A DNA stretch of 64,000 nt, from the NCBI RefSeq assembly GCF_001544015.1, contig NZ_AP014924.1, forward strand, positions 2,170,001-2,234,000. The letters are read 5' to 3'. A program made the translations under genes and the position numbers. The first letter of the stretch is position 1, and each line of letters begins with the position of its first letter. Positions 1 to 64,000 of the stretch are shown in pieces. The notes beneath the pieces were generated by a model. The model saw nothing but the letters and a program-made list of their open reading frames with translations, made no database searches and was not told the DNA's origin. Origin of the DNA: Limnochorda pilosa (GTDB taxonomy: Bacteria > Bacillota > Limnochordia > Limnochordales > Limnochordaceae).

Positions 1-1123
1 CCCTCCGGTCCTGGGGAATGTAGGCCAGCCCCTTCTGCCTGCGCTCACGCACTCCGAGGCGGGTCAGATCCACCCCGTCCAGCACCACCTGGCCCTGCGC
101 GATGGGACGCAGGCCCGCCACCGCCTCCACGAGTTCCTGCTGCCCGTTGCGGGCGACCGCGGCGACACCCACGATCTCACCAGGCCTGATCGAGAGGCTC
201 AGCGGTCCCACCTGCCCGCCCTTTCCCCGACCGGGCACGATGAGATCCGCGACCTCCAACCCCGCAGCCGCGCCTCCTGGTCTGGGCCCGGCGGCGCCTT
301 CGTCTGTGTCTTCCTCCCGCCGCGCGTCCGTAGCATCCGGCCGAGGCCCCGCGCTCCGCCTCGGTAGGTGAATCTCCCTCCCCACCATGAGGCGGGCCAG
401 CTCCCGCTCGGACGTCTCCGCCGCCCGCACGGTACCGGTCACCCGGCCGTCTCGGAGGACGGTGATCGTGCCTGCCAGATCCAACACCTCGCGCAGCTTG
501 TGGGAGATCAGGATCACCGTGCGACCCTGCCGGACCATGCGCCGGATCGCCGTGAAGAGTGCCGCCGTCTCCTGTGGCGTCAGCACCGACGTCGGTTCGT
601 CGAAGATCATCACGCGCGCCTCGCGCAGGAGGCACTTGAGCACCTCAACCTGCTGCTGCATCGCCACCGGGAGGGAGCCGACGGCGGACCGCAGGTCCAC
701 ACCGAAGGCGAGCTCTTCCGCGTGGCGCGTGATCCGCTCGCGGGCCTCCCGCCGCCTGAGCCACCCTGCGACGCCGACGTCTTCGTTACCCAGGAGGAGG
801 TTGTCCAGCACCGAGAGCGACGGTACCAACATGAAGTGCTGGTGAACCATTCCGATGCCTGCCTGGGCGGCCTCTGCGGCCGAACGGAACCGGCGGCGCT
901 TCCCGAAGATGTGGATCTCGCCCGCATCGGGCTGGAGGATGCCCGCCAGGATGTGCATGAGCGTCGACTTACCGGCGCCGTTCTCGCCTACCAGGGCGTG
1001 AATCTCTCCCTGATTGGCGCTGAAGTCCACCCGATCGTTGGCCAGCACGCTGGGGAAACGCTTGACAATACCCTGCATCGCTACGGCGGGCACGTCACCC
1101 GGAGGCCACTCGGGCATCCTCAC
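1..1123 (-). CDS. BMP-type (nucleoside/sugar) ABC importer, double-domain ATPase, truncated by window edge
   Basis: Energises an ABC importer at the inner face of the membrane. The first nucleotide-binding domain is complete: Walker A GENGAGKST (about residues 45-53) and Walker B VMIFDEPTSVLTP (about 170-180). The signature reads SLPVAMQQQ, so the usual glycine of the LSVG/LSGG motif is alanine. A second domain starts near residue 300 and is cut at base 1 inside AYIPQDRR, a stretch typical of RbsA/MglA/NupO double ATPases. A GTG start at 1123 overlaps the TGA of the upstream kinase (ATGTGA); ATG at 1117 is the alternative. The BMP-family binding protein upstream in the same operon points to nucleosides or a related riboside; the permeases must lie to the left. 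The family is clear, the substrate is inferred. Confidence 0.9.
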   Translation of the reverse strand, partial: MRMPEWPPGDVPAVAMQGIVKRFPSVLANDRVDFSANQGEIHALVGENGAGKSTLMHILAGILQPDAGEIHIFGKRRRFRSAAEAAQAGIGMVHQHFMLVPSLSVLDNLLLGNEDVGVAGWLRRREARERITRHAEELAFGVDLRSAVGSLPVAMQQQVEVLKCLLREARVMIFDEPTSVLTPQETAALFTAIRRMVRQGRTVILISHKLREVLDLAGTITVLRDGRVTGTVRAAETSERELARLMVGREIHLPRRSAGPRPDATDARREEDTDEGAAGPRPGGAAAGLEVADLIVPGRGKGGQVGPLSLSIRPGEIVGVAAVARNGQQELVEAVAGLRPIAQGQVVLDGVDLTRLGVRERRQKGLAYIPQDRR

Positions 1124-2148
1124 ATCCCCCGTTCCGCCAACATCGCGTCGACCGCGCTCCGCCGGGGGAGCGACCTCCACGCGCCCTTCCCCGCTACCGT
1201 CAGGCTGGCCGTCGCCGAGGCAAAGCGGGCCGCGTCCCGCCGCCCCCTACCTTCCAGGAAGGCAGCGATCCACGCTGCATCGAAGCTGTCGCCTGCACCG
1301 CTGGTGTCGCAGACGTTCGTCGGAAAGGCCGGCTGGCTGAACACCTCGCCACCTGCGAAAACCATGCATCCCTCCACCCCGAGCTTCACCGTCCAGCAGG
1401 CCACCAGCGGGTAAGCACCGGCCAAGCGTTCGATCACAGCCTCCACGGGAGGCCGCCCCGAGCCTCCGGGCGGCATTCCCGAGATCCAGAAGACCTCTCG
1501 CTCGTTCAGGAGCACCTCATCGCTCACGGCCAGGAGGGCAGCCATCCTGGCGGCCTGGTCCGGTGGCAGGGCATTCCCGGGAATCCGCACGTTGGGGTCC
1601 ATGAAGACGCGGCAACCGCTGCTGCGCGCTATCTCAGCCGCTCGCAGTCCGGCCGCGGTCAAGGCGTCGGCAAAGGCTAGCACCCCGTCGAGGAAGAGGG
1701 CCCGAGCTCCGGCCAGCAGCGCCGGCTCCATATCCGCTTCCGCGAGCTGCCCGTCGGCCGATCCCTGTCGGAAGGAGAAGCTCCTCATCTCTCCCCGCCC
1801 GTTCCCATCGTACAGAACCAAGACCACCGCCGTCGGCGAGCCGGAAACGACGAAACCTTCCGGAAGGGTCACACTCTCCTCGCGAAGGGCGCTTGCCAGC
1901 AGGTCACCCAACGGGTCCGCGCCGATCTTGCCCAGGAGGATGGACGGGTGACCCAGGCGTGCAGCGCCGGTCGCCACGTTGATCGCAGGCCCGCCCGGCG
2001 CCACGTCCAGCGACGAACCGGCGCTGTGGCCCCCAGGGATTGGGAACCGCTCCACGTGGGCCACCATGTCCACCACTGGCACGCCCACCACCGCTACCGC
2101 GGGCGGGTGCCCAGCCGGCGACAGCCCCAGGCGCCCAACCTCATGCAT
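1120..2148 (-). CDS. PfkB-family sugar/nucleoside kinase
   Basis: Cytoplasmic kinase of the ribokinase (PfkB) family, 342 aa. Signature 1 is seen as PGGPAINVATGAARLG and the ATP/catalytic signature 2 as DTSGAGDSFDAAWIAAF, whose Asp is the catalytic base. The ATG at 2148 has an AGGAGGTG box 8-9 bases upstream and overlaps the last 8 bases of the ADPRH gene, so the two are translationally coupled; a longer frame up to 2214 lacks such a site. Placed between an ADPRH-family hydrolase and a BMP-type importer, it most likely phosphorylates ribose or a nucleoside-derived sugar freed in the cytoplasm. Sequence alone does not fix the substrate. Confidence 0.9.
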   Translation of the reverse strand: MHEVGRLGLSPAGHPPAVAVVGVPVVDMVAHVERFPIPGGHSAGSSLDVAPGGPAINVATGAARLGHPSILLGKIGADPLGDLLASALREESVTLPEGFVVSGSPTAVVLVLYDGNGRGEMRSFSFRQGSADGQLAEADMEPALLAGARALFLDGVLAFADALTAAGLRAAEIARSSGCRVFMDPNVRIPGNALPPDQAARMAALLAVSDEVLLNEREVFWISGMPPGGSGRPPVEAVIERLAGAYPLVACWTVKLGVEGCMVFAGGEVFSQPAFPTNVCDTSGAGDSFDAAWIAAFLEGRGRRDAARFASATASLTVAGKGAWRSLPRRSAVDAMLAERGM

Positions 2149-3253
2149 CGGGAACACCTCCTGGCCGCACGGACCCAGCAGTACGGGACATCGTGGCCCG
2201 TCGGACCAGCCCATCGGCTACCCTGGCCAGGGAGACCTCGTTCGCCCGTTCGAACGCGCGCACCAACTCCTGGGGGAAGGCCGCAACGCCGTGCAACGCG
2301 CCGGCCACCCCTCCGACGATGGACGCCAGCGAGTCCGTATCCCCACCTGCGTTCGCCGCCAGCACGACAGCCTCGTAGGGATCACCCTCGGCGATCCGCA
2401 GGATCCCCGCCACCAAAGGCACCGTCTCGATCATCAGCGCGCCGGTTCCGATGGCACGGGCCAGCCTGTCCCGGCGCTCACGGGGACTGCCTTTCAGCGA
2501 AGCGGCCAGATCCAGGGCCCATTCCAGCCGGAGCGCCAAGGAAGGGTTGATTTGCCCGGAGATGACCTCCCACGGTACCCGCCCGTCCGTTGCGACCTCG
2601 ATGACCTCTCGGGCCCTCTCCTCCCCGCGACGGGCACCCCACAGCATCGCCTCGAAGACCTCGTCCAGAGTCGATGCCTGGAGGGCACGGGCCACCCCGC
2701 TCGCGACGGCCGTAGAGCCCGCCACGGCCACGTCGGTGAGATGGGTGGGGGCACAGACCTCCACCACCGCGTCGAGGACGTCCTCAGGCGCCCCCGGATA
2801 GACGCAGCCCACGGGCGCTATTCGGATCGCCGCCCCGTTGGTGTTGCCTCGAAGCCCGGTGCGATATGGGTCTTCACCCGCCCTTAGCAGCTTCAAGGCG
2901 TGGTTGGTGCTGGGGCCCATCCGGTCCAAGCTGTCGAGGTCCATCTCCGCCGCCCAGCCCAAGAGCGCCTCGGCCACGTCCCGCGCCGTGAAGACAGCCT
3001 TCTGAGTCACCAGCCGTGCTATGGCCAATGTCTGCTCCGTATCGTCGGTCATCCGTCCCGCCGCAAGCTGGGCGAGTGGGTGCCACGCTGGCGCGGCTTG
3101 AAAGGTACGAACTTCACCGAAGAGCTGCCGGATCTGAGCTGCGGAGAGGAACTCCGTCGGCATGCCCAGGGCATCGCCCACGCCCACCCCCGTCAGGCAT
3201 CCCAGGATCCGCGAGGAGAGGGCCTGGTCGTCGACCTGTTGCTGGCTCGTCAA
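2141..3253 (-). CDS. ADP-ribosylglycohydrolase family protein (DraG/ARH-like)
   Basis: All-helical ADPRH-fold hydrolase of 370 aa, a family that cleaves N- or O-ribosyl bonds using two Mg2+ ions. Its metal-site motifs are intact: GDALGMPTEF near the N-terminus, MTDDTEQTLAIA, the glycine-rich GNTNGAAIRIAPVG and the C-terminal NAGGDTDSLASIVGG. TTG at 3253 is chosen because AGAGGG lies 6 bases upstream; the ATG at 3292 has no site and lies beside the upstream hairpin. It sits between a BMP-family binding protein gene and a PfkB kinase gene, so a catabolic role on an imported riboside is more likely than reversal of protein ADP-ribosylation. That role is inferred. Confidence 0.9.
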   Translation of the reverse strand: MTSQQQVDDQALSSRILGCLTGVGVGDALGMPTEFLSAAQIRQLFGEVRTFQAAPAWHPLAQLAAGRMTDDTEQTLAIARLVTQKAVFTARDVAEALLGWAAEMDLDSLDRMGPSTNHALKLLRAGEDPYRTGLRGNTNGAAIRIAPVGCVYPGAPEDVLDAVVEVCAPTHLTDVAVAGSTAVASGVARALQASTLDEVFEAMLWGARRGEERAREVIEVATDGRVPWEVISGQINPSLALRLEWALDLAASLKGSPRERRDRLARAIGTGALMIETVPLVAGILRIAEGDPYEAVVLAANAGGDTDSLASIVGGVAGALHGVAAFPQELVRAFERANEVSLARVADGLVRRATMSRTAGSVRPGGVPDA

Positions 3254-3296
3254 TGCGTTCCCTCTTTCCTTCCGTGCCTGTCTGAGTTCCATGGGT

Positions 3297-3326
3297 TGCC
3301 CGCCCGGCGACGAAGCCGGACGGGCA
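3297..3326 (-). other. Intercistronic hairpin after the BMP binding-protein gene
   Basis: Inverted repeat with 12-base arms, 11 of 12 paired (one C/A mismatch), and a 6-base loop, beginning 7 bases after the binding-protein stop codon. No T-run follows, so it looks like a 3' mRNA stabiliser or partial terminator that keeps the binding protein in excess over downstream genes, not a full terminator. Confidence 0.6.
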
Positions 3327-3332
3327 GAGGAC

Positions 3333-4346
3333 CTATCGCGTCTTCGTCGTCTTCGGAACCACGATGATGCCCGCCTTGATCTCCTCTTGGGCCCGCTCGA
3401 TGGCTGCGAGCACCTCGGGGTGCTCCCGATAGAAGGAGAGGTCCGCAGGGATGGCCACCAGGTCCGCTCCCTGCTCCAGCCCGTAGATCATCACGCCAGG
3501 CTCGAACGTCCCCTCCACGACCATCTGGACCGCCGCCCGCACCGCCCCGCGGGCGTCTTTCAGTGCGGACGCGAGGACGTGGCCAGGGGCCACGTCGGAC
3601 TGGTCCAGATCCACACCCACACCCCAGACACCCCTCTCCGCCGCGGCCTTGAGCACGCCCACGCCGGTGAAGTCTGCGGCATGCATGATCACGTCCGCAC
3701 CCCGGTCGATCATGGCCAGCGCCATCTCACGACCCTTGACTGGATCGTCGAAGACGCCGGAGAAGGCCACGGAAATGTCAATCTCAGGGTCCACGGAGTG
3801 AAGGCCTGCCTCGAATCCTGCCAGGAACTGAATGATGATGGGGTGGTCCAGCCCGCCGATGAAACCTACCTTCTTGCTTTGGGTGGCGTGGGCCGCTGCG
3901 ATGCCGGCCAGATAACAGCCTTCTTGGGGCTCCATGGCCACCGAGAGCATGTTGGGAAGGCCACCGTCCACCTGCGAGTCGATGAGGATGAACGTGGTGC
4001 CAGGGTACAACGGGGCCACGGCCTTCATCGGTTCGGCGAAGTAGTCGTGAAGTGCGAAGACGATGTCGTAGCCCAGTTCGGCCATGGCCTGGATCTGCGA
4101 CTCGTACTCGCTCTGGTCTCGAGCCTCGACCAGCTTCACCTGGAGTCCGTGCTTCTCAGCCGCGTCCTCAAGGCCTTGGTAGGCCAGTGAATCGAACGGT
4201 ACACCCTTCCCGTAGGGCGAGATCATCACCGCCCGCAAGGGTCTCCCAGCCGCTGCCGGAGTCGGCTGCACCAGGACCATGGCCAGGAGGGCCACCCAAG
4301 CCATGGCCATGGCGATCGCCATCGACAGGCGCCTTCTGCTCTGCAT
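3333..4346 (-). CDS. BMP/PnrA-family substrate-binding protein of an ABC importer
   Basis: Extracytoplasmic binding protein, 337 aa. A signal peptide (residues 1-31, basic start, long Ala/Met/Leu core, ending PTPAAAG) is followed by the BMP fold, with GKGVPFDSLAYQGLEDAAEKHG, a Bmp-like GFIGGLDHPIIIQFLAGF and the second-lobe ADVIMHAADFTGVGV. No lipobox cysteine is visible. Start ATG 4346 has GGAAAGGAG 9 bases upstream; the open frame reaches 4457 without a better site. Family members bind purine nucleosides or related ligands. It lies 22 bp downstream of the GntR gene and is the first structural gene of the operon. Ligand is inferred from family only. Confidence 0.9.
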   Translation of the reverse strand: MQSRRRLSMAIAMAMAWVALLAMVLVQPTPAAAGRPLRAVMISPYGKGVPFDSLAYQGLEDAAEKHGLQVKLVEARDQSEYESQIQAMAELGYDIVFALHDYFAEPMKAVAPLYPGTTFILIDSQVDGGLPNMLSVAMEPQEGCYLAGIAAAHATQSKKVGFIGGLDHPIIIQFLAGFEAGLHSVDPEIDISVAFSGVFDDPVKGREMALAMIDRGADVIMHAADFTGVGVLKAAAERGVWGVGVDLDQSDVAPGHVLASALKDARGAVRAAVQMVVEGTFEPGVMIYGLEQGADLVAIPADLSFYREHPEVLAAIERAQEEIKAGIIVVPKTTKTR

Positions 4347-4368
4347 CGTCTCCAACTCCTTTCCTTGA

Positions 4369-5106
4369 TCACTCCGCCTTCTGCACCACGAAGTGATGGT
4401 AACGATCGGAACGGCAGAGTTCCTCCAGGTAGCCCACCGGGGAGCCATCCGCGGCAAAGAAGGTACGCACGTTCCGGAGCAGGGGGAAGCCCGGAGGAAC
4501 GTGAAGGTACTGAACCTCGGGTTCCCCCGCGCCCACGGCCTCCACGGTCACCTCCGCTCGCACCACCCTCACGCCGCCCTTGATCCGCATCAGGTCGAAG
4601 AGGGAGCCGCGAAAGTCGTCGTGGGGTGTCAGGCCTAGCCGTGCGGGGAGGTAGTCCGTCACGTAGAAGACGGGGTCGTCGTCGATGTAGCGGCGGCGGA
4701 CCAGCAGCAGGACCTGCTCTCCCGGCCGAATGTCCAGGGCCTGTCGCACCCGGGGAGGGGCCTCCACCCAGCGGCACTCGAGCACGTCGGACCGAACACT
4801 CCTGCCCCTCGAGCGCATTTCCTCCGTGAGCCCCACCAGACGAGGCAGCATCTCTTGTACCGGCGGGCGGGCGATGACGGAACCACGCCCCCGCTGCCGG
4901 CGGATGATGCCGTCCCGTACCAGGTCCGCCAGGGCCTGCCGCACGGTGGTCCGGCTTACCCCGTAGATCTGCTGTAGTTCGGCCTCGGTGGGAATGCGGT
5001 CACCCACGTTCAGCCCCTCCCGCCGGATCTTCTCCACCAGCGCCTCACGAAGCTGGTAGTAGAGCGGGATGGGGCTCACGTGGCGCAGCGCGACTCTCTC
5101 GTTCAC
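4369..5106 (-). CDS. GntR-family (HutC subfamily) transcriptional regulator
   Basis: DNA-binding repressor, 245 aa. A winged helix is at residues 12-75 (PIPLYYQLREALVEKI; TEAELQQIYGVSRTTVRQAL), followed by a UTRA ligand-binding domain (about 95-240) as in HutC/NagR/PhnF, which senses a small catabolite. GTG 5106 has GGAGGGG 7 bases upstream. It is the first gene of the operon and a perfect palindrome 27 bases upstream is a likely autoregulatory operator. The inducer is probably the imported ligand or a phosphorylated product. Confidence 0.93.
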   Translation of the reverse strand: MNERVALRHVSPIPLYYQLREALVEKIRREGLNVGDRIPTEAELQQIYGVSRTTVRQALADLVRDGIIRRQRGRGSVIARPPVQEMLPRLVGLTEEMRSRGRSVRSDVLECRWVEAPPRVRQALDIRPGEQVLLLVRRRYIDDDPVFYVTDYLPARLGLTPHDDFRGSLFDLMRIKGGVRVVRAEVTVEAVGAGEPEVQYLHVPPGFPLLRNVRTFFAADGSPVGYLEELCRSDRYHHFVVQKAE

Positions 5107-5132
5107 GGAAGCCCCTCCAGCCTGGAATGCAC

Positions 5133-5145
5133 GTTACAATGTAAC
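5133..5145 (-). promoter_or_regulatory. Candidate GntR operator palindrome
   Basis: GTTACAATGTAAC is a perfect 13-bp dyad (GTTACA/TGTAAC around one central base) 27 bp upstream of the GntR start in an AT-rich patch, matching the GT-TA-AC style of HutC-subfamily sites. Role is inferred from position and symmetry. Confidence 0.55.
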
Positions 5146-5338
5146 TATGTCACTACAAACTTCCCCAACGGGCTAGCGTTTCCTCCTCCCCTCAGGGATG
5201 GGGTGGTCGATTTCGCGCCCAACCGATCGGTTCGAGCCCGCAGACCGCTCCAGAAGCCCAAGATGACAGATGTGACAAATGCAGCGGATCGTGTCTAGAT
5301 GGTCATCTTGGCCGACCCATCGGCCCCGCCACCGTCCC

Positions 5339-5596
5339 TCAGCGGAAGCGCTCCACGTGCCGCACGTTCGGTGGAAGGGTGTAGAGCTGCGCGTCGCCCG
5401 CCGCCAGGAGGACTTCGTTCACCATGCGCCCGTCGGGAAGGAGTCCCTTCGTGAATGCGGCAGCCGCCACCCCGAACGGTTCGGCGCTCGGAGTGGGATG
5501 CACGCCCTCGGGGGCGCCGACGCCGATGAGCCGTACGCGCGCCGAACTCGTGCCCGCGAACGCGACCATGAAGGTGTCGCCGTGGCTCACCTGCAC
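5339..5596 (-). pseudogene. Degenerate staphylococcal-nuclease-like (SNase) gene with internal deletion
   Basis: The frame shows SNase-fold landmarks in order: VSHGDTFMVAF (matching V-DGDT), RVRLIGVGAPE (matching RLIGVDTPE with the Asp lost), EPFGVAAAAFTKGLL, then directly PDGRMVNEVLLAAG and LPPNVRHVERF. In intact homologues roughly 20-25 residues, including the basic DxxGRxLAYV strand, lie between KGLL and PDGRMVNE; these are missing, as is the C-terminal helix. A catalytic Asp and Arg are therefore gone. The frame is open upstream to about 5655 with no clear start or ribosome binding site. Reads as a decayed gene; a divergent short homologue is less likely. Confidence 0.6.
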
Positions 5597-5793
5597 GATC
5601 CGGGCCTGGAGAGGTAGACCGCGATCGGCAGAGAGGGCGGCCCGCCGCGTCGCCGGTCACACCTTCTGTCGCGTCCCCATCCGAGCCACCCGGCCGCTTC
5701 TGGTGGATCGGCCACGTGTGGGGCCAGGCTGCTGATCGCGCCGTGGGGTCACGGTACGGAAGCGCGTGACGAATGGTGCGCCCTGCCAGACTG

Positions 5794-7182
5794 TCACCCC
5801 GGCTGAGAAGCGTCCACGCTCGGTCGACCGTCCAGCCCACGCGTCCCCCACACCCACAGCGCCAGCCCGCCCAGCAGGATCCCCGACAAGGCCGTGGCCG
5901 CCCCCGGGAACGCGACGTCAGCCAGCACCCCAGCGGCAAGGGAGCCCGCCGGCCGCAGCGCGCCCGAGAGGCTCTGGGTGAGGCTCCAGACCCGGCCCCG
6001 CAGGGGATCGGGTGCTGCGAGTTGCATCCGGGTATCCGTGAGGGTGGAGGTGAGGACGAGCGCGCCCCCGGCCACCGCGGCCAGTGCGCCGGCGGAACCG
6101 GCGGTGGGCATCCACCCGAAAGGCCCCTGGGTGAGCGCCATCAGCAGCAGGCTCACGCCGATGCTCCCCGAGTGGTTGGGCAGGCGGCGGGCCAGCCCCG
6201 CAATCCCCAGCAGCGCCCCCGAGGCCGCCATCCCCGCCTGGAAGGCGCCTTGGAGGAGCCCGTACACTTCGGACCCACCGTGAAGCTGTCGGGCCACGAC
6301 CGCCGGCAGGCTCACGGTGAGGAGGGTGATGGCCAGGTTCGCCGTCGCGGCCACCCCCACCGTCGCCCGTACCAGCCGATCGTCGCGGACGAAACGAACC
6401 CCCTCGATCAGCCGTGTCCATGGGCCACCGCTGGCTGGATCCCTGGAGGGCGGAACGCTGCCGGACGGCGACCCCGATCGCTGGAAAGACTTCTGGAAGG
6501 GTGCACGGACGGCCGCCAGGGCGGCGGAGGAGACGAGGAACGTCACCAGGTCGAGAAGGATCACCCCGCCGATCCCCGAGCGGGCCAGGAGCCAGCCGCC
6601 CACGGCCGGGCCGCTGAACCGCGCCACGTTCCGGACGGTCCAGTATGCGCTGTTGGCCTGAGCCAGGAGGGAGGCCGGCACCAAGTTGGGCAGCACCGAG
6701 CCCACCCCAGGCTCGAAGACGGCGCTGCCCAGGGCAAGGAGCGCGACCAGCACCAGCACCGCACCCCAGGGGAGGTCCCCACCCCACGGGAGGATCGTCC
6801 CCGGAAGGAACGTGGCCCCAGCCAGCGGGAGCAAGAAGAGGGCCAGGCAGCCAGCCCGGAAGAGGTCCGCCCCGATCATGGCGCGCCTGCGGTCGTGGGT
6901 GTCGAGCCAGACACCGCCCGCAGGCATGACGGCGAGCAGGACCAGGCTGGAGACCAGAGGAACCCCGCTCATCGCCGCGGCCGAACCGGTCTGCTCCAGG
7001 GCGTACCAAAGGAGCCCCGTGGTGAGCACCGCGTCCCCCAGGAGCGAGGTGCCCACTCCCGCCAGGATCAGGCGCACGTCCCTCAACCGCCAGAGGCTGG
7101 ATACCGCCGGCCCGCCCGAGGGCACCGGTGGCGGCCTGAGTCCCTCGCCGGGGCCCGAAGCCGAGCGCTGGTCCCCTGCCAT
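5794..7182 (-). CDS. MFS transporter, putative drug/metabolite exporter
   Basis: Integral membrane protein of 462 aa with about twelve hydrophobic segments. It has MFS landmarks: the loop 2-3 motif as GGVWLDTHDRRRAMIGADLFR (residues about 74-94), and TM segments in two halves separated by a charged loop near residues 225-255 (serine/proline-rich). It most resembles the MFS_3/EntS-like proton-driven exporters. ATG 7182 has GGGAG 7-9 bases upstream. It stands alone between the broken nuclease gene and the DUF456 gene, so the exported compound cannot be inferred. Confidence 0.85.
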   Translation of the reverse strand: MAGDQRSASGPGEGLRPPPVPSGGPAVSSLWRLRDVRLILAGVGTSLLGDAVLTTGLLWYALEQTGSAAAMSGVPLVSSLVLLAVMPAGGVWLDTHDRRRAMIGADLFRAGCLALFLLPLAGATFLPGTILPWGGDLPWGAVLVLVALLALGSAVFEPGVGSVLPNLVPASLLAQANSAYWTVRNVARFSGPAVGGWLLARSGIGGVILLDLVTFLVSSAALAAVRAPFQKSFQRSGSPSGSVPPSRDPASGGPWTRLIEGVRFVRDDRLVRATVGVAATANLAITLLTVSLPAVVARQLHGGSEVYGLLQGAFQAGMAASGALLGIAGLARRLPNHSGSIGVSLLLMALTQGPFGWMPTAGSAGALAAVAGGALVLTSTLTDTRMQLAAPDPLRGRVWSLTQSLSGALRPAGSLAAGVLADVAFPGAATALSGILLGGLALWVWGTRGLDGRPSVDASQPG

Positions 7183-7461
7183 GACGAAATCGCTCCCAAC
7201 ACCGGTCTGGCCTGCAGCAGGGCCAGCCGCGGCTTCTGGTCTCGCTCCCGGTTCATGGGTGGAGACCCCTTACCACGGGACAGGGATGGCGATGAACTCG
7301 TTCCACACCGGATGGCTCTCGCCTCCCGTTCCGTAGGCCGTACTCCACCTGAGATGGGCCGTGTGACGCTCACCGTGCCCGAAGATCCTCCTGAACAGGA
7401 CCAACGTCCCCGTCCTCGCGGCCTGCGATGGCTTCATCAGCAACGGCCTGGAGAGGGCCGC

Positions 7462-7950
7462 CTACACGACCGCCCGAGCGACAAAAGCGAGCATCATGCC
7501 TAAGGCGACGGCGAAGTTGACGGCCACCGAACCCAGCGTCCCCACCAGCCCGCCCCAGCCGGCCCGAACCGACTGCGGCAGGTCCTTTCCCGAAAACAGC
7601 TCCGCCACCAACGCACCTAGGAACGGCCCCAGCACGAGCCCCAGCGGCAGGAAGAAGAGGCCCACCACCGCTCCAAGCACCGCGCCGCAGGCTCCGGCTC
7701 GTCCCGCGCCGTAGCGGCGCGCCCCCCACGCCCGTGCGTAGTGCTCGGCCACCTGGGCCGCGATGGCTACAACCAGCGTCACCGTCAGGAAGACGCCGTC
7801 CACCTGTTGAAATCCCTCAACCATCCCAAAGACGAGCATGGCGAGCCAGACCATGGGGATCCCAGGGAGCATGGGCAACACGGTACCCACGACGCCGGCC
7901 CCCATGACGATCGTGGCCACCCCAAAGGCGATCCACTCGGCAAGATCCAC
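7462..7950 (-). CDS. DUF456-family membrane protein
   Basis: Small integral membrane protein, 162 aa, of unknown function. It begins as VDLAEWIAFGVATIVMGAGVVG and contains the family's glycine-rich membrane core (MLPGIPMVWLAML; VGLFFLPLGLVLGPFLGALVAELF), four to five hydrophobic segments. GTG 7950 is preferred since GGAGGG lies 9-11 bases upstream; an in-frame GTG at 7980 would place this site inside the gene. The interval 7183-7461 between it and the MFS gene holds no supported gene. Confidence 0.8.
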   Translation of the reverse strand: MDLAEWIAFGVATIVMGAGVVGTVLPMLPGIPMVWLAMLVFGMVEGFQQVDGVFLTVTLVVAIAAQVAEHYARAWGARRYGAGRAGACGAVLGAVVGLFFLPLGLVLGPFLGALVAELFSGKDLPQSVRAGWGGLVGTLGSVAVNFAVALGMMLAFVARAVV

Positions 7951-8004
7951 GGAAGCGGATCCCTCCCTGCGCCGTTCCACTCACGGCCGTCGTCCGCGGG
8001 GAAC

Positions 8005-8772
8005 TCATGCGTTCCCACCGCCGGGCTTGGGCTTGATGGCAAGGAACCGCAACCGAACGTAGTCGAGGACCCAAGTCCCGTGCTCGTCCTGGAGCTTCGG
8101 TCGGCACCGCTCCGCCACCTCTTGCAGAAAGCCGACCCGCTCAGCCGCTGGAACCAGATCGATGAAGTCCTGCGCAAAGGTCTTGAGCCACCCCAGGATG
8201 TCCGTGGGCAATGGGGTCGGCCGAGGAACGAGGATAAGCTCTCTTACCTGAAACGATCGGGCTTCCAGCCGGGCCCGATACTCCTCGACGCTCGGGAAGT
8301 ACCAGGGGTCGACGGCGTCGGCGCTGATGCCGCGTGCGGCAAGCGACGCTCGCAGTGCCGCCACGACGGTCGCAACGTTCCCTTCGCCCCCGAACTCGCC
8401 AGCGAACCGGCCACCGGGCCTGAGCGCCCTCCAGACCCCCGCGATAACATCGTCCGGCCGCTTCATCCAGTGGAGGGCCGCGTTGCTGAAGATCGCGTCG
8501 AACGCATTCTCGAACCGGAGCGCTTGGGCGTCCATCACGTGCGCGTCCACGCCGCGGCTTCTGGCCGCCGCGACCATCTCCGGGCTGCTGTCGACTCCCA
8601 CAACGTCACAGCCGCACTCGTGGAGCTTCACCGTTAGGGCCCCGTCGCCGCACCCCAGGTCCAGGATCCGCTCGCCGGGCCGTGGTGCCAGGCGGTCGAG
8701 AAGCGGCATGCCGAGGTCCGAGACGAAGCGGGCGTGGTGGGAGTAGGCGTCTGGATTCCACGTTGGGTGCAC
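8005..8772 (-). CDS. Class I SAM-dependent methyltransferase (trans-aconitate methyltransferase-like)
   Basis: Cytoplasmic methyltransferase, 255 aa. The Rossmann-fold SAM site is clear: motif I ERILDLGCGDGALTVKL (residues about 34-50), acidic VGVDSSPEMVAAA (motif II, about 58-70), and motif IV DAIFSNAALHWM (about 89-100), which matches the Tam/UbiE-like group with AALHW. GTG 8772 starts the protein with NPDAYSHHARF, as in homologues with a YxxxARF N-terminus. A short ORF with its own promoter lies 33 bases upstream. The acceptor substrate is not predictable. Confidence 0.88.
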   Translation of the reverse strand: MHPTWNPDAYSHHARFVSDLGMPLLDRLAPRPGERILDLGCGDGALTVKLHECGCDVVGVDSSPEMVAAARSRGVDAHVMDAQALRFENAFDAIFSNAALHWMKRPDDVIAGVWRALRPGGRFAGEFGGEGNVATVVAALRASLAARGISADAVDPWYFPSVEEYRARLEARSFQVRELILVPRPTPLPTDILGWLKTFAQDFIDLVPAAERVGFLQEVAERCRPKLQDEHGTWVLDYVRLRFLAIKPKPGGGNA

Positions 8773-8804
8773 GCTCGATCATCGCTCCCCGTTCCAGCGC
8801 CTCT

Positions 8805-8921
8805 TCACGCGTGGCTCCGTACGAGGACAGCCAGTTGAGCGCTGGTACGCAGGTACCCCCGCGTCATCCCAGGATCGAATCCGACCCCTGCGCGGAAGCG
8901 GCGCAGTCGAGAATCACTCAT
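8805..8921 (-). CDS. Possible 38-residue leader peptide upstream of the methyltransferase gene
   Basis: Short ORF beginning MSDSRLRRFRAG and ending TGA at 8805. AGGAGA is 8 bases before its ATG and a good sigma-A-type promoter lies directly upstream. It ends 32 bases before the methyltransferase start. No homology is recognised. It may be a regulatory leader (translation-coupled control of the downstream gene), a small protein, or a remnant. Confidence 0.4.
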   Translation of the reverse strand: MSDSRLRRFRAGVGFDPGMTRGYLRTSAQLAVLVRSHA

Positions 8922-8942
8922 GCGATTCTTCTCCTGCACGTC

Positions 8943-8971
8943 ATTGTATCCTGACACGCCTGTCCCGTCAC
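8943..8971 (-). promoter_or_regulatory. Sigma-A-type promoter for the leader ORF/methyltransferase
   Basis: On the minus strand GTGACG (-35, 8971-8966) and TACAAT (-10, 8948-8943) are separated by exactly 17 bases; predicted start near 8936, just before the leader ORF ribosome binding site. Confidence 0.5.
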
Positions 8972-9174
8972 CAGCGGGTTCGTTGTGCACTCTCATGCAC
9001 GACGAGCGACCGGCGATGCGGTGGAGTTCGCTCCGCGGCTTGGCCACCAGGCCCATCGGTGATCTCCCCCGTCTCTCAGGCCAGTCCCAGCCCGTGCCGG
9101 TCGGCCTGCCGTAGCCCTCCGTCGAGGCTGCGCCGCCTCCCCACGCTTGCATCCTTCAATGAAATAACAGGGGC
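8972..9174. other. Intergenic region, nothing recognised
   Basis: Between the divergent promoters of the methyltransferase unit and the ROK regulator. Only non-homologous open frames cross it; no RNA gene or repeat is seen. Confidence 0.5.
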
Positions 9175-9228
9175 TTTACCCAGCCAACGTCCCATGATAC
9201 GATGTCCTCGTGAAGGATTTGGCATCAT
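9175..9228 (+). promoter_or_regulatory. Promoter with overlapping inverted repeat in front of the ROK regulator operon
   Basis: TTTACC (9175-9180) and TACGAT (9198-9203), 17 bases apart, form a plausible sigma-A promoter 85 bp before the ROK gene. The -10 lies in the left arm of an imperfect inverted repeat: ATGATACGATGTCC (9194-9207) against GGATTTGGCATCAT (9215-9228), 10 of 14 positions paired. This is a good place for an autoregulatory operator. Confidence 0.45.
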
Positions 9229-9287
9229 GCCCTGAGTATGGGCTGTTTTCTACACGCCTCTGAAGGAATGGACGGAGGCGCCGCGCT

Positions 9288-10445
9288 ATGAGTGACCGCA
9301 TGGTGGAGGTACTCCAGTTGATCCGAACCCAGGGGCCTGTCTCCCGGTCCCTGATCGCCCGCGAGCTGGGTCTCAGCCCTGCGGCCGTCTCCATGGCCGT
9401 TTCCAGCCTCCTGGAAGCGAACCTTCTCGTGCTCCGGAACGGTACCACCCGCAGGGGCTTGGGCCGCCGCCCGGAGCTGCTGGAGTTCAACCCCGCGTCC
9501 GGGTACGTCCTTGGGCTCGACCTGGGCGCTCGCCACATCCGCGCCGCGGCTGCGGACCTCGCGGGGACGATCGTTCGGAGGGTCGAGTTTCCGACCCTGG
9601 CGTACGAAGGCGGCCAGCGAGTCGTGGAACGCCTGGAGAAGACCGCCCGCGAACTGATCGAAGCGCTTCCGGACAGGAAAGCCATGGCCATTGGTCTCGC
9701 CAGCCCGGGGGTGCTCCTGCCCACGACGGGGCGGCCCTGGCTCGCGCCCTTCATCCCCGAGCTCCAGGACATCCCGCTCAAGGAGCACATGGAGCAGGCC
9801 TTCGCCTGTCCCATCCTCATGGAGAACGACGTGGACATGGCGGTCCTGGGCGAGCTGGCCTGGGGCGCGGGGCAGGGCAGTCAGAACGTGGTCTTCGTCA
9901 ACATCGGCATCGGGCTCGCGGCGGGCATCGTGCTCAACGGCCGGCTGGTGCGGGGCTCCAACCGGGCGGCCGGCGAGATCGGTTTCATGGTCCTGGACCC
10001 AGGGCACGTGCGGGAGACGTTCAGCGAAACGGGGGCGACAGAGGCGGTCCTCTCGGGGCCTGGCATCGTCCGCCGGTACCGGGTGCTGGCGGGCGACCGG
10101 GCAAGAGACGCCGAAACCGGCGCGTCCGAATCTGAGCGTGTGTTCGCCCTGGCCCGGTCCGGAGACGCCGCAGCCCGCCAGGTCATCGACGAGAGCGTGC
10201 GCTATCTGGCCATGGTGCTCGCGAACCTGGCAGCGGCCTTCAACCCCGAACGGCTGATCGTGGGTGGAGGCGTCGGCCTCGCGCTGTTCGATGAGGAGAG
10301 GATCACAGGGTTCCTTCAGGCCCACGTCCCCTTCGTGCCCCAGGTGGTGCTGGCCCGGCTGGGCGGCGATGCCAGCCTCATGGGCGCGATCTCGTGCGCG
10401 GTGGATGCGGCGCTCCAGGATGTGGAGCAGCGCCTGACCCGGTGA
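9288..10445 (+). CDS. ROK-family transcriptional regulator (NagC/XylR/Mlc type)
   Basis: DNA-binding regulator, 385 aa. An N-terminal winged helix (residues 5-60; VSRSLIARELGLSPAAVSMAV) is fused to a ROK sugar-kinase fold with LGLDLGARHIRAA in place of the kinase DxGGT phosphate motif, LMENDVDMAVLGE, and NIGIGLAAGIVLNG. The usual ROK zinc motif CxCGxxGCxE is absent after GEIGFMVLDPG. ATG 9288 has GGAGGCG 7-9 bases upstream. First gene of a plus-strand operon with kinase, ABC importer and AgaS; it likely represses that operon in response to an amino-sugar (phosphate). Confidence 0.92.
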   Translation: MSDRMVEVLQLIRTQGPVSRSLIARELGLSPAAVSMAVSSLLEANLLVLRNGTTRRGLGRRPELLEFNPASGYVLGLDLGARHIRAAAADLAGTIVRRVEFPTLAYEGGQRVVERLEKTARELIEALPDRKAMAIGLASPGVLLPTTGRPWLAPFIPELQDIPLKEHMEQAFACPILMENDVDMAVLGELAWGAGQGSQNVVFVNIGIGLAAGIVLNGRLVRGSNRAAGEIGFMVLDPGHVRETFSETGATEAVLSGPGIVRRYRVLAGDRARDAETGASESERVFALARSGDAAARQVIDESVRYLAMVLANLAAAFNPERLIVGGGVGLALFDEERITGFLQAHVPFVPQVVLARLGGDASLMGAISCAVDAALQDVEQRLTR

Positions 10446-10511
10446 GCGGATCGTCCTACGGCGCGATGCTTGCGGCGTCAGGGGCACCGCGCAAGAAGAG
10501 GAGGCGGCACG

Positions 10512-11471
10512 GTGGCACCGCGACCCATCGACTGCGTGGTCCTTGGCGACCTCAACGTGGACCTGATCCTGGCAGGGCTCCAGGGCGAGCCTGCCTTCGG
10601 GCAGGAGCGCACGGTGTCGGACGCCCTCCTCACCCTGGGGGCGTCGGCCGGCATCTTCGCGAGCGACCTGGCACGGCTGGGCGCCCGGGTAGCCTTCGTG
10701 GGGCGGGTTGGGAACGATCACTTCGGACGTTTCACCCTGGAGACCCTTCGTGGTGAGGGCGTCGACCTGGAGCAGGTCGCCGTGGACCCTACCCGCAAGA
10801 CAGGCGTCACCGTCTCGGTCACCCGGCCGGACGAGAAGATGCTGATCACCTTTCCCGGAACGACGGCCCACGTCTCTCCGGCCGACGTCGACCCAGCCCT
10901 GCTGCCGAGGGCCCGGCACCTTCACGTGGCGTCGTACTACCTCGTCACCTCGCTCCGGGATCACTTGCCCAGGGTCCTCCGGGAGGCCCGAGCGTCCGGG
11001 CTCACCACCTCCCTCGACCCCGGCCACGACCCTGAGAGCCGCTGGCGGGGCATCGAGGCCTGCCTTCCGCTCCTGGACGTCTTCCTGCCGAACGAGGAAG
11101 AGGCTCGGGCCATCACGAGCCAGGCCGATCCGGTAGACGCTGCCGTCGCGCTGGCCCGTACGGTGCCCCGGGTGGCGGTGAAGCTGGGTAGCGGTGGGGC
11201 GATCCTTGCTTTGCAGGGCGGTGGCATCCTTCGCGCCGGTCCTCATCCCATCGAACCTGTGGATACCACCGGCGCAGGCGACGGGTTCAGTGCCGGTTTC
11301 GTCTGGGCGTTCCTCCGTCGGCTCGAGCCGGCGGACGCGCTGGCTATCGCCAACGCCTGCGGCGCCCTGGCCACACGCTACCTGGGGGGGACGGCTGGCT
11401 TTCCCCGCCTCCCCGACGTGCTCGCACTCGTCCCTGACGTGGGACTTCGCCTGGAGGTGGCGGGGTCATGA
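10512..11471 (+). CDS. PfkB-family sugar kinase of the AgaS cluster
   Basis: Cytoplasmic carbohydrate kinase, 319 aa. N-terminal VVLGDLNVDLILAG, first PfkB signature region GASAGIFASDLARLGARVAFVGRVGNDHFG, and catalytic signature DTTGAGDGFSAGFVWAF with the base Asp. GTG 10512 is selected because GAGGAGG lies 7 bases upstream; the in-frame ATG at 10470 would begin with an Arg/Gly-rich stretch unlike homologues. Its stop overlaps the permease start by 4 bases (ATGA). With AgaS in the operon, a tagatose-6-phosphate or related ketose-phosphate kinase, or a kinase of the imported sugar, is likely. Confidence 0.9.
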   Translation: MAPRPIDCVVLGDLNVDLILAGLQGEPAFGQERTVSDALLTLGASAGIFASDLARLGARVAFVGRVGNDHFGRFTLETLRGEGVDLEQVAVDPTRKTGVTVSVTRPDEKMLITFPGTTAHVSPADVDPALLPRARHLHVASYYLVTSLRDHLPRVLREARASGLTTSLDPGHDPESRWRGIEACLPLLDVFLPNEEEARAITSQADPVDAAVALARTVPRVAVKLGSGGAILALQGGGILRAGPHPIEPVDTTGAGDGFSAGFVWAFLRRLEPADALAIANACGALATRYLGGTAGFPRLPDVLALVPDVGLRLEVAGS

Positions 11472-12424
11472 GGAGCCTGTCGTCCCGGCCGGCCCAACAC
11501 CCGCTCGTGGCCCTCGACCGCTCCGGCTGGCTCGACCGCCCCCTGCCGCTGGCGGTGCTGCTCCTCCTCCCCACCCTCTTGCTGGTCTTCGGCGTTCTCC
11601 TCTACCCCATGGGCCGCGCCTTCTGGATGAGCCTGACGGACCTGCACCTGGCCAGGCCCCAGAGCGGCGTTTTCGTGGGGCTGCAGAACTACGTCGCAGC
11701 CTTGCGCGATGCGGGCTTCCTGGCCGCGCTCGGCCGTACGCTCTACTTCGCGCTCCTCACCGTGCCGGTGGAGACCGCTCTCGGCCTCCTCATCGCCCTG
11801 CTGCTCAATCAGAGCTTCCCCGGCCGGGGCTTCGTCCGCGGCCTCATCATCCTTCCCTGGGCCCTCCCCTACGTGGTGAACGGCGTCATGTGGAAGTGGA
11901 TCCTTAACGCCAACTACGGGGCGCTGAACGCCCTTCTTTCGCAATTGGGGTTGATCGACGCCTACCAGATCTGGCTCGGGCACCCGTCAAGCGCCTTCCA
12001 CTTTGTGGTGCTGGCGAACATCTGGAAGGAGACGCCCGTCGCGGTCATCCTTCTGCTTGCGGCGCTCCAGACGGTTCCCGACGAGTTGCACGAGGCGGCC
12101 ACCGTCGACGGCGCGGGCGCCCTCCGCCGTTTGTGGTACGTCACCCTACCGCTCCTGCGGCCGGTGGTTGCGGTCACTCTGGTGGTGAAGACTGTCTGGG
12201 CCTTGAAGGAGTTCGACCTCATCTACGTCATGACGGCCGGCGGCCCCGCCGACGCCACCAACCTGGCCACCTTCTTCACGTACCTCACCACCTTCAAGTT
12301 CATGCGTTTCGGCTACGGTTCCGCCCTGGCCTTCCTCATCGCCCTGGTGTCGCTCGTGATCGCGCTCTTCCATGTCCGCCTGGTCTCGCCGGGCGAGGCT
12401 CGATCGGACGGTGGTACCCCATGA
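11468..12424 (+). CDS. Sugar ABC importer permease, MalF type
   Basis: Inner-membrane permease of 318 aa with six main hydrophobic segments. The EAA loop that contacts the ATPase is EAATVDGAGALRRLWYVTLP (about residues 202-221), matching the EAAxxDGA-x8-IxLP consensus of carbohydrate uptake family 1. Starts with ATG overlapping the kinase stop and ends overlapping the next permease, so translation is coupled. Works with the permease at 12421 and the binding protein at 13315. No ATPase gene is in the operon. Confidence 0.93.
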   Translation: MRSLSSRPAQHPLVALDRSGWLDRPLPLAVLLLLPTLLLVFGVLLYPMGRAFWMSLTDLHLARPQSGVFVGLQNYVAALRDAGFLAALGRTLYFALLTVPVETALGLLIALLLNQSFPGRGFVRGLIILPWALPYVVNGVMWKWILNANYGALNALLSQLGLIDAYQIWLGHPSSAFHFVVLANIWKETPVAVILLLAALQTVPDELHEAATVDGAGALRRLWYVTLPLLRPVVAVTLVVKTVWALKEFDLIYVMTAGGPADATNLATFFTYLTTFKFMRFGYGSALAFLIALVSLVIALFHVRLVSPGEARSDGGTP

Positions 12425-13284
12425 GCCGGCGGAGGCGCGTCTGGGTCCAGCGGGCCGCTCTCTACCTGGCCGTGGCCCTGGTCTGCCTCTGGGTCCTGGC
12501 GCCCTTCACGTGGCTTGTCATCAGCAGCCTCTCCACCCGGGTGGATCTTACCAGCGTACCCCTCCAGTGGTTGCCCGATAAGCCCAATCTGGAGCATTAC
12601 CGAAGCATCTTCCTCGGCGGGCCTGGGAGCACCAGCGTCCACCGCAGCCTCCGGCGGGGAGCGCTGAACAGCCTCGTCGTCGCCACGGGCGCCACATTCC
12701 TCGCGCTGGCGGCCGGCTCCCTCGCGGCCTACGCGGTCACCCGCCTGCGGTTCCGGCTGAGAGGACCCTTCCTGGCCACACTCCTGGTGACCCAGCTCTT
12801 GCCTCCGGTGGTGCTAATCATCCCCATGTACGTCATCTTCCGCTCTCTCCGGCTGCTGGACACGGTCTGGGCCCTGATGCTGGCCGATCTGGCCATCATC
12901 CTGCCGCTCATCGTCTGGATCCTGAAGGGCTACTTCGAGGGTGTCCCGGAGGGGCTGGAGGAACAGGCGCGGATCGATGGGTGCACCCGGGCGGGCGCGC
13001 TCTTCAGGGTGGTTCTTCCTCTCTCCGCGCCCGGACTCGCCGCCGGCGGCATGTTCGCCTTCATCGTGGCGTGGAACGAGTTCTTCACCGCCTTCATCTT
13101 CAGCTCCACGCTGCAGTCCAAGACGCTGAGCGTCATCGTCTCCGAGTTCTCGAGCAAGGTGGGCATCGACTATGTCGCGATGAGCACGGCGGGGGTGCTG
13201 ACCAGCATTCCGCCTGTACTGCTCGCGCTGCTCTTCCAGCGCTACATCATCCGGGGGCTGACTGCTGGCGCCGTCAAGGGCTAG
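12421..13284 (+). CDS. Sugar ABC importer permease, MalG type
   Basis: Second permease subunit, 287 aa, six predicted membrane segments; the EAA loop reads EEQARIDGCTRAGALFRVVLP and the C-terminal end GLTAGAVKG matches the MalG family ending. ATG 12421 overlaps the TGA of the MalF-type gene. The open frame continues far upstream in the antisense-like region, but that part shows no MalG similarity. Confidence 0.93.
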   Translation: MSRRRRVWVQRAALYLAVALVCLWVLAPFTWLVISSLSTRVDLTSVPLQWLPDKPNLEHYRSIFLGGPGSTSVHRSLRRGALNSLVVATGATFLALAAGSLAAYAVTRLRFRLRGPFLATLLVTQLLPPVVLIIPMYVIFRSLRLLDTVWALMLADLAIILPLIVWILKGYFEGVPEGLEEQARIDGCTRAGALFRVVLPLSAPGLAAGGMFAFIVAWNEFFTAFIFSSTLQSKTLSVIVSEFSSKVGIDYVAMSTAGVLTSIPPVLLALLFQRYIIRGLTAGAVKG

Positions 13285-13314
13285 CGGCAAGCCCCCACCA
13301 AAGGGGTGTTCACG

Positions 13315-14592
13315 ATGGCAAGACGGCTCTGGCTCGCTGCACTGGCCCTCACGCTGGTGACGGCGCTGATGGTTCCCGCGGCCGCCGCCGAGCGCATCAC
13401 GGTGATCATGCCCCGGCATGAGATGGACCTGGTCGGCCTGTGGGAGAAGCAGACCCGGGAGTTCGAGCAGGAGACAGGCGTCGAGGTGGAGTTCATCCAG
13501 CTCTCGTGGGACGAGGTCGCGAACAAGGTCCTCACCGACCTGGCCGCAGGCGGCGGAACCTACGACGTGATCGAGTTCGACAACGGCTGGGTGGCCAAGT
13601 TCGCCGAGGCGGGCTGGGTGGAGCCTCTGGACCCTTACGCCTCCGACGCCTACCTGGAGAGCCTACTGCCCGGCCTGGTGGGCACCTTCAGCCGGAATGG
13701 GCAGGTTCTGGGCATCCCCTGGAACAACGACACCCGCTTCTTCTTCTACAACGCCCGCATGCTGGCGGAGGCCCGCATCGACGCGCCACCCAGGACGTGG
13801 GACGAGGTCGCGGTCCAGGCCCGCCGGTTGAAGGAGGCGGGCGTGGTGACCTACCCCATTGCCGAGTACTGGAACCAGGAGTGGGCCCTGGGCAACTCCT
13901 TCGCCTTCTACCTCTACAGCTTCGGCGCCGACTACTTCGACGAGACCGGCAAGATCACCATCGACAAGCCCCAGGGAGTCCAGGCGCTTCGCTTCATGGT
14001 GGACATGCTGCGGCAGGAGAAGCTCGTCCACCCTTCCAGCGTCACCCTCTCCCAGGAGGCCGCCGCGGACCTCTTCTACCAGGGTCAGGCCGCCTTCCTC
14101 TTCCAGGGACCGCCCGTGACCTACAACTACGCCAACGACCCCCAGCGTTCCCGGGTGGTGGGCGAGGTGCGTGCCGCCTCCTGGCTGCCGGCGCTCGACG
14201 CGCAGAGCCGAGTCACCCTGACGCTGCCCGAGGCCTTTGCCATCCCGAAGAGCAGCCGGCACAAGGAAGCAGCCTGGCGCTACATCCAATACATGATCTC
14301 TCAGGAGAAGGACCGCGAGCGGGCTGAGACCCTCGGAAGCCTGCCGCTCTTCCGCTCTCTGTACACCGATCCGCAGCTCCTGGCCAGGTATCCGTACTGG
14401 AAGCAGTTCGGTGAGCAGTCCGAGCGGGCCCGCCCGCTTCCGCAGGTGGAATGGTACGACGAGCTGGTGCAGACCACCATCGTGTCGGTGCAACGGGCGC
14501 TCCTGGGGCTTGCCACGCCCGAGCAGGCGGCCGGTGAGATCGCCGCCTTCCTGGATGGGCAGGAGGTCGACGGGGTGGGCCTTACACGGTGA
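13315..14592 (+). CDS. Extracellular sugar-binding protein of the ABC importer
   Basis: Family 1 solute-binding protein, 425 aa. Signal peptide at residues 1-25 (MARRLWLAALALTLV, AAAAE cleavage region) without a lipobox cysteine; then ITVIMPRHEMDLVGLWEKQ and the hallmark GGTYDVIEFDNGW and GIPWNNDTRFFFYN. ATG 13315 has AAAGGGG 9-10 bases upstream. Followed by an intercistronic hairpin. Ligand probably an amino sugar or oligosaccharide because AgaS and, facing it, NagA/GH20 genes are adjacent. Confidence 0.92.
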   Translation: MARRLWLAALALTLVTALMVPAAAAERITVIMPRHEMDLVGLWEKQTREFEQETGVEVEFIQLSWDEVANKVLTDLAAGGGTYDVIEFDNGWVAKFAEAGWVEPLDPYASDAYLESLLPGLVGTFSRNGQVLGIPWNNDTRFFFYNARMLAEARIDAPPRTWDEVAVQARRLKEAGVVTYPIAEYWNQEWALGNSFAFYLYSFGADYFDETGKITIDKPQGVQALRFMVDMLRQEKLVHPSSVTLSQEAAADLFYQGQAAFLFQGPPVTYNYANDPQRSRVVGEVRAASWLPALDAQSRVTLTLPEAFAIPKSSRHKEAAWRYIQYMISQEKDRERAETLGSLPLFRSLYTDPQLLARYPYWKQFGEQSERARPLPQVEWYDELVQTTIVSVQRALLGLATPEQAAGEIAAFLDGQEVDGVGLTR

Positions 14593-14600
14593 TGAAAGGA

Positions 14601-14630
14601 GCTCGGGGGTTGGGCCGCCGGCCCCCGAGC
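14601..14630 (+). other. Intercistronic hairpin after the sugar-binding-protein gene
   Basis: GCTCGGGGG and CCCCCGAGC form a 9-bp stem, extendable by two G-T pairs, 8 bases after the stop codon and 32 bases before the AgaS start. There is no T-run, so it is a candidate mRNA stabiliser or attenuating structure. Confidence 0.6.
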
Positions 14631-14662
14631 ACCACCACGAAGAGACCGGGAGGAATGCAGGC

Positions 14663-15850
14663 ATGTCCGCAGGACTTGCGTCGCTGCTACAGCTCGACGA
14701 AGAGACCAAGAAGGCGCGGGGGCTCCTCCACACGCCCGGGGAGATCGCCCGGCAACCGGAGATCTGGCCCAAGACGGTGCGGGCGATGCATGCCCATGCG
14801 AATCGGCTGCGGGAGCTTCTCGACGGTGTCCACGACGTTCTGCTCACCGGGGCGGGGAGCTCCTACTTCATCGGCAAGAGCCTGGAGAGGGCCCTGGCAG
14901 GGCACCTCAAGGCCCGGGTGACAGCCGTTCCTTCCACCGAAGTGGTGATGGACCCCGAGGCCACCCTCCCCCGTTCGTCCTTCCTGCTCGTCTCCTTCGC
15001 CCGTTCGGGGAACAGCCCCGAGGGAAACGCCACCTTCCAGCTCGCGGACCGGCTGCGTCCCGGCCAGGTCCGGCACCTGGTTGTCACGTGCAACCCCGAA
15101 GGGACTCTGGCCTCCCTGGCGCGGGCGACGGAAAGCCCGGCTGTTCTCTGCGAGCTTCCCGAGGCCAACGACCAGGGACTGGCGATGACCAACTCCTTCA
15201 CCAGCATGTTCGTCGCTGCGCTGGCGCTCGGGTACCTGGACGATCTGGAAGCCCACGCGCACGTGGTGGAAGGACTCGCCCAGTCGGGGGGTGAGGTCCT
15301 CGGGCGGCACGACAAGGCCCTCGAGGACCTGGCAAACCGGGACTTCCGCCGGGCCTTCTTCATCGGTTCGGGCGCCTCCTACGGGGCGGCGCTCGAGTGC
15401 CACCTGAAGGTCCAGGAGCTGACCGACGGGGAGGTCGTCGGCAAGGCCGAGGAGACGCTCGGCCTCCGCCACGGACCCATGGCGGCCATCGCTGCCTCGA
15501 GTCTGGTGGTCCTCTTTGCTTCATCCAGCCCCTACCGGAGGCAGTACGAGACAGATCTTCTGCGGGAGCTCCATGCGAAGGCTTTGGGGCTGCAGCGGGT
15601 GGTCGTCTGCGGGCGTGCCGAACCCGAGTGGCGAGACCTGGTCCACCACGTCATCGAGTTCGACCCTGTGGGTCGTCTTTCCACGGCGGACGAAGTCCTG
15701 CCGCCCGTTCAGGTGATCGTCGGACAACTGCTCGGGCTCTTCGCGTCCATCCGGTCGGGGCTCGCCCCGGACGCTCCCAGCCGCCACGGCGTGATCCACC
15801 GGGTGGTCGAGGGGGTTCGGATCTACTCTTACGGGCCCATTGGTCCGTAG
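14663..15850 (+). CDS. agaS: AgaS-family SIS-domain aldose-ketose isomerase / amino-sugar-phosphate deaminase
   Basis: Cytoplasmic enzyme with two SIS domains, 395 aa. Family landmarks are TPGEIARQPEIWPKTV near the N-terminus, DVLLTGAGSSYFIGKSLE (first SIS sugar-phosphate loop), LLVSFARSGNSPEG, VTCNPEGTLASLA, and second-domain FFIGSGASYGAALEC and ETLGLRHGPMAA. This set matches AgaS, which deaminates/isomerises galactosamine-6-phosphate (or related) to a ketose phosphate. ATG 14663 has GGGAGGA 8 bases upstream. It can take the product of NagA, encoded by the facing operon, and no NagB is present here. A fructosamine deglycase role is a less likely alternative. Confidence 0.85.
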   Translation: MSAGLASLLQLDEETKKARGLLHTPGEIARQPEIWPKTVRAMHAHANRLRELLDGVHDVLLTGAGSSYFIGKSLERALAGHLKARVTAVPSTEVVMDPEATLPRSSFLLVSFARSGNSPEGNATFQLADRLRPGQVRHLVVTCNPEGTLASLARATESPAVLCELPEANDQGLAMTNSFTSMFVAALALGYLDDLEAHAHVVEGLAQSGGEVLGRHDKALEDLANRDFRRAFFIGSGASYGAALECHLKVQELTDGEVVGKAEETLGLRHGPMAAIAASSLVVLFASSSPYRRQYETDLLRELHAKALGLQRVVVCGRAEPEWRDLVHHVIEFDPVGRLSTADEVLPPVQVIVGQLLGLFASIRSGLAPDAPSRHGVIHRVVEGVRIYSYGPIGP

Positions 15851-15870
15851 GGGATCGGATCTACCCCTGC

Positions 15871-15906
15871 GGGCCGCCGGCCCGGGGCGGACCGGGAGCC
15901 CGGCCC
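15871..15906. terminator. GC-rich inverted repeat between convergent operons
   Basis: GGGCCG (15871-15876) pairs with CGGCCC (15901-15906), and CCGG/CCGG can pair inside the right part. It lies in the 72-bp gap between the stops of agaS and the ROK kinase gene. No T-run on either strand, so a bidirectional terminator is only possible. Confidence 0.3.
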
Positions 15907-15922
15907 GACGTTGCGAAGAAGG

Positions 15923-16954
15923 TCACATGCGGGACAGACCGAGCCTTGCGACGGTCGCCGCGCCCACCACGCCCGCGAGGTGGCCCAGCGGAGTCAGATG
16001 CACGCATGCCTCCGCCTTGCGCAACTCGGGAGCGAGGGTTCCCACGGCCGCTCGGACCTCGTCCAGAAGCGGCCTCTCTCCGCCCACCGCCACCCCTCCG
16101 CCGAGCACCACCAGGTCCGGGTCGTAAGCCCTCACACCGATGACCACCGCCAGCGCGATCCCCCTGGCCAACCGGCGCCTCAGGTCCAAAGCGGCGCGAT
16201 CTCCCCGGGCGGCCGCTTCCAGCACGTCCTGCCCGTTCAAGGGCGCCCCATCGAGCCGCTGGCGACCCATGGACGTGGCCCACTGGGCGTCCTCCACCAC
16301 CTCACGCGCCCAGCGCGCCAGCGCCCGTCCTGACGCCACCGTCTCCAGACAGCCGCGCTGGCCGCAGTTGCACGGGTAGCCGTCGGCGACCACCGGAATG
16401 TGACCGATCTCACCTGCTTCCCCAGTGCCGCGAAAGAGCTCGCCGTCCATCACCAGGCCGGCCGCAAGACCCGTACCCACGCTGACGTAGAGAAGCGAAC
16501 GCGTCCCCGTTCCGAGACCGTGGCCCACTCCGTGGTGGAACTCGCCCAGGGCCGCCGCCTTCACGTCATTCTCCAGAAACGTGGGCAGACCAGCCCACGC
16601 CTCCAGCTGATACCGCAACGGTACGGCACCCGAGTCGAGCACCAGGTTGGAGCTGCCTTCCCAGGTCCCTGCCTGCGGGTCCACGCGCCCAGGCGCTCCA
16701 ACGCCCACGGCCCGAACCGCTTCCCAGCCGACACGCGCGCGGCTCCGGGCCTCCTCCACCGCATCCCGGATCTCCTCCACCACCGTGGAGGCCGAAGCGC
16801 CCCGCGCCACCGCGCGAGACGCCCAGGCAAGCACGTCACCGTTCGCCGTGACGATGCCCGCCGCGACCTTGGTGCCACCCACGTCCACACCCACGAACCG
16901 CGGCGCCTCAGCTTCGCCCACCTGCCGTAGCCCCCCGTCGTCACCCACGGACAA
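15923..16954 (-). CDS. ROK-family sugar kinase (probable N-acetylhexosamine/glucose kinase)
   Basis: Cytoplasmic ATP-dependent kinase, about 343 aa. Intact ROK kinase features: phosphate loop VGVDVGGTKVAAGIV, catalytic-region ENDVKAAALGE, and the zinc/substrate motif GHIPV...CNCGQRGCLE. The His-Cys set is complete, unlike the two ROK regulators of this island. TTG 16954 begins 9 bases after the nagA stop; GTG 16948 is possible. Last gene of the GH20-ROK-ABC-nagA operon; likely phosphorylates imported GlcNAc/GalNAc so NagA can act. Confidence 0.9.
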   Translation of the reverse strand: MSVGDDGGLRQVGEAEAPRFVGVDVGGTKVAAGIVTANGDVLAWASRAVARGASASTVVEEIRDAVEEARSRARVGWEAVRAVGVGAPGRVDPQAGTWEGSSNLVLDSGAVPLRYQLEAWAGLPTFLENDVKAAALGEFHHGVGHGLGTGTRSLLYVSVGTGLAAGLVMDGELFRGTGEAGEIGHIPVVADGYPCNCGQRGCLETVASGRALARWAREVVEDAQWATSMGRQRLDGAPLNGQDVLEAAARGDRAALDLRRRLARGIALAVVIGVRAYDPDLVVLGGGVAVGGERPLLDEVRAAVGTLAPELRKAEACVHLTPLGHLAGVVGAATVARLGLSRM

Positions 16955-16963
16955 CCCTGCTCG

Positions 16964-18139
16964 TCACAGGTTCTGAAAGACGATGCGACCGCGCACCACG
17001 GCCATGTCCACCTCCAAGTGAGGACCCAAGGCGATCATGTCCGCGTCCTTCCCCGGCTCAAGCGACCCCTTCCGATCGGCAACACCCATCAGCCGGGCCG
17101 GGTTGAACGCGGCCATCTGGACCGCGTCCTCCAGCCTGCACCCGGTGGTCTCCACCACGGCGCGCACGATGCGGTTCATGGGCATCACGCTACCGGACAG
17201 GGTCCCCCCCTCCACCCAGCAGCGGTCGCCCTCCTTGATCACCGTGTGCGGGCCGTGCGGGTAACGCCCGTCCGGCATTCCGGCCCAGTGGGTGTTGTCG
17301 GTGATGAGCGTGATCCCGTCCGGCGCCTTGCAGTTCATCAGCACCTGCATCGCCACGGGATTCACGTGGTAGCCGTCGCCGATCAGCTCCGCGTTCAGCT
17401 CAGGCCGGGTGAGGGCCGCACCCACCACGCCTGGATTCCGGTGGTGCATGGGAGGCATCCCATTGAAGGTGTGGCAAACCGACCGCAGCCCCCGGCGGAT
17501 GGCTGCGTCCATGACCTCGTAGCTCGCGTTGGTGTGGCCGGCGGAAGGCACGATCCCCCGCTCCACCAGGGCGTCGATGACCTCCATCGCTCCCGGGATC
17601 TCGGGCGCCAGGGTCATGTAGCGCAACGTCCCACCCGACGCGTCCCACATCCGCTCTACCTCCGACACCGAGGGCCGGCGCATCGCCTCCACGATCTGCG
17701 AGCCCCGCGCCGCCCCTTCGGCCGAGAGGTACGGCCCCTCCAGGTGAACTCCCAGAACGTCGCTGCCCGGAGTATCGGTTCCCACGAACGCACGCACCAC
17801 GTCCAGCTCCCGCAGCAGCTCCTCGAAGTCCTCGTCGCCCCCGAGGGTCGGGAGCACCGAGGTGGCCCCGTGGCGAACGAGCTGGACCAGCATGCCGGCC
17901 GTGGCGTCCGCCGAGGCGCCGGCCGCATGCCCGCCGGACCCGTGGACATGGATGTCGACGAAGCCCGGGGTCAGCGTCCGAGCGCCGGCATCCACGACCT
18001 GCGCATCGGGTTGAGGCGGCAGCATGACCTGAGGTCCCACCCAAACGATGCGACCGCCCTCCACGAGCACGGCGCCGCGCTCGATGCTCCGGAAAGGCGT
18101 TACCACCCGCTCCGCCTTGAAGACCGTACGTCCCTGCAT
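16964..18139 (-). CDS. nagA: N-acetylglucosamine-6-phosphate deacetylase
   Basis: Removes acetate from GlcNAc-6-P (or GalNAc-6-P), 391 aa, normal family length. Amidohydrolase TIM-barrel features: FVDIHVHGSGGH, metal-ligand Glu in HLEGPYLS, His in SAGHTNASYEV and CHTFNGMPPMHHRNPGVVG, and the catalytic Asp in LITDNTHWAGMPDG. ATG 18139 fits family length and gives MQGRTVFKAERVV; the longer frame to 18349 lies mostly inside the upstream permease gene and is not homologous. The ribosome site is weak (AAAGGGG 13 bases away), with GTG 18163 as alternative. Gap to the upstream permease is 52 bases. Confidence 0.93.
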   Translation of the reverse strand: MQGRTVFKAERVVTPFRSIERGAVLVEGGRIVWVGPQVMLPPQPDAQVVDAGARTLTPGFVDIHVHGSGGHAAGASADATAGMLVQLVRHGATSVLPTLGGDEDFEELLRELDVVRAFVGTDTPGSDVLGVHLEGPYLSAEGAARGSQIVEAMRRPSVSEVERMWDASGGTLRYMTLAPEIPGAMEVIDALVERGIVPSAGHTNASYEVMDAAIRRGLRSVCHTFNGMPPMHHRNPGVVGAALTRPELNAELIGDGYHVNPVAMQVLMNCKAPDGITLITDNTHWAGMPDGRYPHGPHTVIKEGDRCWVEGGTLSGSVMPMNRIVRAVVETTGCRLEDAVQMAAFNPARLMGVADRKGSLEPGKDADMIALGPHLEVDMAVVRGRIVFQNL

Positions 18140-18191
18140 GATGCGTCCGACCCCTTTCGCCACGTCGAGTGCACCGGCCAGCCCAGCGATC

Positions 18192-19106
18192 TCAGCCCTT
18201 GGTCGCCCCGAGGGTGAGACCTTCGATGATCCGCTGCGACAGGAAGACGTAGACGAGCAGCGATGGAACCATGACCACCGCGAACCCTGCGAAGAGGCCC
18301 ACCCAGTCGCCCGTGTACCGCATGTTGCCATAGAGGGCGTAGAGGCCAAGCGACAGTGTGTACTTGGTGTTGCTGACCAGGAGGGTCAGGCTGAGGAGGA
18401 ACTCGTTCAGCAGCCAGACCACGTTGAAGATGGTCGCGGTCAGAAGACCCGGTGCGGCCAGCGGCAGCATGATGGAGAGGAAGGTCCGCGAAGGGCTGCA
18501 TCCGTCGACGGTGGCCGCCTCCTCCAGCTCACTGGGGAGACTTCGGAAGAACCCGCGCAGCAGGAAGATGGTGAAGGGCAAGGAGGTGACCACGTAGGCC
18601 AGGATCAGCCCCGTGAGCGTGTCCACCAACCCGACCCGGAACATCAGGAAGAAGAGCGGGATGATGATCACCTGCACCGGTACCCCGATCCCCACGATGA
18701 AGAGGCTGGAGAGGGTCTGCGCGCCGCGGAAGTGCATCCTCGCGAGGGTGTAGGCGGCCGGAGTGGCCAGCACCAGCACCAGAAAGGCCGAGACGGCCAC
18801 CGCGAAGAGGCTGTTCCCGAAGTACTGCCCCAGGCTCCCCGAGGTGAGCACCCGCAGGTAGTTTCCCCACTGGGGTGCTTCCGGAAGGGACCAAATCCCG
18901 CGGAAGAACTCCTGATTGGTTTTCAAGGAGGCAAGCAGGATCCACCCGAACGCGAAGAGCGAGAAACCGATCCACACCAGAAAGAACGCCATCGCAATCA
19001 TGCGGGGCACGTCCCGGAGTCGAGCCTTCGTCGGCAGTCCCCTCTTCTGTGTCTCCGGCGGACAACGCGCTTCCGCGGAATCGAACGGCCTCGGTTCAGT
19101 ACTCAA
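18192..19106 (-). CDS. Sugar ABC importer permease, MalG type (NagA operon)
   Basis: Membrane permease of 304 aa with six hydrophobic segments. The EAA loop is EEAATVDGCSPSRTFLSIMLP and it ends GLTLGATKG, typical of MalG. TTG 19106 overlaps the stop of the MalF-type gene by 11 bases and has GGAGGGA 5 bases upstream; an ATG near 19001 inside is an alternative. No ATPase gene accompanies the importer. Confidence 0.92.
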   Translation of the reverse strand: MSTEPRPFDSAEARCPPETQKRGLPTKARLRDVPRMIAMAFFLVWIGFSLFAFGWILLASLKTNQEFFRGIWSLPEAPQWGNYLRVLTSGSLGQYFGNSLFAVAVSAFLVLVLATPAAYTLARMHFRGAQTLSSLFIVGIGVPVQVIIIPLFFLMFRVGLVDTLTGLILAYVVTSLPFTIFLLRGFFRSLPSELEEAATVDGCSPSRTFLSIMLPLAAPGLLTATIFNVVWLLNEFLLSLTLLVSNTKYTLSLGLYALYGNMRYTGDWVGLFAGFAVVMVPSLLVYVFLSQRIIEGLTLGATKG

Positions 19107-20028
19107 CGCTCTCCCTCCCCAGCAGCTTCCAGAAGGCGAACACGAAGAAGAAGACGATGAACAGCATGAGGACCCCCATGGCGGAGGCGTACCCCATGCG
19201 GAATGTCGCCTCGCGCGTGCCGAAGGAGATCGCGTACATGTACACGGCCAGGTTCTGCTGTCCCGGCTGCGGGAAGGCCCCCCCGCCGCCCCATGCGTAG
19301 AGGAACGAGAACTCCTTGATGGCCGTGAAGCCCCACAAGACGATGGCGAGGCTCAGGATGTCGCGGATCAGCGGCAGCTTGATGCGGAAGAACACCTGCC
19401 ACGGCGTCGCCCCGTCCACGTTCGCCGCGTCGGCGTAGTCGGGCGGAATCCGGTCCAGGGCGGCCACCAGGATCACGGTGTAGAAGCCCACGTTGATCCA
19501 GACAAGGGCCGCCAGGAGCGCCCAGAAAAGCGAGTCCGGCGCGGTCCAGGTCCGGATCAACGAATCGAGACCGACCGACCGCAGCAGGCCGTTCAAGAGC
19601 CCCCACTGCTGGTTGTAGATGAACCCCCAAAGCACCGCCAGAGCCACCGGGTTGACCACATTCGGGAAGAAGACCGCCGCCCTGAGGAAGCGCTTGCCGC
19701 GGACCCTGCCCGTCAACAGGTGGCTGAAGAGCAGGGCGATCCCCAGGACGGCCGCACCGCCGATCACCAGGATGCCCAGGGTGTTCCGCATCACCACGCG
19801 CCAGAAGTGGCCGTCGCCCAGCAGCTCGCGGAAGTTCCCCAGGCCCCTGAACGCCATGTTGGTGCTGAAGCCGTCCCAGTTGAAGAGGCTCACGTAGAAC
19901 CCCTGAAGCGCGGGGTAAACGAAGAAACCGACGTAGAGCAGCAAAGGAACCGATAGCGACGCGACGATGAAGCCCTTGCTTTGACGCACGCCCAACGCCT
20001 TCACCCCGATTCCCGGTTCCTTGGCCAC
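19096..20028 (-). CDS. Sugar ABC importer permease, MalF type (NagA operon)
   Basis: Membrane permease, about 310 aa. Six segments start with FIVASLSVPLLLYVGFFVYPALQG; EAA loop DAANVDGATPWQVFFRIKLP. GTG 20028 (VAKEPGIGV) or GTG 20004 are both plausible, the second having AAGGA upstream. The frame runs to 20229 but that part crosses the hairpin and the 3' end of the binding-protein gene and is not real. Pairs with the MalG-type permease and the binding protein to import amino sugars. Confidence 0.9.
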   Translation of the reverse strand: MAKEPGIGVKALGVRQSKGFIVASLSVPLLLYVGFFVYPALQGFYVSLFNWDGFSTNMAFRGLGNFRELLGDGHFWRVVMRNTLGILVIGGAAVLGIALLFSHLLTGRVRGKRFLRAAVFFPNVVNPVALAVLWGFIYNQQWGLLNGLLRSVGLDSLIRTWTAPDSLFWALLAALVWINVGFYTVILVAALDRIPPDYADAANVDGATPWQVFFRIKLPLIRDILSLAIVLWGFTAIKEFSFLYAWGGGGAFPQPGQQNLAVYMYAISFGTREATFRMGYASAMGVLMLFIVFFFVFAFWKLLGRESVEY

Positions 20029-20061
20029 GAACCCCTGGCGTGACCTGCTCGCGCACAAGAA

Positions 20062-20101
20062 GGTGCGCCGGCCGGAGGTTCTCCGGGCCGGCCGACGCAC
20101 C
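20062..20101 (-). other. Intercistronic hairpin after the second sugar-binding-protein gene
   Basis: GGTGCG pairs with CGCACC and, after one mismatch, CGGCCGG pairs with CCGGCCG around a 12-base loop: 13 pairs in all, beginning 11 bases after the binding-protein stop. No T-run follows. Same placement as the other binding-protein hairpins in this window. Confidence 0.65.
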
Positions 20102-20111
20102 GCCCTACCGG

Positions 20112-21401
20112 CTACTGCGCTTTCCAGTATTCGATCGTCTTCGCCTTGATCTCGCCGATGAAGGCTTCCGCGGTCAGGTCTCCGTGCAGGAGACGGGTCC
20201 CCAGTGGGCCGAAGAGGGTGCTGAACCACTGCGGGATTCTGGCCTGAGTGAAGTCGTACTCCACATGGAACCCATCCGCGTTCTCCACGTAGGGTTGGAT
20301 GCCGGCGATCTCCTTCGGGTAACCCACCCCGGAGCGTGCGGGAACGTTCTGGGCCACCTCGGCGATCATCTCTTGGTATTTCTCCTGAAGGGCGAAGCGG
20401 ATGAGCTGCTTGGCAAGTTCCTGGTTCTTGGCCTTCTTGGGAATCGCCCAGCCGATGAGGTACGCTTCCATGGTGTTCGGGCCGTCGGGGCGCACCGGTG
20501 GGAAGGCGAAGAAGCCCGGATCCCAGTCAGGGGAGGCGGACGGCGCCACCTCGTTGACGATCCAGGAGCCCACCAGGATCATGGCGCCGTTCCCCTGCCC
20601 CCAGCTCACCTGACCCGCCGGCCACACGCTGCCCTGGTAACCCTTGAGGAAGTAGTCCTCTCCGGCCGCGCTCACCGTCTCGACCATCTTGGCCGCTTCC
20701 AGGTAGCCCGGTTCGTCCCAGGTGGCCCCGGTGCGGTCGGTGGCCGCACGGTAGAGGGCGCCCGGCCCCAGCGTTCGCTCCACAGCCCAGTAGTACCAAT
20801 AGGCGTTGTAGAGATCGTCGTTGTCCTGGACGAAGGCGGCCTCCCCGTTCTCCTTCAAGGTCTTCGCCACGTCCAGCAGCTCAGACCAGGTCGTGGGGAC
20901 CTCGAGGCCGTACTTGGCGAAGAGCGTCTTGTTGTAGAAGAAGCCCGAGGTGATGTACTCGTACGGAACGAAGTAGTACTTCCCGTTCCGCGCATAGAGG
21001 TTCAGGAAGTCGGGCGCGAAGAGGTCTGCAAAGCGCCCGTCGCCCTCCGGTCCGGGACCCTCGAGCAGGTCGTTCAGAGGCAGCACCAGCTCGTCCCGGG
21101 CGAGCAGGGCGGCCCAGAGCTCACTGAACGACTGCTCCAGCACGTCGGGAGGATTCCCCATCAGCAGCCGCGGGCGCGCCTTGGTGAGGATCTCGCGCCC
21201 GGCCCAGGTCGGTCGCACGGTGACGCCCGTCTCGGCCTTGAAGTCCTCGAAGATCTGCGACAGCACCTTCTCCTGCGGCTCGCCCTTGTTCCACATGCTG
21301 TAGAACTCGAGGGTCTGGGCCGCAACACCGGCCTGCAGCACCAACACCGCCACCAGAGCCACGATCGAGAGCCCAAGCACCTTCCTCAGACTGCGGGTCA
21401 C
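20112..21401 (-). CDS. Extracellular sugar-binding protein (NagA operon)
   Basis: Family 1 solute-binding protein, 429 aa. Signal peptide with SLRKVLGLSIVALVAVLVL core and AGVAAQ cleavage region; mature part TLEFYSMWNKGEPQEKV, NPPDVLEQSFSELW, GSWIVNEVAPS. GTG 21401 is chosen for AAGGGAG 8 bases upstream; the frame stays open to 21746 through sequence lacking a signal peptide. Ligand probably GlcNAc, GalNAc or a short N-acetylhexosamine oligosaccharide released by the GH20 enzyme. Confidence 0.9.
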   Translation of the reverse strand: MTRSLRKVLGLSIVALVAVLVLQAGVAAQTLEFYSMWNKGEPQEKVLSQIFEDFKAETGVTVRPTWAGREILTKARPRLLMGNPPDVLEQSFSELWAALLARDELVLPLNDLLEGPGPEGDGRFADLFAPDFLNLYARNGKYYFVPYEYITSGFFYNKTLFAKYGLEVPTTWSELLDVAKTLKENGEAAFVQDNDDLYNAYWYYWAVERTLGPGALYRAATDRTGATWDEPGYLEAAKMVETVSAAGEDYFLKGYQGSVWPAGQVSWGQGNGAMILVGSWIVNEVAPSASPDWDPGFFAFPPVRPDGPNTMEAYLIGWAIPKKAKNQELAKQLIRFALQEKYQEMIAEVAQNVPARSGVGYPKEIAGIQPYVENADGFHVEYDFTQARIPQWFSTLFGPLGTRLLHGDLTAEAFIGEIKAKTIEYWKAQ

Positions 21402-21493
21402 CCTTGCCACTCCCTTCGTTTCGATTCCTGCCTTCAGGTGCCGATCCGCCCGCCGGCCCCCGGTCGAGCGGACCCAGCCCGCGGAGTGCCGCA

Positions 21494-22678
21494 TCAGAGC
21501 CGCCGTTCGGCCTGGGACAGCGCGAGGGCGACAGCTCCCATCAGGCTTGCGTCCCTTCCCAGAGCGGACGAGACCACCCGTGCCGGCCGGCCGAGCCGCT
21601 CCGTGATGCGTGAGGTGAGGAGATCCATGGATAGGGAACGAGAGACTCCTCCTCCGAGGATCAGGATCTCGGGATCGAAGAAGGCCATGAGGTTGGCCCC
21701 CATCAACGTCACCAGATCGACGACGTGCGCCACGAGGGCGCGGCACTGGGGATCTCCGGCAGCGCTACGCCGGAAGACCTCCTCCGCGGACAGCTCTTCG
21801 CCCAGGCGTTCGAAGGCCTGCCGGGCGATGCCCATGCCCGACAGCCACGATTCCAACCTGACCTGCGCCTCGTTGCTCTCCTCCCCCTGCGTGGGGGGAA
21901 GCTCCATGGCCATGTCCGCGATCTCGCCCGCGTTCCCGCTGGCCCCGCGGTAGAGCCTCCCCCCCACCATCACACCTGCACCGAGCCCGTAGCCGATGTT
22001 GACGTAGAGCACGTGGTTGAAGCCCCTGGCGGCGCCCCACCGGCGCTCGCCCAGCAGGGCTGCGTTCACGTCGTTCTCCACCAGGGTTGGAACCTGCAGT
22101 CGTTCCTCCAGCCTCGAGGCGATCTGCACGTTCTCGATGCCCGGGAAGAGCGTGGCGAAGTGGATCCAGCGCCCGTCCTTCTGAGCGACGCTGCCCGGCG
22201 CCGAAACGCCCACCGCCGCCAGACGGGAAGCCAGCTCCGGAGGGGCCAGTTGCAGCGCCTGATCCGTCATTCGCGTCAGGCGGCCCATGACGGCCTCGAT
22301 GCCGTCCCCGATGCCCGTCGGCTGCTCCAGCCGGAGGTGCACCGTTCCTTCGAGGTCGGCCAGCGCGCACGAGAGGCGGACCGCCCCGATGTCGACGCCC
22401 AGGATCGACATGCACGCCGGATCGAACGAGACCAGGTTGGGCTTGCGGCCCCCCCGCCGGTCTCCCTCACCCTGGCCATCGGACCGCACCCGACCCGAAT
22501 CGATCAACTGGGTGACGATGCGCCCCACGGTCGGACGGCTGAGACCCACCTCCGCGGCGATCTGCGGGATCGAGACGGGCCCCCGCCTTCGGATGTAAGC
22601 CAGCACCTGGATTCGGTTGGCCTGGCGCATGAAGCCGGGAGAGCTGGCCGCCGGACGAGCTCGTTCTTCGCTGGACAT
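21494..22678 (-). CDS. ROK-family transcriptional regulator of the NagA operon
   Basis: Repressor-like regulator, 394 aa. Winged helix at residues 15-75 (VSIPQIAAEVGLSRPTVGRIV) and ROK domain with ILGVDIGAVRLSCALADL, LVENDVNAALLGE and NIGYGLGAGVMVGG. The zinc motif CxCGxxGCxE is missing after GEIADMAMELPP. ATG 22678 has AGGTGG 6 bases upstream. A candidate operator matching the one before the GH20 gene lies 23 bp upstream, so it probably represses itself, the downstream transporter-nagA genes and the hexosaminidase. The inducer is likely GlcNAc(-6-P). Confidence 0.92.
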   Translation of the reverse strand: MSSEERARPAASSPGFMRQANRIQVLAYIRRRGPVSIPQIAAEVGLSRPTVGRIVTQLIDSGRVRSDGQGEGDRRGGRKPNLVSFDPACMSILGVDIGAVRLSCALADLEGTVHLRLEQPTGIGDGIEAVMGRLTRMTDQALQLAPPELASRLAAVGVSAPGSVAQKDGRWIHFATLFPGIENVQIASRLEERLQVPTLVENDVNAALLGERRWGAARGFNHVLYVNIGYGLGAGVMVGGRLYRGASGNAGEIADMAMELPPTQGEESNEAQVRLESWLSGMGIARQAFERLGEELSAEEVFRRSAAGDPQCRALVAHVVDLVTLMGANLMAFFDPEILILGGGVSRSLSMDLLTSRITERLGRPARVVSSALGRDASLMGAVALALSQAERRL

Positions 22679-22700
22679 GGGCGCCACCTGACCTGGTGTC

Positions 22701-22726
22701 TACGTTAAGTATCACTCTTTACATAC
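22701..22726 (-). promoter_or_regulatory. Candidate ROK operator in front of the ROK regulator gene
   Basis: Imperfect dyad GTTAAG-N7-CTTTAC inside a 26-base block that matches 19 of 26 positions of the block before the GH20 gene (25165-25190). It is 23 bp upstream of the regulator start, almost the same distance as at GH20 (20 bp). AT-rich against a GC-rich background. Confidence 0.65.
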
Positions 22727-22871
22727 CATGTGTGCGTCGGGAACTCCTGCTTCCAAGTCCCATCGCAGGCGAATCGTGACATGTGAGACCCACGGGCCGT
22801 CCTTCTTGAGCGGGCCGCGGGGGCCGGCCCGACGGGCCTGACCCCCGCGTCCGTTCGTTCCGCCGCGTCCA

Positions 22872-25145
22872 TTACGCTCCCGGTTCGAACTCCTTCTCGA
22901 TCGGCTCCAGCTCGAGCCCGTGGCTCTGAGCGTACTCCAGAGTGAGCGCCTTCAGGTCCGCCATCCAGCCTTCGAGCCCGATCCGCTCCTCGGGTGCGGT
23001 CATGAAGGAGAGATCGGGGCGAGTACCGGCCCAGTGGTTCTTCACGTCGTCGTAGGCATGGAAGTACGTGCGTCCATCGACCGAGCGGCCCTTGGGGAAC
23101 CGGCTCTTCTCGTAGGTCGCCGTGAGCTCCGCGAAGGTGGCCAGGCGATCTGCGACGATGGCTTCGGCTGCCTGGTACGCCCGGATGAGCGACTTCACAG
23201 CATCCTGAGGACGGGGCCGGTACGCCTCGGCCGCGCTCCTGGCTTGCTGCAGATGCCGCTCGACCTGACTGAGCCCGATCAGCATGGACTCGTGGTGGCG
23301 GACGAAGCTGGCCAGCGCGTAGAGCACCTCGAGGTTGTACTGGTTCCGGTCCGCCCGGCCCAGGTTCTCCTGCAGGCGCTCCATGAGCCCCGTGTTCTCC
23401 GCCAGCAACGCCTTCGCCTCGTCCACCCGGCCGCTGTAGAGGGTGGTCTGGTAGATGGGCACGAAGTCCAGGCCCGGAAGGCGCGGCATGGGCGGGGTGG
23501 GCAGCAACATGTCCTTGAACATGATTGGTGTCTTGCCGTCCGAATAGCCGTAGCCCAAGCCTCGTTCCCTTGACCCGGCCTCGTCCCAGGAGTTGCGGAA
23601 GAACCTGACCTGCTCCTCGAGGTCACGGTAGACATCCGTCATACCCACGACCCGGGGTCCGTAGTAGGTCTCCATGAACGCGGCCAGGTGCTGGCTGACC
23701 GACGGGGCATCGGGCGTCCAGCTCCAGTTGGCCACCGCGGACCACCCGAGCCAGAAGACCTCGTTGTGCAGTCCGGCGTCATCCCACGCGGCCCCGAAGG
23801 CACCCAGCGGGTACTCGCCCCAGAGCTGCTTCGCCTCCCGGGAGAGGAAGCGCTGGACACCCCCGAGGATGTCCCTCTCGAAGGTGTAGGGGAGGAGGTA
23901 GTCACTCCCCTGGATCCACGTGTAGGCCAGCACGTCCATGCCGTTGGCCTTCTCCGCGTCGACCTGCTGCTGGCCTACAACGGCCGGGTCCCTCGGGGGC
24001 AGGTAATCGTCCCCCAGCACGCCGTCAATCACGTCCGAGGGAAGCTGCGAGATGTGCTCGGGCCACACGGGGTATTCGAGCCAGACGATCATGCGGCGGT
24101 CGCGCTGGCTCATGAACTCGTGGACCCGGCTGACGAAGTCGATCCACGTGAGGCTCTTGTTCTCAGGGGTGTAGGGCTTGGGGCACGACGGATCGATTCC
24201 GGGATAGTAGAACTCGTCGGTGGAGACGTGGAAGTACCTGACCCCGCGGGTGGCGTTGATCAGGTCCTGGTACATGTCGAAGAGCAGCTCGTAGGTTCGC
24301 TCGTCGCACGTGTTGGCCTGGTAGTTGCTCCCATCCGACCGCAGCTGTGCAAACTCAGGGTGCTTCAGCACGTAGTCCATGTGGGCCGGCGATTGAACGT
24401 TCGGCACGATCTGGATGTGGCGTTCGAGGCCGTAGTCCACCAGATCTTGGAGCTCCTCGGGCGTGAAGGCACCGGGGGCGCCGATGACCGGGTGGCTGGG
24501 ATAGGCGAACATGTCCGCGATCTCGAAGCTGATCATGTTCACCTTGAAGCGCGCCGACCAGTCGAGGTACCGCTTGAGCGTCTGCATGCGGTCCTGGTGG
24601 TGTTTCGTGTCCCAGTGGAGGAAGCGCAGTTCGTAGCTCGGCCAATCCTCGATGGTCGCCACCGGCAACTGGCGGGACCCATCGGATGCCTGCTTCACCA
24701 GCTGGTTGAGGGTTTGCACTCCATAGAAGAGACCCACCAGGCTGTTGCCCGTGATGGTGATCCTGCCTCGCTCCAGAACCATGCGATAGCCTTGATCGTC
24801 CACAGCCTGCCGGGCGCCCGTCTTCACAGCTCCTCGCTCCACGGCCAGCCGGATCACCCGGCTGCCGGCGCTCCCCAGGGAGAGCTCGACGCCGTTGAGT
24901 TCCCGCATGTCCTGGATCAGCATGCGAACCGCGATGTCGTTCGGCGCCACCTTACCGGGATCGACCACCCACTGCCCGTCCAAAGCGAAGGACGCGCCAG
25001 ACAGCTGCACGGAACGGGGTTCGGGGATGACGAGGTAACCAGCCGCAGCCAAAGGAGTCGGGCCCTCTGCGCCCACGGAGACCGGCAGCAGGAAGCCCAG
25101 CCCGAGGAACACCGCCAGCACCATCCGTGCCACCCGCACTGCCAC
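22872..25145 (-). CDS. Secreted beta-N-acetylhexosaminidase (glycoside hydrolase family 20)
   Basis: Hydrolyses terminal GlcNAc/GalNAc from glycans outside the cell, 757 aa. Signal peptide VARMVLAVFLGLGFLLPVSVGA; GH20b domain (about 45-165, YLVIPEPRSVQL...GLFYGVQTLNQL); TIM barrel from EDWPSYELRFLHWDTKHH, catalytic Asp-Glu pair in YFHVSTDEFYYPG, and WSWTPDAPS; then an alpha-helical C-terminal extension of about 250 aa. GTG 25145 has GAGGAGG 6 bases upstream; the frame's GTG at 25160 would contain this site. No lipobox or surface anchor seen. Its operator is shared with the downstream ROK regulator gene. Confidence 0.9.
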   Translation of the reverse strand: MAVRVARMVLAVFLGLGFLLPVSVGAEGPTPLAAAGYLVIPEPRSVQLSGASFALDGQWVVDPGKVAPNDIAVRMLIQDMRELNGVELSLGSAGSRVIRLAVERGAVKTGARQAVDDQGYRMVLERGRITITGNSLVGLFYGVQTLNQLVKQASDGSRQLPVATIEDWPSYELRFLHWDTKHHQDRMQTLKRYLDWSARFKVNMISFEIADMFAYPSHPVIGAPGAFTPEELQDLVDYGLERHIQIVPNVQSPAHMDYVLKHPEFAQLRSDGSNYQANTCDERTYELLFDMYQDLINATRGVRYFHVSTDEFYYPGIDPSCPKPYTPENKSLTWIDFVSRVHEFMSQRDRRMIVWLEYPVWPEHISQLPSDVIDGVLGDDYLPPRDPAVVGQQQVDAEKANGMDVLAYTWIQGSDYLLPYTFERDILGGVQRFLSREAKQLWGEYPLGAFGAAWDDAGLHNEVFWLGWSAVANWSWTPDAPSVSQHLAAFMETYYGPRVVGMTDVYRDLEEQVRFFRNSWDEAGSRERGLGYGYSDGKTPIMFKDMLLPTPPMPRLPGLDFVPIYQTTLYSGRVDEAKALLAENTGLMERLQENLGRADRNQYNLEVLYALASFVRHHESMLIGLSQVERHLQQARSAAEAYRPRPQDAVKSLIRAYQAAEAIVADRLATFAELTATYEKSRFPKGRSVDGRTYFHAYDDVKNHWAGTRPDLSFMTAPEERIGLEGWMADLKALTLEYAQSHGLELEPIEKEFEPGA

Positions 25146-25164
25146 GCTGATCCTCCTCACCAGG

Positions 25165-25190
25165 TAGGTTAAGAACCACAGTTAACCTAC
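25165..25190 (-). promoter_or_regulatory. Candidate ROK operator in front of the GH20 gene
   Basis: Perfect inverted repeat GTAGGTTAA (25164-25172) and TTAACCTAC (25182-25190) with a 9-base spacer, placed 20 bp before the GH20 start and just upstream of its ribosome site. It matches the block at 22701-22726, so the same ROK repressor probably binds both. Confidence 0.75.
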
Positions 25191-25356
25191 TTCCTCCCCT
25201 GGCAAACTCCTCCCTCGCTCTCCACCTCTTGCCGAAAGTTCGTGGCGATCCTGGCAACGGTTCCGAAACGCTGGGTCTTCAGCCACGAGCTCGCTTCATG
25301 AGGGCGGTGTCCGCTCGTCGAAGAGATCGCAGACGTCTCCCGTTCTGGAATCACGA

Positions 25357-26709
25357 ATGCCTGCCGGAAACAATCCGGCGCAGCCCTTACCGTATGATTG
25401 GCCGCCCGAGAGCTGTCAGCCTCCCCCGGTCGTCCCCCCTCTCGGCAGGCAGGAACACTGCGGGCTGACGGTGAAATGGCCGATGGTCTTGTCGCGGTCG
25501 CCTGATGGCGTATGGCTCAACGGATCACTCCGCACCCGTTATGATCTCCTTGAGACGAGGCATGAGCAGTTGACGGAATCCACGGTCCCGGCGACGCACG
25601 ACAAATGGATCGATCGAGTGGTAGCCTGGCTTCTTCCGTTTCACCCCGTGGCTGGCGTTGTCGCGGTCGTGCTGCTCTCGCTACGCAGCCGATCGGTCAT
25701 CCGGGGTCTTCGCAGTCAACGCGTGGATCTGCTGGTCTTCGCCGCCCTCGGCCTGGCGGGCTGGGCGAGCGTCTGGGCCGGTGTGGATGCCGCACGGGGC
25801 GCGGTCAATTGGCTGGTCCCATTCGCGTTTCTCTGGCTCTACGTCCTGGGTCGATGGGCTGTGCGGGATCCAGAAGCATTCCTTCTCGACCTCCTTCGAG
25901 CCACAGGCCTCCTTGCCCTCGTCGTCGTGGTCGCACGCCTTTTCGAACTCCAGGTATCGGTGGCCGGGATCACCCTCCTCGACCGCTTTGCCGGCCCGGG
26001 CGGCAGGGGGTACGTCATAGGTCAGGGGGTCAATGGCTTGGCCGTCGTGCTGGAGGTTGGCGCCATCGGCGGCCTGGCCTGGCTTGCCACCGCACGAACC
26101 GGTCGAGGGCGCCTTGAGGGTGGCATCATCGGGATCCTTTCGTTGGCAGCGGTTTTCGTCACGCTTTCGCGCGGCGCGATGGTGGGCGTCGCTGCCAGCG
26201 CCGTCGCCGGCGCGCTCCTACTCAGCTGGCGAGTGCTCATCCCAGCCGCAGCTCTTCTGGGGGTCGCGCTGGTGTCGAGCCCGCTCTTCCGCGAGCGGTT
26301 GCTCTCCACTCTGGATCTGGCCAGGAACGTTCAGCGCTTCCGAATCTGGGAAGGATCGCTGAAGCTGATCCGAGACCACCCCTGGCTGGGTGTGGGGCCC
26401 GGCAACTTCGAACTCGCTTATCCCCAGTACAGGCTGCCCGAGGAATACGAGCACGCGATGACTCCCCACAACCTGTACCTGAACATCACCACGGGGTGGG
26501 GCATCCCAGGGGCACTCATCCTCTTTGGGTGGATTGCGTGGGTGATGCTGCGCAATCTTCGACGCTCGATGGCGCCGTACAAGAAGGTAGTGCTGCTGAT
26601 CCTGATCACCTTTTGGGTCCATGTGCTGTTCGACGATCTGATCACGCCCCAGGTGGGCCTGCTTCTGGGCTGCCTCGATCGACCCGACGACGCTCCACAG
26701 CAGACATGA
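25357..26709 (+). CDS. O-antigen ligase / polymerase-like membrane protein (Wzy_C family)
   Basis: Integral membrane protein with about ten hydrophobic segments and the Wzy_C signature: VTLSRGAMVGVAASAVAG, then a periplasmic loop with IWEGSLKLIRDHPWLGVGPGNFE and TPHNLYLNITTGWGIPGALI. Such enzymes transfer or polymerise lipid-linked glycans in cell-surface polymer synthesis. The true start is uncertain: the first 90 residues of the open frame are not membrane-like, and GTG 25470 or TTG near 25570 are possible. It is alone on this strand, unlinked to glycosyltransferases, and starts about 200-400 bp from the GH20 promoter. Confidence 0.82.
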   Translation: MPAGNNPAQPLPYDWPPESCQPPPVVPPLGRQEHCGLTVKWPMVLSRSPDGVWLNGSLRTRYDLLETRHEQLTESTVPATHDKWIDRVVAWLLPFHPVAGVVAVVLLSLRSRSVIRGLRSQRVDLLVFAALGLAGWASVWAGVDAARGAVNWLVPFAFLWLYVLGRWAVRDPEAFLLDLLRATGLLALVVVVARLFELQVSVAGITLLDRFAGPGGRGYVIGQGVNGLAVVLEVGAIGGLAWLATARTGRGRLEGGIIGILSLAAVFVTLSRGAMVGVAASAVAGALLLSWRVLIPAAALLGVALVSSPLFRERLLSTLDLARNVQRFRIWEGSLKLIRDHPWLGVGPGNFELAYPQYRLPEEYEHAMTPHNLYLNITTGWGIPGALILFGWIAWVMLRNLRRSMAPYKKVVLLILITFWVHVLFDDLITPQVGLLLGCLDRPDDAPQQT

Positions 26710-26903
26710 CCCTCATGCAACGAGCATGTCACCTGCTCCAGCTGAGCACCGAGTCCCCGCAGGCCGAAGGTGCTCTCGGCATAGGCCTGGCCGCGCAAGC
26801 GGATCTCCCAGCGCTGGGGAAGTGGCATGTGTCCCTGTGCCCTTCCCTACCGGAGAGTCGTACCCTCCGCCTCGGTCCGAGCCTTGCCCCGGCCCCAGCG
26901 TCC

Positions 26904-27359
26904 TCACGCACCGCCGTAGCGCTTCTCGATCTCGGCTAGCTTGGCCACCCGTCTCTGGAACTCGTTCTCTTGACTGTGCCGGGCGTTGAGGTAGGCTTGA
27001 ACGAGGTCGTAGGCGAGCTTCTCCCCCACCACCCACGCACCCAGGCACATCACGTTGGCGTCATCGTGCTCTACGGACTGGTGCGCGCAGTAGATGTCGT
27101 GGCAGAGGGCGGCACGAATCCCCGGAAACTTGTTGGCCGCGATGGAGGCTCCCACGCCTGTCCCGCAGATCATGATCCCGCGCTCCGCCTGGCCGGTACG
27201 GATCATCTCGCAGAGTTCCTCAGCGATGTCGGGGAAGTCCACCGGGTCTTGGCTGTGGGTTCCCACATCCGTCACGTCGTGTCCCCAGGAACGGAGCATC
27301 TCCACCATCTTGCGCTTCAAGGGGTAACCCGCGTGGTCCCCACCAACGACCAATCTCAT
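26904..27359 (-). CDS. rpiB: RpiB-family ribose-5-phosphate isomerase / sugar-phosphate isomerase
   Basis: Small cytoplasmic isomerase, 151 aa, normal RpiB length. MRLVVGGDHAGYPLKRKMVEMLRSWGH, the anion-hole loop GIMICGTGVGASIAANK with catalytic Cys, and HDDANVMCLGAWVVGEKLA are all present. Start ATG 27359. It is the last gene behind LacI in the ADPRH-TRAP operon, consistent with handling a ribose-phosphate-like product. Allose/galactose-6-phosphate isomerase homologues look similar, so the exact sugar is open. The interval 26710-26903 after it shows nothing recognisable. Confidence 0.92.
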   Translation of the reverse strand: MRLVVGGDHAGYPLKRKMVEMLRSWGHDVTDVGTHSQDPVDFPDIAEELCEMIRTGQAERGIMICGTGVGASIAANKFPGIRAALCHDIYCAHQSVEHDDANVMCLGAWVVGEKLAYDLVQAYLNARHSQENEFQRRVAKLAEIEKRYGGA

Positions 27360-27405
27360 CGCCTATACCTCCATTTCGGTGAGGGTCGCCCCCGTCCGAG
27401 CGCCT

Positions 27406-28503
27406 TCACAGGCTCTCACTCGTCGAAGGCACGACCCGAGGCGCACCCTCCGTACTGCTGGACCCGCACGATTGGCGGATGATGAGCTGCGGCTTCAGGT
27501 ACACGTCCCTCGCCACCGTCGAATCGAACGCCTCCCCGCCACGCGCAATGCCCTGCAGGATGCCTTTTGCGGCGGCCCTCCCCATTTCGTAAGTCCTCTG
27601 AGCCAGCGTGGTGAGTGGGGGAACGACCATCCGCGCCCACTCGCTCTCGTCAAAGCCGACCAAGGCCATCTCCTGAGGGATTCGGACCCCACGGTCGGCC
27701 AGGGCCTTCCATACCCCGACGGTCATCTTGTTGTTACACGCGAAGAGCGCCGTCGGGCGTCGATCTTTCTGCAGATCCAGCAGCTGGAGGGTCGCCCGGT
27801 ACCCACCGTCTTCGCGGAAGGCGCCGTAGGCGATCCAGTCCTCCTGAACGGGCAGGCCCGCGGTGCCCATCGCCTCCCGGTAACCTTCCAGGCGGTCGAT
27901 GCCCGTGTTGATGTCCTGCGGGCCCGCGATGACGCCGATGCGTCGATGTCCGAGGTGGATCAGGTGCATCGTGGCCTCGTAGGCTCCCGCGCGGTTGTCC
28001 GTCAGAATGGCCGGTCCACCACAGCCTTTCGGCCTCCGGTTGACGAAAACCCACGGAATGCCGTGGTCGCGAAGCAGTTGGAGGTGGTCCACCTGCTGGC
28101 CCGCGGCCGAGATGATGACACCCTCCACCCGTTTCTCGCACATCAGACGGCAGTGCTCCGCCTCCTTCGTCGGATCGTGGTCCGTATTCGAGAGAAGGGC
28201 GTGATATCGGTGCGTGGCGAGGACATCCTCAATACCCCGAACCAGTGAGGCATAGAACTGGTTGGTGATGTCCGTGATCAGAACACCCACCGTATGGGTG
28301 GCCTGCTTCTTCAGGCTCCGGGCGACGTAGTTCGGTGTGTAGCCCAGGTCCGCAGCGGCCCGAAGCACACGGTCACGGAGGTCCTCGCTCACGAATCCGG
28401 TATCGTTCAGCACTCGAGAAACGGTGGCCGTCGACGTGTCCGCCCGAAGGGCGACGTCCCGAATCGTGGCGTGCCGGCGCGTCACGTTCCTCTTCACCAT
28501 CAT
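27406..28503 (-). CDS. LacI-family transcriptional regulator
   Basis: Repressor of 365 aa. Lambda-like HTH and hinge at residues 8-60 (ATIRDVALRADTSTATVSRVLND; LGYTPNYVARSL), then a periplasmic-binding-like sensor domain (VGVLITDITNQFYASLVRGIED; GFDESEWARMVVPPLTTLAQ). ATG 28503 (or adjacent ATG 28500) has GGGAAGGG upstream. It lies between the TRAP genes and rpiB. A LacI-type palindrome before the ADPRH gene (32841-32850) is its probable operator. Inducer likely the imported sugar or riboside. Confidence 0.93.
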   Translation of the reverse strand: MMVKRNVTRRHATIRDVALRADTSTATVSRVLNDTGFVSEDLRDRVLRAAADLGYTPNYVARSLKKQATHTVGVLITDITNQFYASLVRGIEDVLATHRYHALLSNTDHDPTKEAEHCRLMCEKRVEGVIISAAGQQVDHLQLLRDHGIPWVFVNRRPKGCGGPAILTDNRAGAYEATMHLIHLGHRRIGVIAGPQDINTGIDRLEGYREAMGTAGLPVQEDWIAYGAFREDGGYRATLQLLDLQKDRRPTALFACNNKMTVGVWKALADRGVRIPQEMALVGFDESEWARMVVPPLTTLAQRTYEMGRAAAKGILQGIARGGEAFDSTVARDVYLKPQLIIRQSCGSSSTEGAPRVVPSTSESL

Positions 28504-28545
28504 CGACCCTTCCCTGATAGGCCCTCGCGCCACAGGATCTGTTGC

Positions 28546-28698
28546 CTAGGCCCGCTGCTGATTCGCCAGGCGATCGTAGACGCGGAACATGGCCTGATTA
28601 CCGTTCGATCCCTCGCCGTGCGCCTTGGCCTCCAGGTACAGGTTCGTGACGAGGGCCGCCCCTGGCGAATCGCCTCGGCAGAACAGCCGCGATCGCAG
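28546..28698 (-). pseudogene. Possible 3' gene remnant after dctM
   Basis: In frame with and directly after the dctM stop, an open stretch of 50 codons ends TAG at 28546. It reads GAALVTNLYLEAKAHGEG and NQAMFRVYDRLANQQ, compositionally like a real soluble protein C-terminus, perhaps a dehydrogenase, but it has no start codon or ribosome site. It could be the tail of a lost gene or chance. Not assigned. Confidence 0.25.
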
Positions 28699-29982
28699 CT
28701 AGAACCCGAGAAGCCTTGGTAACCAGAGCGCAACCTGCGGCGATACAGCCAGCAGCAAGGTCCCCCCGACGAGGATGGCCACGAAGGGCAACACGGCCTT
28801 CGCGGTCTCCTCGATGGTGGTCCCCGCGATACTGGATGTCACGAAAAGCACGGTACCGACGGGGGGAGTCAGCACCCCGAAGGTCAAGGCCGTTGTGATG
28901 ATGAGCCCGAGGAAGAGCGGGTCCACCCCCGCGGTGCTTGCGATGGGAATGATCACGGGCGTCAGGATGATGATTGCAGACAGGGTGTCGATGAAGGTCC
29001 CTATCGCGAGCATCACCAAGACCAGCACGATCATCAGCAGCCACGGCCGGCCAATAGTGGCCAGCAGGCTCTGGGCCAGGGTCGCGGGGATCATCTCATA
29101 GGCCATGATCCAACTGAAGACCGAGGCAATCGTCATTACCAGCATGACCACCCCAGTGGTAGCGGCCGTGTTCACCAACACCCGGGGAAGATCCCGAAGG
29201 GCAAGCTCGCGGTAGATCACTACGGCGACGAAGAGCGTGTAGAGAGCACCGACGGCCCCGGCCTCGGTGGGTGTCATGACACCGCCCAGGATTCCACCCA
29301 TGATGATGATCGGGGTCAGGAGGGCCAGAGCCGACTCCTTCAGGGAGGCCAGCAGCTCCCGCCGCGAGGCCCTTTTCTCCACCGGTATCCCCAGTTGCTT
29401 CGCCCGCAACCGGATGATGAGGGCCAAGCCCAGGCCAAAGATGATGCCAGGAACATAGCCGGCCACGAACAGCCCGCCGATAGAAACACCGGCCAGGGCG
29501 CCGTAGACGACCATGGGGATGCTGGGCGGGATAATGGCACCAAGGCTGCTCGAAGAGGATTCAACAGCTGCGGCCAGCCCCCGCGTATACCCCGTCCGGA
29601 TCATCGCAGGTATGGTGACGGTCCCGGTGCCGACGGCGTTGGCTACGGCCGAGCCTGAGAAGCTGGCGAAGATCATGCTCGAGAACAGCGCCACCACCCC
29701 GACCCCGCCGGTGAAGTGGCCCACGAGCGTCTTCGAGAACTGCACCAGGCGGCGGGCAACCCCCCCGGCATTCATCAGCTCGCCGGCCAGCACGAAAAAG
29801 GGAATGGCCGTCAGGGTGAACGAGTCTGCCCCGGCAAACATCTGCTGGGTGAGGACGGTCAACGAGATCCCGGGTACGAACAAGACCACGTAGGCCAAGG
29901 AGGTCAGTCCGAGGGCGAACGCGATGGGGATCCGCACCGCCAAGAGCACAAGGAAGGTCGTCAGGAGAACAGCCAAGGCCAT
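28699..29982 (-). CDS. TRAP transporter large permease DctM (ADPRH cluster)
   Basis: Integral membrane protein of 427 aa with about twelve segments, the ion-coupled channel of a TRAP importer. Family marks are TLTAIPFFVLAGELMNAGG, FSSMIFASFSGSAVANAVG, GAIIPPSIPMVVYG and GVLTPPVGTVLFV. ATG 29982 fits GGTGG 8 bases upstream; GTG 29994 sits directly on the GGAGG. Located after dctQ in the order ADPRH-dctP-dctQ-dctM-lacI-rpiB. Confidence 0.93.
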   Translation of the reverse strand: MALAVLLTTFLVLLAVRIPIAFALGLTSLAYVVLFVPGISLTVLTQQMFAGADSFTLTAIPFFVLAGELMNAGGVARRLVQFSKTLVGHFTGGVGVVALFSSMIFASFSGSAVANAVGTGTVTIPAMIRTGYTRGLAAAVESSSSSLGAIIPPSIPMVVYGALAGVSIGGLFVAGYVPGIIFGLGLALIIRLRAKQLGIPVEKRASRRELLASLKESALALLTPIIIMGGILGGVMTPTEAGAVGALYTLFVAVVIYRELALRDLPRVLVNTAATTGVVMLVMTIASVFSWIMAYEMIPATLAQSLLATIGRPWLLMIVLVLVMLAIGTFIDTLSAIIILTPVIIPIASTAGVDPLFLGLIITTALTFGVLTPPVGTVLFVTSSIAGTTIEETAKAVLPFVAILVGGTLLLAVSPQVALWLPRLLGF

Positions 29983-30003
29983 ATCGTTATCCACCCTCCT
30001 CGT

Positions 30004-30483
30004 CTACTGCTGGCCTGGGGTCTGTTGGTCTGTAAGCAGGAGCTGGATGATCTTAAGGAGCATTAGTAAGCACGAAACGGGGACGCTCAGGTAGCCCCAG
30101 GCCGCCGAGATCCCGAGGATCGGGGTGGTGCGGCCAAAGCCCAGCGTCTGCTGGACGAGGAGGGCCCCGTTGTAGGCCATCACCCCGAGGAAGACCGCGG
30201 TTAGTAGGCTGCCCCCTACCCGCCAGAGCCCTACGTACCGAGCGGGCAATCGGTCAGTCACGAAGGTGATCGACAGGTGGCCGTTGCGCGTGAGGGCCAC
30301 GAAGGCGCCCAGGAAGACGACCCAAACGAAGGCGATCCGGCTCACCTCTTCAGCCCAGAGCATACCGGACTGAAGGACGTAGCGCGCGAACACGTTTGCG
30401 GAGACTACAGCGACAAGCAAGCCCGTCAGGCCCGCGACGATCCCCTGGACCATTTCTTCGATCTTCTGCATCACCGTGTTCAT
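30004..30483 (-). CDS. TRAP transporter small permease DctQ (ADPRH cluster)
   Basis: Four-helix membrane subunit, 159 aa. The family pattern is ARYVLQSGMLWAEEVSRIAFVWVVFLGAFVAL followed by GHLSITFVTDRLP and a C-terminal pair of segments. ATG 30483 with AAGGAGG 11 bases upstream. It bridges dctP and dctM. Confidence 0.9.
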   Translation of the reverse strand: MNTVMQKIEEMVQGIVAGLTGLLVAVVSANVFARYVLQSGMLWAEEVSRIAFVWVVFLGAFVALTRNGHLSITFVTDRLPARYVGLWRVGGSLLTAVFLGVMAYNGALLVQQTLGFGRTTPILGISAAWGYLSVPVSCLLMLLKIIQLLLTDQQTPGQQ

Positions 30484-30533
30484 GTGTCCGCGCGCCCTCC
30501 TTCGCCCTCCAGACCCAACCCGTGTTCCCGGAG

Positions 30534-31544
30534 CTAGGGTGTCTGAAGCAAGGTCTCGTACAGTTCGCGACTGAACTTCTTGCCGATGTACCCGTCGTGG
30601 ACCGACCGGGTGGCCTTACGGAAGGGCTCCAGGTCCGGCCAGTTCACCTGGACCCCCTCTGCCTCCATCTTCTGGATGAGGTCAGAGGTGACTTCCTCGA
30701 CGTACCTGCGCTGGTACTCCAGGGCCTCGGCTGCCGCGGAGCGTACGGCGGCCTGCAGATCCGGTGACAGTGAGTCGAAGAACCGCTTGTTGACCACCAG
30801 TACCGTAAAGGAGAGCAGGTGGTTGGTCATCGACATGTACTTCTGCACTTCCTGCAACCGGGCAGGGTAGATGTTGATCACGGCGTTCTCCTGGCCGTCG
30901 ATGGTGCCCTGCTGCAGGGCCGTATACACCTCGCCGTAGGGTATGGCCACCGCCGTACCGCCCATGGCCTTGGTGATGGCTAGGTTCACCGGGTTCTCCG
31001 GGCTACGGATCTTCAGGCCGCGAAGGTCCTCGGGTCGCTCGATGGGCCGCTGGCTGTTGGTGTACACCCGAGCACCGTTGTTCCCCCAGCCCAGGACCAG
31101 CAGGTTCTTGCTCGCCAACTGCTGCTCAATCGCATCGCCCACCGGCCCATCCAGCACGCGGAAGGCGTGCTCGTGGTCCCGGAACAGGTAGGGCAAGCTC
31201 AACAGAGTGGTGATCGGGGCGAACTGCGCCAGCGGGTCGTGACCGATGAAAGTCATCTCGATGATCCCGTTCTGGACGCCCTGGATCACCTCCGTCTCCT
31301 GGCCGAGCTGGCCACCCGGGAACACCCTCACCTGCAGCTGACCGTCCGTTTTCTCCTCGAGAATCTCGGCGAACTTCGTGGCTCCCACGTCGAAGTGGCT
31401 GTCTACGGCACAGCAGTGCGGCAGACGGATGGTGATGGTCTTTGCCTGTGCGAGTCCAGAGGCCGTCACCACCAGCATGGCCGCCAGAAGGGTCACGCTT
31501 ATGAAGCGGGTCACTCTCTTGGAAGCCCTTCTCACGCGTTGCAT
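30534..31544 (-). CDS. TRAP transporter substrate-binding protein DctP (ADPRH cluster)
   Basis: Secreted binding protein, 336 aa. Signal peptide (RFISVTLLAAMLVVTASGLAQA), then KTITIRLPHCCAVDSHFDVG, FPGGQLGQETEVIQGVQNG, the substrate-carboxylate Arg region LRGLKIRSPENPVN and YGEVYTALQQGTIDGQEN. ATG 31544 has GGAGGGG 8 bases upstream. TRAP proteins of this class usually bind carboxylates through the conserved Arg, so the ligand may be a sugar acid or acidic riboside; this is inferred. Confidence 0.92.
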   Translation of the reverse strand: MQRVRRASKRVTRFISVTLLAAMLVVTASGLAQAKTITIRLPHCCAVDSHFDVGATKFAEILEEKTDGQLQVRVFPGGQLGQETEVIQGVQNGIIEMTFIGHDPLAQFAPITTLLSLPYLFRDHEHAFRVLDGPVGDAIEQQLASKNLLVLGWGNNGARVYTNSQRPIERPEDLRGLKIRSPENPVNLAITKAMGGTAVAIPYGEVYTALQQGTIDGQENAVINIYPARLQEVQKYMSMTNHLLSFTVLVVNKRFFDSLSPDLQAAVRSAAAEALEYQRRYVEEVTSDLIQKMEAEGVQVNWPDLEPFRKATRSVHDGYIGKKFSRELYETLLQTP

Positions 31545-31593
31545 GATCTACTGCCCCTCCTTCTTGGGTCGATGTGTCTGCAACCTGGTTGGG

Positions 31594-32739
31594 TCACTGC
31601 TCCTGCTCAAGTTGCTCGATCTCCCCGATGCGCTGTCGCATGGCGTCCCTGCGGGTCAACAGTGTCTGGGTCAACCGAATGGAGAGGTCCCGCATGGACA
31701 ACTTCTGCACCGTGTACGGGTTGGCGTCGATCGCCTGCTGTACGACCTCCATCCACTCGTTGGGCACGTTGTCGATGCCCTTAAAGGCCCCGCAGATGGC
31801 TCCAAGCATCCCCCCAATGCAATCGGTGTCCCGACCAAGGTTCGTCGCGCCGATCATACCCTCCCGGACCTCGCCCTTGGTGATGACGAAGAGGGCGAGA
31901 GCTTCCGCTGCCGTTTCCACGGCGTCGGCGTAGGGATAGGTCGGCATGAAGTGCCGGCGAATGGGCTCTCGGATCTCTCGGATATCCGGGTGCTGCTGCG
32001 CGATCTCAAGGGTCTCGTCCAAGATCTCCCTGGTGTGAAGCGACACGTACTTCCGGGCCGCCTCCACGACAGACTCCACCGTTGCCCCTGGCCGAAAGGC
32101 CTCGGCCGTGGCAGCCGCGATCATCCGGCTGGCCTCGACCCCTCCGCTGGCCGGCGGCTGCAAGAGGAAGGAGACCTCGGCCGCATCCATAGAGGCCTGG
32201 AACGGATCGCAGGCGTTGATGATGCCGATGGGGCCGATCATGTGGGGCGCGTCCACCAGGCCCGGCCAGGGGGTGAGGGATCCGATCAGGCGAGGCGGGA
32301 TCCGGGTGTTCTCATCCCCGGCGGTGAGGCGGTCCATGTGGATCTTGATGTGGGGATTGACAAGACGCCCGATATCCTCACGCTTGATGTGCCGTTTCCA
32401 CACCTCTGCCAGATCGTCGACCGTGACGCGGTCGCCTTTCTCCACGATGGCCAGGGCGAGCAGATACCGGATCTCGGCTCCATCCTCGGTCATACCTGGA
32501 GGCATGTCCATATGCAGGTAGCGAAGGCGAGGGCTGTTGTTCCAGTAGCGCACGTCCCGCTCTTTCTGCATCCAGGGGAGAAAGGTCTCCACCCACCCGA
32601 GTTCCTCCTCGATGGCCTTCCAGCCACCCCCAGGGACGCTCACCCATTCCACCGCGGCCCCCATGGCCGAACCGATGTTGGCGACCGCGATGGATCCATA
32701 CACCTTCTTGAACAGTTGCGACCTCTCAAGCTCCGACAA
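31594..32739 (-). CDS. ADP-ribosylglycohydrolase family protein, divergent (TRAP-linked)
   Basis: ADPRH-fold protein, 381 aa, first gene of the TRAP operon. Recognisable elements are NIGSAMGAAVEW (the usual GD replaced by GS), MPPGMTEDGAEIRYLLALA (TDDT replaced by TEDG), MIGPIGIINACDPFQA and NLGRDTDCIGGMLGAICGA with the DTD metal ligands kept. It belongs to a TEDG-type subgroup distant from the first ADPRH of this window. TTG 32739 with AAAGGATGA about 10 bases upstream. Operon context with DctPQM, LacI and RpiB suggests hydrolysis of an imported ribosyl compound; whether it is catalytically active is not shown. Confidence 0.85.
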   Translation of the reverse strand: MSELERSQLFKKVYGSIAVANIGSAMGAAVEWVSVPGGGWKAIEEELGWVETFLPWMQKERDVRYWNNSPRLRYLHMDMPPGMTEDGAEIRYLLALAIVEKGDRVTVDDLAEVWKRHIKREDIGRLVNPHIKIHMDRLTAGDENTRIPPRLIGSLTPWPGLVDAPHMIGPIGIINACDPFQASMDAAEVSFLLQPPASGGVEASRMIAAATAEAFRPGATVESVVEAARKYVSLHTREILDETLEIAQQHPDIREIREPIRRHFMPTYPYADAVETAAEALALFVITKGEVREGMIGATNLGRDTDCIGGMLGAICGAFKGIDNVPNEWMEVVQQAIDANPYTVQKLSMRDLSIRLTQTLLTRRDAMRQRIGEIEQLEQEQ

Positions 32740-32840
32740 CCCGGGTCATCCTTTCATCCTCCTGGCTTGGCGTTGAGCCCTAGATCCCTTGCCCGTCGGC
32801 AGTCCTCTAGCCCCCCTTCTGCGGCGTTTAATCGGTTACA

Positions 32841-32850
32841 TAAACGTTTA
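32841..32850 (-). promoter_or_regulatory. LacI-type operator upstream of the ADPRH-TRAP operon
   Basis: TAAACGTTTA, a perfect dyad around CG, typical of LacI/CcpA/PurR-like sites, about 100 bp upstream of the ADPRH gene in an AT-rich patch. The operon encodes a LacI regulator. CcpA-like control is an alternative. Confidence 0.55.
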
Positions 32851-32904
32851 CACGGAGGTTATTTCTCCACAGCGCGGGAAACTCCTCCCTCCCCCCGGCC
32901 GCCC

Positions 32905-33018
32905 AAGGTAGTCGAGGTCAAGCGCCTGCTGAAGCGGACGCTGGACCCGAAGAACCTCATGAACCCCGGCAAGATGGCGCTGGATGAGGGCTTGCCCAAC
33001 GCTCAGGGGGCGGAATAG
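32905..33018 (+). pseudogene. C-terminal remnant of an FAD-linked oxidase (GlcD/lactate dehydrogenase type)
   Basis: Plus-strand frame ending TAG at 33018. The stretch VKRLLKRTLDPKNLMNPGKM matches the conserved C-terminal ending of glycolate oxidase/D-lactate dehydrogenase-type FAD proteins (xLDPxxxxNPGK). Nothing upstream on this strand is homologous: it breaks off inside the intergenic region before the ADPRH operon. It marks a junction where an older gene was lost. Confidence 0.6.
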
Positions 33019-33041
33019 CCCGGCGTCGCGCGCCGGGCGTG

Positions 33042-34472
33042 TCACCTCGCTCCCTTCAAGTTCAGCACGATCACCTTCAGGTCCGTCATCTCTTCCACGG
33101 CGTACTTCGGGCCCTCTCGGCCCATGCCACTGCCTTTGACGCCGCCGTAGGGCATGAGGTCGGCGCGGAAGGAGGAGGTGTCGTTCACCATCACGCCGCC
33201 CACCCGGATCCTCCTGGCCGCTTCCATGGCGACCTCCAACGACTCGGTGAAGATGCCTGCCTGAAGGCCGTAGTGCGAGTCGTTCACCGCCTCGATGGCC
33301 TCGTCGATGGTATCATAACGAATCACCGTGACCACAGGAGCGAAAACCTCGTTGCAGACGACCTTCATGCTCGCGTGGACGTCTGCCAGGACGGTCGGCT
33401 GGAAGAGGGGACCCTCTCGAGTCCCTCCCGTGAGGAGTTTCGCGCCTCCTTCCACGGCCTCATGGACCCAGTCCTCCGCCCGGGCCGCTTCAGCCTCACT
33501 GATCATGGGCCCGACGTCGGTGCCGGGATCGAGTGGATCCCCCACCTTCAAGGCCTGCGTCGCGCGGACCAGCTCATCGGAGAAGGCGTCCAGGATGTCT
33601 TTCTGAACGTAGATCCGCTGCACGGAGATGCAGACCTGGCCCGCATTCGCGAAGGCCCTCGCGGCCGAGAGTCGGGCGGCCGTTGCCAGTTCGGCGTCCT
33701 TGTGGACGATCACCGCCGAGTTGTTTCCCAGCTCCAACGTGACCCGCCGGAGGCCGCTCTTCGCCTTGATCCGCTCGCCGATCGCCGGGCTGCCCGTGAA
33801 GGTATACATGTCGATCTCCGGGTCCTCGAGAAGCCAGTCGCCGACCCGTGCGCCTGGCCCGAAGACCAGGTTCAGGTACCCAGGGGGCAGTCCTGCATCG
33901 ACCAGTACCTGGCAGAGCTTCGCCGCCGTCAAGGGGGTCGTGCCGGCCGGCTTGTGGACCACCGCGTTTCCGGCGGCCAGGGCGGGTGCGATCTTGTGGG
34001 CTGCGAGGTTCAAAGGGAAGTTGAAGGGCGAGATGGCGCACACCACCCCGACCGGCGCCCGGATCGTGAAGGCCAGCCGGTTCTCGGCACCCGGCGCCGC
34101 CTCCACCGGAACGCCCTCCCCATGAATGCGTTTCGCCTCTTCCCCCGAGAGGGTGAGGGTTTGAACCGCTCGCGAGACTTCGACGCGGGCTTCCTTGAGG
34201 GGCTTCCCGCTCTCGGCTGCAATCGTCCGGGCAAAGTCCTCGACACGCTCCGTGAGCAGGTCTCGCGCACGCAACAAGATCTCGTACCGCTGGTAGGCGG
34301 GCAACGGACCGCGGTCCGCGGCGAGGCGCGCGGCCCGAACCGCGCGCGCCACGTCCTCCCTGGAAGCCACGCTCACCCGAGCAAGGACCTCGCCCGTGAA
34401 CTTGTTTCTTACGTCCTCCCACTCCCCGGTCTCCTGCCACGATCCATCGACGAAGATGCCGTAACGGTCCAT
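33042..34472 (-). CDS. NAD(P)-dependent aldehyde dehydrogenase, possible succinate-semialdehyde dehydrogenase
   Basis: Cytoplasmic ALDH, 476 aa. Cofactor and catalytic motifs: SPFNFPLNLAAHKIAPALAAGN, FTGSPAIGERI, the general-base Glu in TLELGNNSAV, catalytic Cys in FANAGQVCISVQRIYV, EVFAPVVTV. The GQVCISVQ/GGVKGSGMGREG form resembles lactaldehyde/GapN-type ALDHs. ATG 34472 has AAAGGGG 8 bases upstream. It is the distal gene of the polyamine island and may take GABA-derived succinate semialdehyde to succinate; substrate is inferred from context. Its first 21 codons are mirrored by a truncated copy at 42680-42757. Confidence 0.9.
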   Translation of the reverse strand: MDRYGIFVDGSWQETGEWEDVRNKFTGEVLARVSVASREDVARAVRAARLAADRGPLPAYQRYEILLRARDLLTERVEDFARTIAAESGKPLKEARVEVSRAVQTLTLSGEEAKRIHGEGVPVEAAPGAENRLAFTIRAPVGVVCAISPFNFPLNLAAHKIAPALAAGNAVVHKPAGTTPLTAAKLCQVLVDAGLPPGYLNLVFGPGARVGDWLLEDPEIDMYTFTGSPAIGERIKAKSGLRRVTLELGNNSAVIVHKDAELATAARLSAARAFANAGQVCISVQRIYVQKDILDAFSDELVRATQALKVGDPLDPGTDVGPMISEAEAARAEDWVHEAVEGGAKLLTGGTREGPLFQPTVLADVHASMKVVCNEVFAPVVTVIRYDTIDEAIEAVNDSHYGLQAGIFTESLEVAMEAARRIRVGGVMVNDTSSFRADLMPYGGVKGSGMGREGPKYAVEEMTDLKVIVLNLKGAR

Positions 34473-34641
34473 GAGGATCCCCTTTCCCCTTCCTCCATCA
34501 CGCCAACGTGTCCGGGAACGAGCACGCGACACGGCGCCCGGGCCAGAACTTCGGAGACGGAAACGGACCGGCTCCTGCAGCGCAGGGCCTGCGCGTTCAC
34601 GACGCCACTGCCGCGGCCCGTACCCGGCAGCGGCTAGACCT

Positions 34642-34678
34642 TAGCGCATGCTCCAGAATGCGGAGGCCTTCTTCCAGC
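34642..34678 (-). pseudogene. 3'-end remnant of a gabT-type aminotransferase gene
   Basis: Encodes LEEGLRILEHAL, matching LEEGLRILSQAL at the end of the intact gabT. At DNA level 34654-34678 and 42936-42960 agree at 24 of 25 bases. It lies 170 bp upstream of the intact ALDH gene, just as intact gabT lies upstream of the ALDH fragment at 42757, so it is a relic of a duplicated gabT-ALDH pair. Confidence 0.65.
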
Positions 34679-34740
34679 ACCACCCTCCACCCGGAACAGA
34701 AACGCGCGTACACCCGTCAATCTCAGAGTCTCCCGGCGGT

Positions 34741-35706
34741 CTAGCGGGTCTCGGAGCACGCCACCAGTCCCAGCATTTCGTGGACTACGGTGGCGGCCAA
34801 GAGAGCAGTGATGGAGGCGTGGTCGTAGGCCGGAATCACCTCTACCACATCGAATCCCACGAACTCGATGCCGCTCAGCCCCCGCAGGAGCTCCAGGGTC
34901 TCCCAGCTGCTGAAGCCCCCCACCTCAGGGGTACCCGTGCCGGGTGCGAAAGCGGGGTCGACGAAGTCCACGTCAAAGGTAACGAAAGACCGCCTCTCGC
35001 CGACCCGTTCGCGGATCTTTCTCGGCGCCTCCCTGAGTGCCCCCGGCCTGTGCCGGAGATCCGCGGTGCTCAGCACCGCGAAGCCGAACTCCCTGCTGAA
35101 AGCACTCTCGGCCCGGTTGGAGAGCGATCCGCGGAGCCCCACCTGGATGGAGGCGGAGGGATCGATAAACCCCTCCTCAAGCGCCCGCCGGATCACCGTC
35201 CCGTGGTTTCGCCGCTCGCCCCAGAACTCGTCCCACAGATCGCTGTGGCTATCAAACTGAATGAGCGCGAGCGGACCGTGGACCGATGCCGCCGCCTGAA
35301 GGTGTGGAAGGCTCACCGAGTGATCTCCGCCGAGCCCGATGACCCGCAACCCATTCCGGTGGAGCGGCTCCAGCCCATCGGCGAGGAGGGCATGGGAGCG
35401 CTCCACCGCTCCCGGAACCACCCGCAGATCTCCGTAGTCAACAGCGGAGAGCCGTTCGGTCAGGTCCACCCCGGTCGCAGGGTTGTATGGGTGGAGCATC
35501 TGGGAGGCGGCCCGGATCGCTGCCGGTCCAAAACGGGCGCCTACCCGGTACGTCCCGCCCGTATCGAAGGGCAATCCCACGATGGCCACGTCCACGCCGT
35601 CGGTCTGGCGGTTGTGCGGCATCTGCATGAAGGTCTGGAGCCCGACGAACCGCGGTTGCATCTCCTCGGTCACCGGCCGATACTTCAAGGATCTCCCCCC
35701 CGTCAT
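34741..35706 (-). CDS. speB: Agmatinase/guanidinobutyrase-family ureohydrolase
   Basis: Binuclear-manganese ureohydrolase, 321 aa, giving urea plus an amine. All metal motifs are present: GLGGDHSVSLPHL, QFDSHSDLWDEF (DAHxD variant with Ser), RRNHGTVIRRA, and TFDVDFVDPAFAPGTGTPEVGG. These fit the agmatinase/guanidinobutyrase/proclavaminate group over arginase. ATG 35706 has GGAG 5 bases upstream. Together with putrescine aminotransferase and PotABCD it most likely makes putrescine from agmatine (or GABA from guanidinobutyrate). Confidence 0.88.
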   Translation of the reverse strand: MTGGRSLKYRPVTEEMQPRFVGLQTFMQMPHNRQTDGVDVAIVGLPFDTGGTYRVGARFGPAAIRAASQMLHPYNPATGVDLTERLSAVDYGDLRVVPGAVERSHALLADGLEPLHRNGLRVIGLGGDHSVSLPHLQAAASVHGPLALIQFDSHSDLWDEFWGERRNHGTVIRRALEEGFIDPSASIQVGLRGSLSNRAESAFSREFGFAVLSTADLRHRPGALREAPRKIRERVGERRSFVTFDVDFVDPAFAPGTGTPEVGGFSSWETLELLRGLSGIEFVGFDVVEVIPAYDHASITALLAATVVHEMLGLVACSETR

Positions 35707-35756
35707 GTGACTCCGTGCGGGGACACGTTACCTGTCAGGTTCCACCTTGACGTCGT

Positions 35757-35867
35757 TCATGTACAGCTGCTGTCGACGCTGAGGATGATCCCGGTGACGA
35801 GGATCGCGAACAATACGATGGTGACCGTCAGGACGGCGGCCACGCCCACGGTCAATCTACGAAGCAT
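35757..35867 (-). CDS. Possible 36-residue single-pass membrane peptide
   Basis: ORF starting MLRRLTVGVAAVLTVTIVLF with one hydrophobic segment of about 23 residues after a basic N-terminus and a short Ser/Asp/Cys tail. It fills the 183-bp gap between the aminobutyraldehyde dehydrogenase and ureohydrolase genes. The ribosome site is weak. It may be a small transporter-associated protein or a broken membrane-protein N-terminus; no homologue recognised. Confidence 0.3.
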   Translation of the reverse strand: MLRRLTVGVAAVLTVTIVLFAILVTGIILSVDSSCT

Positions 35868-35889
35868 GTACTCTAGCAACACACATCAC

Positions 35890-37323
35890 CTATCCGGACT
35901 TCACCATGACGTGCTTGATCTGTGTATACTCCTCCACGGCGTAAACAGACATGTCCTTCCCGTAGCCTGACTGCTTGAAGCCGCCGTGGGGCATCTCACT
36001 GGTGATGAGGAAGTGGCTGTTCACCCAGACTGTGCCGAACTTGAGCAGCCTCGCGACCTTCATGGCCCGCTCAGCGTGGGCGGTCCAGACCGAGGCGGCC
36101 AAACCATACTCGGTGTCGTTGGCCCAGCGGATGGCCTCGTCCTCGTCCGTGAAGCGGGTGGCCGTCACGACCGGCCCGAAAACTTCTCGGCGGACGATCT
36201 CATCCTCCTGGCGCGCGCCCGCCACCACTGTAGGCAGATAGTAGAAGCCTCGTCCCTCGGCCGGTCTACCGCCGGTCAGCACCTCCATGTGCCCCGCGCT
36301 CCGGGCCCGGTCCACAAAACCGGCCACGCGCCGGCGGTGCTCCTCCGTGATCACCGGGCCCATCTCCACCCCATCCTCCTGAGGGTCGCCCACCCGCAGG
36401 GTGGCGACGGAGCGGGCCAACCGTTCCACCACCTGCTCGTAGACGGCGCCGGATGCGTATATGCGGCAGGCCGCGGTGCAATCCTGCCCGCTGTTGGTGA
36501 AGCCGGCCATCCTTATCCCTTCCACGACCGCCTCCAGGTCCGCGTCGTCGAAGACCAGGACGGGCGCTTTCCCGCCCAGCTCCAGGTGGACCCGCTTGAG
36601 GTTGGCGGCCGCCGCCCGGGCTACCTCCTTGCCGGTCGCCACGTCGCCTGTAAGGGAAACCATCCTCACCTTGGGATGGGCGGCCAGGGCGGCCCCCACG
36701 GGCTCGCCATGCCCCGTGATCACGTTGAGCACGCCGGGAGGAAAGAAGTCGGCGGCGAGCTCAGCCAGGCGCAACGCGGTGAGCGGCGTTTGCTCCGACG
36801 GCTTAAGCACCACGGTGTTCCCCGCGGCCAGCGCCGGTCCGATCTTCCAAGCGGCCATCATGAGCGGATAGTTCCAGGGCGCGATGGAGGCCACCACCCC
36901 TATCGGCTCCCGTCGCGTCATACTCGTATAGCCCGTCAGGTACTCGCCTGTGCTCGAAGCCCCCAGGGTGCGGGCGCTTCCCGCGAAGAAGCGGAGGTTG
37001 TCGACGATGAATGGGATCTCTTCACGGGCAGTGGAGAGCGGCTTGCCGACGTTGAGCGACTCGAGCCGTGCCAATTCCTCGCCGTGCTCCTCGATGCGGT
37101 CGGCCAGGCGCCAGATCGCCAGGCTGCGCTCACCCGGGGTGGAGCGCTCCCAGCCTTCGGCCGCCGTATGGGCCGCCTGCACCGCTCGCTCCACGTCCTC
37201 CTCGGATCCTTTGGGCACTCGGGCGATGGGCTCGGCCGTGGCTGGGTTGAGCACGAGCTCGCTTTCCGAACGAGCAGGCGTTTCAGGCTGACCGTTTATC
37301 CAAAGCTGCCAATTGCGCTCCAT
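35890..37323 (-). CDS. patD: Gamma-aminobutyraldehyde dehydrogenase (PatD-like ALDH)
   Basis: Oxidises 4-aminobutanal to GABA, 477 aa. WQLWINGQPETP at the start and motifs VASIAPWNYPLMMAAWKIGPALAAGN, LTGDVATGKEV, HLELGGKAPVLVFDDAD, catalytic Cys in FTNSGQDCTAACRIY, EVFGPVVTATRF and GGFKQSGYGKDMS. The NSGQDCTAACR signature is typical of YdcW/PuuC-like aminobutyraldehyde dehydrogenases. ATG 37323 has AAAGGAG 8 bases upstream; the frame start at 37350 lacks a site. Directly downstream of the putrescine aminotransferase whose product it uses. Confidence 0.9.
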   Translation of the reverse strand: MERNWQLWINGQPETPARSESELVLNPATAEPIARVPKGSEEDVERAVQAAHTAAEGWERSTPGERSLAIWRLADRIEEHGEELARLESLNVGKPLSTAREEIPFIVDNLRFFAGSARTLGASSTGEYLTGYTSMTRREPIGVVASIAPWNYPLMMAAWKIGPALAAGNTVVLKPSEQTPLTALRLAELAADFFPPGVLNVITGHGEPVGAALAAHPKVRMVSLTGDVATGKEVARAAAANLKRVHLELGGKAPVLVFDDADLEAVVEGIRMAGFTNSGQDCTAACRIYASGAVYEQVVERLARSVATLRVGDPQEDGVEMGPVITEEHRRRVAGFVDRARSAGHMEVLTGGRPAEGRGFYYLPTVVAGARQEDEIVRREVFGPVVTATRFTDEDEAIRWANDTEYGLAASVWTAHAERAMKVARLLKFGTVWVNSHFLITSEMPHGGFKQSGYGKDMSVYAVEEYTQIKHVMVKSG

Positions 37324-37424
37324 CCCAAACGCTCCTTTCGAGTCACTCACCCAGTCGCGGGGTACGGTCCACCCCGAGGAGAGTGAAGTTGCCGTAGGTG
37401 AAGGTCTCCATGCCCCGGTGTTCC

Positions 37425-38780
<1,356 letters not shown>

Positions 38781-38795
38781 TTGTCGCTCACCTCG

Positions 38796-39848
38796 CTAGC
38801 GCGACTTCACCATGGTCCAGACCTCGTCGTAGAGCCGCAGATCCTTACCCAGGTCCAGGATGTACTCGAGCTTCTTCATGACCTCAGGGCTGGGATAGAT
38901 GGCCGAGTTGCTCCGATCTTCGGGATTGATCATGGGCAGCGATGCAGCGTTCGGCGTGGCGTAGCGGTTGAAGTTGGAAAGCTGCGCACCGATCCGGGGG
39001 TCCAGGATGAAGTTGATGAACTTGTGAGCGGCCGCAGGGTTGGGGGCACGAGCCGGGACGGCCAGCGAATCCACCCAGATGACGGAGCCCTCGTCCGGTA
39101 CGACAAAGGCCACGTTGGGGTCCTCCTCCGTGGCCCGGATGGCGTCACCATTATAGACCACGGCGGCTGTCGCGACCCCGGCAAGCACCTTGTTCTTACC
39201 TCCAACCCCGCCCTCGAAACCCAACGCGTATCGGCTTTTCTTGGCTTGCAACAGCAGCTCTCCGGCAGCCTTGATCTGGGCCGGGTCCGTGGTGTTAGCC
39301 GAATAGCCGAGGTACTTGAGCGCGATCGCCATCATCTCGCGTTGGGAGTCGATGAGCACGAAAGGCCCCACTTGCTGCTTGGAGTCGAAGAGGATACTCC
39401 ACGTGCCTTTGAAGCTGGTGATCAAGTCTCTCCGGTACATCAGGCCCACGGTGCCCCACTGGTACGCGGCCGTGTAGCGGTTAGCCCGATCGAATGGCGG
39501 GTTGAGGAACTGGGGGTCGAGGTTTTCCAGATTTGGAATCTTGCTGTGATCCAGAGGCTGCAGCAACCCGAGTTTGATGAGGATGGGCACGATGAAATCG
39601 GAAGGTACGACCACGTCATACTGGCTCACGCCGCCTGCCTGAAGCTTGGCAAGCATGTCCTCGTTGGACTCGTACAGGTCGATGAGGACCTTGATCCCGG
39701 TTTCCCGCTCGAACGATTCAATGATGGCAGGATCGATGTACTCCGACCAGATGTAGAGTCGGAGCTCATCGGACGCTGCCCGGCCTACCGTGGGCACGGT
39801 CAACAGCAGGATACACACCAGGGTAAACAGCACCCGAATGAGGCGCAT
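38796..39848 (-). CDS. potD: Spermidine/putrescine-binding protein PotD
   Basis: Extracytoplasmic polyamine-binding protein, 350 aa. Signal peptide (LIRVLFTLVCILLLTVPTVGRAA), then LRLYIWSEYIDPAIIESFERETG, YESNEDMLAKLQAGG and YDVVVPSDFIVPILIKLGLL, the PotD/PotF hallmark. Trp/Asp residues for amine binding are in the WSEY and VWVDS-like IWVDSLAVPA stretches. No lipobox. ATG 39848 with AAAGGAGG upstream. Last gene of the potABCD order, directly followed by patA with no hairpin. Confidence 0.93.
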   Translation of the reverse strand: MRLIRVLFTLVCILLLTVPTVGRAASDELRLYIWSEYIDPAIIESFERETGIKVLIDLYESNEDMLAKLQAGGVSQYDVVVPSDFIVPILIKLGLLQPLDHSKIPNLENLDPQFLNPPFDRANRYTAAYQWGTVGLMYRRDLITSFKGTWSILFDSKQQVGPFVLIDSQREMMAIALKYLGYSANTTDPAQIKAAGELLLQAKKSRYALGFEGGVGGKNKVLAGVATAAVVYNGDAIRATEEDPNVAFVVPDEGSVIWVDSLAVPARAPNPAAAHKFINFILDPRIGAQLSNFNRYATPNAASLPMINPEDRSNSAIYPSPEVMKKLEYILDLGKDLRLYDEVWTMVKSR

Positions 39849-39866
39849 CTCCTCAAGCCTCCTTTT

Positions 39867-40655
39867 CTAGCGCCGCGTGAGGCGCTCGACGCCCACGACC
39901 AGTATCACGGTGGCAAAGAAGACCAGTGTCGAGAGGGCGTGGATCTCTGGCATAATCCCCCGCCGGGTGGATGCGTAGATGAAAAGGGGCAGCGTCGTTG
40001 AGGTGGGCGCGGAAGTAAAGAAGCTGATGACGAAGTCGTCCAGCGAAAGCGTGAAGGCCAGCATCGAACCGGCCACGATCCCCGGGGCGAGAAGAGGCAG
40101 CATCACCCTCCGCAGCAAGTAAGGCGTACCCGCATAGAGATCGCGAGCAGCCTCCTCGATGTTCTTTTCGAGGGAGACCAGACGGCCACGCACCACCAAT
40201 GCCACGAAGGCCACCTGAAAGGTGATGTGGCCGATGATCATGGTGAGCAGACCCGGTTCGAAGACGGACGAAACGGCTCGCAACAGGCCGAACGCCACCA
40301 CCAGGGCGGCCGCCAGGATGATGTCCGGGGTCACCACGGGAAGATACAGGATTGTTTCGAACAGGCTGCCCCACCGGCGGGACCAGGGAAAGCGATCCAT
40401 TCCGATGGCGAGGGCGGTACCCAGTAGCGTAGCCGCCAGCGTGGAGAACAGGGCGAGCACCAGAGTGTTTCCCGCAGCCTGCAGGATGTACTCGTCATGC
40501 AAGAGCTTCCGGTACCAGTCCCAGGAGAAGCCGCGCCATACGAGCCCGTAGCGCGAAGCGTTCACCGAAAAGACCGCCACCGCAAGCATGGGCCCGTACA
40601 GGAACGCCAGGGTCAACAAAGCAGCAGCGCTGGCAAGGGGGTGGAGCCGGTTCAT
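39867..40655 (-). CDS. potC: Polyamine ABC importer permease PotC
   Basis: Membrane permease, 262 aa, six segments. Opens FLYGPMLAVAVFSVNASRYG and has EAA loop EEAARDLYAGTPYLLRRVMLP, as in PotC/PotI. Starts by overlapping the potB stop (ATG at 40655) and ends 18 bp before potD. Confidence 0.93.
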   Translation of the reverse strand: MNRLHPLASAAALLTLAFLYGPMLAVAVFSVNASRYGLVWRGFSWDWYRKLLHDEYILQAAGNTLVLALFSTLAATLLGTALAIGMDRFPWSRRWGSLFETILYLPVVTPDIILAAALVVAFGLLRAVSSVFEPGLLTMIIGHITFQVAFVALVVRGRLVSLEKNIEEAARDLYAGTPYLLRRVMLPLLAPGIVAGSMLAFTLSLDDFVISFFTSAPTSTTLPLFIYASTRRGIMPEIHALSTLVFFATVILVVGVERLTRR

Positions 40656-41557
40656 ACGATTTCGACCCCCCTGCCCTGCCGCCGGTACGCGTACAGGGCC
40701 ACCAGGGTGAGTACCATGAACCCAAGGCTGATCGCCGCACCAAACGGCCAGTCGCGGCTCGGACCGAACTGCTGCTGAATGAGGTTGCCAACTAGCAGGT
40801 ACTTCGCGCCGCCCAGCAGGTCCGGCACCACGAACATCCCCATGGCCGGGATGAAGCTCAGGATGACGCCCACCGAAAGGCCGGGAACGGTCTGCGGCAA
40901 AATGGCCTGCGTGAAGACCCGTACTCGGGAGGCGTACAGGTCCTGGGCAGCCTCCACCAACGACCGATCAAGCCGTTCGGCCGTGGTGTACAGGGGGAGC
41001 ACCACAAAGGGCAAGAACGTGGAGACCATGCCCACGTAAACGGCAAAGGCGCTCGGGTACAGAGCGGTTCCGGGGGGGATGAGGTGCAGGGCTGCAGCCA
41101 GCCTGGCCGGAGGGAGTTCCGGGGCAAAGACGAGCATCCAGGCATAGGTGCGGATGACGAGATTGGTCCAGAATGGGACGATGACCAAGGTCAACCAGAA
41201 GTAACGGGTTCGAGGCGGCCGGGTGGCAATGAAGAAGGCCAGAGGATAGGAGAGCACCACGGCCACCAGCGTCGTGACAAACGCGACCCAGACACTTCTC
41301 CACAAGACCAGGAGGTAGTCGGCACTCCATCCGAAGAGGCCGAAGCCCAGCAACCTCCCGTAGTTCTCCAGTGTGAAGGTCCACTCAAGCTGCCCGTAGG
41401 CTCCGCGGCTTGCGAAACTCACGGCAATTAGGACGAGCCCCGGGAACACCAGGAACGCCAGAAGCCACAGCATGCCGGGAAGCAGAAAGAGAAGCCCGCG
41501 AGAGACGAGGCGGCGGTGTGGGGCCAGTTCCCCGTGCCAGACCATCACCTTACTCAT
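40652..41557 (-). CDS. potB: Polyamine ABC importer permease PotB
   Basis: Membrane permease, 301 aa, six segments. LLFLLPGMLWLLAFLVFPGLVLIAVSF at the start, EAA loop VEAAQDLYASRVRVFTQAILP and the PotB-like IPAMGMFVVPDLLGGAKYLLVGNLIQQQF. ATG 41557 overlaps the potA stop by 8 bases (ATGAGTAA); the open frame beyond it lies within potA and is not used. Confidence 0.93.
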   Translation of the reverse strand: MSKVMVWHGELAPHRRLVSRGLLFLLPGMLWLLAFLVFPGLVLIAVSFASRGAYGQLEWTFTLENYGRLLGFGLFGWSADYLLVLWRSVWVAFVTTLVAVVLSYPLAFFIATRPPRTRYFWLTLVIVPFWTNLVIRTYAWMLVFAPELPPARLAAALHLIPPGTALYPSAFAVYVGMVSTFLPFVVLPLYTTAERLDRSLVEAAQDLYASRVRVFTQAILPQTVPGLSVGVILSFIPAMGMFVVPDLLGGAKYLLVGNLIQQQFGPSRDWPFGAAISLGFMVLTLVALYAYRRQGRGVEIV

Positions 41558-42683
41558 CGAGCACCACCAGAGCCTCTCGCGGAAGTTCCAGCCATACCTC
41601 GTCGCCCTCCTGCAGGGGATACAGATCGGCGGCTCGGACGCGCAGTTGGCCCGGATCGAAGAAAGCCTCGACGAAGGCCCCCCTATACACGACCTCCCGT
41701 AACCGGCCACGCACCCCGTTCGCCGCAGGAGGCGTTAGACCAAGGCGTACTCGTTCCGGGCGAATCGCGAGCGTCCTCTGCCGCCAACTGGGCTTTTCGT
41801 TCAATTCCAGGATGCCGAACTGGGTCTCCACCACATCGCCAAGGCTCGTCGCAAGAATGAGGTTGGCCGCTCCCAGGAACTCCGCCACGTAGCGGTTGCA
41901 GGGACGCTCGTAGATCTCCTGAGGCGTTCCTACCTGAACCATGATGCCAGGCTGCATGACGGCGATGCGATCCGAGACGGCCATCGCCTCATCCTGATCG
42001 TGGGTCACGAGAATGAACGTGGCGCTGAGCCGCCGCTGGAGCCGCCGGAGTTCCACCTGAAGGATCGCGCGCAGCTTCGCGTCCAGGGACGAGAGCGGCT
42101 CGTCGAGGAGCAGGATTTCCGGCTCGTTGACAAGGGCCCGAGCCAGCGCCACCCGCTGCTGCTGACCACCGGAGAGCTGATGGGGATAGCGGCCCGCCAG
42201 CGAGTCCAGCTGGAGCATGGCAAGGGCATCTTCGACACGCCGCTTGATTGCTGTGACAGGGAAGCGGCGGGATCTCAGGCCGAAGGCCACGTTTTCGTAA
42301 ACATCGAGGTGCGGGAACAGGGCGTAGTTTTGAAAGACCGTATTGATAGGACGCATGTTGGCAGGAAGCGACGTGATATCTTTACCCGAAAGGAGGATTC
42401 GGCCTGAATCAGGCAGCTCCAACCCGGCGATGATGCGCAGGAGGGTGGTCTTGCCGCATCCTGATGGGCCGAGCAGCGTGAAGAACTCTCCCCCGCGCAC
42501 GAGCAGGTCCACTCCCCTCAGCGCGGCAACGTCGCCGAAACGCTTGCTGACGCGTTCGATGGTAAGCCCTGTGGCCGCACTCTCGCCCGCGGGTTTCAGC
42601 TCAAGAGCGCCCGGTTCGGCGTCAGGCGCCACCGGGACCACGCTGTCATCCAGGGAAAGGCCGGACACGGGAGCCTTTTTCAT
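41550..42683 (-). CDS. potA: Polyamine ABC importer ATPase PotA
   Basis: ATP-binding subunit, 377 aa. Walker A LGPSGCGKTTLLRIIAG, signature LSGGQQQRVALARAL, Walker B EILLLDEPLSSLDAK, switch His in ILVTHDQDEAM; TOBE domain at the C-terminus (about 300-375). ATG 42683 overlaps the TGA of a 25-codon ALDH-like mini-ORF (ATGA), which probably drives its translation, since no separate ribosome site is seen. The 55-residue N-terminal leader before the ATPase core is longer than usual. Confidence 0.93.
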   Translation of the reverse strand: MKKAPVSGLSLDDSVVPVAPDAEPGALELKPAGESAATGLTIERVSKRFGDVAALRGVDLLVRGGEFFTLLGPSGCGKTTLLRIIAGLELPDSGRILLSGKDITSLPANMRPINTVFQNYALFPHLDVYENVAFGLRSRRFPVTAIKRRVEDALAMLQLDSLAGRYPHQLSGGQQQRVALARALVNEPEILLLDEPLSSLDAKLRAILQVELRRLQRRLSATFILVTHDQDEAMAVSDRIAVMQPGIMVQVGTPQEIYERPCNRYVAEFLGAANLILATSLGDVVETQFGILELNEKPSWRQRTLAIRPERVRLGLTPPAANGVRGRLREVVYRGAFVEAFFDPGQLRVRAADLYPLQEGDEVWLELPREALVVLDE

Positions 42684-42757
42684 TCGATCCTCGTTACGTC
42701 GTCCCATTCGCCGGTCTCCCGCCACTCTCCGTCAACGAAGATGCCGTACTGATCCAC
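42680..42757 (-). pseudogene. Truncated aldehyde dehydrogenase 5' end, now a leader mini-ORF for potA
   Basis: GTG 42757 with GGGAGGGA 8 bases upstream begins a 25-residue ORF, VDQYGIFVDGEWRETGEWDD, that aligns with the N-terminus of the ALDH encoded at 34472 (MDRYGIFVDGSWQETGEWED). It stops with TGA overlapping the potA ATG. Many differences between the two are synonymous third-position changes. It is a gene remnant that may now serve translational coupling. Confidence 0.75.
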
Positions 42758-42872
42758 AACGACATTCCCTCCCGAAGGTTAACACTACGCCGTTGGGTTT
42801 GCGCGCCCAACGGCCGGTGGAATCGCTCGCCGACCATCAAAACACGGTCAGCGTAGGCACTCATTACCTGGT

Positions 42873-44207
42873 TCATGACGAAGCATATTGCCTGGTTCCT
42901 GCGCCCTGGCGGTCCACTCTAGCCAAGGCCTGACTCAGAATGCGGAGGCCCTCTTCCAGCTCCTCGTCGGTGATCACCAGGGGGAAGAGGAGACGGATCA
43001 CGTTGTTGTACGTGCCTGCCTTCATCAGGATGAGCCCCCGGCGATGAGCGGCCGCCAGTACGGCAGCCGTCGCCCCCTCATCCGGCTCACGCGTCGACGG
43101 GCTGCGCACCAGCTCCATGGCCAGCATGGGACCGAGCCCCCGCACGTCACCGATCAGGGGATTCTCTCGCTGGAACGCGACCAGCCGCTCGCGGGCCAGG
43201 TCTCCCAGGCGTCGTGCCCGCTCCAGGAAGCCGGGCGCCGTGACCATGTCGAGAACCGCCAGCGCCGCACTGCAGGCCACCGGGTTCCCGGCGAAGGTAC
43301 CCCCCAGGCCGCCCACCTGGGGCGCATCCATCAGCTCGGCCCGGCCTACCACCGCCCCCAGCGGTAGCCCCGCCGCCAAAGACTTGGCCAGGGTGATCAG
43401 ATCTGGTTCGATGCCCAGTTGCTCGCTGGCCAGCAGCGTCCCCGTACGCCCCATCCCGGTCTGTACCTCGTCGGCGATGAAGACGATGCCATGCTCCCGG
43501 CAGAAGCGGGCCACGCGCTGGGCAAAGGCCGGAGGTGTGGGCAGGAAGCCCCCCTCCCCCAGTACAGGCTCCAGGATCACGGCTGCCACCCGCTCCGTGC
43601 CGATCTCCCGCACCACTCGCTCCTCGAAGGCCCGGTACACCTCGTCCACATACGCCTCTTCGGTGAGCTCCGGCGGGCGCCGGTACAGGTACGGGAAAGG
43701 CGCCCGGTACACCTCGGGCGCAAGCGGGCCGAAACCGAGCTTGTAAGGCGACGCCTTGGCGGTCAGGGTCATGCCCAGGAGGGTCCGCCCATGGAACGCA
43801 TGGGCGAAGGCGACCACCGCCGGCCGCCCCGTGGCTGCCCGGGCGATCTTCACCGCGTTCTCCACCGCCTCGGCTCCGCTGTTGAGCAGGAGCGTCTTCT
43901 TCGGGCCCGCGCCCGGCGCCAGCTCGGCGAGGCGACGCGCCACCTGGACGTACGGCTCGTTCCACATCACGTGCATACACGAGTGAAGGTAGCGGCTGGC
44001 CTGGTCCACCACGGCTCGGACCACCGGGTCCGGCGTGTGACCGACGTTGAGCACCCCGATCCCGCCGGCGAAGTCGATGTAGAGGCGCCCGTCCACGTCC
44101 TCCACGGTCGCCCCGTGCCCACGGTCCATGAAAGCATCGACGGTTCCGAAGACGCCGCGGGGAACGTAGCGGCGACGAAGCTCGTTCAACTCGCTGTTGG
44201 TAGCCAT
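42873..44207 (-). CDS. gabT: 4-aminobutyrate aminotransferase-type class III enzyme
   Basis: PLP aminotransferase, 444 aa, converting GABA and 2-oxoglutarate to succinate semialdehyde and glutamate. Motifs: LLLNSGAEAVENAVKIARAAT, VAFAHAFHGRTLLGMTLTAK, VIFIADEVQTGMGRTG, TLAKSLAAGLPLGAVVGR (active Lys in LAKSLAAG), FAGNPVACSAALAV. ATG 44207 has AGGGAG 8 bases upstream; the open frame to 44306 precedes it without a site. First structural gene after the PucR-type regulator and upstream of potA. Its last codons are duplicated at 34642-34678. Confidence 0.9.
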   Translation of the reverse strand: MATNSELNELRRRYVPRGVFGTVDAFMDRGHGATVEDVDGRLYIDFAGGIGVLNVGHTPDPVVRAVVDQASRYLHSCMHVMWNEPYVQVARRLAELAPGAGPKKTLLLNSGAEAVENAVKIARAATGRPAVVAFAHAFHGRTLLGMTLTAKASPYKLGFGPLAPEVYRAPFPYLYRRPPELTEEAYVDEVYRAFEERVVREIGTERVAAVILEPVLGEGGFLPTPPAFAQRVARFCREHGIVFIADEVQTGMGRTGTLLASEQLGIEPDLITLAKSLAAGLPLGAVVGRAELMDAPQVGGLGGTFAGNPVACSAALAVLDMVTAPGFLERARRLGDLARERLVAFQRENPLIGDVRGLGPMLAMELVRSPSTREPDEGATAAVLAAAHRRGLILMKAGTYNNVIRLLFPLVITDEELEEGLRILSQALARVDRQGAGTRQYASS

Positions 44208-44310
44208 GGCGCTTCTCCCTTTTCCAACCGGCGAGATCTTCAGTCTTGCGTGCTTGTTAGATTCACTCCTCTCCCTCTCCTTTGTCTTGAGCCTACAAAT
44301 GAACATTCCG

Positions 44311-46014
44311 CTATTGTTGTCGATTCACAGGTTCCGAGGGTGAGACTGCCTCGTGGGTCCCCAGCCACGCCTCGATCTGTTGGGCTGCAGCGAGAAGCAA
44401 GCGGGTTTCGGGATCGGAGAGGTCGCGCCCCAGGAGCTTCTCGATGGCACGCGCCCGGTAGCGTAGGGTGTTGGGGTGGATGAAGAGGGACCGGGCAGCC
44501 GCTTGCCCGTCGAACCCCGCCTCCACCAGGGCTCGAATCACCTCCAGGTGGGTACCCGGGTGGGGCCCCTCGAGGATGGCCTGGAGGAGGTCTTCCCACC
44601 ACCGCCTGAGCTCGGTCTTAGGGATTCGCGCCAGCAGGTGGAGGAAGCGGGCGTCCTCGTAGCGGAGCACACCCTGGAGCAGAGGCTGCGTGAGAAGGGC
44701 GGCGTGGGCTTCCTCGTAGCTGCGGCTCACGCCCTCGAGGCCCGGGTGGGGCTGGCCGACGGCCAGAACGGGTCGGGCGCCACCCGACGCAAGCCGGAGG
44801 TACAGATCCTGCCAGGAATCCCCCTGTCCGGGCATTCGCGGGCCGTGCACGACGTCCACGAAGACGACCAGGTTCAGGAAGTAGGTAAGGAGCGGCGGCT
44901 TGTCGTGTTTCCGAAGCCAGTCGTAGACCACCCCGCCCAGGTGCTCGCGCTGGGTGAACTCCTGCGTGGACGTCAGGGCACGAACCCGGGAGGCGGTTCC
45001 CAGCAGCCGTTCCTCGCTCACGATGCCGACCACGTGCTGGGCCCCCTCGTCGAAGCCGTGAAGGCGCGCCTGCTCGGCCAACCCAGCACTGCCCGCCATG
45101 CGCGGCGTGAGGAGCGCGTCCACGAAGCTCGAGCGTACGCGCCTCTCGGCGTGAACGGCCGCCTCCTCCCGCATCAGGTGCAGGGCGGCCACTGTCGCCC
45201 CTTGCTCGGCGGCCCTCAGGTCCAGCCCTGTGATGGGTCCGCTGCCGGCAAGGACCACCAAGTATCCCTTGCGCTCCCTACCCACCTGAATGGGCGAGAC
45301 GATCACCGGCTGGCCGTTGTGATGCACGACCTCGGATTCTTCGATCCCTCGTTCGTGCACGACCCCGGTGCAGAAGGAAGGAAGCGTCCCTGCTTTCACG
45401 TTCGCCCTGGTGGGTTTCCTGAGGCCCGTGGGTTTGCCCGGGTCCGAAGGCGCCTGCTCCGCCTCGGCAGGATCGGCGATCGCCAGGATCCGGCCCTCGG
45501 GGTCGAGAATAGCCGTGGACCGCTCCAGGAGCTGCGCCACCGAGGCGCACAGCTCGTCCAGACTGCGGGCGTACAGCGCCGCGCTGGTGAGGGTGCGGTG
45601 AATCTCCTCCATACGCAGCAGGCTCTCGTACTGCTCGCGCAGGAGCTGTTCCTGAACCGCCTTGATGATCTCGATGAAGGGGATGCGAAAGGGTGCCGCG
45701 AAGACGGGGAAACCCAGGCGGTCCGCGGCGGCCCGGACCGGTTCGGGCACCGCCGGAAAGTAGCGCCCGACCGCGAGCACGAGGCCCGCCACCTCTGCAT
45801 CGTGAAGACGCTCTACAAGGCCGCTCAGCCAGGTCTCTTCCCTGAACCAGGCGAACCCGGTGCTCAGCAGCAGCTCATGGCCCCGCACCCACTGCAGGGG
45901 ATCAGGGATATCGATGATGTGCACCCACCGCATCTCCCTCTCCCGGCCGGCAGCCCCCGCCACCAGCGGGATCTCGCGGAAGATGGGCAGGCGTCCCACG
46001 TCTCCGATCTTCAT
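44311..46014 (-). CDS. PucR-family transcriptional regulator of the polyamine/GABA island
   Basis: Cytoplasmic regulator, 567 aa. N-terminal PucR domain (residues 1-125; VGRLPIFREIPLVAGAAGREREMRWVHI), GAF-like middle region, GGDEF-like CdaR segment and a C-terminal PucR-type HTH (AARSLFIHPNTLRYRARAIEKLLGRDLSDPETRL). Such proteins activate purine, GABA or polyamine catabolism genes. ATG 46014 is taken from the domain start though its ribosome site is weak; the frame remains open to 46239 over the divergent promoter. It is transcribed toward gabT. Confidence 0.88.
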   Translation of the reverse strand: MKIGDVGRLPIFREIPLVAGAAGREREMRWVHIIDIPDPLQWVRGHELLLSTGFAWFREETWLSGLVERLHDAEVAGLVLAVGRYFPAVPEPVRAAADRLGFPVFAAPFRIPFIEIIKAVQEQLLREQYESLLRMEEIHRTLTSAALYARSLDELCASVAQLLERSTAILDPEGRILAIADPAEAEQAPSDPGKPTGLRKPTRANVKAGTLPSFCTGVVHERGIEESEVVHHNGQPVIVSPIQVGRERKGYLVVLAGSGPITGLDLRAAEQGATVAALHLMREEAAVHAERRVRSSFVDALLTPRMAGSAGLAEQARLHGFDEGAQHVVGIVSEERLLGTASRVRALTSTQEFTQREHLGGVVYDWLRKHDKPPLLTYFLNLVVFVDVVHGPRMPGQGDSWQDLYLRLASGGARPVLAVGQPHPGLEGVSRSYEEAHAALLTQPLLQGVLRYEDARFLHLLARIPKTELRRWWEDLLQAILEGPHPGTHLEVIRALVEAGFDGQAAARSLFIHPNTLRYRARAIEKLLGRDLSDPETRLLLAAAQQIEAWLGTHEAVSPSEPVNRQQ

Positions 46015-46228
46015 AGTAGCGGGTTCGCTGGGGGTGGCGCGTTCCCTCCAGGGGGCAGGTCCCGCAGGCAGGCCGTCCAGAGGAGTGCGGCGGTGGTTCC
46101 ACACGACGGACGGCGGGCCGGGATCACCGATCTTGAGCGGAAGCCGATCACCCCGCTCGGCCGAAAACAGGTCCTGAATCCGCGATCCGGAACCTGCTGG
46201 TGCATGACTCCCCCTAGAAGGAATTGCT

Positions 46229-46260
46229 CGGTCGACCAAGAAAATATGTATTGTCGACCG
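46229..46260. promoter_or_regulatory. Divergent regulatory site between the PucR and FCD-GntR genes
   Basis: CGGTCGAC (46229-46236) and GTCGACCG (46253-46260) form a perfect 8-bp inverted repeat around an AT-rich 16-base centre containing AAAATATGTATT, a possible -10 region. It ends 17 bases before the GntR start. Probable operator of the FCD-type GntR regulator. Confidence 0.55.
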
Positions 46261-46277
46261 TTCGAAGGAGGATGTGT

Positions 46278-46964
46278 GTGCAGAGCGGATCGCTCCACGA
46301 CCGCAGACAGGGCCTGCAACCCAGGGCCGAGCGGAGCACGAAGGCCGACGAAGCCTACCGGATACTGCGCCGCATGATCGTCACTCTCGAATTGGCCCCG
46401 GGGACGGTCATCGACGAGCGGTACTTCGCGTCGCAGTTCGGGATCGGCCGTACACCGTTGCGGGAGGCCGTTCAGCGCTTGGCCGAGCAGAACTTGGTCG
46501 TTTCGTCTCGGCACAGGCAATCCCAGGTAGCGCCAGTCGAGCTGACCGACATTCAGTGCATCTGTGAATTGCGGTTGGTGTTGGAGCCCATGGCCGCGAG
46601 TCTCGCCTGCGAGAGGGCAGACGACGAGGACATCCAGTCCGTCAGGACCATACTCGACGAGTACAAGAAGCACGTCGACGCCCACGACCTCAAGGGCGCC
46701 CTCGACGTCGACTACGAGTTCCACGACAGGCTGGCCCGGTCGACGCGCAACCCGCACCTGGCGGACGCGATCGACCGTCTGAACGCGCACAGCCAGCGGC
46801 TCTGGTTCCTCTCCTTCCGCCAGCTCAGGAGCCTGGATGGGATCCTCGAGGAGCACGATTCGGTCCTCCAGGCTCTGGCAGCCCGACGCCCGGCAGAAGC
46901 GGCTCAGGCCATGCGGAACCACATCGAGAGTTTCCGGGAGCGCATTCGCGGGCTGCTGCTCTAG
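46278..46964 (+). CDS. GntR-family (FadR/FCD subfamily) transcriptional regulator
   Basis: DNA-binding regulator, 228 aa. Winged helix at about residues 22-80 (YRILRRMIVTLELAPGTVI; FGIGRTPLREAVQRLAEQNLV), then an all-helical FCD ligand/metal domain with CELRLVLEPMAASLACERA, VDYEFHDRLARSTRNPHLA and LDGILEEHDSVLQALAARR (metal-binding Asp/His residues). GTG 46278 is chosen with AAGGAGG 6 bases upstream. It heads the TRAP-DUF2848-hydrolase cluster. Confidence 0.92.
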   Translation: MQSGSLHDRRQGLQPRAERSTKADEAYRILRRMIVTLELAPGTVIDERYFASQFGIGRTPLREAVQRLAEQNLVVSSRHRQSQVAPVELTDIQCICELRLVLEPMAASLACERADDEDIQSVRTILDEYKKHVDAHDLKGALDVDYEFHDRLARSTRNPHLADAIDRLNAHSQRLWFLSFRQLRSLDGILEEHDSVLQALAARRPAEAAQAMRNHIESFRERIRGLLL

Positions 46965-47228
46965 GGGAGACCTGGCTCGAGCGGGGGCGATAGCGGATGG
47001 GTCCGCTGGCACGGTTCGCAGGCTCTGTCAGCGATCGTGGATGCTTGCTGGTGACCGGGGTTGCACTGCCAGACGGAGCAGCGCCCGGTGAACCATAACC
47101 CGAAGGCGGTGGTCGTGGACAACTGCGATGACAGGGGCCGGTGTTGCCTGGGCAACGCCGGAGGGCAGCGATCTCAGTGGACGAGCACGGCCGGGCGGGA
47201 GCAGTCACTTGCTGAGAGGAGTGAAAAC

Positions 47229-48308
47229 ATGCGCGGTTTCAAGGTTTGGCGAACGGTTGCTATGGCATCGGCGCTGGAGTTGGCAACGATCCTCGTCGCT
47301 GGCAGCGTCGCGGTCGTGGCGGAGGAGTCCCCGATCACTCTGAAGTACGTGGGTAGCTGGAGCAACCTCAGTCTCTACAGGAACTTCGAGCAGCCTTTCT
47401 GGAGCGAGACGGCCTCGGCGGCCCTCGACGACAGCGTTCGGTTCGAGGTGACCACCTTCGACCAGATGGGCCTCAAGGGGCCAGAGGTCTTTCGACTCAT
47501 GGAGATGGGTCTGTTCAACGTGGCGGCGGCCACGGGCGACTACTTCGTCAGCGACGTGCCGCCCATCGAGGGACTCGACCTTCCGGCCCTGGCTCCTGAC
47601 ATCGAGACCGCGCGGAGCATCGCTCAGGCCTACGAGCCCGTGCTGGACGAGGCTTTCCAGGAGTACCACAACGCCAAGCTTCTGGCCATCGTGCCGTATC
47701 CTGCGCAGATCGTCTTCTCCAAGGACCGGATCAACGGCTTGGCCGATCTGAAGGGCAAGAAGGTTCGGGCCAGCGGCCGGAGCACCGCGGACTTCATCCA
47801 GGCCGTCGGGGGTATCGCCGTCAACTTGGCCTTCAGCGAGGTTCCCCAGGCGCTTGAGCGTGGCGTGGTCGACGCTGCGGTTACCGGGAGCCTCTCCGGT
47901 TACTCGGCAGGCTGGGGCGAGGTGGCGGACTACCTCTACCCTCTTCCCATCGGCGGGTGGGATTTCGTCGTGACGGCCATGCGATTGGAGGACTGGCAGC
48001 GCCTTGGCCCGGACCGGCAGCAGGCGCTCGCCCAGGCGGTCAAGGCGGACCTGGAGAATCCGGTCTTCCAGGCTATCGGCGATGAGACGCAGCAGGGCAT
48101 CAACTGCCTGACCAACGCCGGAGCTTGCGGGTTCGGTACCCCGGCGGGCATGACCCTGATCCCCATTCGCGCGGAGGATGAGCAGTTGGCCCGACAGCTG
48201 CTGACCGACGTGGTCCTGCCCCGCTGGGCCGCACGGGTCGGCAGGTCGTGGGTGGACGGGTGGAACGAGACGATCGGCAAGGTGACCGGCCTGGTCGCCG
48301 GGCCGTAG
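47229..48308 (+). CDS. TRAP transporter substrate-binding protein DctP (DUF2848 cluster)
   Basis: Secreted binding protein, 359 aa. Signal peptide MRGFKVWRTVAMASALE with an AVVAEE cleavage region; mature ITLKYVGSWSNLSLYRNFEQPFW; the conserved central Arg lies in LKGKKVRASGRSTADF and EVPQALERGVVDAAVTGSLSG follows. ATG 47229 has GAGAGGAG 8 bases upstream. 46965-47228 upstream contains no gene. A strong hairpin follows the stop. Ligand likely a carboxylate used by the DUF2848 and hydrolase proteins downstream. Confidence 0.9.
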   Translation: MRGFKVWRTVAMASALELATILVAGSVAVVAEESPITLKYVGSWSNLSLYRNFEQPFWSETASAALDDSVRFEVTTFDQMGLKGPEVFRLMEMGLFNVAAATGDYFVSDVPPIEGLDLPALAPDIETARSIAQAYEPVLDEAFQEYHNAKLLAIVPYPAQIVFSKDRINGLADLKGKKVRASGRSTADFIQAVGGIAVNLAFSEVPQALERGVVDAAVTGSLSGYSAGWGEVADYLYPLPIGGWDFVVTAMRLEDWQRLGPDRQQALAQAVKADLENPVFQAIGDETQQGINCLTNAGACGFGTPAGMTLIPIRAEDEQLARQLLTDVVLPRWAARVGRSWVDGWNETIGKVTGLVAGP

Positions 48309-48318
48309 TTCCGGACAG

Positions 48319-48372
48319 GGAGGGTGGCCCCAGCGAACGAAGCGGCTGCATTGGGCGCCAGGGCCACCCTCC
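48319..48372 (+). other. Intercistronic hairpin after dctP (DUF2848 cluster)
   Basis: GGAGGGTGGCCC (48319-48330) pairs perfectly over 12 bases with GGGCCACCCTCC (48361-48372) around a 30-base loop, 10 bases after the dctP stop. No T-run follows. Likely protects the dctP transcript end. Confidence 0.7.
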
Positions 48373-48430
48373 TCCGGCTCGTGACCCAAGATGACGCGAG
48401 ACGACGCGAGAAAAGGATGGCGAATCCACC

Positions 48431-48988
48431 GTGAACCTGTGGCTGGACCGCACGATCGAGGCCGCCCGGCGGCTGTCACGGTTTGCCGTCTGGGTGTGTG
48501 GCGTCGCGTTGTTCGGCACCGCCGGCCTGATCGGGGTCGAGGTGCTGGTGCGCAAGCTGTTTCGCATCTCGACCCAGGGAGCGACGGAGATCTCGGGCTA
48601 CGTCCTGGCGGCCTGCACGGCCTGGGCGCTGGCCGACGCTCTCTTGGCCAAATCTCACGTCCGCGTCGACCTGGTTCTTCGACGAGTCGGACGGCGCACT
48701 CGGGCGTTCCTGGACCTGGTGGCACTCCTGATGCTTGCCCTCTTCGTGGCCCCGCTGGCGCATTTCGCCTTTCGAGTGGTCACGCTCTCCGTCACCCGGG
48801 GAGCCACCGCCAACACGACCCTCGCCACCCCCCTGTGGATTCCCCAGGGGATCTGGACGGTCGGCATCGTCTGGTTCCTGCTGATCATCGTGCTGCTGAT
48901 CCTGCGGGTGGCCATCGCCATCGGACGCGGCGACCACGAAGCCGCGGCGCGCGTGGCGGGTATCGCGTCGCTCGATGACGAGGAGTAA
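48431..48988 (+). CDS. TRAP transporter small permease DctQ (DUF2848 cluster)
   Basis: Four-helix membrane protein, 185 aa, with VEVLVRKLFRISTQGATEISGYVLAACTAWALADALL and HVRVDLVLRRV as in DctQ. GTG 48431, with AAAAGGA 13-15 bases upstream. Ends 38 bases before dctM. Confidence 0.9.
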   Translation: MNLWLDRTIEAARRLSRFAVWVCGVALFGTAGLIGVEVLVRKLFRISTQGATEISGYVLAACTAWALADALLAKSHVRVDLVLRRVGRRTRAFLDLVALLMLALFVAPLAHFAFRVVTLSVTRGATANTTLATPLWIPQGIWTVGIVWFLLIIVLLILRVAIAIGRGDHEAAARVAGIASLDDEE

Positions 48989-49026
48989 GCTCGTCACGTC
49001 AGAACCCGGGAAGAGGGAATGAGCCG

Positions 49027-50313
49027 ATGATTGTTGCAGCAGGGTTGGGCCTGCTCATCGTCCTGCTCCTCCTTGGGATACCGGTGGCGTCGGTTCTGGG
49101 CGTTCTCGGACTGGCGCTGGGGATCTTCTTCTCCCCCCTTCCAATCCATCGAGCCGTCGGCGAGATCGCCTGGTCGACGAGCACGGACTTCATCTTGGTG
49201 GCGATTCCCATGTTCGTTCTCCTGGGAGAGATCCTGCTGCGAACCGGCATCGCTGAACGCACCTACGCCGCCCTCTCCCAGTGGCTGAGCGGCCTCCCCG
49301 GGGGCTTGGTGCACGCCAACATCGCCACGGCGACCGTCTTCGCTGCCACCTCGGGATCCAGCGTGGCCACAGCAGCCACCATCAGCACGCTGGCGATGCC
49401 TCAGGCCCGCAAGTACGGATACGACGAGGGCTTCTTCGCAGGTTCCATCGCCGCAGGGGGCACCCTGGGAATCCTGATCCCTCCGTCCATCAACCTCATC
49501 GTCTATGGCTTCCTCACGAACACGTCGATCCCGAAGCTGTTCGTAGCCGGCATCGTACCGGGATTGCTCCTGTCGGCGTGCTTCATGGTCGTCACGGCCG
49601 TCCTCTCCGTGCGAAATCCCAGGCTCGTGGGCAAGCACGCACCCACAACGTGGCACCGGCGTCTCGCCGTCCTCGCCGACCTTCTGCCGATCCTCGTGCT
49701 CTTCTTGATCGTCATGGGCTCGATCTACGCTGGGTTCGCGACGCCCACGGAGGCAGCGGCCCTGGGCGTGCTGACCGCGCTCGGGCTTGCCGCCATCTAC
49801 CGAACGCTCTCCTTGAAGATGCTCAGGGATGCGATCGAGGGCACCCTGCGGACGACCGCGATGATCATGTTCATCCTGCTGGCATCCTACTTTCTCAACT
49901 TCGTGCTAGCATCGGTGGGGTTGACCAACACCCTGCGGGTCTTCATCGAGTCGATCCACCTCGCACCCTTGGCGACGATGTTGCTCATCGCGGCGACGTA
50001 TGTCGTGTTGGGATTCTTTGTCGAGACCCTCTCGCTGATGGTGCTGACGATCCCCATCGTCGCCCCCGTCGTCGTTGGCCTAGGATACGACCCGGTATGG
50101 TTCGGCATCGTACTCATCGTACTCGTGGAAACGGCCCTCATCACACCGCCGGTGGGACTCAACCTCTACGTGGTGCAGGGCATCCGGCGACGCGGGTCCA
50201 TCTCAGACGTCGTCCGCGGAAGCCTGCCTTTCGTCGCGGTGATGTCGGTGTTCATCGTCATCCTGCTCCTTTTCCCAGACCTCATCCTGTTTCTTCCCCG
50301 CATGATGCAGTAG
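49027..50313 (+). CDS. TRAP transporter large permease DctM (DUF2848 cluster)
   Basis: Integral membrane protein, 428 aa, about twelve segments. VAIPMFVLLGEILLRTGIAER, ATVFAATSGSSVATAATI, GTLGILIPPSINLIVYGF, LITPPVGLNLYVVQG are TRAP DctM marks. ATG 49027 has GAAGAGGGAATGAG upstream. Followed 42 bases later by the DUF2848 gene. Confidence 0.93.
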   Translation: MIVAAGLGLLIVLLLLGIPVASVLGVLGLALGIFFSPLPIHRAVGEIAWSTSTDFILVAIPMFVLLGEILLRTGIAERTYAALSQWLSGLPGGLVHANIATATVFAATSGSSVATAATISTLAMPQARKYGYDEGFFAGSIAAGGTLGILIPPSINLIVYGFLTNTSIPKLFVAGIVPGLLLSACFMVVTAVLSVRNPRLVGKHAPTTWHRRLAVLADLLPILVLFLIVMGSIYAGFATPTEAAALGVLTALGLAAIYRTLSLKMLRDAIEGTLRTTAMIMFILLASYFLNFVLASVGLTNTLRVFIESIHLAPLATMLLIAATYVVLGFFVETLSLMVLTIPIVAPVVVGLGYDPVWFGIVLIVLVETALITPPVGLNLYVVQGIRRRGSISDVVRGSLPFVAVMSVFIVILLLFPDLILFLPRMMQ

Positions 50314-50354
50314 GAGCCATGGTGACCTGATGCAGAAGGGTGGCACCAAGATCG

Positions 50355-51050
50355 ATGGAATTCGTTGTGGAGCGGAGAGGACGCGCCAAGGCGCGGTTGT
50401 CGCTGGAACCCCGGCTCGTCTTGAACGCGGGCTACGCCGGGCGCAACCAGGAGGCCGTCCGCCGACACATCGAAGAGCTGGAGCAGTTGGGCGTGCCGAG
50501 ACCCGGGCGGGTGCCCATGGTCTTCGCGGTGTCCAACCACCTCCTGCTGAACCTGTCGGTGCTTCAGGTGATCGACACGCAGAGCTCCGCGGAGATCGAG
50601 TACGTGCTCCTGTTTCACCGGGGTTCCGTCTACGTCACGGTGGGGTCCGATCATTCGGATCGCGAGGTCGAGACCCGCTCCATCCAGAAGGCGAAGAACA
50701 GCTATCCCAACGTCGTCGCCGGCACGGTCTGGCCCTTGGATGAGGTGACGGGCCACTTCGACCAACTCGAGCTCACCTGCGAGGCGACCCGCGGGGACGC
50801 GATCGTTCCGTATCAGCACGGCAAGGCAGCCGACCTCCTGCCGCCATCCTACTGGCTGGACTGGGTGCGACGGGCCGGACTGTTCGAGTCGGACGTGGTC
50901 TTCTACTCCGGTACGATCGCGGCGCAGGATGGGCTCCACCACGGGGACGCCTACCGGCTGCGCCTGCATGATCCGGTCCTGGGCCGTGAGATCGTACACT
51001 CGTACCGTTGCCCCGTGGTTTCGGTGCCGGAGGTGGCCGAGAAGGCGTAG
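50355..51050 (+). CDS. DUF2848-family protein (distant fumarylacetoacetase-like fold suspected)
   Basis: Protein of 231 aa without signal or membrane segment. It matches the DUF2848 pattern from memory: NAGYAGRNQEAVRRHIEELEQLGVP near the N-terminus, VGSDHSDREVE, KNSYPNVVAGTVWPLDEV, and FYSGTIAAQDGLHHGDAYRLRLHDPVLGR at the C-terminus. This last block resembles FAH-type active-site loops, so it may be a metal-dependent hydrolase or isomerase of a carboxylate. The function is not established. ATG 50355 follows GAAGGGTGG. It sits between a TRAP importer and a carbon-nitrogen hydrolase gene, so a catabolic step on the imported acid is likely. Confidence 0.8.
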   Translation: MEFVVERRGRAKARLSLEPRLVLNAGYAGRNQEAVRRHIEELEQLGVPRPGRVPMVFAVSNHLLLNLSVLQVIDTQSSAEIEYVLLFHRGSVYVTVGSDHSDREVETRSIQKAKNSYPNVVAGTVWPLDEVTGHFDQLELTCEATRGDAIVPYQHGKAADLLPPSYWLDWVRRAGLFESDVVFYSGTIAAQDGLHHGDAYRLRLHDPVLGREIVHSYRCPVVSVPEVAEKA

Positions 51051-51051
51051 G

Positions 51052-51114
51052 GGGGACGGGTGGGAATCAGACCGGCGGACCTCGGGACGGCCCGCAATCA
51101 GATCGGCGGGTCCG
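51052..51114 (+). repeat. Two-copy imperfect tandem repeat, 31-bp unit
   Basis: The unit GGGACGG...AATCAGA-CGGCGG occurs twice (about 51053-51083 and 51084-51114), for example AATCAGACCGGCGGACC at 51065 and AATCAGATCGGCGGGTCC at 51096. It lies in the gap between the DUF2848 and hydrolase genes, three helical turns apart. Confidence 0.5.
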
Positions 51115-51171
51115 TGGAGAGGTCAAGGGGACGCCCGGAGAGCGAGTCCAACCGAGACGGGGGGAAGAGTC

Positions 51172-51957
51172 ATGCTCGTGGCGCTGGCTCAGATGAAGGC
51201 TTCGAGCGATAAGGGAGCGAACCTGGAGGCGGCTCGGAGGTGCGTGCACCAGGCTGCCGGCCGGGGGGCCCGTCTGGTGGTCTTTCCCGAGATGTTCATG
51301 GCGGCCCCATCTCAGGCACAGCCGCCATCCGCTCTTGCGGAGCCCCTGAGCGGCGGCTTCGTGCACGGCCTGGCGGAAGTCGCCCGGGAGACCGGGTCGT
51401 TCGTCGCCTGCGGGGTCTGGGAGACGTCGCAGGATGCGGCAAGGCCCTACAACACCGCGGTGGTCGTCGATGCCGAGGGAGGGCTGGCGGCAGCCTACAG
51501 AAAGCTGCATCTCTTCGACGCCCTCAACGTCCAGGAGTCGAGGACGATGCACCCAGGGGCGCAACCCCCACCGGTCTGCGAGGTAGACGGCCTGCGGGTG
51601 GGCATAGGCATCTGCTACGATCTGCGCTTCCCGGAGTTCTTCCGGGATCTGTCCGAACGCGGCGCCGAGCTCGTGATCCTGCCTTCGGCGTGGTACGCGG
51701 GGTCCCTCAAGGAGGACCACTGGCTGACGCTGCTCCGGGCCCGCGCGATCGAGAACACTGTGTACGTGGCGGGCGCCAACCAGGTGGGCGACGCCTTCTG
51801 CGGGCGAAGCGCCGCCTTTGACCCCTTCGGCGTCGTGCTCGCCGACGCCGGTGAGACCGAGGAGCTCGTGACGTTCGACGTGCGAGCGGACCGGATCGCC
51901 GCAGTCAGGAAGAAGCTGCCCTCGCTCGCGCACCGCAGGCGGGACGTGTTCGCGTAG
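51172..51957 (+). CDS. Carbon-nitrogen hydrolase (nitrilase superfamily, Nit/omega-amidase-like)
   Basis: Cytoplasmic amidase, 261 aa. The catalytic triad is visible: Glu in LVVFPEMFM, Lys in AAYRKLHLFDAL, Cys in VGIGICYDLRFPEFF. The KLHLFD and CYDLRFPE forms fit the Nit1 / omega-amidase branch, which hydrolyses alpha-keto acid amides. ATG 51172 has GGGGGAAG upstream; the open frame to 50929 is inside DUF2848. Last gene of the TRAP cluster, so it probably releases ammonia from an imported amide or a pathway intermediate. Confidence 0.9.
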   Translation: MLVALAQMKASSDKGANLEAARRCVHQAAGRGARLVVFPEMFMAAPSQAQPPSALAEPLSGGFVHGLAEVARETGSFVACGVWETSQDAARPYNTAVVVDAEGGLAAAYRKLHLFDALNVQESRTMHPGAQPPPVCEVDGLRVGIGICYDLRFPEFFRDLSERGAELVILPSAWYAGSLKEDHWLTLLRARAIENTVYVAGANQVGDAFCGRSAAFDPFGVVLADAGETEELVTFDVRADRIAAVRKKLPSLAHRRRDVFA

Positions 51958-52047
51958 CGTGCCCGCGCGACGTACTCGGGCGGCCGGCGCTCACGACCCG
52001 TCTTGCCGCTGATACTGCCTCACCGGCGGTGACTGTCAGGAATCCCT

Positions 52048-53145
52048 TCAGGGATCTACATCCTTCGCCGTCCTTCGCTTCGCGCCACCGGTGCCCATGG
52101 CCAATCGAACGGCGTAAAGGATCGCCTGGACCATGGAAGCGTCGCTGGCCACGCCCGTCCCTGCGATGTCGAAGGCGGTCCCGTGGTCGACGGAGGTCCG
52201 GATGATGGGAAGACCGACCGTGACGTTGACGGACCGATCGAAACCGGCCAGCTTGGCGGGGATGTGCCCCTGGTCGTGGTACATGGCGACGACGATGTCG
52301 AAGCGCCCTTGCTGCGCGTGCCAGAAGACCGTGTCGGGCGGGTGGGGACCGGTGGCATCGATCCCCTCTCGCCAGGCCGCCTCCACCGCTGGGCGGATCT
52401 CCTGCTCGTCCTGGCCCCCGAAGAGGCCGTGCTCGCCCGCGTGCGGGTTGAGGCCGGCGACCGCCACCCGGGGTCTCATGATCCCTTCCCGCCTCAGCAC
52501 CCGGTCGGCGAGGCGGATCACGGAGAGGATGCGCGGCGCTCGGACCCGGCGGATCGCCTCCTCGAGGCTGACGTGGGTCGAGACGTGGATCACCCGCAGG
52601 GTAGGGCCGGCCAGCATCATGGCGTACTCCGCTGCACCCGTCAGGGCGGCGAGCATTTCGGTGTGCCCCGGGTAGGGGATCTCCGCCAGCCTCAGCGCCT
52701 CTTTGTTGAGCGGTGCGGTGACGACGGCGGCAACGTGTCCCGCCAGTGCCATCTGGACCGCGTGCTCCACGTACTCGGCTCCAGCTCGGCCGGCGACGGC
52801 GCTCCGTTCGCCCCACCGGTGCGCCTCCGGCGGCACGTTCCCCAGATCGACCAGCTCCACCCCCTCGGGAAGCTCAAGGGTTCCCGCAGGGCCCTCGCCG
52901 CCCCGGAGCGTCCGCTGCGCCCGGGTCAGAACGCCTCCGTCCCCTACGATGACGGGCCGGCAGGCCTGCAGGACCTCCGGACGGGAGATCGCCTTGAGGG
53001 TGACCTCGGGGCCGACGCCGGCGGGATCCCCCAGGGTGATAGCCACCCGCGGACGCGCGCGGCGCACACGACTCTCGTCTTGCTCCCCCTCGGAGGCCTG
53101 CCCGCCTCCACGGTCGATCTCAGGCCACTCATCTGTGTCGGTCAC
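52048..53145 (-). CDS. pdxA2: PdxA2-family 4-phospho-D-threonate/D-erythronate 3-dehydrogenase
   Basis: NAD-dependent, metal-requiring oxidative decarboxylase, 365 aa. PdxA fold motifs are AITLGDPAGVGPEVTLKA, APLNKEAL, GHTEMLA, VAGLNPHAGEHGLFG and VAMYHDQGHIPAKLAGFDRSVNVT (metal His). Because a DUF1537 kinase is in the operon, this is PdxA2 of acid-sugar breakdown (giving DHAP and CO2), not the vitamin B6 enzyme. GTG 53145 follows AGGAGGAGG; about 30 N-terminal residues are extra and charged. Last gene of the operon. Confidence 0.9.
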   Translation of the reverse strand: MTDTDEWPEIDRGGGQASEGEQDESRVRRARPRVAITLGDPAGVGPEVTLKAISRPEVLQACRPVIVGDGGVLTRAQRTLRGGEGPAGTLELPEGVELVDLGNVPPEAHRWGERSAVAGRAGAEYVEHAVQMALAGHVAAVVTAPLNKEALRLAEIPYPGHTEMLAALTGAAEYAMMLAGPTLRVIHVSTHVSLEEAIRRVRAPRILSVIRLADRVLRREGIMRPRVAVAGLNPHAGEHGLFGGQDEQEIRPAVEAAWREGIDATGPHPPDTVFWHAQQGRFDIVVAMYHDQGHIPAKLAGFDRSVNVTVGLPIIRTSVDHGTAFDIAGTGVASDASMVQAILYAVRLAMGTGGAKRRTAKDVDP

Positions 53146-53237
53146 GGTCTTTCCTCCTCCTGTTCTCTCGCGGGATCGCCCGGCTGGCGGCGCGCTGGAG
53201 CGGTGATCTGCTGGAGGACCAGCAGAGCAACGGCAGG

Positions 53238-54509
53238 TCAGTGGAAGAGCAGTCCCGGGAGCCAGAGCGCCAAGTCGTCGACGAAGATGATGACGAAGAG
53301 CAGGATCACCATCACCACCAGGTAGGGTAGGCTCTCCCGAGCGACCTGGAGCACCGGCACCTTGGCCAGATACGACGAGATGATCAAGGTGGTACCTACG
53401 GGCGGGGTGAAAAGCCCGATGGCCAGCGCGAAGACCATGATCACCGCAAAGTGGATCGGATCGGCTCCCACAGCCTGCACAACGGGTAGGAGGATGGGAC
53501 CGAAGAGGATCACGCCGGGCGAGACATCCAGGAAGGTCCCAGCCACCAGGAAGGCAACGCCCAGGATCAGCAGCAGGACCGTGGGTGAGGAGATCACGGT
53601 GCTCAGTGCAGCGGCAAGCCTCTGGGGGACCATCGAGTAGGCGAGGAGCCAGGTGATCAGCGCCGCCGTCGAGATGACCATCATCACCACGGCTGCGGAG
53701 ACGGCCGAATCCAGGAGGGCGTCCTTCAGGCGCTGCCAGGTGATCTCCCGGTAGATCAACCCAAGGATGAGCGCGTAGAGGACCGCGACCACCGAGGCCT
53801 CGGTGGGGGTGAAGATCCCCCCCATGATCCCGCCCAGGATGATCACGACCATGAAGAGCGCCGGCAGCCCCTGCAGGATCGCCCGCGCCAGCTCACCTCC
53901 GGTTGCCCGCCGGTAGTGAGCGTAGCCGCGACGGCGGGAGATGACGGTGGTCAGCGCCAACATGGAGAGGCCGGCCAGGATCCCCGGCACCGCGCCCCCG
54001 AAGAAGAGCTCCCGGATGGAGAGCGCCGTGGCGACCCCCGTGAGGATCATCGGGATGCTGGGCGGGATGATGATCCCGACGGTCGACGAGGTGGCGTTGA
54101 CCGCCGCCGAGAAGCCCGATCCGTACTTCTCCCTCTTCATGGCCGGGATCAGGATCGACCCGAGGCCAGAGGCATCGGCCACCGACGACCCCGAGACGCC
54201 GGCGAAGAACATACTGGCCACGATGGAGACGTTGGCCAGGCCGCCGGGCAGGTGGCCCACCAGCGCCCGGGAGAGTACAATGATCCGATCGGCCAAGCCA
54301 CCGGCGTTCATCAGGGCACCGGCCAGCATGAAGAAGGGGATCGCCATGAACGGGAAGGAATCGACGCCGGTGAACATCCGCTGGAAAGCGACCAGGACCG
54401 GCAAGGAGGTGTGGGTCACCACGTAGGCGACCCCGGCCAGACCGAGGCTGAAGGCGATCGGCATGCCCAGGACGAGAAGCAGGACGAAGCTCGAGGCGAG
54501 GACGGTCAT
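53238..54509 (-). CDS. TRAP transporter large permease DctM (acid-sugar operon)
   Basis: Integral membrane protein, 423 aa. FPFMAIPFFMLAGALMNAGGLADR, ASMFFAGVSGSSVADASGLG, VGIIIPPSIPMILTG and GLFTPPVGTTLIIS identify DctM. ATG 54509 overlaps the dctQ TGA (ATGA) with GGAGGGG upstream. Imports the acid sugar used by the DUF1537 kinase. Confidence 0.93.
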   Translation of the reverse strand: MTVLASSFVLLLVLGMPIAFSLGLAGVAYVVTHTSLPVLVAFQRMFTGVDSFPFMAIPFFMLAGALMNAGGLADRIIVLSRALVGHLPGGLANVSIVASMFFAGVSGSSVADASGLGSILIPAMKREKYGSGFSAAVNATSSTVGIIIPPSIPMILTGVATALSIRELFFGGAVPGILAGLSMLALTTVISRRRGYAHYRRATGGELARAILQGLPALFMVVIILGGIMGGIFTPTEASVVAVLYALILGLIYREITWQRLKDALLDSAVSAAVVMMVISTAALITWLLAYSMVPQRLAAALSTVISSPTVLLLILGVAFLVAGTFLDVSPGVILFGPILLPVVQAVGADPIHFAVIMVFALAIGLFTPPVGTTLIISSYLAKVPVLQVARESLPYLVVMVILLFVIIFVDDLALWLPGLLFH

Positions 54510-55069
54510 CGATCCGCCCACCCCTCCGCGCGTCCCCGGGGCGGTGCCTTCTCGCCCGACGCCTCGTCGATCACCCTATCTGTGACTTCTTCGCGAACCT
54601 CCCGGTGGAAGAGTTCCACGGCCCGCAGCGCGTTCTCCAGGTTGACCGCGAACATAAGCAGACCGCTGACCGGGAGGGCTGCGTAGACGTAGCCCATGGG
54701 ATACTGGAGCGCGCTCGCCCGCTGCCGCATCGTGCGGAGGGTCAGCTCCCACCCGTGGCGAGCCATCAAGTAGAAGAAGTAGGCCAGCAGTGCCGCTGTC
54801 ACCAGCCGCAGCGCCAGGCGTCCCGCCGGCGGGAGCTTCTCCGGCAGGAGGTCGATGCTCAGGTGCGCCCCCCTCCGGAGGGCGACCACCGCCGCCAGGA
54901 AGAACATCCAGACCATCAGGTGGCGCGCCAGTTCCTCCGTCCAGTGGAGCGGCTGGTTGAAGAGATACCGGGCCAAAACCTGCGCACCGATGAGGACGAC
55001 CATCGCCGACAGTGCCAGCATCACCACCCCGGACAGCCCCAGCTCGAGCCGGTCGAACCACCGGTGCAC
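54506..55069 (-). CDS. TRAP transporter small permease DctQ (acid-sugar operon)
   Basis: Four-helix membrane subunit, 187 aa; VLARYLFNQPLHWTEELARHLMVWMFFLAAVVAL and GAHLSIDLLPEKLP are typical. GTG 55069 is picked since AGGGGAGGTG lies 5-6 bases upstream; the frame to 55243 crosses the hairpin after dctP. A charged C-terminal tail of about 35 aa is unusual in length. Confidence 0.88.
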   Translation of the reverse strand: MHRWFDRLELGLSGVVMLALSAMVVLIGAQVLARYLFNQPLHWTEELARHLMVWMFFLAAVVALRRGAHLSIDLLPEKLPPAGRLALRLVTAALLAYFFYLMARHGWELTLRTMRQRASALQYPMGYVYAALPVSGLLMFAVNLENALRAVELFHREVREEVTDRVIDEASGEKAPPRGRAEGWADR

Positions 55070-55187
55070 GTCCGCACCTCCCCTTTCGCCGCCTCCGGCC
55101 TCCCGGCACCGTGGTGTCATGCGCCCGATAGAATCCACTCTCGGGAGCCCCTCCGAGCTCGGGACGAGCCCTCGCGCGCCGGAAGGC

Positions 55188-55222
55188 GTGGGGATGGAGC
55201 GGCTCCGCCGCTCCATCCCCAC
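55188..55222 (-). other. Very strong intercistronic hairpin after dctP (acid-sugar operon)
   Basis: GTGGGGATGGAGCGGC and GCCGCTCCATCCCCAC make a perfect 16-bp stem with a 3-base loop, 7 bases after the dctP stop codon. No T-run follows on the transcript side. It should strongly block 3' exonucleases and limit expression of dctQM and pdxA2. Confidence 0.75.
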
Positions 55223-55229
55223 CGGGCGG

Positions 55230-56219
55230 CTAGAACCGCTCACCCACCTCGCGGATTGCCAAGTAGAGCTCCTCGAAGCCGTCGTACTTGAGGAACTGCT
55301 TGTAGACGTCCTTGGTCGCCTCGCGCCAGGGCTCCATGTCGGGGCGGGTCACCGTCATCCGGCCGAAGACCTGGCTTTCCCAGAAGTCGTTCTGCTCCTT
55401 GAGGATACGGTCGTTGTACTCGGAGGCCTCGGCTGCGGCTCGGGTCAGCGCGCGCTGCAACTCGGGGCTTAGGCGCTGGTAGCGCTCATCGTTCATCACG
55501 ATCAGCATGAAGCCCACCAGGTGGTCGGTCAGCGTGATGTAGTCGACCACCTCGTAGAACTTGTTGGCGTAGATGACGCCCAGCGGGTTCTCCTGGCCGT
55601 CCACCGTTCCAAGCTGGAGGGCGGTGTAGACCTCGGGGAAGGCCAGCGGCGTCGGGTTGGCACCCAGGGCCCGCCAGGTCGCCAGGTGGGCCTCCATCTC
55701 GGGGACCCGGATCTTCATGCCTTTGACGTCGGCCAATGATCGGACCGGCCGGTTGGTGGTTAGTTCCCGGGGCGTCCGCATCACGTAGTCGAGGATGTGG
55801 ATGCCGGTCGTGGCAATGAGGCGCTGCCGGATCTGCTCGCCTACAGGGCCATCCATCACCGCCTGCACGTGCGCGTCGTTCTTGAAGAGGAAGGGGAACT
55901 CCAGGATCGCCATGGCCGGGTCGAAATTCTGGAGAATGCCACCGAGGATGGCGCCGTCCACTGCTCCGAGCTGGATCCCTTCGGCCACATCTCGCTCGCC
56001 TCCAAGCACGCCGCCAACTGCGACGTCGATCTGCAGGCGGCCGTTGCTGTGCTCCTTGGCCAGCCGGGCGAACTCCTGCAGCGTGCGGCTCTGGTGATCG
56101 TCAGGGGCGTACGCGGACGCGAAGACCATCTTGACCTGCTGGGCGCTCACCGCCCCGGATCCTGCCACGAAGACCGCAAGCAGCACTGCGACACCTGCCA
56201 GCCAGATACTGCGTCTCAT
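55230..56219 (-). CDS. TRAP transporter substrate-binding protein DctP (acid-sugar operon)
   Basis: Secreted binding protein, 329 aa. Signal peptide SIWLAGVAVLLAVFVAGSGAVSAQ; QVKMVFASAYAPDDHQSRTLQEFA; conserved carboxylate-binding Arg in VKGMKIRVPEMEAH; FPEVYTALQLGTVDGQEN. ATG 56219 has AAGGAGG 7 bases upstream. A -24/-12-like element lies about 95-110 bp upstream, after the kinase gene. Ligand is probably D-threonate, D-erythronate or another four-carbon sugar acid. Confidence 0.92.
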   Translation of the reverse strand: MRRSIWLAGVAVLLAVFVAGSGAVSAQQVKMVFASAYAPDDHQSRTLQEFARLAKEHSNGRLQIDVAVGGVLGGERDVAEGIQLGAVDGAILGGILQNFDPAMAILEFPFLFKNDAHVQAVMDGPVGEQIRQRLIATTGIHILDYVMRTPRELTTNRPVRSLADVKGMKIRVPEMEAHLATWRALGANPTPLAFPEVYTALQLGTVDGQENPLGVIYANKFYEVVDYITLTDHLVGFMLIVMNDERYQRLSPELQRALTRAAAEASEYNDRILKEQNDFWESQVFGRMTVTRPDMEPWREATKDVYKQFLKYDGFEELYLAIREVGERF

Positions 56220-56313
56220 CGTCGTGCCTCCTTCGTGGTTTCTGATTCGTACGATCGATGGATCTCAAGGGACGCCTCTGCCCTGCCGGAGGACCGATCG
56301 TCGATATTCCCCA

Positions 56314-56329
56314 CGCATCTTCCCCGCCA
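56314..56329 (-). promoter_or_regulatory. Possible internal sigma-54 promoter before dctP
   Basis: Minus-strand TGGCGGGGAAGATGCG has the GG and GC of -24/-12 elements exactly 10 bases apart, just after the DUF1537 kinase stop. It is less conserved than the element before the kinase gene. Confidence 0.35.
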
Positions 56330-56340
56330 CGCGGCAACGT

Positions 56341-57753
56341 TCACGCGTCCAGCCCTGCGGCCTGATCCCGAAGGATCGCCGGTCCAGGAACCGCCTCCTC
56401 GAGATGGCGGAAGGCAAGGAGTAGAGCATCGGAGGCCCCGAATCCTCCCGCCTTGGTCACGATGGGAAGGCCGTCGGCCGCACCGCCCTGCACCCATCCG
56501 GCGGGAATCCCCCGTTCGACCTCGTCCACCATCCGGACCGTCTCTGCGCCGAGGGCCAGAAGGATGTGGTGCGCCGTCTCCCCGCCGGTGAGCACCAGGC
56601 CTTCAGGCCGCGCGACCTCGACGGCCGCGCGCACCACCCGTCCCATGGCGCGGGCCACTTTCTGGGCCGACTCCCGCCCGCTGCCCCACGGCTCGAGCGG
56701 TGCCTGGAGCACCACCGAGGATGTGCGTAGCGCAGCGCCCACCTGCTCCCCAAGCAGCGCTTCCGGTAGATCGCCCAGGGTGAAGGTTACGGTCGGGATC
56801 TCCGCCTGCAGGTATCCCACCTGGGCCCGGCTCGCCGGGTGACGGGAGCCGCAGGCGACCAGAGACCTCGTTTCGCGCCTTTCAAAGGCCTGGGGGCCGT
56901 CGCTGGACCTGGGTCTTTCCAGAGCCGCCTCTCCTGCAGCACGACCTCCTGGTGACCTGTCGGCGGCCGGTGCAGCGACTACGGCTCCATGGGTCCGCTG
57001 CCCACCGGACATCTCCTCGTCGATCCGCTCTCGGCGGGCCAGCCGGTGGGCGAGGTAGCGCGCGAGGCCCGCGGTGCCAACCCCCAAGACCGGCCCATCG
57101 AGCCCCAGGAGCGCACTCGCCACCACGTCCAGATGCTCCTCGGTGGCTGCATCGATCACACAGATGCTCGCACGCTCGAAGGCCGCCTCCAACGCCGCCA
57201 CCAGCGGCCCGTGCCCAGCCTGGACGACCTCCATGGTCACGCTCTCCGTGGAGCGGCCCGTCGCCTCTCGCAGCAAGGTGGGAAGGTGAGACTGGCGGGC
57301 AGGCGCCACCAGATCCTGCCCCGCTGGGGTGAACTGCACGGGCACCCCGTAGACCAGCTGGTGGCCCGCCACGGTGGTCCGGCCCTGCGCTGGAAACGCC
57401 GGCACCACCACAGCCCGTTGCAGCCCCATCCGCTCCATGAGTGCGTCGACCTCGGCACCGATGGGGCCCCGGAGCGTGGAGTCGATCTTCTTGTAGACGA
57501 GCGAGGGAGGGTCGGCGGTCTCCCGGTGCAGGAACCGGCGCACCCGCTCCCGGGCCCCAGCGTCGTCCAGGTTGCGGCTCTCGGTGTCGAAGACGACCAC
57601 GTCGGCCTCGGACCATGCAGGGTCTCCCTCCCGGTCGATGGGCGGGGACGTGGGAACGCGAAGGTGCACCAGCGCGGAAAGACCGGCCGTCGCGAACACG
57701 GCTGCGATCTCATTGGCACCTGTCAGATCGTCTGCAACGATGAGGACCCGCAC
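56341..57753 (-). CDS. Four-carbon acid-sugar kinase (DUF1537; D-threonate/D-erythronate kinase type)
   Basis: Phosphorylates a four-carbon sugar acid at O4, 470 aa. N-terminal substrate domain with LIVADDLTGANEIAAVFATAG, YKKIDSTLRGPIGAEV and VVPAFPAQGRTTVAGHQLVYG; C-terminal nucleotide domain with GLVLTGGETAHHILLALG and VTKAGGFGASDALL. These are the DUF1537 marks. An insert of about 40 charged residues (near 255-300) lies between domains. GTG 57753 has AGGGAGG 8 bases upstream and a consensus sigma-54 promoter lies 59 bp upstream. With PdxA2 and a TRAP importer this forms the DtnK/OtnK-type pathway; exact epimer is not predictable. Confidence 0.9.
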   Translation of the reverse strand: MRVLIVADDLTGANEIAAVFATAGLSALVHLRVPTSPPIDREGDPAWSEADVVVFDTESRNLDDAGARERVRRFLHRETADPPSLVYKKIDSTLRGPIGAEVDALMERMGLQRAVVVPAFPAQGRTTVAGHQLVYGVPVQFTPAGQDLVAPARQSHLPTLLREATGRSTESVTMEVVQAGHGPLVAALEAAFERASICVIDAATEEHLDVVASALLGLDGPVLGVGTAGLARYLAHRLARRERIDEEMSGGQRTHGAVVAAPAADRSPGGRAAGEAALERPRSSDGPQAFERRETRSLVACGSRHPASRAQVGYLQAEIPTVTFTLGDLPEALLGEQVGAALRTSSVVLQAPLEPWGSGRESAQKVARAMGRVVRAAVEVARPEGLVLTGGETAHHILLALGAETVRMVDEVERGIPAGWVQGGAADGLPIVTKAGGFGASDALLLAFRHLEEAVPGPAILRDQAAGLDA

Positions 57754-57811
57754 CTACTGCGCCTCCCTGGGACATCCGACGAGCCGCCCGAACGGTTTCA
57801 TCCTGAGGAGG

Positions 57812-57828
57812 AAGCAAGTTTCGTGCCA
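57812..57828 (-). promoter_or_regulatory. Consensus sigma-54 (-24/-12) promoter of the acid-sugar operon
   Basis: Minus-strand TGGCACGAAACTTGCTT matches the consensus TGGCACG-N4-TTGCW at every position. It lies between the sigma-54 activator gene and the kinase gene, pointing at the kinase, and rpoN itself is two genes upstream. Confidence 0.85.
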
Positions 57829-57950
57829 AACCTGGTTCAGAGCAGGACGGGGCCAGCCTTCCCGGGATCCAGGCGGGCAAAGCCACCGGATCCCGGACGA
57901 CTGAGAGGGGAGGCCCGTAGGAAGGCCAGCGGGCGATCCGCCGGCTGGAT

Positions 57951-57965
57951 GTTTCACCGTGGAAC
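57951..57965 (-). promoter_or_regulatory. Candidate enhancer (UAS) palindrome for the sigma-54 activator
   Basis: GTTTCACCGTGGAAC is a 15-bp dyad with 6 of 7 arm positions paired, about 125 bp upstream of the -24/-12 element, at the usual distance for an activator site; it overlaps the last codons of the activator gene. Confidence 0.45.
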
Positions 57966-59858
57966 GTGTCGCGAGGACAGGTCCCTGCGCCGTAGGCGGC
58001 GCCAGACCGTGGTGCGGCTCAGCCCGAGGCGTCGGGCCACTGCGGTCGGGCGAAAGCCCTCCTCTTCCGCCACTTTCCAGAAGATGCTCTCGGTCACCTC
58101 GGCCAGCGAGGACCCCTCGCCAGGGGCAACAGGGGCGGAGGGCCCTGTTTCATCGGCCAGGATCATGCGCACAGCCCGTGCGCTCACCTGCGTTTCCCGG
58201 GAAAGAACGGTCAGGCGTTCGATGACGTTCTCGAGCTGCCGAACGTTTCCGGGCCACTCGTAGGCCGCCAGAAGCCGCATGGCGGCACGGGTCAGGCCTC
58301 GAACCGAGCTCCCCCGTTCCTCGGCCAGCCGCTCGAGGAAGTGCGCCACCAGTTCAGGTACGTCCTCCAAACGCTCGCGAAGCGGCGGGATGTAGAGCTT
58401 CAGCACGTTCAGCCGGTAGAAGAGGTCCGCGCGGAAGGTGCCCGTCCGGACCCTCTCCTGCAGGTCCACGTGCGTCGCGGCGATGCAGCGCACGTCCAGG
58501 GGGATGACCTCGCGGCCGCCGACCCGCATGACTTCCTTGTTCTCGAGCACGCGCAGGAGCCTTGTCTGCAGGTGGGCCGGGATCTCTCCGATCTCGTCCA
58601 GGAAGATCGTGCCGTGGTGGGCCATCTCGAAGAGACCCGGCTTGCCCCCCTTCCGGGCGCCCGTGAACGCTCCTTCGTCGTAGCCGAAGAGCTCGCTTTC
58701 GAGAAGGTTCTCGGGGAGGGCGGCGCAGTTGATGGCCACAAAGGGCCCCGCCCTCCTGCGGCTCGCATGGTGGATCGCGTGGGCGAAGAGCTCCTTGCCC
58801 GTGCCTGTCTCCGCCTGGATGAGGACGGTGGCGTCGCCGGCCGCGTACTTGTGGGCCTGGTCCACGGCGCGGCGAAGGCCAGGCGCCCGTCCGTGGATGG
58901 AGTCGAAGGTGTGCCGGGCCACGTGGCCCCTGCGGCGGAGCTGCCGTTGCGCCTGCTCCTCCAGCCTCTGGAGCCGCGTCACGTCGCGCGCGGTGGCAAC
59001 GGCGCCAATCAGCTCGTGGCCCACAAGCAGGGGTTCGCGGCTCACCAGCACGTCCGATCCCTGAATGCGGACCAATCGCCCTTCCACCCGATCGTCCCGT
59101 TCGAGGCTCTCGCGCAGACCCAACGGCTCCAGCCACGGCGGGAGGACTTCGCCCACCGCCTCTCGCGCCGGCCGCCCGAAGAGCTGTTCCGCCGCCGGGT
59201 TCAGCAGCTCCACCCTTCCCTGCCGGTCCACTGCGACGACGCCCTCACCGCTCTGCCGAAGGATGGCGTGCAGGATCTCCGCCCGGCTCCGCTCCATCCG
59301 GCGGGTCCGGGCCACGTCCACCGCGTGCTCCAAGGCACGGGCAACGGCCCGCTGCCCCGACCGGATCAGGACGCCTCGCATCCCCAGAACCTCGGTGGTC
59401 CGGGCGGAGATGGCGTCGCCCACCACCACCTCCGCCCCCTGCTCCCTGGCCCGCATGAGGGCTTCCGCGACCTCGCTCGCGTCCCGCACCGTCACCTCGG
59501 TCCACTCCAGGTCCAGCGCCTCACCCACCACGTGAGCGTCGTAGAGCACGTTGGGGAAGCCCACCAGGGCGACGCGGCGTGAGAAGCGCCGCGCTTCGAG
59601 CGCCGCCCGCAGGACGTCGTACCCACTCACGCTGATCTCCACCACCGGCACGTCGACGGCCCGCCGGACGAGCAGGGCCGTTCCGCCCCGGCTCACCAGA
59701 ACGTCCGCACCTTGGTCCACCAGGGTGCGGGCGACCTCCACGCCCCGATCCAGGTCTCCCTCGCGAACATGGACCGTCACCTCGTCGGGCAACGCCACTT
59801 CCTGGCCCATCCGCACCAGGTCCGGATAGGGAGCCACCAAGCCGATGACCGCTTTCAC
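57954..59858 (-). CDS. Sigma-54-dependent activator with PrpR N-terminal sensor domain
   Basis: Enhancer-binding protein, 634 aa. PrpR_N-type sensor (residues 1-170; AVIGLVAPYPDLVRMGQEV, SRGGTALLVRR, FPNVLYDAHVVGEAL), PAS domain (about 195-300), AAA+ core with Walker A AETGTGKELFAHAIH, the sigma-54 contact loop GAFTGA (in DEGAFTGARKGG), Walker B TIFLDEIGEIP, Arg-finger region and a Fis-type HTH (EEEGFRPTAVARRLGLSRTTVWRRLRR). GTG 59858 has GGGGAGGG 8 bases upstream. It lies between rpoN and the kinase gene and very probably activates the acid-sugar operon on sensing a pathway acid. Confidence 0.93.
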   Translation of the reverse strand: MKAVIGLVAPYPDLVRMGQEVALPDEVTVHVREGDLDRGVEVARTLVDQGADVLVSRGGTALLVRRAVDVPVVEISVSGYDVLRAALEARRFSRRVALVGFPNVLYDAHVVGEALDLEWTEVTVRDASEVAEALMRAREQGAEVVVGDAISARTTEVLGMRGVLIRSGQRAVARALEHAVDVARTRRMERSRAEILHAILRQSGEGVVAVDRQGRVELLNPAAEQLFGRPAREAVGEVLPPWLEPLGLRESLERDDRVEGRLVRIQGSDVLVSREPLLVGHELIGAVATARDVTRLQRLEEQAQRQLRRRGHVARHTFDSIHGRAPGLRRAVDQAHKYAAGDATVLIQAETGTGKELFAHAIHHASRRRAGPFVAINCAALPENLLESELFGYDEGAFTGARKGGKPGLFEMAHHGTIFLDEIGEIPAHLQTRLLRVLENKEVMRVGGREVIPLDVRCIAATHVDLQERVRTGTFRADLFYRLNVLKLYIPPLRERLEDVPELVAHFLERLAEERGSSVRGLTRAAMRLLAAYEWPGNVRQLENVIERLTVLSRETQVSARAVRMILADETGPSAPVAPGEGSSLAEVTESIFWKVAEEEGFRPTAVARRLGLSRTTVWRRLRRRDLSSRHVPR

Positions 59859-59920
59859 CCCAGGCCCTCCCCTCTGTTGCGCTGCCCTGCGCGCCAGGCC
59901 CGATCCCCATGGACGTCCCT

Positions 59921-61261
59921 TCATGCAGGTGCCAGCGGTCGCCGCTGTCGCGACGACGGAATGCCCATCTCTTCCCGGTACTTGGCCACGGTGCGCCGCG
60001 CCAGGGCCACACCGGACCCCGTCATCTCCCGGGCCAGGGAGGCATCGGTACGGGGATGGCTGGGGTCCTCCTCCGCGATGGAACGCTGAATCCACGCGCG
60101 CACCTGAGAGGACGTCACCGCCTGGTCCGCGGGGCCCTCGCTCGGATCCCCGAACCGGCGGGGAACGCTGCGGGGAAAGAAGCGTTCGAACGGATGGACT
60201 CCCCACGGTGTGACAGCTGTCTTCCCGGCCAGGGCCCTGCCTACCGTCGAGGGGTGGAGGTGGAGACGGTCCGCCAGATGGTACCGGCGCAAGGGCTGCA
60301 GAGCCTCCAGGCCCCGTTCCAGGAACGGCCGCTGCACGGTGAAGAGCTCGAGCGACAGCATGCGCAGCGTCGCTTGACGGCGCCGGAGACCCCCGAGGAC
60401 CCAGCGCGCCTCCTGCAGGTTGTGTCGCAGGTACGCCCGCTCGTCTTCCTCTAGATCGCCGCGCCCCGCGAGGGCCCGGTACTCGGGGTTGATGGCCAGT
60501 GACCGGCCCGGAAGGTAAACCTCCACCTGCACCCTTCCATCCTCCAGCCACACAGAGAGATCAGGTCGGATGGGGGGCGACGGTACTGCCCCGGCGACCG
60601 GTGAGGGGCTCAACCGGCGCAACCGCTCGAGCACGAGACGGATCTGGGCCCCCGACACACCCAACCGCCGCGCCAGCGCTTCAGGATCCAGCCTTTCCGA
60701 CGCACCCGGCTCCAGGTCCAGAAGGGCCAGCGCAATCTGGCTCAGCGGATCACCCTCGCCGTGGAGCCGAACCCACTGAAGCGTCAGTGCTTCCCTCCGC
60801 GTCCGGGCGCCGACCCCCGCCGGTTCCAACCCCTGGAGGAGGGCCAGGCTCGCAGCGACGTGCCTCGCATCCTCCGACCACTCGTGCGCCAGGTCTTCCA
60901 CGGAGCCCCGCAACAAGCCGTCGTCATCGAGCTCGAGGATCAGCCGCTGCACCGTGCGGCGCGTGCTTGGTGCGACCGGGAGCAGCCTGGCCTGCTGGAG
61001 GAGGTCTTCTCTCCACGACAGCGCCGGCGCCGGGAGCCGGCCCACCTCTTCCCCATCGAACGATGCCCACGCGCCCAGACCATGCTGCTCGCCCGGACGC
61101 ACCTCCGCCTCGAGCAGCGGGTTCTCCATGGCGAGGCGGTCGATGTGCCGCTCCAGCTCCTCGAGAGGCAGGGCCAACAGGTGCAACATGCGGAGCTGGC
61201 CCAACGAGAGCCGCTGCTGCTGAACGGCGTTCAGGTGAAGAGATGTTCCAGGTCGCGTCAT
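59921..61261 (-). CDS. rpoN: RNA polymerase sigma-54 factor
   Basis: Alternative sigma factor, 446 aa. Region I is glutamine/leucine-rich (LHLNAVQQQRLSLGQLRMLHLLALPLEE), followed by the core-binding domain (LQGLEPAGVGARTRREAL), the HTH and the diagnostic RpoN box ARRTVAKYRE near the C-terminus. ATG 61261 matches the family N-terminus (the frame to 61327 is untranslated leader). It lies 62 bp upstream of the PrpR-type activator, so sigma factor, activator and target operon form one unit; it may also serve other promoters of the cell. Confidence 0.95.
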   Translation of the reverse strand: MTRPGTSLHLNAVQQQRLSLGQLRMLHLLALPLEELERHIDRLAMENPLLEAEVRPGEQHGLGAWASFDGEEVGRLPAPALSWREDLLQQARLLPVAPSTRRTVQRLILELDDDGLLRGSVEDLAHEWSEDARHVAASLALLQGLEPAGVGARTRREALTLQWVRLHGEGDPLSQIALALLDLEPGASERLDPEALARRLGVSGAQIRLVLERLRRLSPSPVAGAVPSPPIRPDLSVWLEDGRVQVEVYLPGRSLAINPEYRALAGRGDLEEDERAYLRHNLQEARWVLGGLRRRQATLRMLSLELFTVQRPFLERGLEALQPLRRYHLADRLHLHPSTVGRALAGKTAVTPWGVHPFERFFPRSVPRRFGDPSEGPADQAVTSSQVRAWIQRSIAEEDPSHPRTDASLAREMTGSGVALARRTVAKYREEMGIPSSRQRRPLAPA

Positions 61262-61287
61262 GTCTCTTTCATTCGGCAACAGTTGGA

Positions 61288-61302
61288 CGGTTCCTGGAAC
61301 CG
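61288..61302 (-). promoter_or_regulatory. Perfect palindrome upstream of rpoN
   Basis: CGGTTCCTGGAACCG, a 7-1-7 dyad 27 bp upstream of the rpoN start. A related TTCCCTGGAA occurs near 61442. Possible repressor site; the regulator is unknown. Confidence 0.4.
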
Positions 61303-61567
61303 AGTCACCTCGGAGGAGGCCAGCCATGCCCTCGCGCGGGCTCGCCGGGCCTGGACACGGGCACTGTCCGGCGGCGTGCCAAGGTGGATCACCGCTTGCC
61401 CGCTCCTTATGAGTTTAAGGCCCAGACGTTAACGCGGCATTCCCTGGAACGTCCTGGTACAACGCACTCAAAACCAGCATGTCGTCCAGCTTACCGGTCT
61501 TCAAGAACCATGCGAACACGAAGGCACGGCGCCGAATAACGTTAACTCTGTGGCGTTAATTCCATAA
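61303..61567. other. Intergenic region upstream of rpoN
   Basis: About 265 bp with several GTTAA words (61434 and 61540-61560) and AT-rich stretches near 61400-61560 consistent with a promoter region for rpoN. No gene, RNA or known repeat recognised. Confidence 0.4.
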
Positions 61568-61612
61568 GGGCAGGGCGAGCACGACCAACTCACACGAGTG
61601 ACCCGCCTGCCC
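61568..61612 (-). terminator. Possible terminator of the Jet operon
   Basis: GGGCAGG (61568-61574) pairs with CCTGCCC (61606-61612), 18 bases downstream of the jetD stop, followed on the minus strand by TTATGGAATTAA. Stem is short relative to its 31-base loop. Confidence 0.35.
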
Positions 61613-61629
61613 CTGATGCGCAGCGGCGC

Positions 61630-63171
61630 TCACCCAGGCGCCGTACGGCCTCCGGACCCGCGCCATCCCCCTGCGGCCTCCACGTCTCCGGCCAGCTCGT
61701 CGACCAGCGCCTCTTGGAAGGCGCGGACGCCGCGGCGGAGCAGCGCCCCCGCCAGCTCCGCGACGGGCGCGTCGGGACCTCTGCTGGAGCCCGCGAGCCG
61801 CTCCAACTGGAGACGCTCCGTCTCCGAGAAGGGATGACCCCCGCCGCTGCGGCCGAGCGCCACCCCGTAGCTCTGGGGATCCATACGCCACAGCCGGACG
61901 CTGCGAGGCCAGCGCCGGAGGGCCAGGGCCGCGATGTGGAGCCCGCCCACGTCGAAGTCTCCGCTGTAGTGCAGCGTCGCGCCCTGCCGGGCCAGACGGT
62001 CCAGGAGATGGAAACCTGCCAGGTTGAGCTGGCCGCTGGTGCAGATGAGGGCGGGTCGGATGGAAGGGCCGCATCCGGGCTCCGCGCGCCCCAGGTCGCG
62101 CCGCGCCCCTTCCAGCCGGTCGAGGATTCGGTCGAGGATCGCCCCGAAGACGCTGGGGTTCTCGACCACGTGGGCCATCCCGGTCTGTGCGGGGAGGAGC
62201 TCGGGAAGCCGCTGGACCGTGTAGAGTGGAAGGGCGAGGGGAAGCCCGAGACCCTCGTCCGCTCCGACCACCAGAACGGTCGGGGAGAGGTCGTCCCGGC
62301 CAAGGCCGGCCCAGTCCAGCAGCCAGTCGCGGTGGAAGGTTGGGCCGACCTCGTCCGGGTCGGGAGCCTCGCCGCCTGCCAGGTCTGCGAGGGAATGAAG
62401 CAGGATCTGCCCCAGCGGCCGGTCGGCGTCCAGTGCGTGGGCGTCTCCCGACACCCGGGTAGAGAAGAGAGGGAGCCGCTCTCGGCTTCCCCGCCACCGG
62501 GGTAGTCCCTCGATCACCGTCGACAGCGTACGGAGCATCGCCTGCAGATCCTGCAGCCAGGCCGGCTCACTCCCCCCGAGGGCCCGGCCCGCGTCAACCT
62601 CGGAAGCGTGCCGCCGCCACCCTTCCAGAAAGGCGCGCCGGGCACGCTGCAGGGTTCGGGACGGCCCGCCCTTCATCACTCTCACCCAGAAGGCCCGGCT
62701 CCGCTCGCCTGGTGCACCGGCCTGAAGCCGATCCAGCAGCACCGCCCAGGTGCGGTCGCGAAGCTCGCGCTCCTCGGCTCTGGTGCGCATCCCGCCGTAT
62801 GCCGCGTGCAGGACCGCGTCCAGAGTGGTCTCGAAGCGGCTGCGACGGAGTGCCTGTTCCAGGTGGTCCAGGTTGACGTACAGGCGGTCCCGGCGGCGGC
62901 TGAGGCGGCCGCCCATGAGGGCCTCGAGGGCCTCTCGGGCAGGCGCATCGAGCCCCGTCGACCCCAGGGGCAGGAGCCCCGTGAGCCGCCCCCGCTTCCG
63001 GTAGCGCTCCGCGACGGCCTCGAGCAGCGGCGAGAGCCCACGGGCCCGGAGGAGGCCGAGAGCCTCCTGCGCGCCGGCCGGGTTCGGCCCGGACCCCTCT
63101 CCCCGAGGCGCCCGCCCGCCAGCACCCGGCGCCCCGCGACCTGCCTGCGGGTTACCGGTCTCCGGCCCCAT
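61630..63171 (-). CDS. jetD: Wadjet-like nuclease subunit JetD (DUF3323/DUF2399, TIGR02679 type)
   Basis: Topoisomerase VI-A-like TOPRIM protein, 513 aa. The N-terminal DUF3323-like part (about residues 1-330) precedes a TOPRIM domain: the metal Glu in AHVVENPSVFGAILD and the acidic pair in LHYSGDFDVGGLHIAALAL, with ALICTSGQLNLAGFHLL between. In characterised Wadjet systems JetD cuts plasmid DNA extruded by the SMC complex. ATG 63171 has GAGGACGG upstream and overlaps jetC by 20 bases; the frame to 63261 lies within jetC. An Arg/Pro/Gly-rich N-terminus of about 30 aa is extra. Confidence 0.85.
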   Translation of the reverse strand: MGPETGNPQAGRGAPGAGGRAPRGEGSGPNPAGAQEALGLLRARGLSPLLEAVAERYRKRGRLTGLLPLGSTGLDAPAREALEALMGGRLSRRRDRLYVNLDHLEQALRRSRFETTLDAVLHAAYGGMRTRAEERELRDRTWAVLLDRLQAGAPGERSRAFWVRVMKGGPSRTLQRARRAFLEGWRRHASEVDAGRALGGSEPAWLQDLQAMLRTLSTVIEGLPRWRGSRERLPLFSTRVSGDAHALDADRPLGQILLHSLADLAGGEAPDPDEVGPTFHRDWLLDWAGLGRDDLSPTVLVVGADEGLGLPLALPLYTVQRLPELLPAQTGMAHVVENPSVFGAILDRILDRLEGARRDLGRAEPGCGPSIRPALICTSGQLNLAGFHLLDRLARQGATLHYSGDFDVGGLHIAALALRRWPRSVRLWRMDPQSYGVALGRSGGGHPFSETERLQLERLAGSSRGPDAPVAELAGALLRRGVRAFQEALVDELAGDVEAAGGWRGSGGRTAPG

Positions 63172-64000
63172 CGCCGTCCTCGCCCTCGTCCTCACGCCTG
63201 AGTGCAGCCCCGTTGTCCCCGGCGCGCGTGCGCCGCTCAGGCGAGCCTGTGCCCTCGGCATCTGTCCGCGTTGCTGCAGACCCGTTCCCGCCGGCGCCCG
63301 TGCCCCCGGCCCGGCCCAGCTCCGTCACGGCCCCGTTGCCGGCGGCGTACGCCGGGCCTGCCGCGGCGGCGCCGCCCGCCGATCCCGGCACGCCGGTCAG
63401 TACCATCCGCCGGCCGTCCCAGAGGAACCAGAGGGCCGTCACCACCGTGCCCCGGCGGAGGAGCTCGTAGGTGGAGCAGGCGGGAACGGCCGTCCCCCTG
63501 CCCCAGAGCTTCTCGCTCGTCATCACCCACGAGAACTCGAGGGAGACGAGGAAGCGGTACATCTCCTGGATGTTCGTCTCGTCGACGCCCGCGAAGGCCT
63601 CGTCGAGGCCCACCAGACGCGGCGCGTCCGGGGCGGCCGCCCGGTAGCGGGCGTGGAGGGCGGCCAGGAGGGGGACGAACATGGCGAGGGACTTCTCCGC
63701 ACCGCTGCGGGAGGCGAAACGCAGGTCGGTCAGCGGGCGCCGGGGCTCGTTGGGGAGCCGGCTGTGGAGCGAGAAGACGAACCACTCCCGGTAGTCCAGA
63801 ACCCGGTGGAGTGCCTCGGCGAAGGTGACGCCCTCGCCCAGCGAGCCGGTCCGGTAGCCCTCCCGCACCCGGTTCACCCGCTGGCGGAAGTGGTCGATCA
63901 GCTCCTCCATCTCCGCGTGCGCCAGCGTGTCCGCATCCCGCAGCAGGAGCTCGATCACCCGCCGGTACGAGAGCGCCTCGGCCTCCTGGCTGGCCCGGGG
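63152..64000 (-). CDS. jetC: Wadjet-like SMC/MukB-type ATPase JetC, C-terminal part (runs off window)
   Basis: C-terminal 282 residues of an SbcC/MukB-like ATPase (TIGR02680 type). The visible ATPase half has the ABC signature as SRSGAEKSLAMFVPLLAALHARY, Walker B/D-loop PRLVGLDEAFAGVDETN, then FSWVMTSEKLWG. A low-complexity Gly/Ala/Asp/Glu/Arg tail of about 75 residues follows, unlike the usual short end. The 5' part, and presumably jetA and jetB (DUF2397/DUF2398), lie to the right of the window. Overlaps jetD by 20 bases. Confidence 0.85.
   Translation of the reverse strand, partial: PRASQEAEALSYRRVIELLLRDADTLAHAEMEELIDHFRQRVNRVREGYRTGSLGEGVTFAEALHRVLDYREWFVFSLHSRLPNEPRRPLTDLRFASRSGAEKSLAMFVPLLAALHARYRAAAPDAPRLVGLDEAFAGVDETNIQEMYRFLVSLEFSWVMTSEKLWGRGTAVPACSTYELLRRGTVVTALWFLWDGRRMVLTGVPGSAGGAAAAGPAYAAGNGAVTELGRAGGTGAGGNGSAATRTDAEGTGSPERRTRAGDNGAALRREDEGEDGDGAGDR

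Follow-up and report, generated by a model that had tools for sequence, protein, structure and literature searches.

Two putative operators of a ROK-family regulator beside GH20 and amino-sugar genes in Limnochorda pilosa

Described ROK systems and the present locus

Several ROK-family regulators of sugar utilization have been characterized together with their DNA sites. In Bifidobacterium, the NagR regulon comprises nagK-nagR-nagB-nagA together with ABC transporter genes and has eleven sites; GlcNAc and GlcNAc-1-P are better effectors of B. longum NagR than GlcNAc-6-P (PMC9599254). The Thermotoga ChiR regulon consists of chiEFG-cbsA-nagAB and responds to chitobiose, not to GlcNAc, and the sugar regulators of Thermotoga are encoded inside the loci they regulate and are autoregulated (PMC3750489). 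In published ROK sites, which are inverted repeats, the left arm is rich in T and the right arm in A (PMC2580772). The core of the XylR site is GTTT-N7-AAAC (PMC9104551), and the RokB site at novH in Streptomyces is TTTGTTC-N11-GAACAAA (PMC4856308).

We compared these systems with a locus in a 64-kb stretch of the Limnochorda pilosa genome, referred to here as the window, in which two similar AT-rich blocks lie before a GH20 gene and the adjacent ROK regulator gene (Table 1). The likeness to NagR includes a ROK regulator by nagA, a probable ROK amino-sugar kinase, an ABC importer, palindromic putative operators before the targets and, as we infer, negative control; the differences are that the cluster here is without nagB and that the regulon is far smaller, with two sites against eleven (PMC9599254). 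The locus also resembles that of ChiR, since a local ROK regulator of chitobiose/GlcNAc genes sits in its own locus, which also encodes an ABC importer, an enzyme that cleaves chitobiose and NagA; however, ChiR has one site and the present locus two, and the GH20 enzyme here looks exported (PMC3750489). Escherichia coli NagC and Mlc and the Paenibacillus/Bacillus XylR proteins are likewise ROK repressors with AT-rich inverted repeats, but their core bases and spacing differ from those of the sites here (PMC9104551, PMC2580772). The sites share the general ROK operator layout (PMC2580772). Their GTT-N13-AAC core is the same as that of RokB at novH, although the outer bases differ and novH is a heterologous target of unrelated function (PMC4856308).

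Genes of the amino-sugar cluster

The gene identities in the original prediction, a GH20 enzyme and a protein with helix-turn-helix and ROK domains, were borne out by profiles scoring over their cut-offs. PF00728 is matched once in the genome, by this GH20 protein, whose N-terminus carries, as judged by eye, a signal-peptide-like stretch. The ROK regulator scores 148.8 bits with PF00480 (cut-off 22.9), and its N-terminal winged helix-turn-helix scores 30.8 bits with PF13412 (cut-off 21.9) over residues 24-68. The zinc motif CxCGxxGCxE is absent from the regulator, where the region reads GNAGEIADMAMELPPTQGEESN. The same motif is missing in the alignment of the solved ROK-family protein 7rhe and in most of the near relatives checked; it is thus common but not universal, and its absence is no bar to membership of the ROK family.

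Table 1. Coordinates of genes and putative operators within the window
Feature	Position	Strand	Basis or remark
ROK-family sugar kinase without HTH, start approximate	15923..16915	-	PF00480, 193 bits; TIGR00744 below cut-off
nagA, N-acetylglucosamine-6-phosphate deacetylase, start approximate	16964..18217	-	TIGR00221, 298.5 bits (cut-off 225.65)
ABC permease 2	18192..19106	-	PF00528
ABC permease 1, start approximate	19096..20056	-	PF00528
ABC transporter substrate-binding protein (SBP), start approximate	20112..21410	-	TIGR03851 (E 9e-32), PF01547
ROK-family transcriptional regulator, winged HTH and ROK domain	21494..22678	-	PF00480 and PF13412 over cut-off
Putative ROK operator 2 (autoregulatory), GTATGTAAAGAGTGATACTTAACGTAG on minus strand	22700..22726	-	23 bp before ROK start codon
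GH20 beta-N-acetylhexosaminidase, start GTG near 25145 (ORF opens 25160)	22872..25145	-	PF00728 and PF02838 over cut-off
Putative ROK operator 1	25164..25190	-	9-bp dyad, 20 bp before GH20 start codon

The genes for the ROK regulator, SBP, permeases, NagA and ROK kinase run in tandem on one strand and are tightly spaced or overlapping. The SBP is nearest to NgcE, yet it falls under the curated cut-off of TIGR03851. As in NagC/NagR-type regulons, the regulator gene is linked to nagA and amino-sugar uptake, and, judged from sequence, an inverted-repeat operator precedes both the target and the regulator's own gene. The NCBIfam models for NagC and Mlc score the regulator far under their cut-offs, and with the NagC equivalog NF047937 it reaches 86.4 bits against a cut-off of 650. 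The protein may be NagC-like in its working, though the curated model does not class it as NagC.

Shortly after the GH20 stop codon, at about 22808-22841, lies a strong GC-rich inverted repeat without a T-run, CGCGGGGGTCAGGCCCGTCGGGCCGGCCCCCGCG. It is possibly a transcript end or an attenuator ahead of the ROK promoter, so the two putative operators probably serve two transcription units. A second amino-sugar cluster occupies 9288-15850 on the plus strand and encodes a ROK paralog (37% identical), a PfkB kinase, two ABC permeases, an SBP and an AgaS-family isomerase; it converges on the nagK-nagA end of the first cluster, nagK being the ROK kinase gene. The operator is absent from this second cluster. 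Neither cluster showed a nagB gene, and the single PF01182 match in the genome is at 1362649.

Two inverted repeats and their distribution

In the putative operator before GH20, two perfectly inverted 9-bp arms flank a 9-bp spacer, GTAGGTTAA-N9-TTAACCTAC, and the plus strand of 25164-25190 reads GTAGGTTAAGAACCACAGTTAACCTAC. The repeat had been placed at 25165-25190 (26-mer TAGGTTAAGAACCACAGTTAACCTAC); the 9-bp arms are real, but base 25164 is needed to complete them, the shorter block containing only eight of the nine pairs. The copy before the ROK gene, with the plus strand CTACGTTAAGTATCACTCTTTACATAC at 22700-22726, is an imperfect dyad, in which six of the nine arm pairs are kept in the same register as in the GH20 copy and three are broken. 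The description of an unusually clear site fits the GH20 copy and not this imperfect one. Direct alignment of 25165-25190 with the 26-mer 22701-22726, TACGTTAAGTATCACTCTTTACATAC, gives the predicted agreement at 19 of 26 positions. Start codons were picked by their spacing from Shine-Dalgarno sequences (AGGAGG ahead of GTG near 25145, AGGTGG ahead of ATG 22678), and the distances of 20 and 23 bp from them to the sites were reproduced. The two sites are thus of one design and lie in like positions before two adjacent genes, and the nearest regulator gene is the one encoding the HTH and ROK domains.

With the GH20 palindrome as the sole query, the ROK site ranks second among all matches in the window (14/18), and the one after it reaches 12/18. 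About two sites of 14/18 quality against this palindrome alone are expected by chance genome-wide, so the ROK site is notable for its position and not for its score alone. The pattern STASGTTAA-N9-TTWACSTAS, with up to three mismatches, found two sites only in the 3.8-Mb genome, those before GH20 and ROK, though the pattern was itself derived from both sites. The reversed control pattern gave one match in the same genome. The motif is therefore not scattered away from amino-sugar genes, and a small ROK regulon, as originally proposed, is the best reading.

Among 398 genomes of the phylum, no ortholog of the ROK or GH20 protein was found, and the best ROK relative in this search is a paralog of the same genome with 40% identity; site conservation is thus without a phylogenetic footprint. 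A scan of about 85,000 species found the exact sequence GTWGGTTAA-N9-TTAACCWAC at 30 loci elsewhere, near which no relatives of the ROK, GH20 or SBP proteins were detectable. Most of them are one conserved palindrome of Paenibacillus and Brevibacillus, which at the six loci examined follows a T-box-like terminator and precedes a leuA-like gene; we therefore rejected them as homologous operators. This palindrome, GTTGGTTAAA-N7-TTTAACCAAC, has a conserved centre and lies between the terminator and the leuA-like gene at these six loci and similar ones, where leuA may have it as a second control element. GTT-N13-AAC dyads show only mild enrichment ahead of the phylum's other ROK genes, occurring in 8 of 63 regions where simple shuffles give 3.2, and spacings of 5 and 10 are likewise raised; the generic dyad scan before these 63 genes gave no clear favoured spacing. 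An XylR-like dyad, ACTTA-N11-TAAGT, is common to two related genomes, where a ROK gene follows it at a distance of about 130-160 bp.

Proposed regulation and alternative explanations

From the observed sites, their likeness, placement and genome-wide uniqueness, and the gene neighbourhood, we infer binding, repression and induction as follows: both blocks are quite probably operators of the adjacent ROK protein, which would repress GH20 and its own operon and be released by an amino sugar. That two AT-rich stretches beside ribosome-binding sites resemble each other by chance is extremely unlikely. AT-rich stretches are conspicuous in the window, whose GC content is 66.6%, and when both upstream regions are free, the best-agreeing 26-mers match at 19/26 or more in 1.7% of dinucleotide shuffles (P = 0.0165). 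However, the two sites agree in the register of a perfect dyad and stand equally far from the start codons, and in shuffles of the 211 bp upstream of GH20 a perfect 9-bp dyad (spacer 3-15 bp) has itself P = 0.007. With the query fixed, the probability for the ROK upstream region drops to about 1e-4 for at least 14/18 against the GH20 palindrome and about 1.4e-5 for at least 19/26 against the full 26-mer, and the pair is unique in the genome. At the mRNA level, the repeats could also form hairpins in the 5' leader and so mask or free the ribosome-binding site, and the GH20 repeat alone would form a 9-pair stem of -8.0 kcal/mol just before the Shine-Dalgarno sequence. This role is very unlikely because the ROK copy breaks three of the nine pairs, which leaves only -2.8 kcal/mol; the bases that differ between the copies do not compensate for one another, and in the longer GH20 leader a fold other than this stem has the minimum energy. 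The half-sites are kept in the ROK copy despite the broken pairs, which fits a protein site better than a hairpin.

A different owner of true operators, such as the LacI-family protein encoded at 27406-28533 or an unlinked factor, with the ROK protein controlling something else, is unlikely as well. The gene of the LacI-family protein stands about 2.2 kb upstream of GH20, the genome holds other ROK proteins (15 PF00480 matches), and the sites were assigned to the ROK regulator from sequence only. The usual LacI palindrome is even, whereas the 9-N9-9 repeat is odd in length, and two more genes lie between the LacI gene and GH20. Moreover, one site directly precedes the ROK gene itself, and no such site was found before the ROK paralogs examined.

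Under control by the adjacent ROK protein, a ROK dimer would occupy the inverted repeats beside the ribosome-binding sites when the amino sugar is absent. The bound dimer would block transcription of the gene for the probably secreted GH20 beta-N-acetylhexosaminidase as well as of its own operon, which encodes the ROK protein, ABC importer, NagA and ROK kinase. Upon hexosamine uptake, an amino sugar in free or phosphorylated form (GlcNAc, GlcNAc-6-P, GalNAc or chitobiose) would bind to the ROK domain, and the effector-bound domain would free the DNA and turn the pathway on. A scan for sigma-70-like promoters beside both sites found none, so the choice of a repressor over an activator follows from position. 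Since the effectors of the precedents vary (NagR answers to GlcNAc and its phosphates, ChiR to chitobiose), GlcNAc-6-P is by analogy a plausible, if unproven, guess here. We raise only tentatively, as a rather doubtful extension, that the ROK protein without the zinc motif senses another hexosamine, either GalNAc or a disaccharide. Its cluster and the AgaS/PfkB/ROK2 cluster at 9288-15850 would then use nagA and the kinase in common, as a single hexosamine system with two regulators.

The arrangement is clear but ordinary for bacteria, and knowledge of ROK regulators is unchanged by it. It assigns about seven genes to one putative regulon and provides a cheaply testable pair of candidate operators for a ROK regulator that is uncharacterised and whose lineage has few close relatives with sequenced genomes.

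Follow-up and report, generated by a model that had tools for sequence, protein, structure and literature searches.

An operon that joins an ADP-ribosylhydrolase-fold protein to a TRAP transporter in Limnochorda pilosa and in other bacterial phyla

In the 64,000-nucleotide stretch of Limnochorda pilosa DNA analysed here (the window), a gene for an ADP-ribosylhydrolase (ADPRH)-fold protein, ADPRH2, opens an operon that also encodes a complete TRAP transporter, and this combination is conserved across four phyla. A catabolic role of the operon is well supported, and on balance we favour a mobile operon for the use of an imported anionic glycoside. The TRAP transporter would import the glycoside, most likely carboxylated to judge from the DctP residues, and the cytoplasmic ADPRH2 would cut its glycosidic bond, plausibly a ribofuranosyl one, at a modified metal site. 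An RpiB-family isomerase of a divergent type that we call VEHD would then interconvert the freed aldose and its ketose, and a ribokinase-type kinase, whose gene lies in the operon of some relatives and elsewhere in this genome, would phosphorylate the sugar and so feed it into the pentose-phosphate pathway, where the entry point is probably ribulose 5-phosphate. ADPRH-fold proteins are usually taken to be erasers of ADP-ribosylation or toxin immunity proteins; a probably mobile, strongly conserved operon that couples such a protein with a transporter of the carboxylate type argues that some members of the family are glycosidases that scavenge nutrients and have an altered metal site.

Organization of the operon

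As the initial annotation had proposed, six genes follow one another on the minus strand, each scoring above its Pfam cut-off: ADPRH2, the first gene of the operon, which has a TTG start (32739-31594; PF03747, 101.2 bits against a cut-off of 26.2); the TRAP solute-binding protein DctP (31544-30534; PF03480, 300.6 bits); the small permease DctQ (30483-30004; PF04290, 111.2 bits); the large permease DctM (29994-28699; PF06808, 398.4 bits); a LacI-family regulator (28533-27406; PF00356, the HTH domain, at 60 bits and PF13377, both above cut-off); and the VEHD-type RpiB-family isomerase (27359-26904; PF02502, 174.6 bits). All three TRAP subunits (PF03480, PF04290 and PF06808) are thus encoded side by side. 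Pfam profiles detected neither a DUF1537 kinase nor PdxA within 26904-32739; the DUF1537 and PdxA genes of the window belong to a separate TRAP operon (52048-57753).

The LacI protein reached the cut-off of none of the NCBIfam equivalog models. A perfect palindrome, TAAACGTTTA, lies 5' of ADPRH2 (32841-32850) and is a candidate LacI operator; it occurs once in the window, while shuffles allowing at most one mismatch give an expectation of 0.06. Gene and palindrome together make it likely that LacI is a local repressor. An operator common to relatives was rejected, as the related operon in genome G353 has no such palindrome 5' of its LacI gene.

Conservation of the gene set across phyla

The close loci, most of them contigs of metagenome-assembled genomes (MAGs) and some of them short, come from Bacillota, Spirochaetota, Pseudomonadota and Actinomycetota. 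DctP follows ADPRH in all ten, and the full TRAP set follows it in all nine that have room for it, DctM being split across two frames in one (L053). Intergenic gaps along ADPRH-DctP-DctQ-DctM are no longer than 59 bases in each of the eight comparison loci measured, across four phyla, and identity co-varies with that of ADPRH for DctP (r = 0.89), DctQ (0.77) and DctM (0.92). When the DctP of this clade was defined as scoring more than 370 bits, it was counted in two Bacillota (398 genomes), two Spirochaetota (392 genomes) and one member of the class of the Devosia MAG (376 genomes); all five adjoin an ADPRH gene, three of the five genomes having already been found through ADPRH. The operon has probably moved between phyla as one unit. 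A plasmid search with ADPRH gave two weak matches.

The co-occurrence of ADPRH, TRAP and RpiB, for which the initial annotation suggested an analysis, holds for ADPRH and TRAP (9/9 loci with room) and fails in part for RpiB, whose place is occupied by a PCC-domain protein in three of nine close loci. Its concern that the genes might not be kept together in related genomes is answered by the conservation of the set in other genomes. RpiB and LacI differ from locus to locus. RpiB and PCC were never found together within 6 kb in 71 distant loci (RpiB in 8, two of these being of the ordinary type, and PCC in 7). Strict exclusivity of the two was not upheld, and with such small numbers the pattern may be due to chance.

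A kinase gene lies inside or directly beside only two of the nine complete close loci, and the window operon has none. The G353 operon reads LacI-PfkB-ADPRH-DctP-DctQ-DctM-RpiB, and in L055 a divergent ribokinase-like gene (289.2 bits, slightly below cut-off) adjoins the operon; in L050, a PfkB gene lies about 4 kb upstream. An apparent DctM-RpiB fusion in L055 was discarded, because the 600-residue frame overlaps DctM in another frame. Thalassobacillus devorans (L101), in which the ADPRH is distant (31%) and the TRAP system a different one, has the order LacI-ribokinase-RpiB-ADPRH-DctQ-DctM-DctP, with a ribokinase above its cut-off (331.6 against 299.65 bits).

The VEHD-type isomerase

The initial annotation named the last gene a ribose-5-phosphate isomerase-type enzyme, a name that family models uphold and active-site residues call into question. 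The protein passes the cut-off of the RpiB equivalog TIGR01120 (156.2 against 138.65) and falls below that of NF051858, the D-erythrulose-4-phosphate isomerase DerI (121.8 against 240). Like ribose-5-phosphate isomerases of the RpiB family, VEHD-type proteins retain the equivalents of the catalytic Cys, Thr and His (24 of 24 aligned rows), but most of their phosphate-site residues are gone: in LdRpiB numbering, the equivalents of Arg113 and His138 are lost in all 24 rows and that of Arg137 in 22, while that of Arg141 is retained in 22. The roles of the phosphate-anchoring Arg residues and of the active-site His138 of LdRpiB are described in an excerpt of PMC4783025. Given these losses in the alignment, the name ribose-5-phosphate isomerase is doubtful.

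VEHD-type RpiBs were found in 7 of 71 distant ADPRH loci and in 13 ADPRH-linked loci altogether, and the same type accompanies other transporters without ADPRH. In all 11 alphaproteobacterial plasmid loci examined there is no visible ADPRH; on rhizobial plasmids the isomerase gene is accompanied by TRAP alone, and in others by an ABC transporter for polar amino acids together with a HIBADH-type dehydrogenase. Sinorhizobium, for example, has a GntR-TRAP-rpiB operon free of ADPRH. Many genes of catabolic operons annotated as rpiB, including those on rhizobial megaplasmids, may not encode ribose-5-phosphate isomerases. None of the 28 Bacillota RpiB loci ranked next below the two VEHD ones has the motif. 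The VEHD-type RpiBs fall on one side of a branch whose support (86/81 and 81/86) is not starred, and we do not claim that they are monophyletic. In a second tree, from which four long-branched rows were omitted and in which 6 of the 28 extra Bacillota RpiBs were included, the RpiB of Devosia falls among alphaproteobacterial RpiBs from loci that lack ADPRH (98/94), and recruitment of RpiB has therefore probably happened repeatedly.

DctP and the likely substrate

The nearest solved relatives of DctP include 4P47, 4NQ8 and 4PDH. With the TRAP sugar-acid binders of the 4P47, 4NQ8, 4PDH, 4PDD and 4P9K group it shares sequence kinship (E down to 2e-61) and anion-site residues; it differs from them in its partners, an ADPRH and a VEHD-type RpiB. 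The window protein has equivalents of R152, R173, Y196 and N213 of 4P47, and these anion-binding Arg, Arg and Asn residues, with the Tyr, are present in all nine aligned close-clade DctPs, that of the window included. Their retention makes an acidic substrate likely and neutral or cationic ribosides unlikely, among them the nicotinamide riboside-like compounds put forward by the initial annotation. The ribokinases of some relatives suggest a ribosyl substrate; a ribosyl bond is putative. A vicinal Cys-Cys pair, considered as a mark of the DctP clade, was dropped, as only four of nine close DctPs have it.

The alternative that survives best, a real but minor possibility, is a sugar-acid TRAP operon with an erythronate- or pantoate-like ligand, in which the ADPRH-fold protein would not hydrolyse a glycoside but catalyse another reaction, for example the opening of a lactone or amide, and the VEHD-type isomerase would act on the sugar acid or a derivative. 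In its favour, structures related to DctP, in the closed state, held pantoate or erythronate, among others, with the reservation that co-purified TRAP ligands may not be native (both according to an excerpt of PMC11668362). The plasmid loci, with the isomerase beside TRAP alone or beside the dehydrogenase and ABC transporter, also fit it. However, characterised ADPRH-fold enzymes split ribosyl bonds, ribokinase-type genes are linked to the operon in L101, L055 and G353, and the window operon lacks DUF1537 and PdxA, which are found in the separate TRAP operon at 52-58 kb.

A phosphorylated riboside is an unlikely substrate. In that case ADPRH2 would free ribose 5-phosphate directly and RpiB would isomerise it, so that no kinase would be needed, and most close loci indeed lack one. 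TRAP binding proteins that hold phosphates do exist, but those with bound glycerol phosphate lack the Asn that DctP has (excerpt of PMC11668362), the equivalents of Arg113 and His138 (24/24) and of Arg137 (22/24) are lost from VEHD-type RpiBs, and the ribokinases of relatives would be idle.

A further and rather improbable reading is that TEDG ADPRHs (see below) and VEHD-type RpiBs act together in a pathway not yet described: an acidic riboside would be hydrolysed and the free, unphosphorylated sugar isomerised by an RpiB relative whose phosphate site has been lost, a PCC protein replacing the isomerase in some lineages. If so, the PCC (DUF296) family would gain a metabolic function.

ADPRH2 represents a separate ADPRH subfamily

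The AlphaFold2 model of ADPRH2 (pLDDT 95.2) has the all-helical ADPRH fold, with Z scores of 35.5 to MJ1187 (1t5j; rmsd 2.4 over 295 residues), 34.6 to ARH3, 32.5 to DraG and 30.0 to ARH1. It resembles these proteins over the whole domain and in the acidic residues at corresponding motifs, but has GSAMG, TEDG and GRDTDC where they have GDALG, TDDT and GGDTDT/S, and, unlike them, it is encoded with a TRAP transporter. In canonical ADP-ribosylhydrolases, TDDT and GxDTD(T/S) provide the metal ligands; ADPRH2 matches neither motif. E85 and C307 stand where characterised ADPRHs have metal-binding residues, so that activity could be altered. TEDG (S for T in two) and GRDTDC are present in all 39 aligned subfamily ADPRHs, and E31, E85, D86, D304, T305 and D306 are invariant, an invariance of TEDG and DTDC that is partly a selection effect because the loci were found through these motifs; in a set gathered without the motif, TEDG occurs with DTDC in 5/5. 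ADPRH2 belongs to a separate ADPRH subfamily with changed metal-site motifs.

The fold matches to ARH3 and DraG would also suit a regulatory, DraG/ARH-like hydrolase of ADP-ribosyl-proteins that shares the operon with a transporter incidentally. This is very unlikely in view of the altered motifs, of equivalog scores far below the cut-offs (DraG, 28.3 against 337; Tri1, 21.6 against 490) and of a gene that keeps its TRAP partners from one phylum to another and is found in the company of catabolic genes. That the genes are chance neighbours or belong to separate operons, a reading to which only the variable RpiB and LacI lend themselves, is refuted for ADPRH and TRAP by the order and short gaps kept in eight loci of four phyla, and we give it practically no weight.

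Other ADPRHs of the genome and known systems

The initial annotation argued for catabolic use of the fold from a comparable cluster with another transporter and regulator. That cluster (1120-5106) indeed comprises an ADPRH, a PfkB kinase, a Bmp/PnrA-type binding protein and a GntR-UTRA regulator. The argument gains from the genome as a whole, in which five of seven ADPRH genes lie in transporter operons, including a third such operon outside the window (LacI-ABC permease-ABC permease-SBP followed by three ADPRH genes). It loses from the comparison of the two window ADPRHs, which share a superfamily but are only very remotely related (21.9 bits) and have different active-site motifs, those of the first cluster being TDDT and GGDTDS. 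Elsewhere the same genome encodes a further RpiB (209.4 bits) as well as a ribokinase above cut-off (316.5 bits).

The claim that the pathway had not been described agrees with full-text literature searches, which found none. Nothing was found on ADPRH with TRAP, and, among the matches listed, there was no such pathway for ADPRH with ribokinase (by title and abstract), for riboside catabolism by ADP-ribosylhydrolase or for ADPRH with nucleoside and carbohydrate kinase, and no such operon for rpiB with TRAP or Sinorhizobium. Yet a permease-ADPRH-PfkB operon is already in print: E. coli yegTUV, under a GntR regulator, has genes of unknown function and is tied to ADP-glucose and glycogen, according to an excerpt of PMC10819704. 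It likewise unites a transporter, an ADPRH and a sugar kinase, but has a nucleoside-type MFS permease and no RpiB where the window operon has TRAP and RpiB, and its make-up is nearer to that of the first cluster of the window.

Conservation of the ADPRH-TRAP unit

The gene order ADPRH-DctP-DctQ-DctM-LacI-RpiB proposed in the initial annotation was recovered as six minus-strand ORFs (32739-26904) that match ADP_ribosyl_GH, DctP, DctQ, DctM, LacI and RpiB, all above the Pfam cut-offs. We class the locus as a putative catabolic operon of the TRAP kind whose ADPRH (ADPRH2) is atypical; classification as an ADP-ribosylhydrolase system was rejected because the canonical motifs are absent.

A contig scan of genomes, using a five-row ADPRH alignment as the query, yielded 79 loci. 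In eight of these (L048-L055, from records assigned to Devosia, Sphaerochaeta, Spirochaetaceae, Spirochaetales, Spirochaetes, Bacillota, Clostridia and Actinomycetota), and in G353, a genome of the same order as Limnochorda, the ADPRH is more conserved relative to the window (70-75% identity) than is DctP (53-71%); ADPRH identity in the remaining 71 is near 28-36%. Within the close set of ten (L048-L055, G353 and the window), DctP directly follows ADPRH in every locus (the L054 contig ends within DctP), and the complete DctP-DctQ-DctM set follows in all nine loci with sufficient room, so that the joint conservation on which the initial annotation had made its reading depend does hold. DctM is followed by RpiB in six of the nine (window, G353, L048, L050, L051, L055) and by a PCC-domain (DUF296) protein in three (L049 5230-5682, L052 8409-8846, L053 14656-15135). 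The regulator differs, being LacI in the window, G353 and L054 and GntR-FCD in L048, L049, L051, L052, L053 and L055.

Across pairs of loci, ADPRH identity is correlated with the identity of DctP (0.89, 36 pairs), DctQ (0.77, 36 pairs) and DctM (0.92, 28 pairs, without L053). Furthermore, between-phyla identity is as high as within-order identity, which points to transfer of the unit, with binning errors in metagenome-assembled genomes as a possible alternative source.

DctP exceeds 370 bits only in G000 and G353 among 398 Bacillota (next match, 265), passes 1e-85 only in G400 and G401 among 392 Spirochaetota, and passes 1e-75 only in G398 among 376 genomes of the class of the Devosia MAG. All five clade DctPs are adjoined by an ADPRH, three of the five having already been located via ADPRH. 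DctP retains the equivalents of Arg152, Arg173, Tyr196 and Asn213 of 4P47, for whose group PMC11668362 describes a carboxylate-binding set and a site-closing aromatic residue; its substrate is therefore likely to bear a carboxylate or similar anion.

Fold and motifs of the ADPRHs

The AlphaFold2 model of ADPRH2 (pLDDT 95.2, pTM 0.94) superimposes on MJ1187 (Z 35.5, 2.4 A over 295 residues), ARH3 (Z 34.6), DraG (Z 32.5) and ARH1 (Z 30.0). The subfamily differs from canonical ADPRHs in its motifs (GSAMG-type, TEDG and GRDTDC): the position of the GDALG aspartate is occupied by Ser in 29 and Asn in 10 of 39 rows, while E85, D86, D304, T305, D306 and C307 are invariant in all 39, rows that were picked via these motifs. 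In a set assembled without regard to motif, TEDG was paired with DTDC in five of five sequences, and TDDT with a final Thr/Ser wherever the second motif was readable. Long ADPRHs with GWDTDC and without TDDT were also seen (L003, L014, L015, L016), several in tandem beside other ADPRHs.

The Limnochorda genome encodes seven ADPRHs, five of them in transporter operons. The first cluster of the window (1120-5106, minus strand) comprises a GntR-UTRA regulator, a Bmp/PnrA-type binding protein, a canonical ADPRH and a PfkB kinase. This ADPRH carries its motifs in the classical form (GDALG, TDDT, GGDTDS) and is barely related to ADPRH2 (21.9 bits). Thus, the ADPRHs of the window represent distinct branches, each put to transporter-linked use. 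A third transporter operon, outside the window (L220 8206-15662), reads LacI-ABC permease-ABC permease-SBP-ADPRH-ADPRH-ADPRH, its three tandem ADPRHs being of different subtypes. Of the two remaining ADPRH genes of this genome, one (L219 7048-8697) encodes an ADPRH domain fused behind a GntR DNA-binding domain, where the fold perhaps serves as a ligand sensor. Another RpiB is encoded elsewhere in the genome, as is a ribokinase that exceeds its cut-off.

A divergent RpiB accompanies the unit in most close loci

The ADPRH-linked RpiBs have a VEHD motif in common. In trees, a branch sets them apart from 22 others (support 86/81, not starred) and, together with 11 alphaproteobacterial sequences, from 24 others (81/86, not starred). 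We mapped 24 VEHD rows and 50 other RpiB-family rows onto E. coli RpiB, with the residue roles that PMC4783025 gives for Leishmania RpiB; the paper further mentions that an ordinary RpiB may accept D-ribose as substrate. The active-site Asp, His, Cys, Thr and His are kept in 24/24 VEHD rows, and the Arg141 equivalent in 22; the equivalents of Arg113 and His138 are missing in all 24 (Phe replacing His138 in 19) and that of Arg137 in 22, often with Asp instead. The other rows keep Arg113, His138 and Arg137 in 43, 45 and 44 of 50 cases. With most phosphate-site residues lost, ribose 5-phosphate is a doubtful substrate.

In a plasmid search, the best RpiB relatives were alphaproteobacterial (58-63% identity). 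Contexts were examined for 11 of the 60 matches listed; all 11 are of the VEHD type, and no ADPRH was visible in any (six scanned by phmmer, five from incomplete annotation), so the part common to these operon types is RpiB, not ADPRH. TRAP genes with GntR regulation occur in six (L199, L200, L201, L203, L206, L209), and a polar-amino-acid ABC transporter with a HIBADH-type dehydrogenase in five, four of which (L202, L204, L205, L207; not L208) have a ribokinase/PfkB gene nearby. L199 (S. meliloti pSymB) and its relatives are GntR-TRAP-RpiB operons whose RpiB is without most phosphate-site residues.

Distant loci and a putative pathway

Neighbours within 6 kb at the 71 distant ADPRH loci include RpiB (8, six of the VEHD type, a seventh VEHD RpiB lying farther away in L094), PCC proteins (7) and ABC sugar permeases (9). 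PCC proteins recur beside TEDG-type ADPRHs (further loci L059, L065, L082, L085, L095, L099, L125), in some operons in the position of RpiB. L101, LacI-ribokinase-RpiB-ADPRH-DctQ-DctM-DctP with the ribokinase over its equivalog cut-off, differs from the close loci in TRAP system and gene order; an adjacent stretch (14292-18466), with LacI, a PfkB kinase, an OMPdecase/HUMPS-family protein and other genes, resembles a hexulose-phosphate module. L082 reads ABC transporter-ADPRH-PCC-cupin-aldehyde dehydrogenase-FGGY kinase-class II aldolase, a gene set likewise consistent with breakdown of a sugar after its release.

Most contexts fit a scheme in which an acidic glycoside would be imported and hydrolysed by ADPRH, and the freed sugar isomerised and phosphorylated. 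The analysis demonstrates the genes and their conservation, the fold, the altered motifs and the retained anion site; from these we infer the hydrolysis, the ribosyl nature of the glycoside and the order of isomerase and kinase. The ADPRH fold and the TRAP, RpiB and LacI families are already known, as is E. coli yegTUV, an uncharacterised permease-ADPRH-kinase operon (PMC10819704).

Surroundings of the operon

Upstream of the operon, beyond a gap of 302 bases, lies a distinct region of polyamine type, which encodes an aldehyde dehydrogenase, agmatinase, aminobutyraldehyde dehydrogenase, putrescine aminotransferase and an ABC transporter. The palindrome TAAACGTTTA (32841-32850), in this gap and occurring once in the window, looks like a candidate LacI-type operator; no such palindrome was found upstream of LacI in the G353 operon. 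The ADPRH promoter gap also holds a plus-strand remnant (32890-33018) reading like the C-terminus of what we take to be a GlcD/FAD-linked oxidase (VKRLLKRTLDPKNLMNPGKMAL). A further minus-strand TRAP operon (52048-57753), which includes PdxA and a kinase of the DUF1537 type (SBD_N, NBD_C), resembles described sugar-acid pathways.
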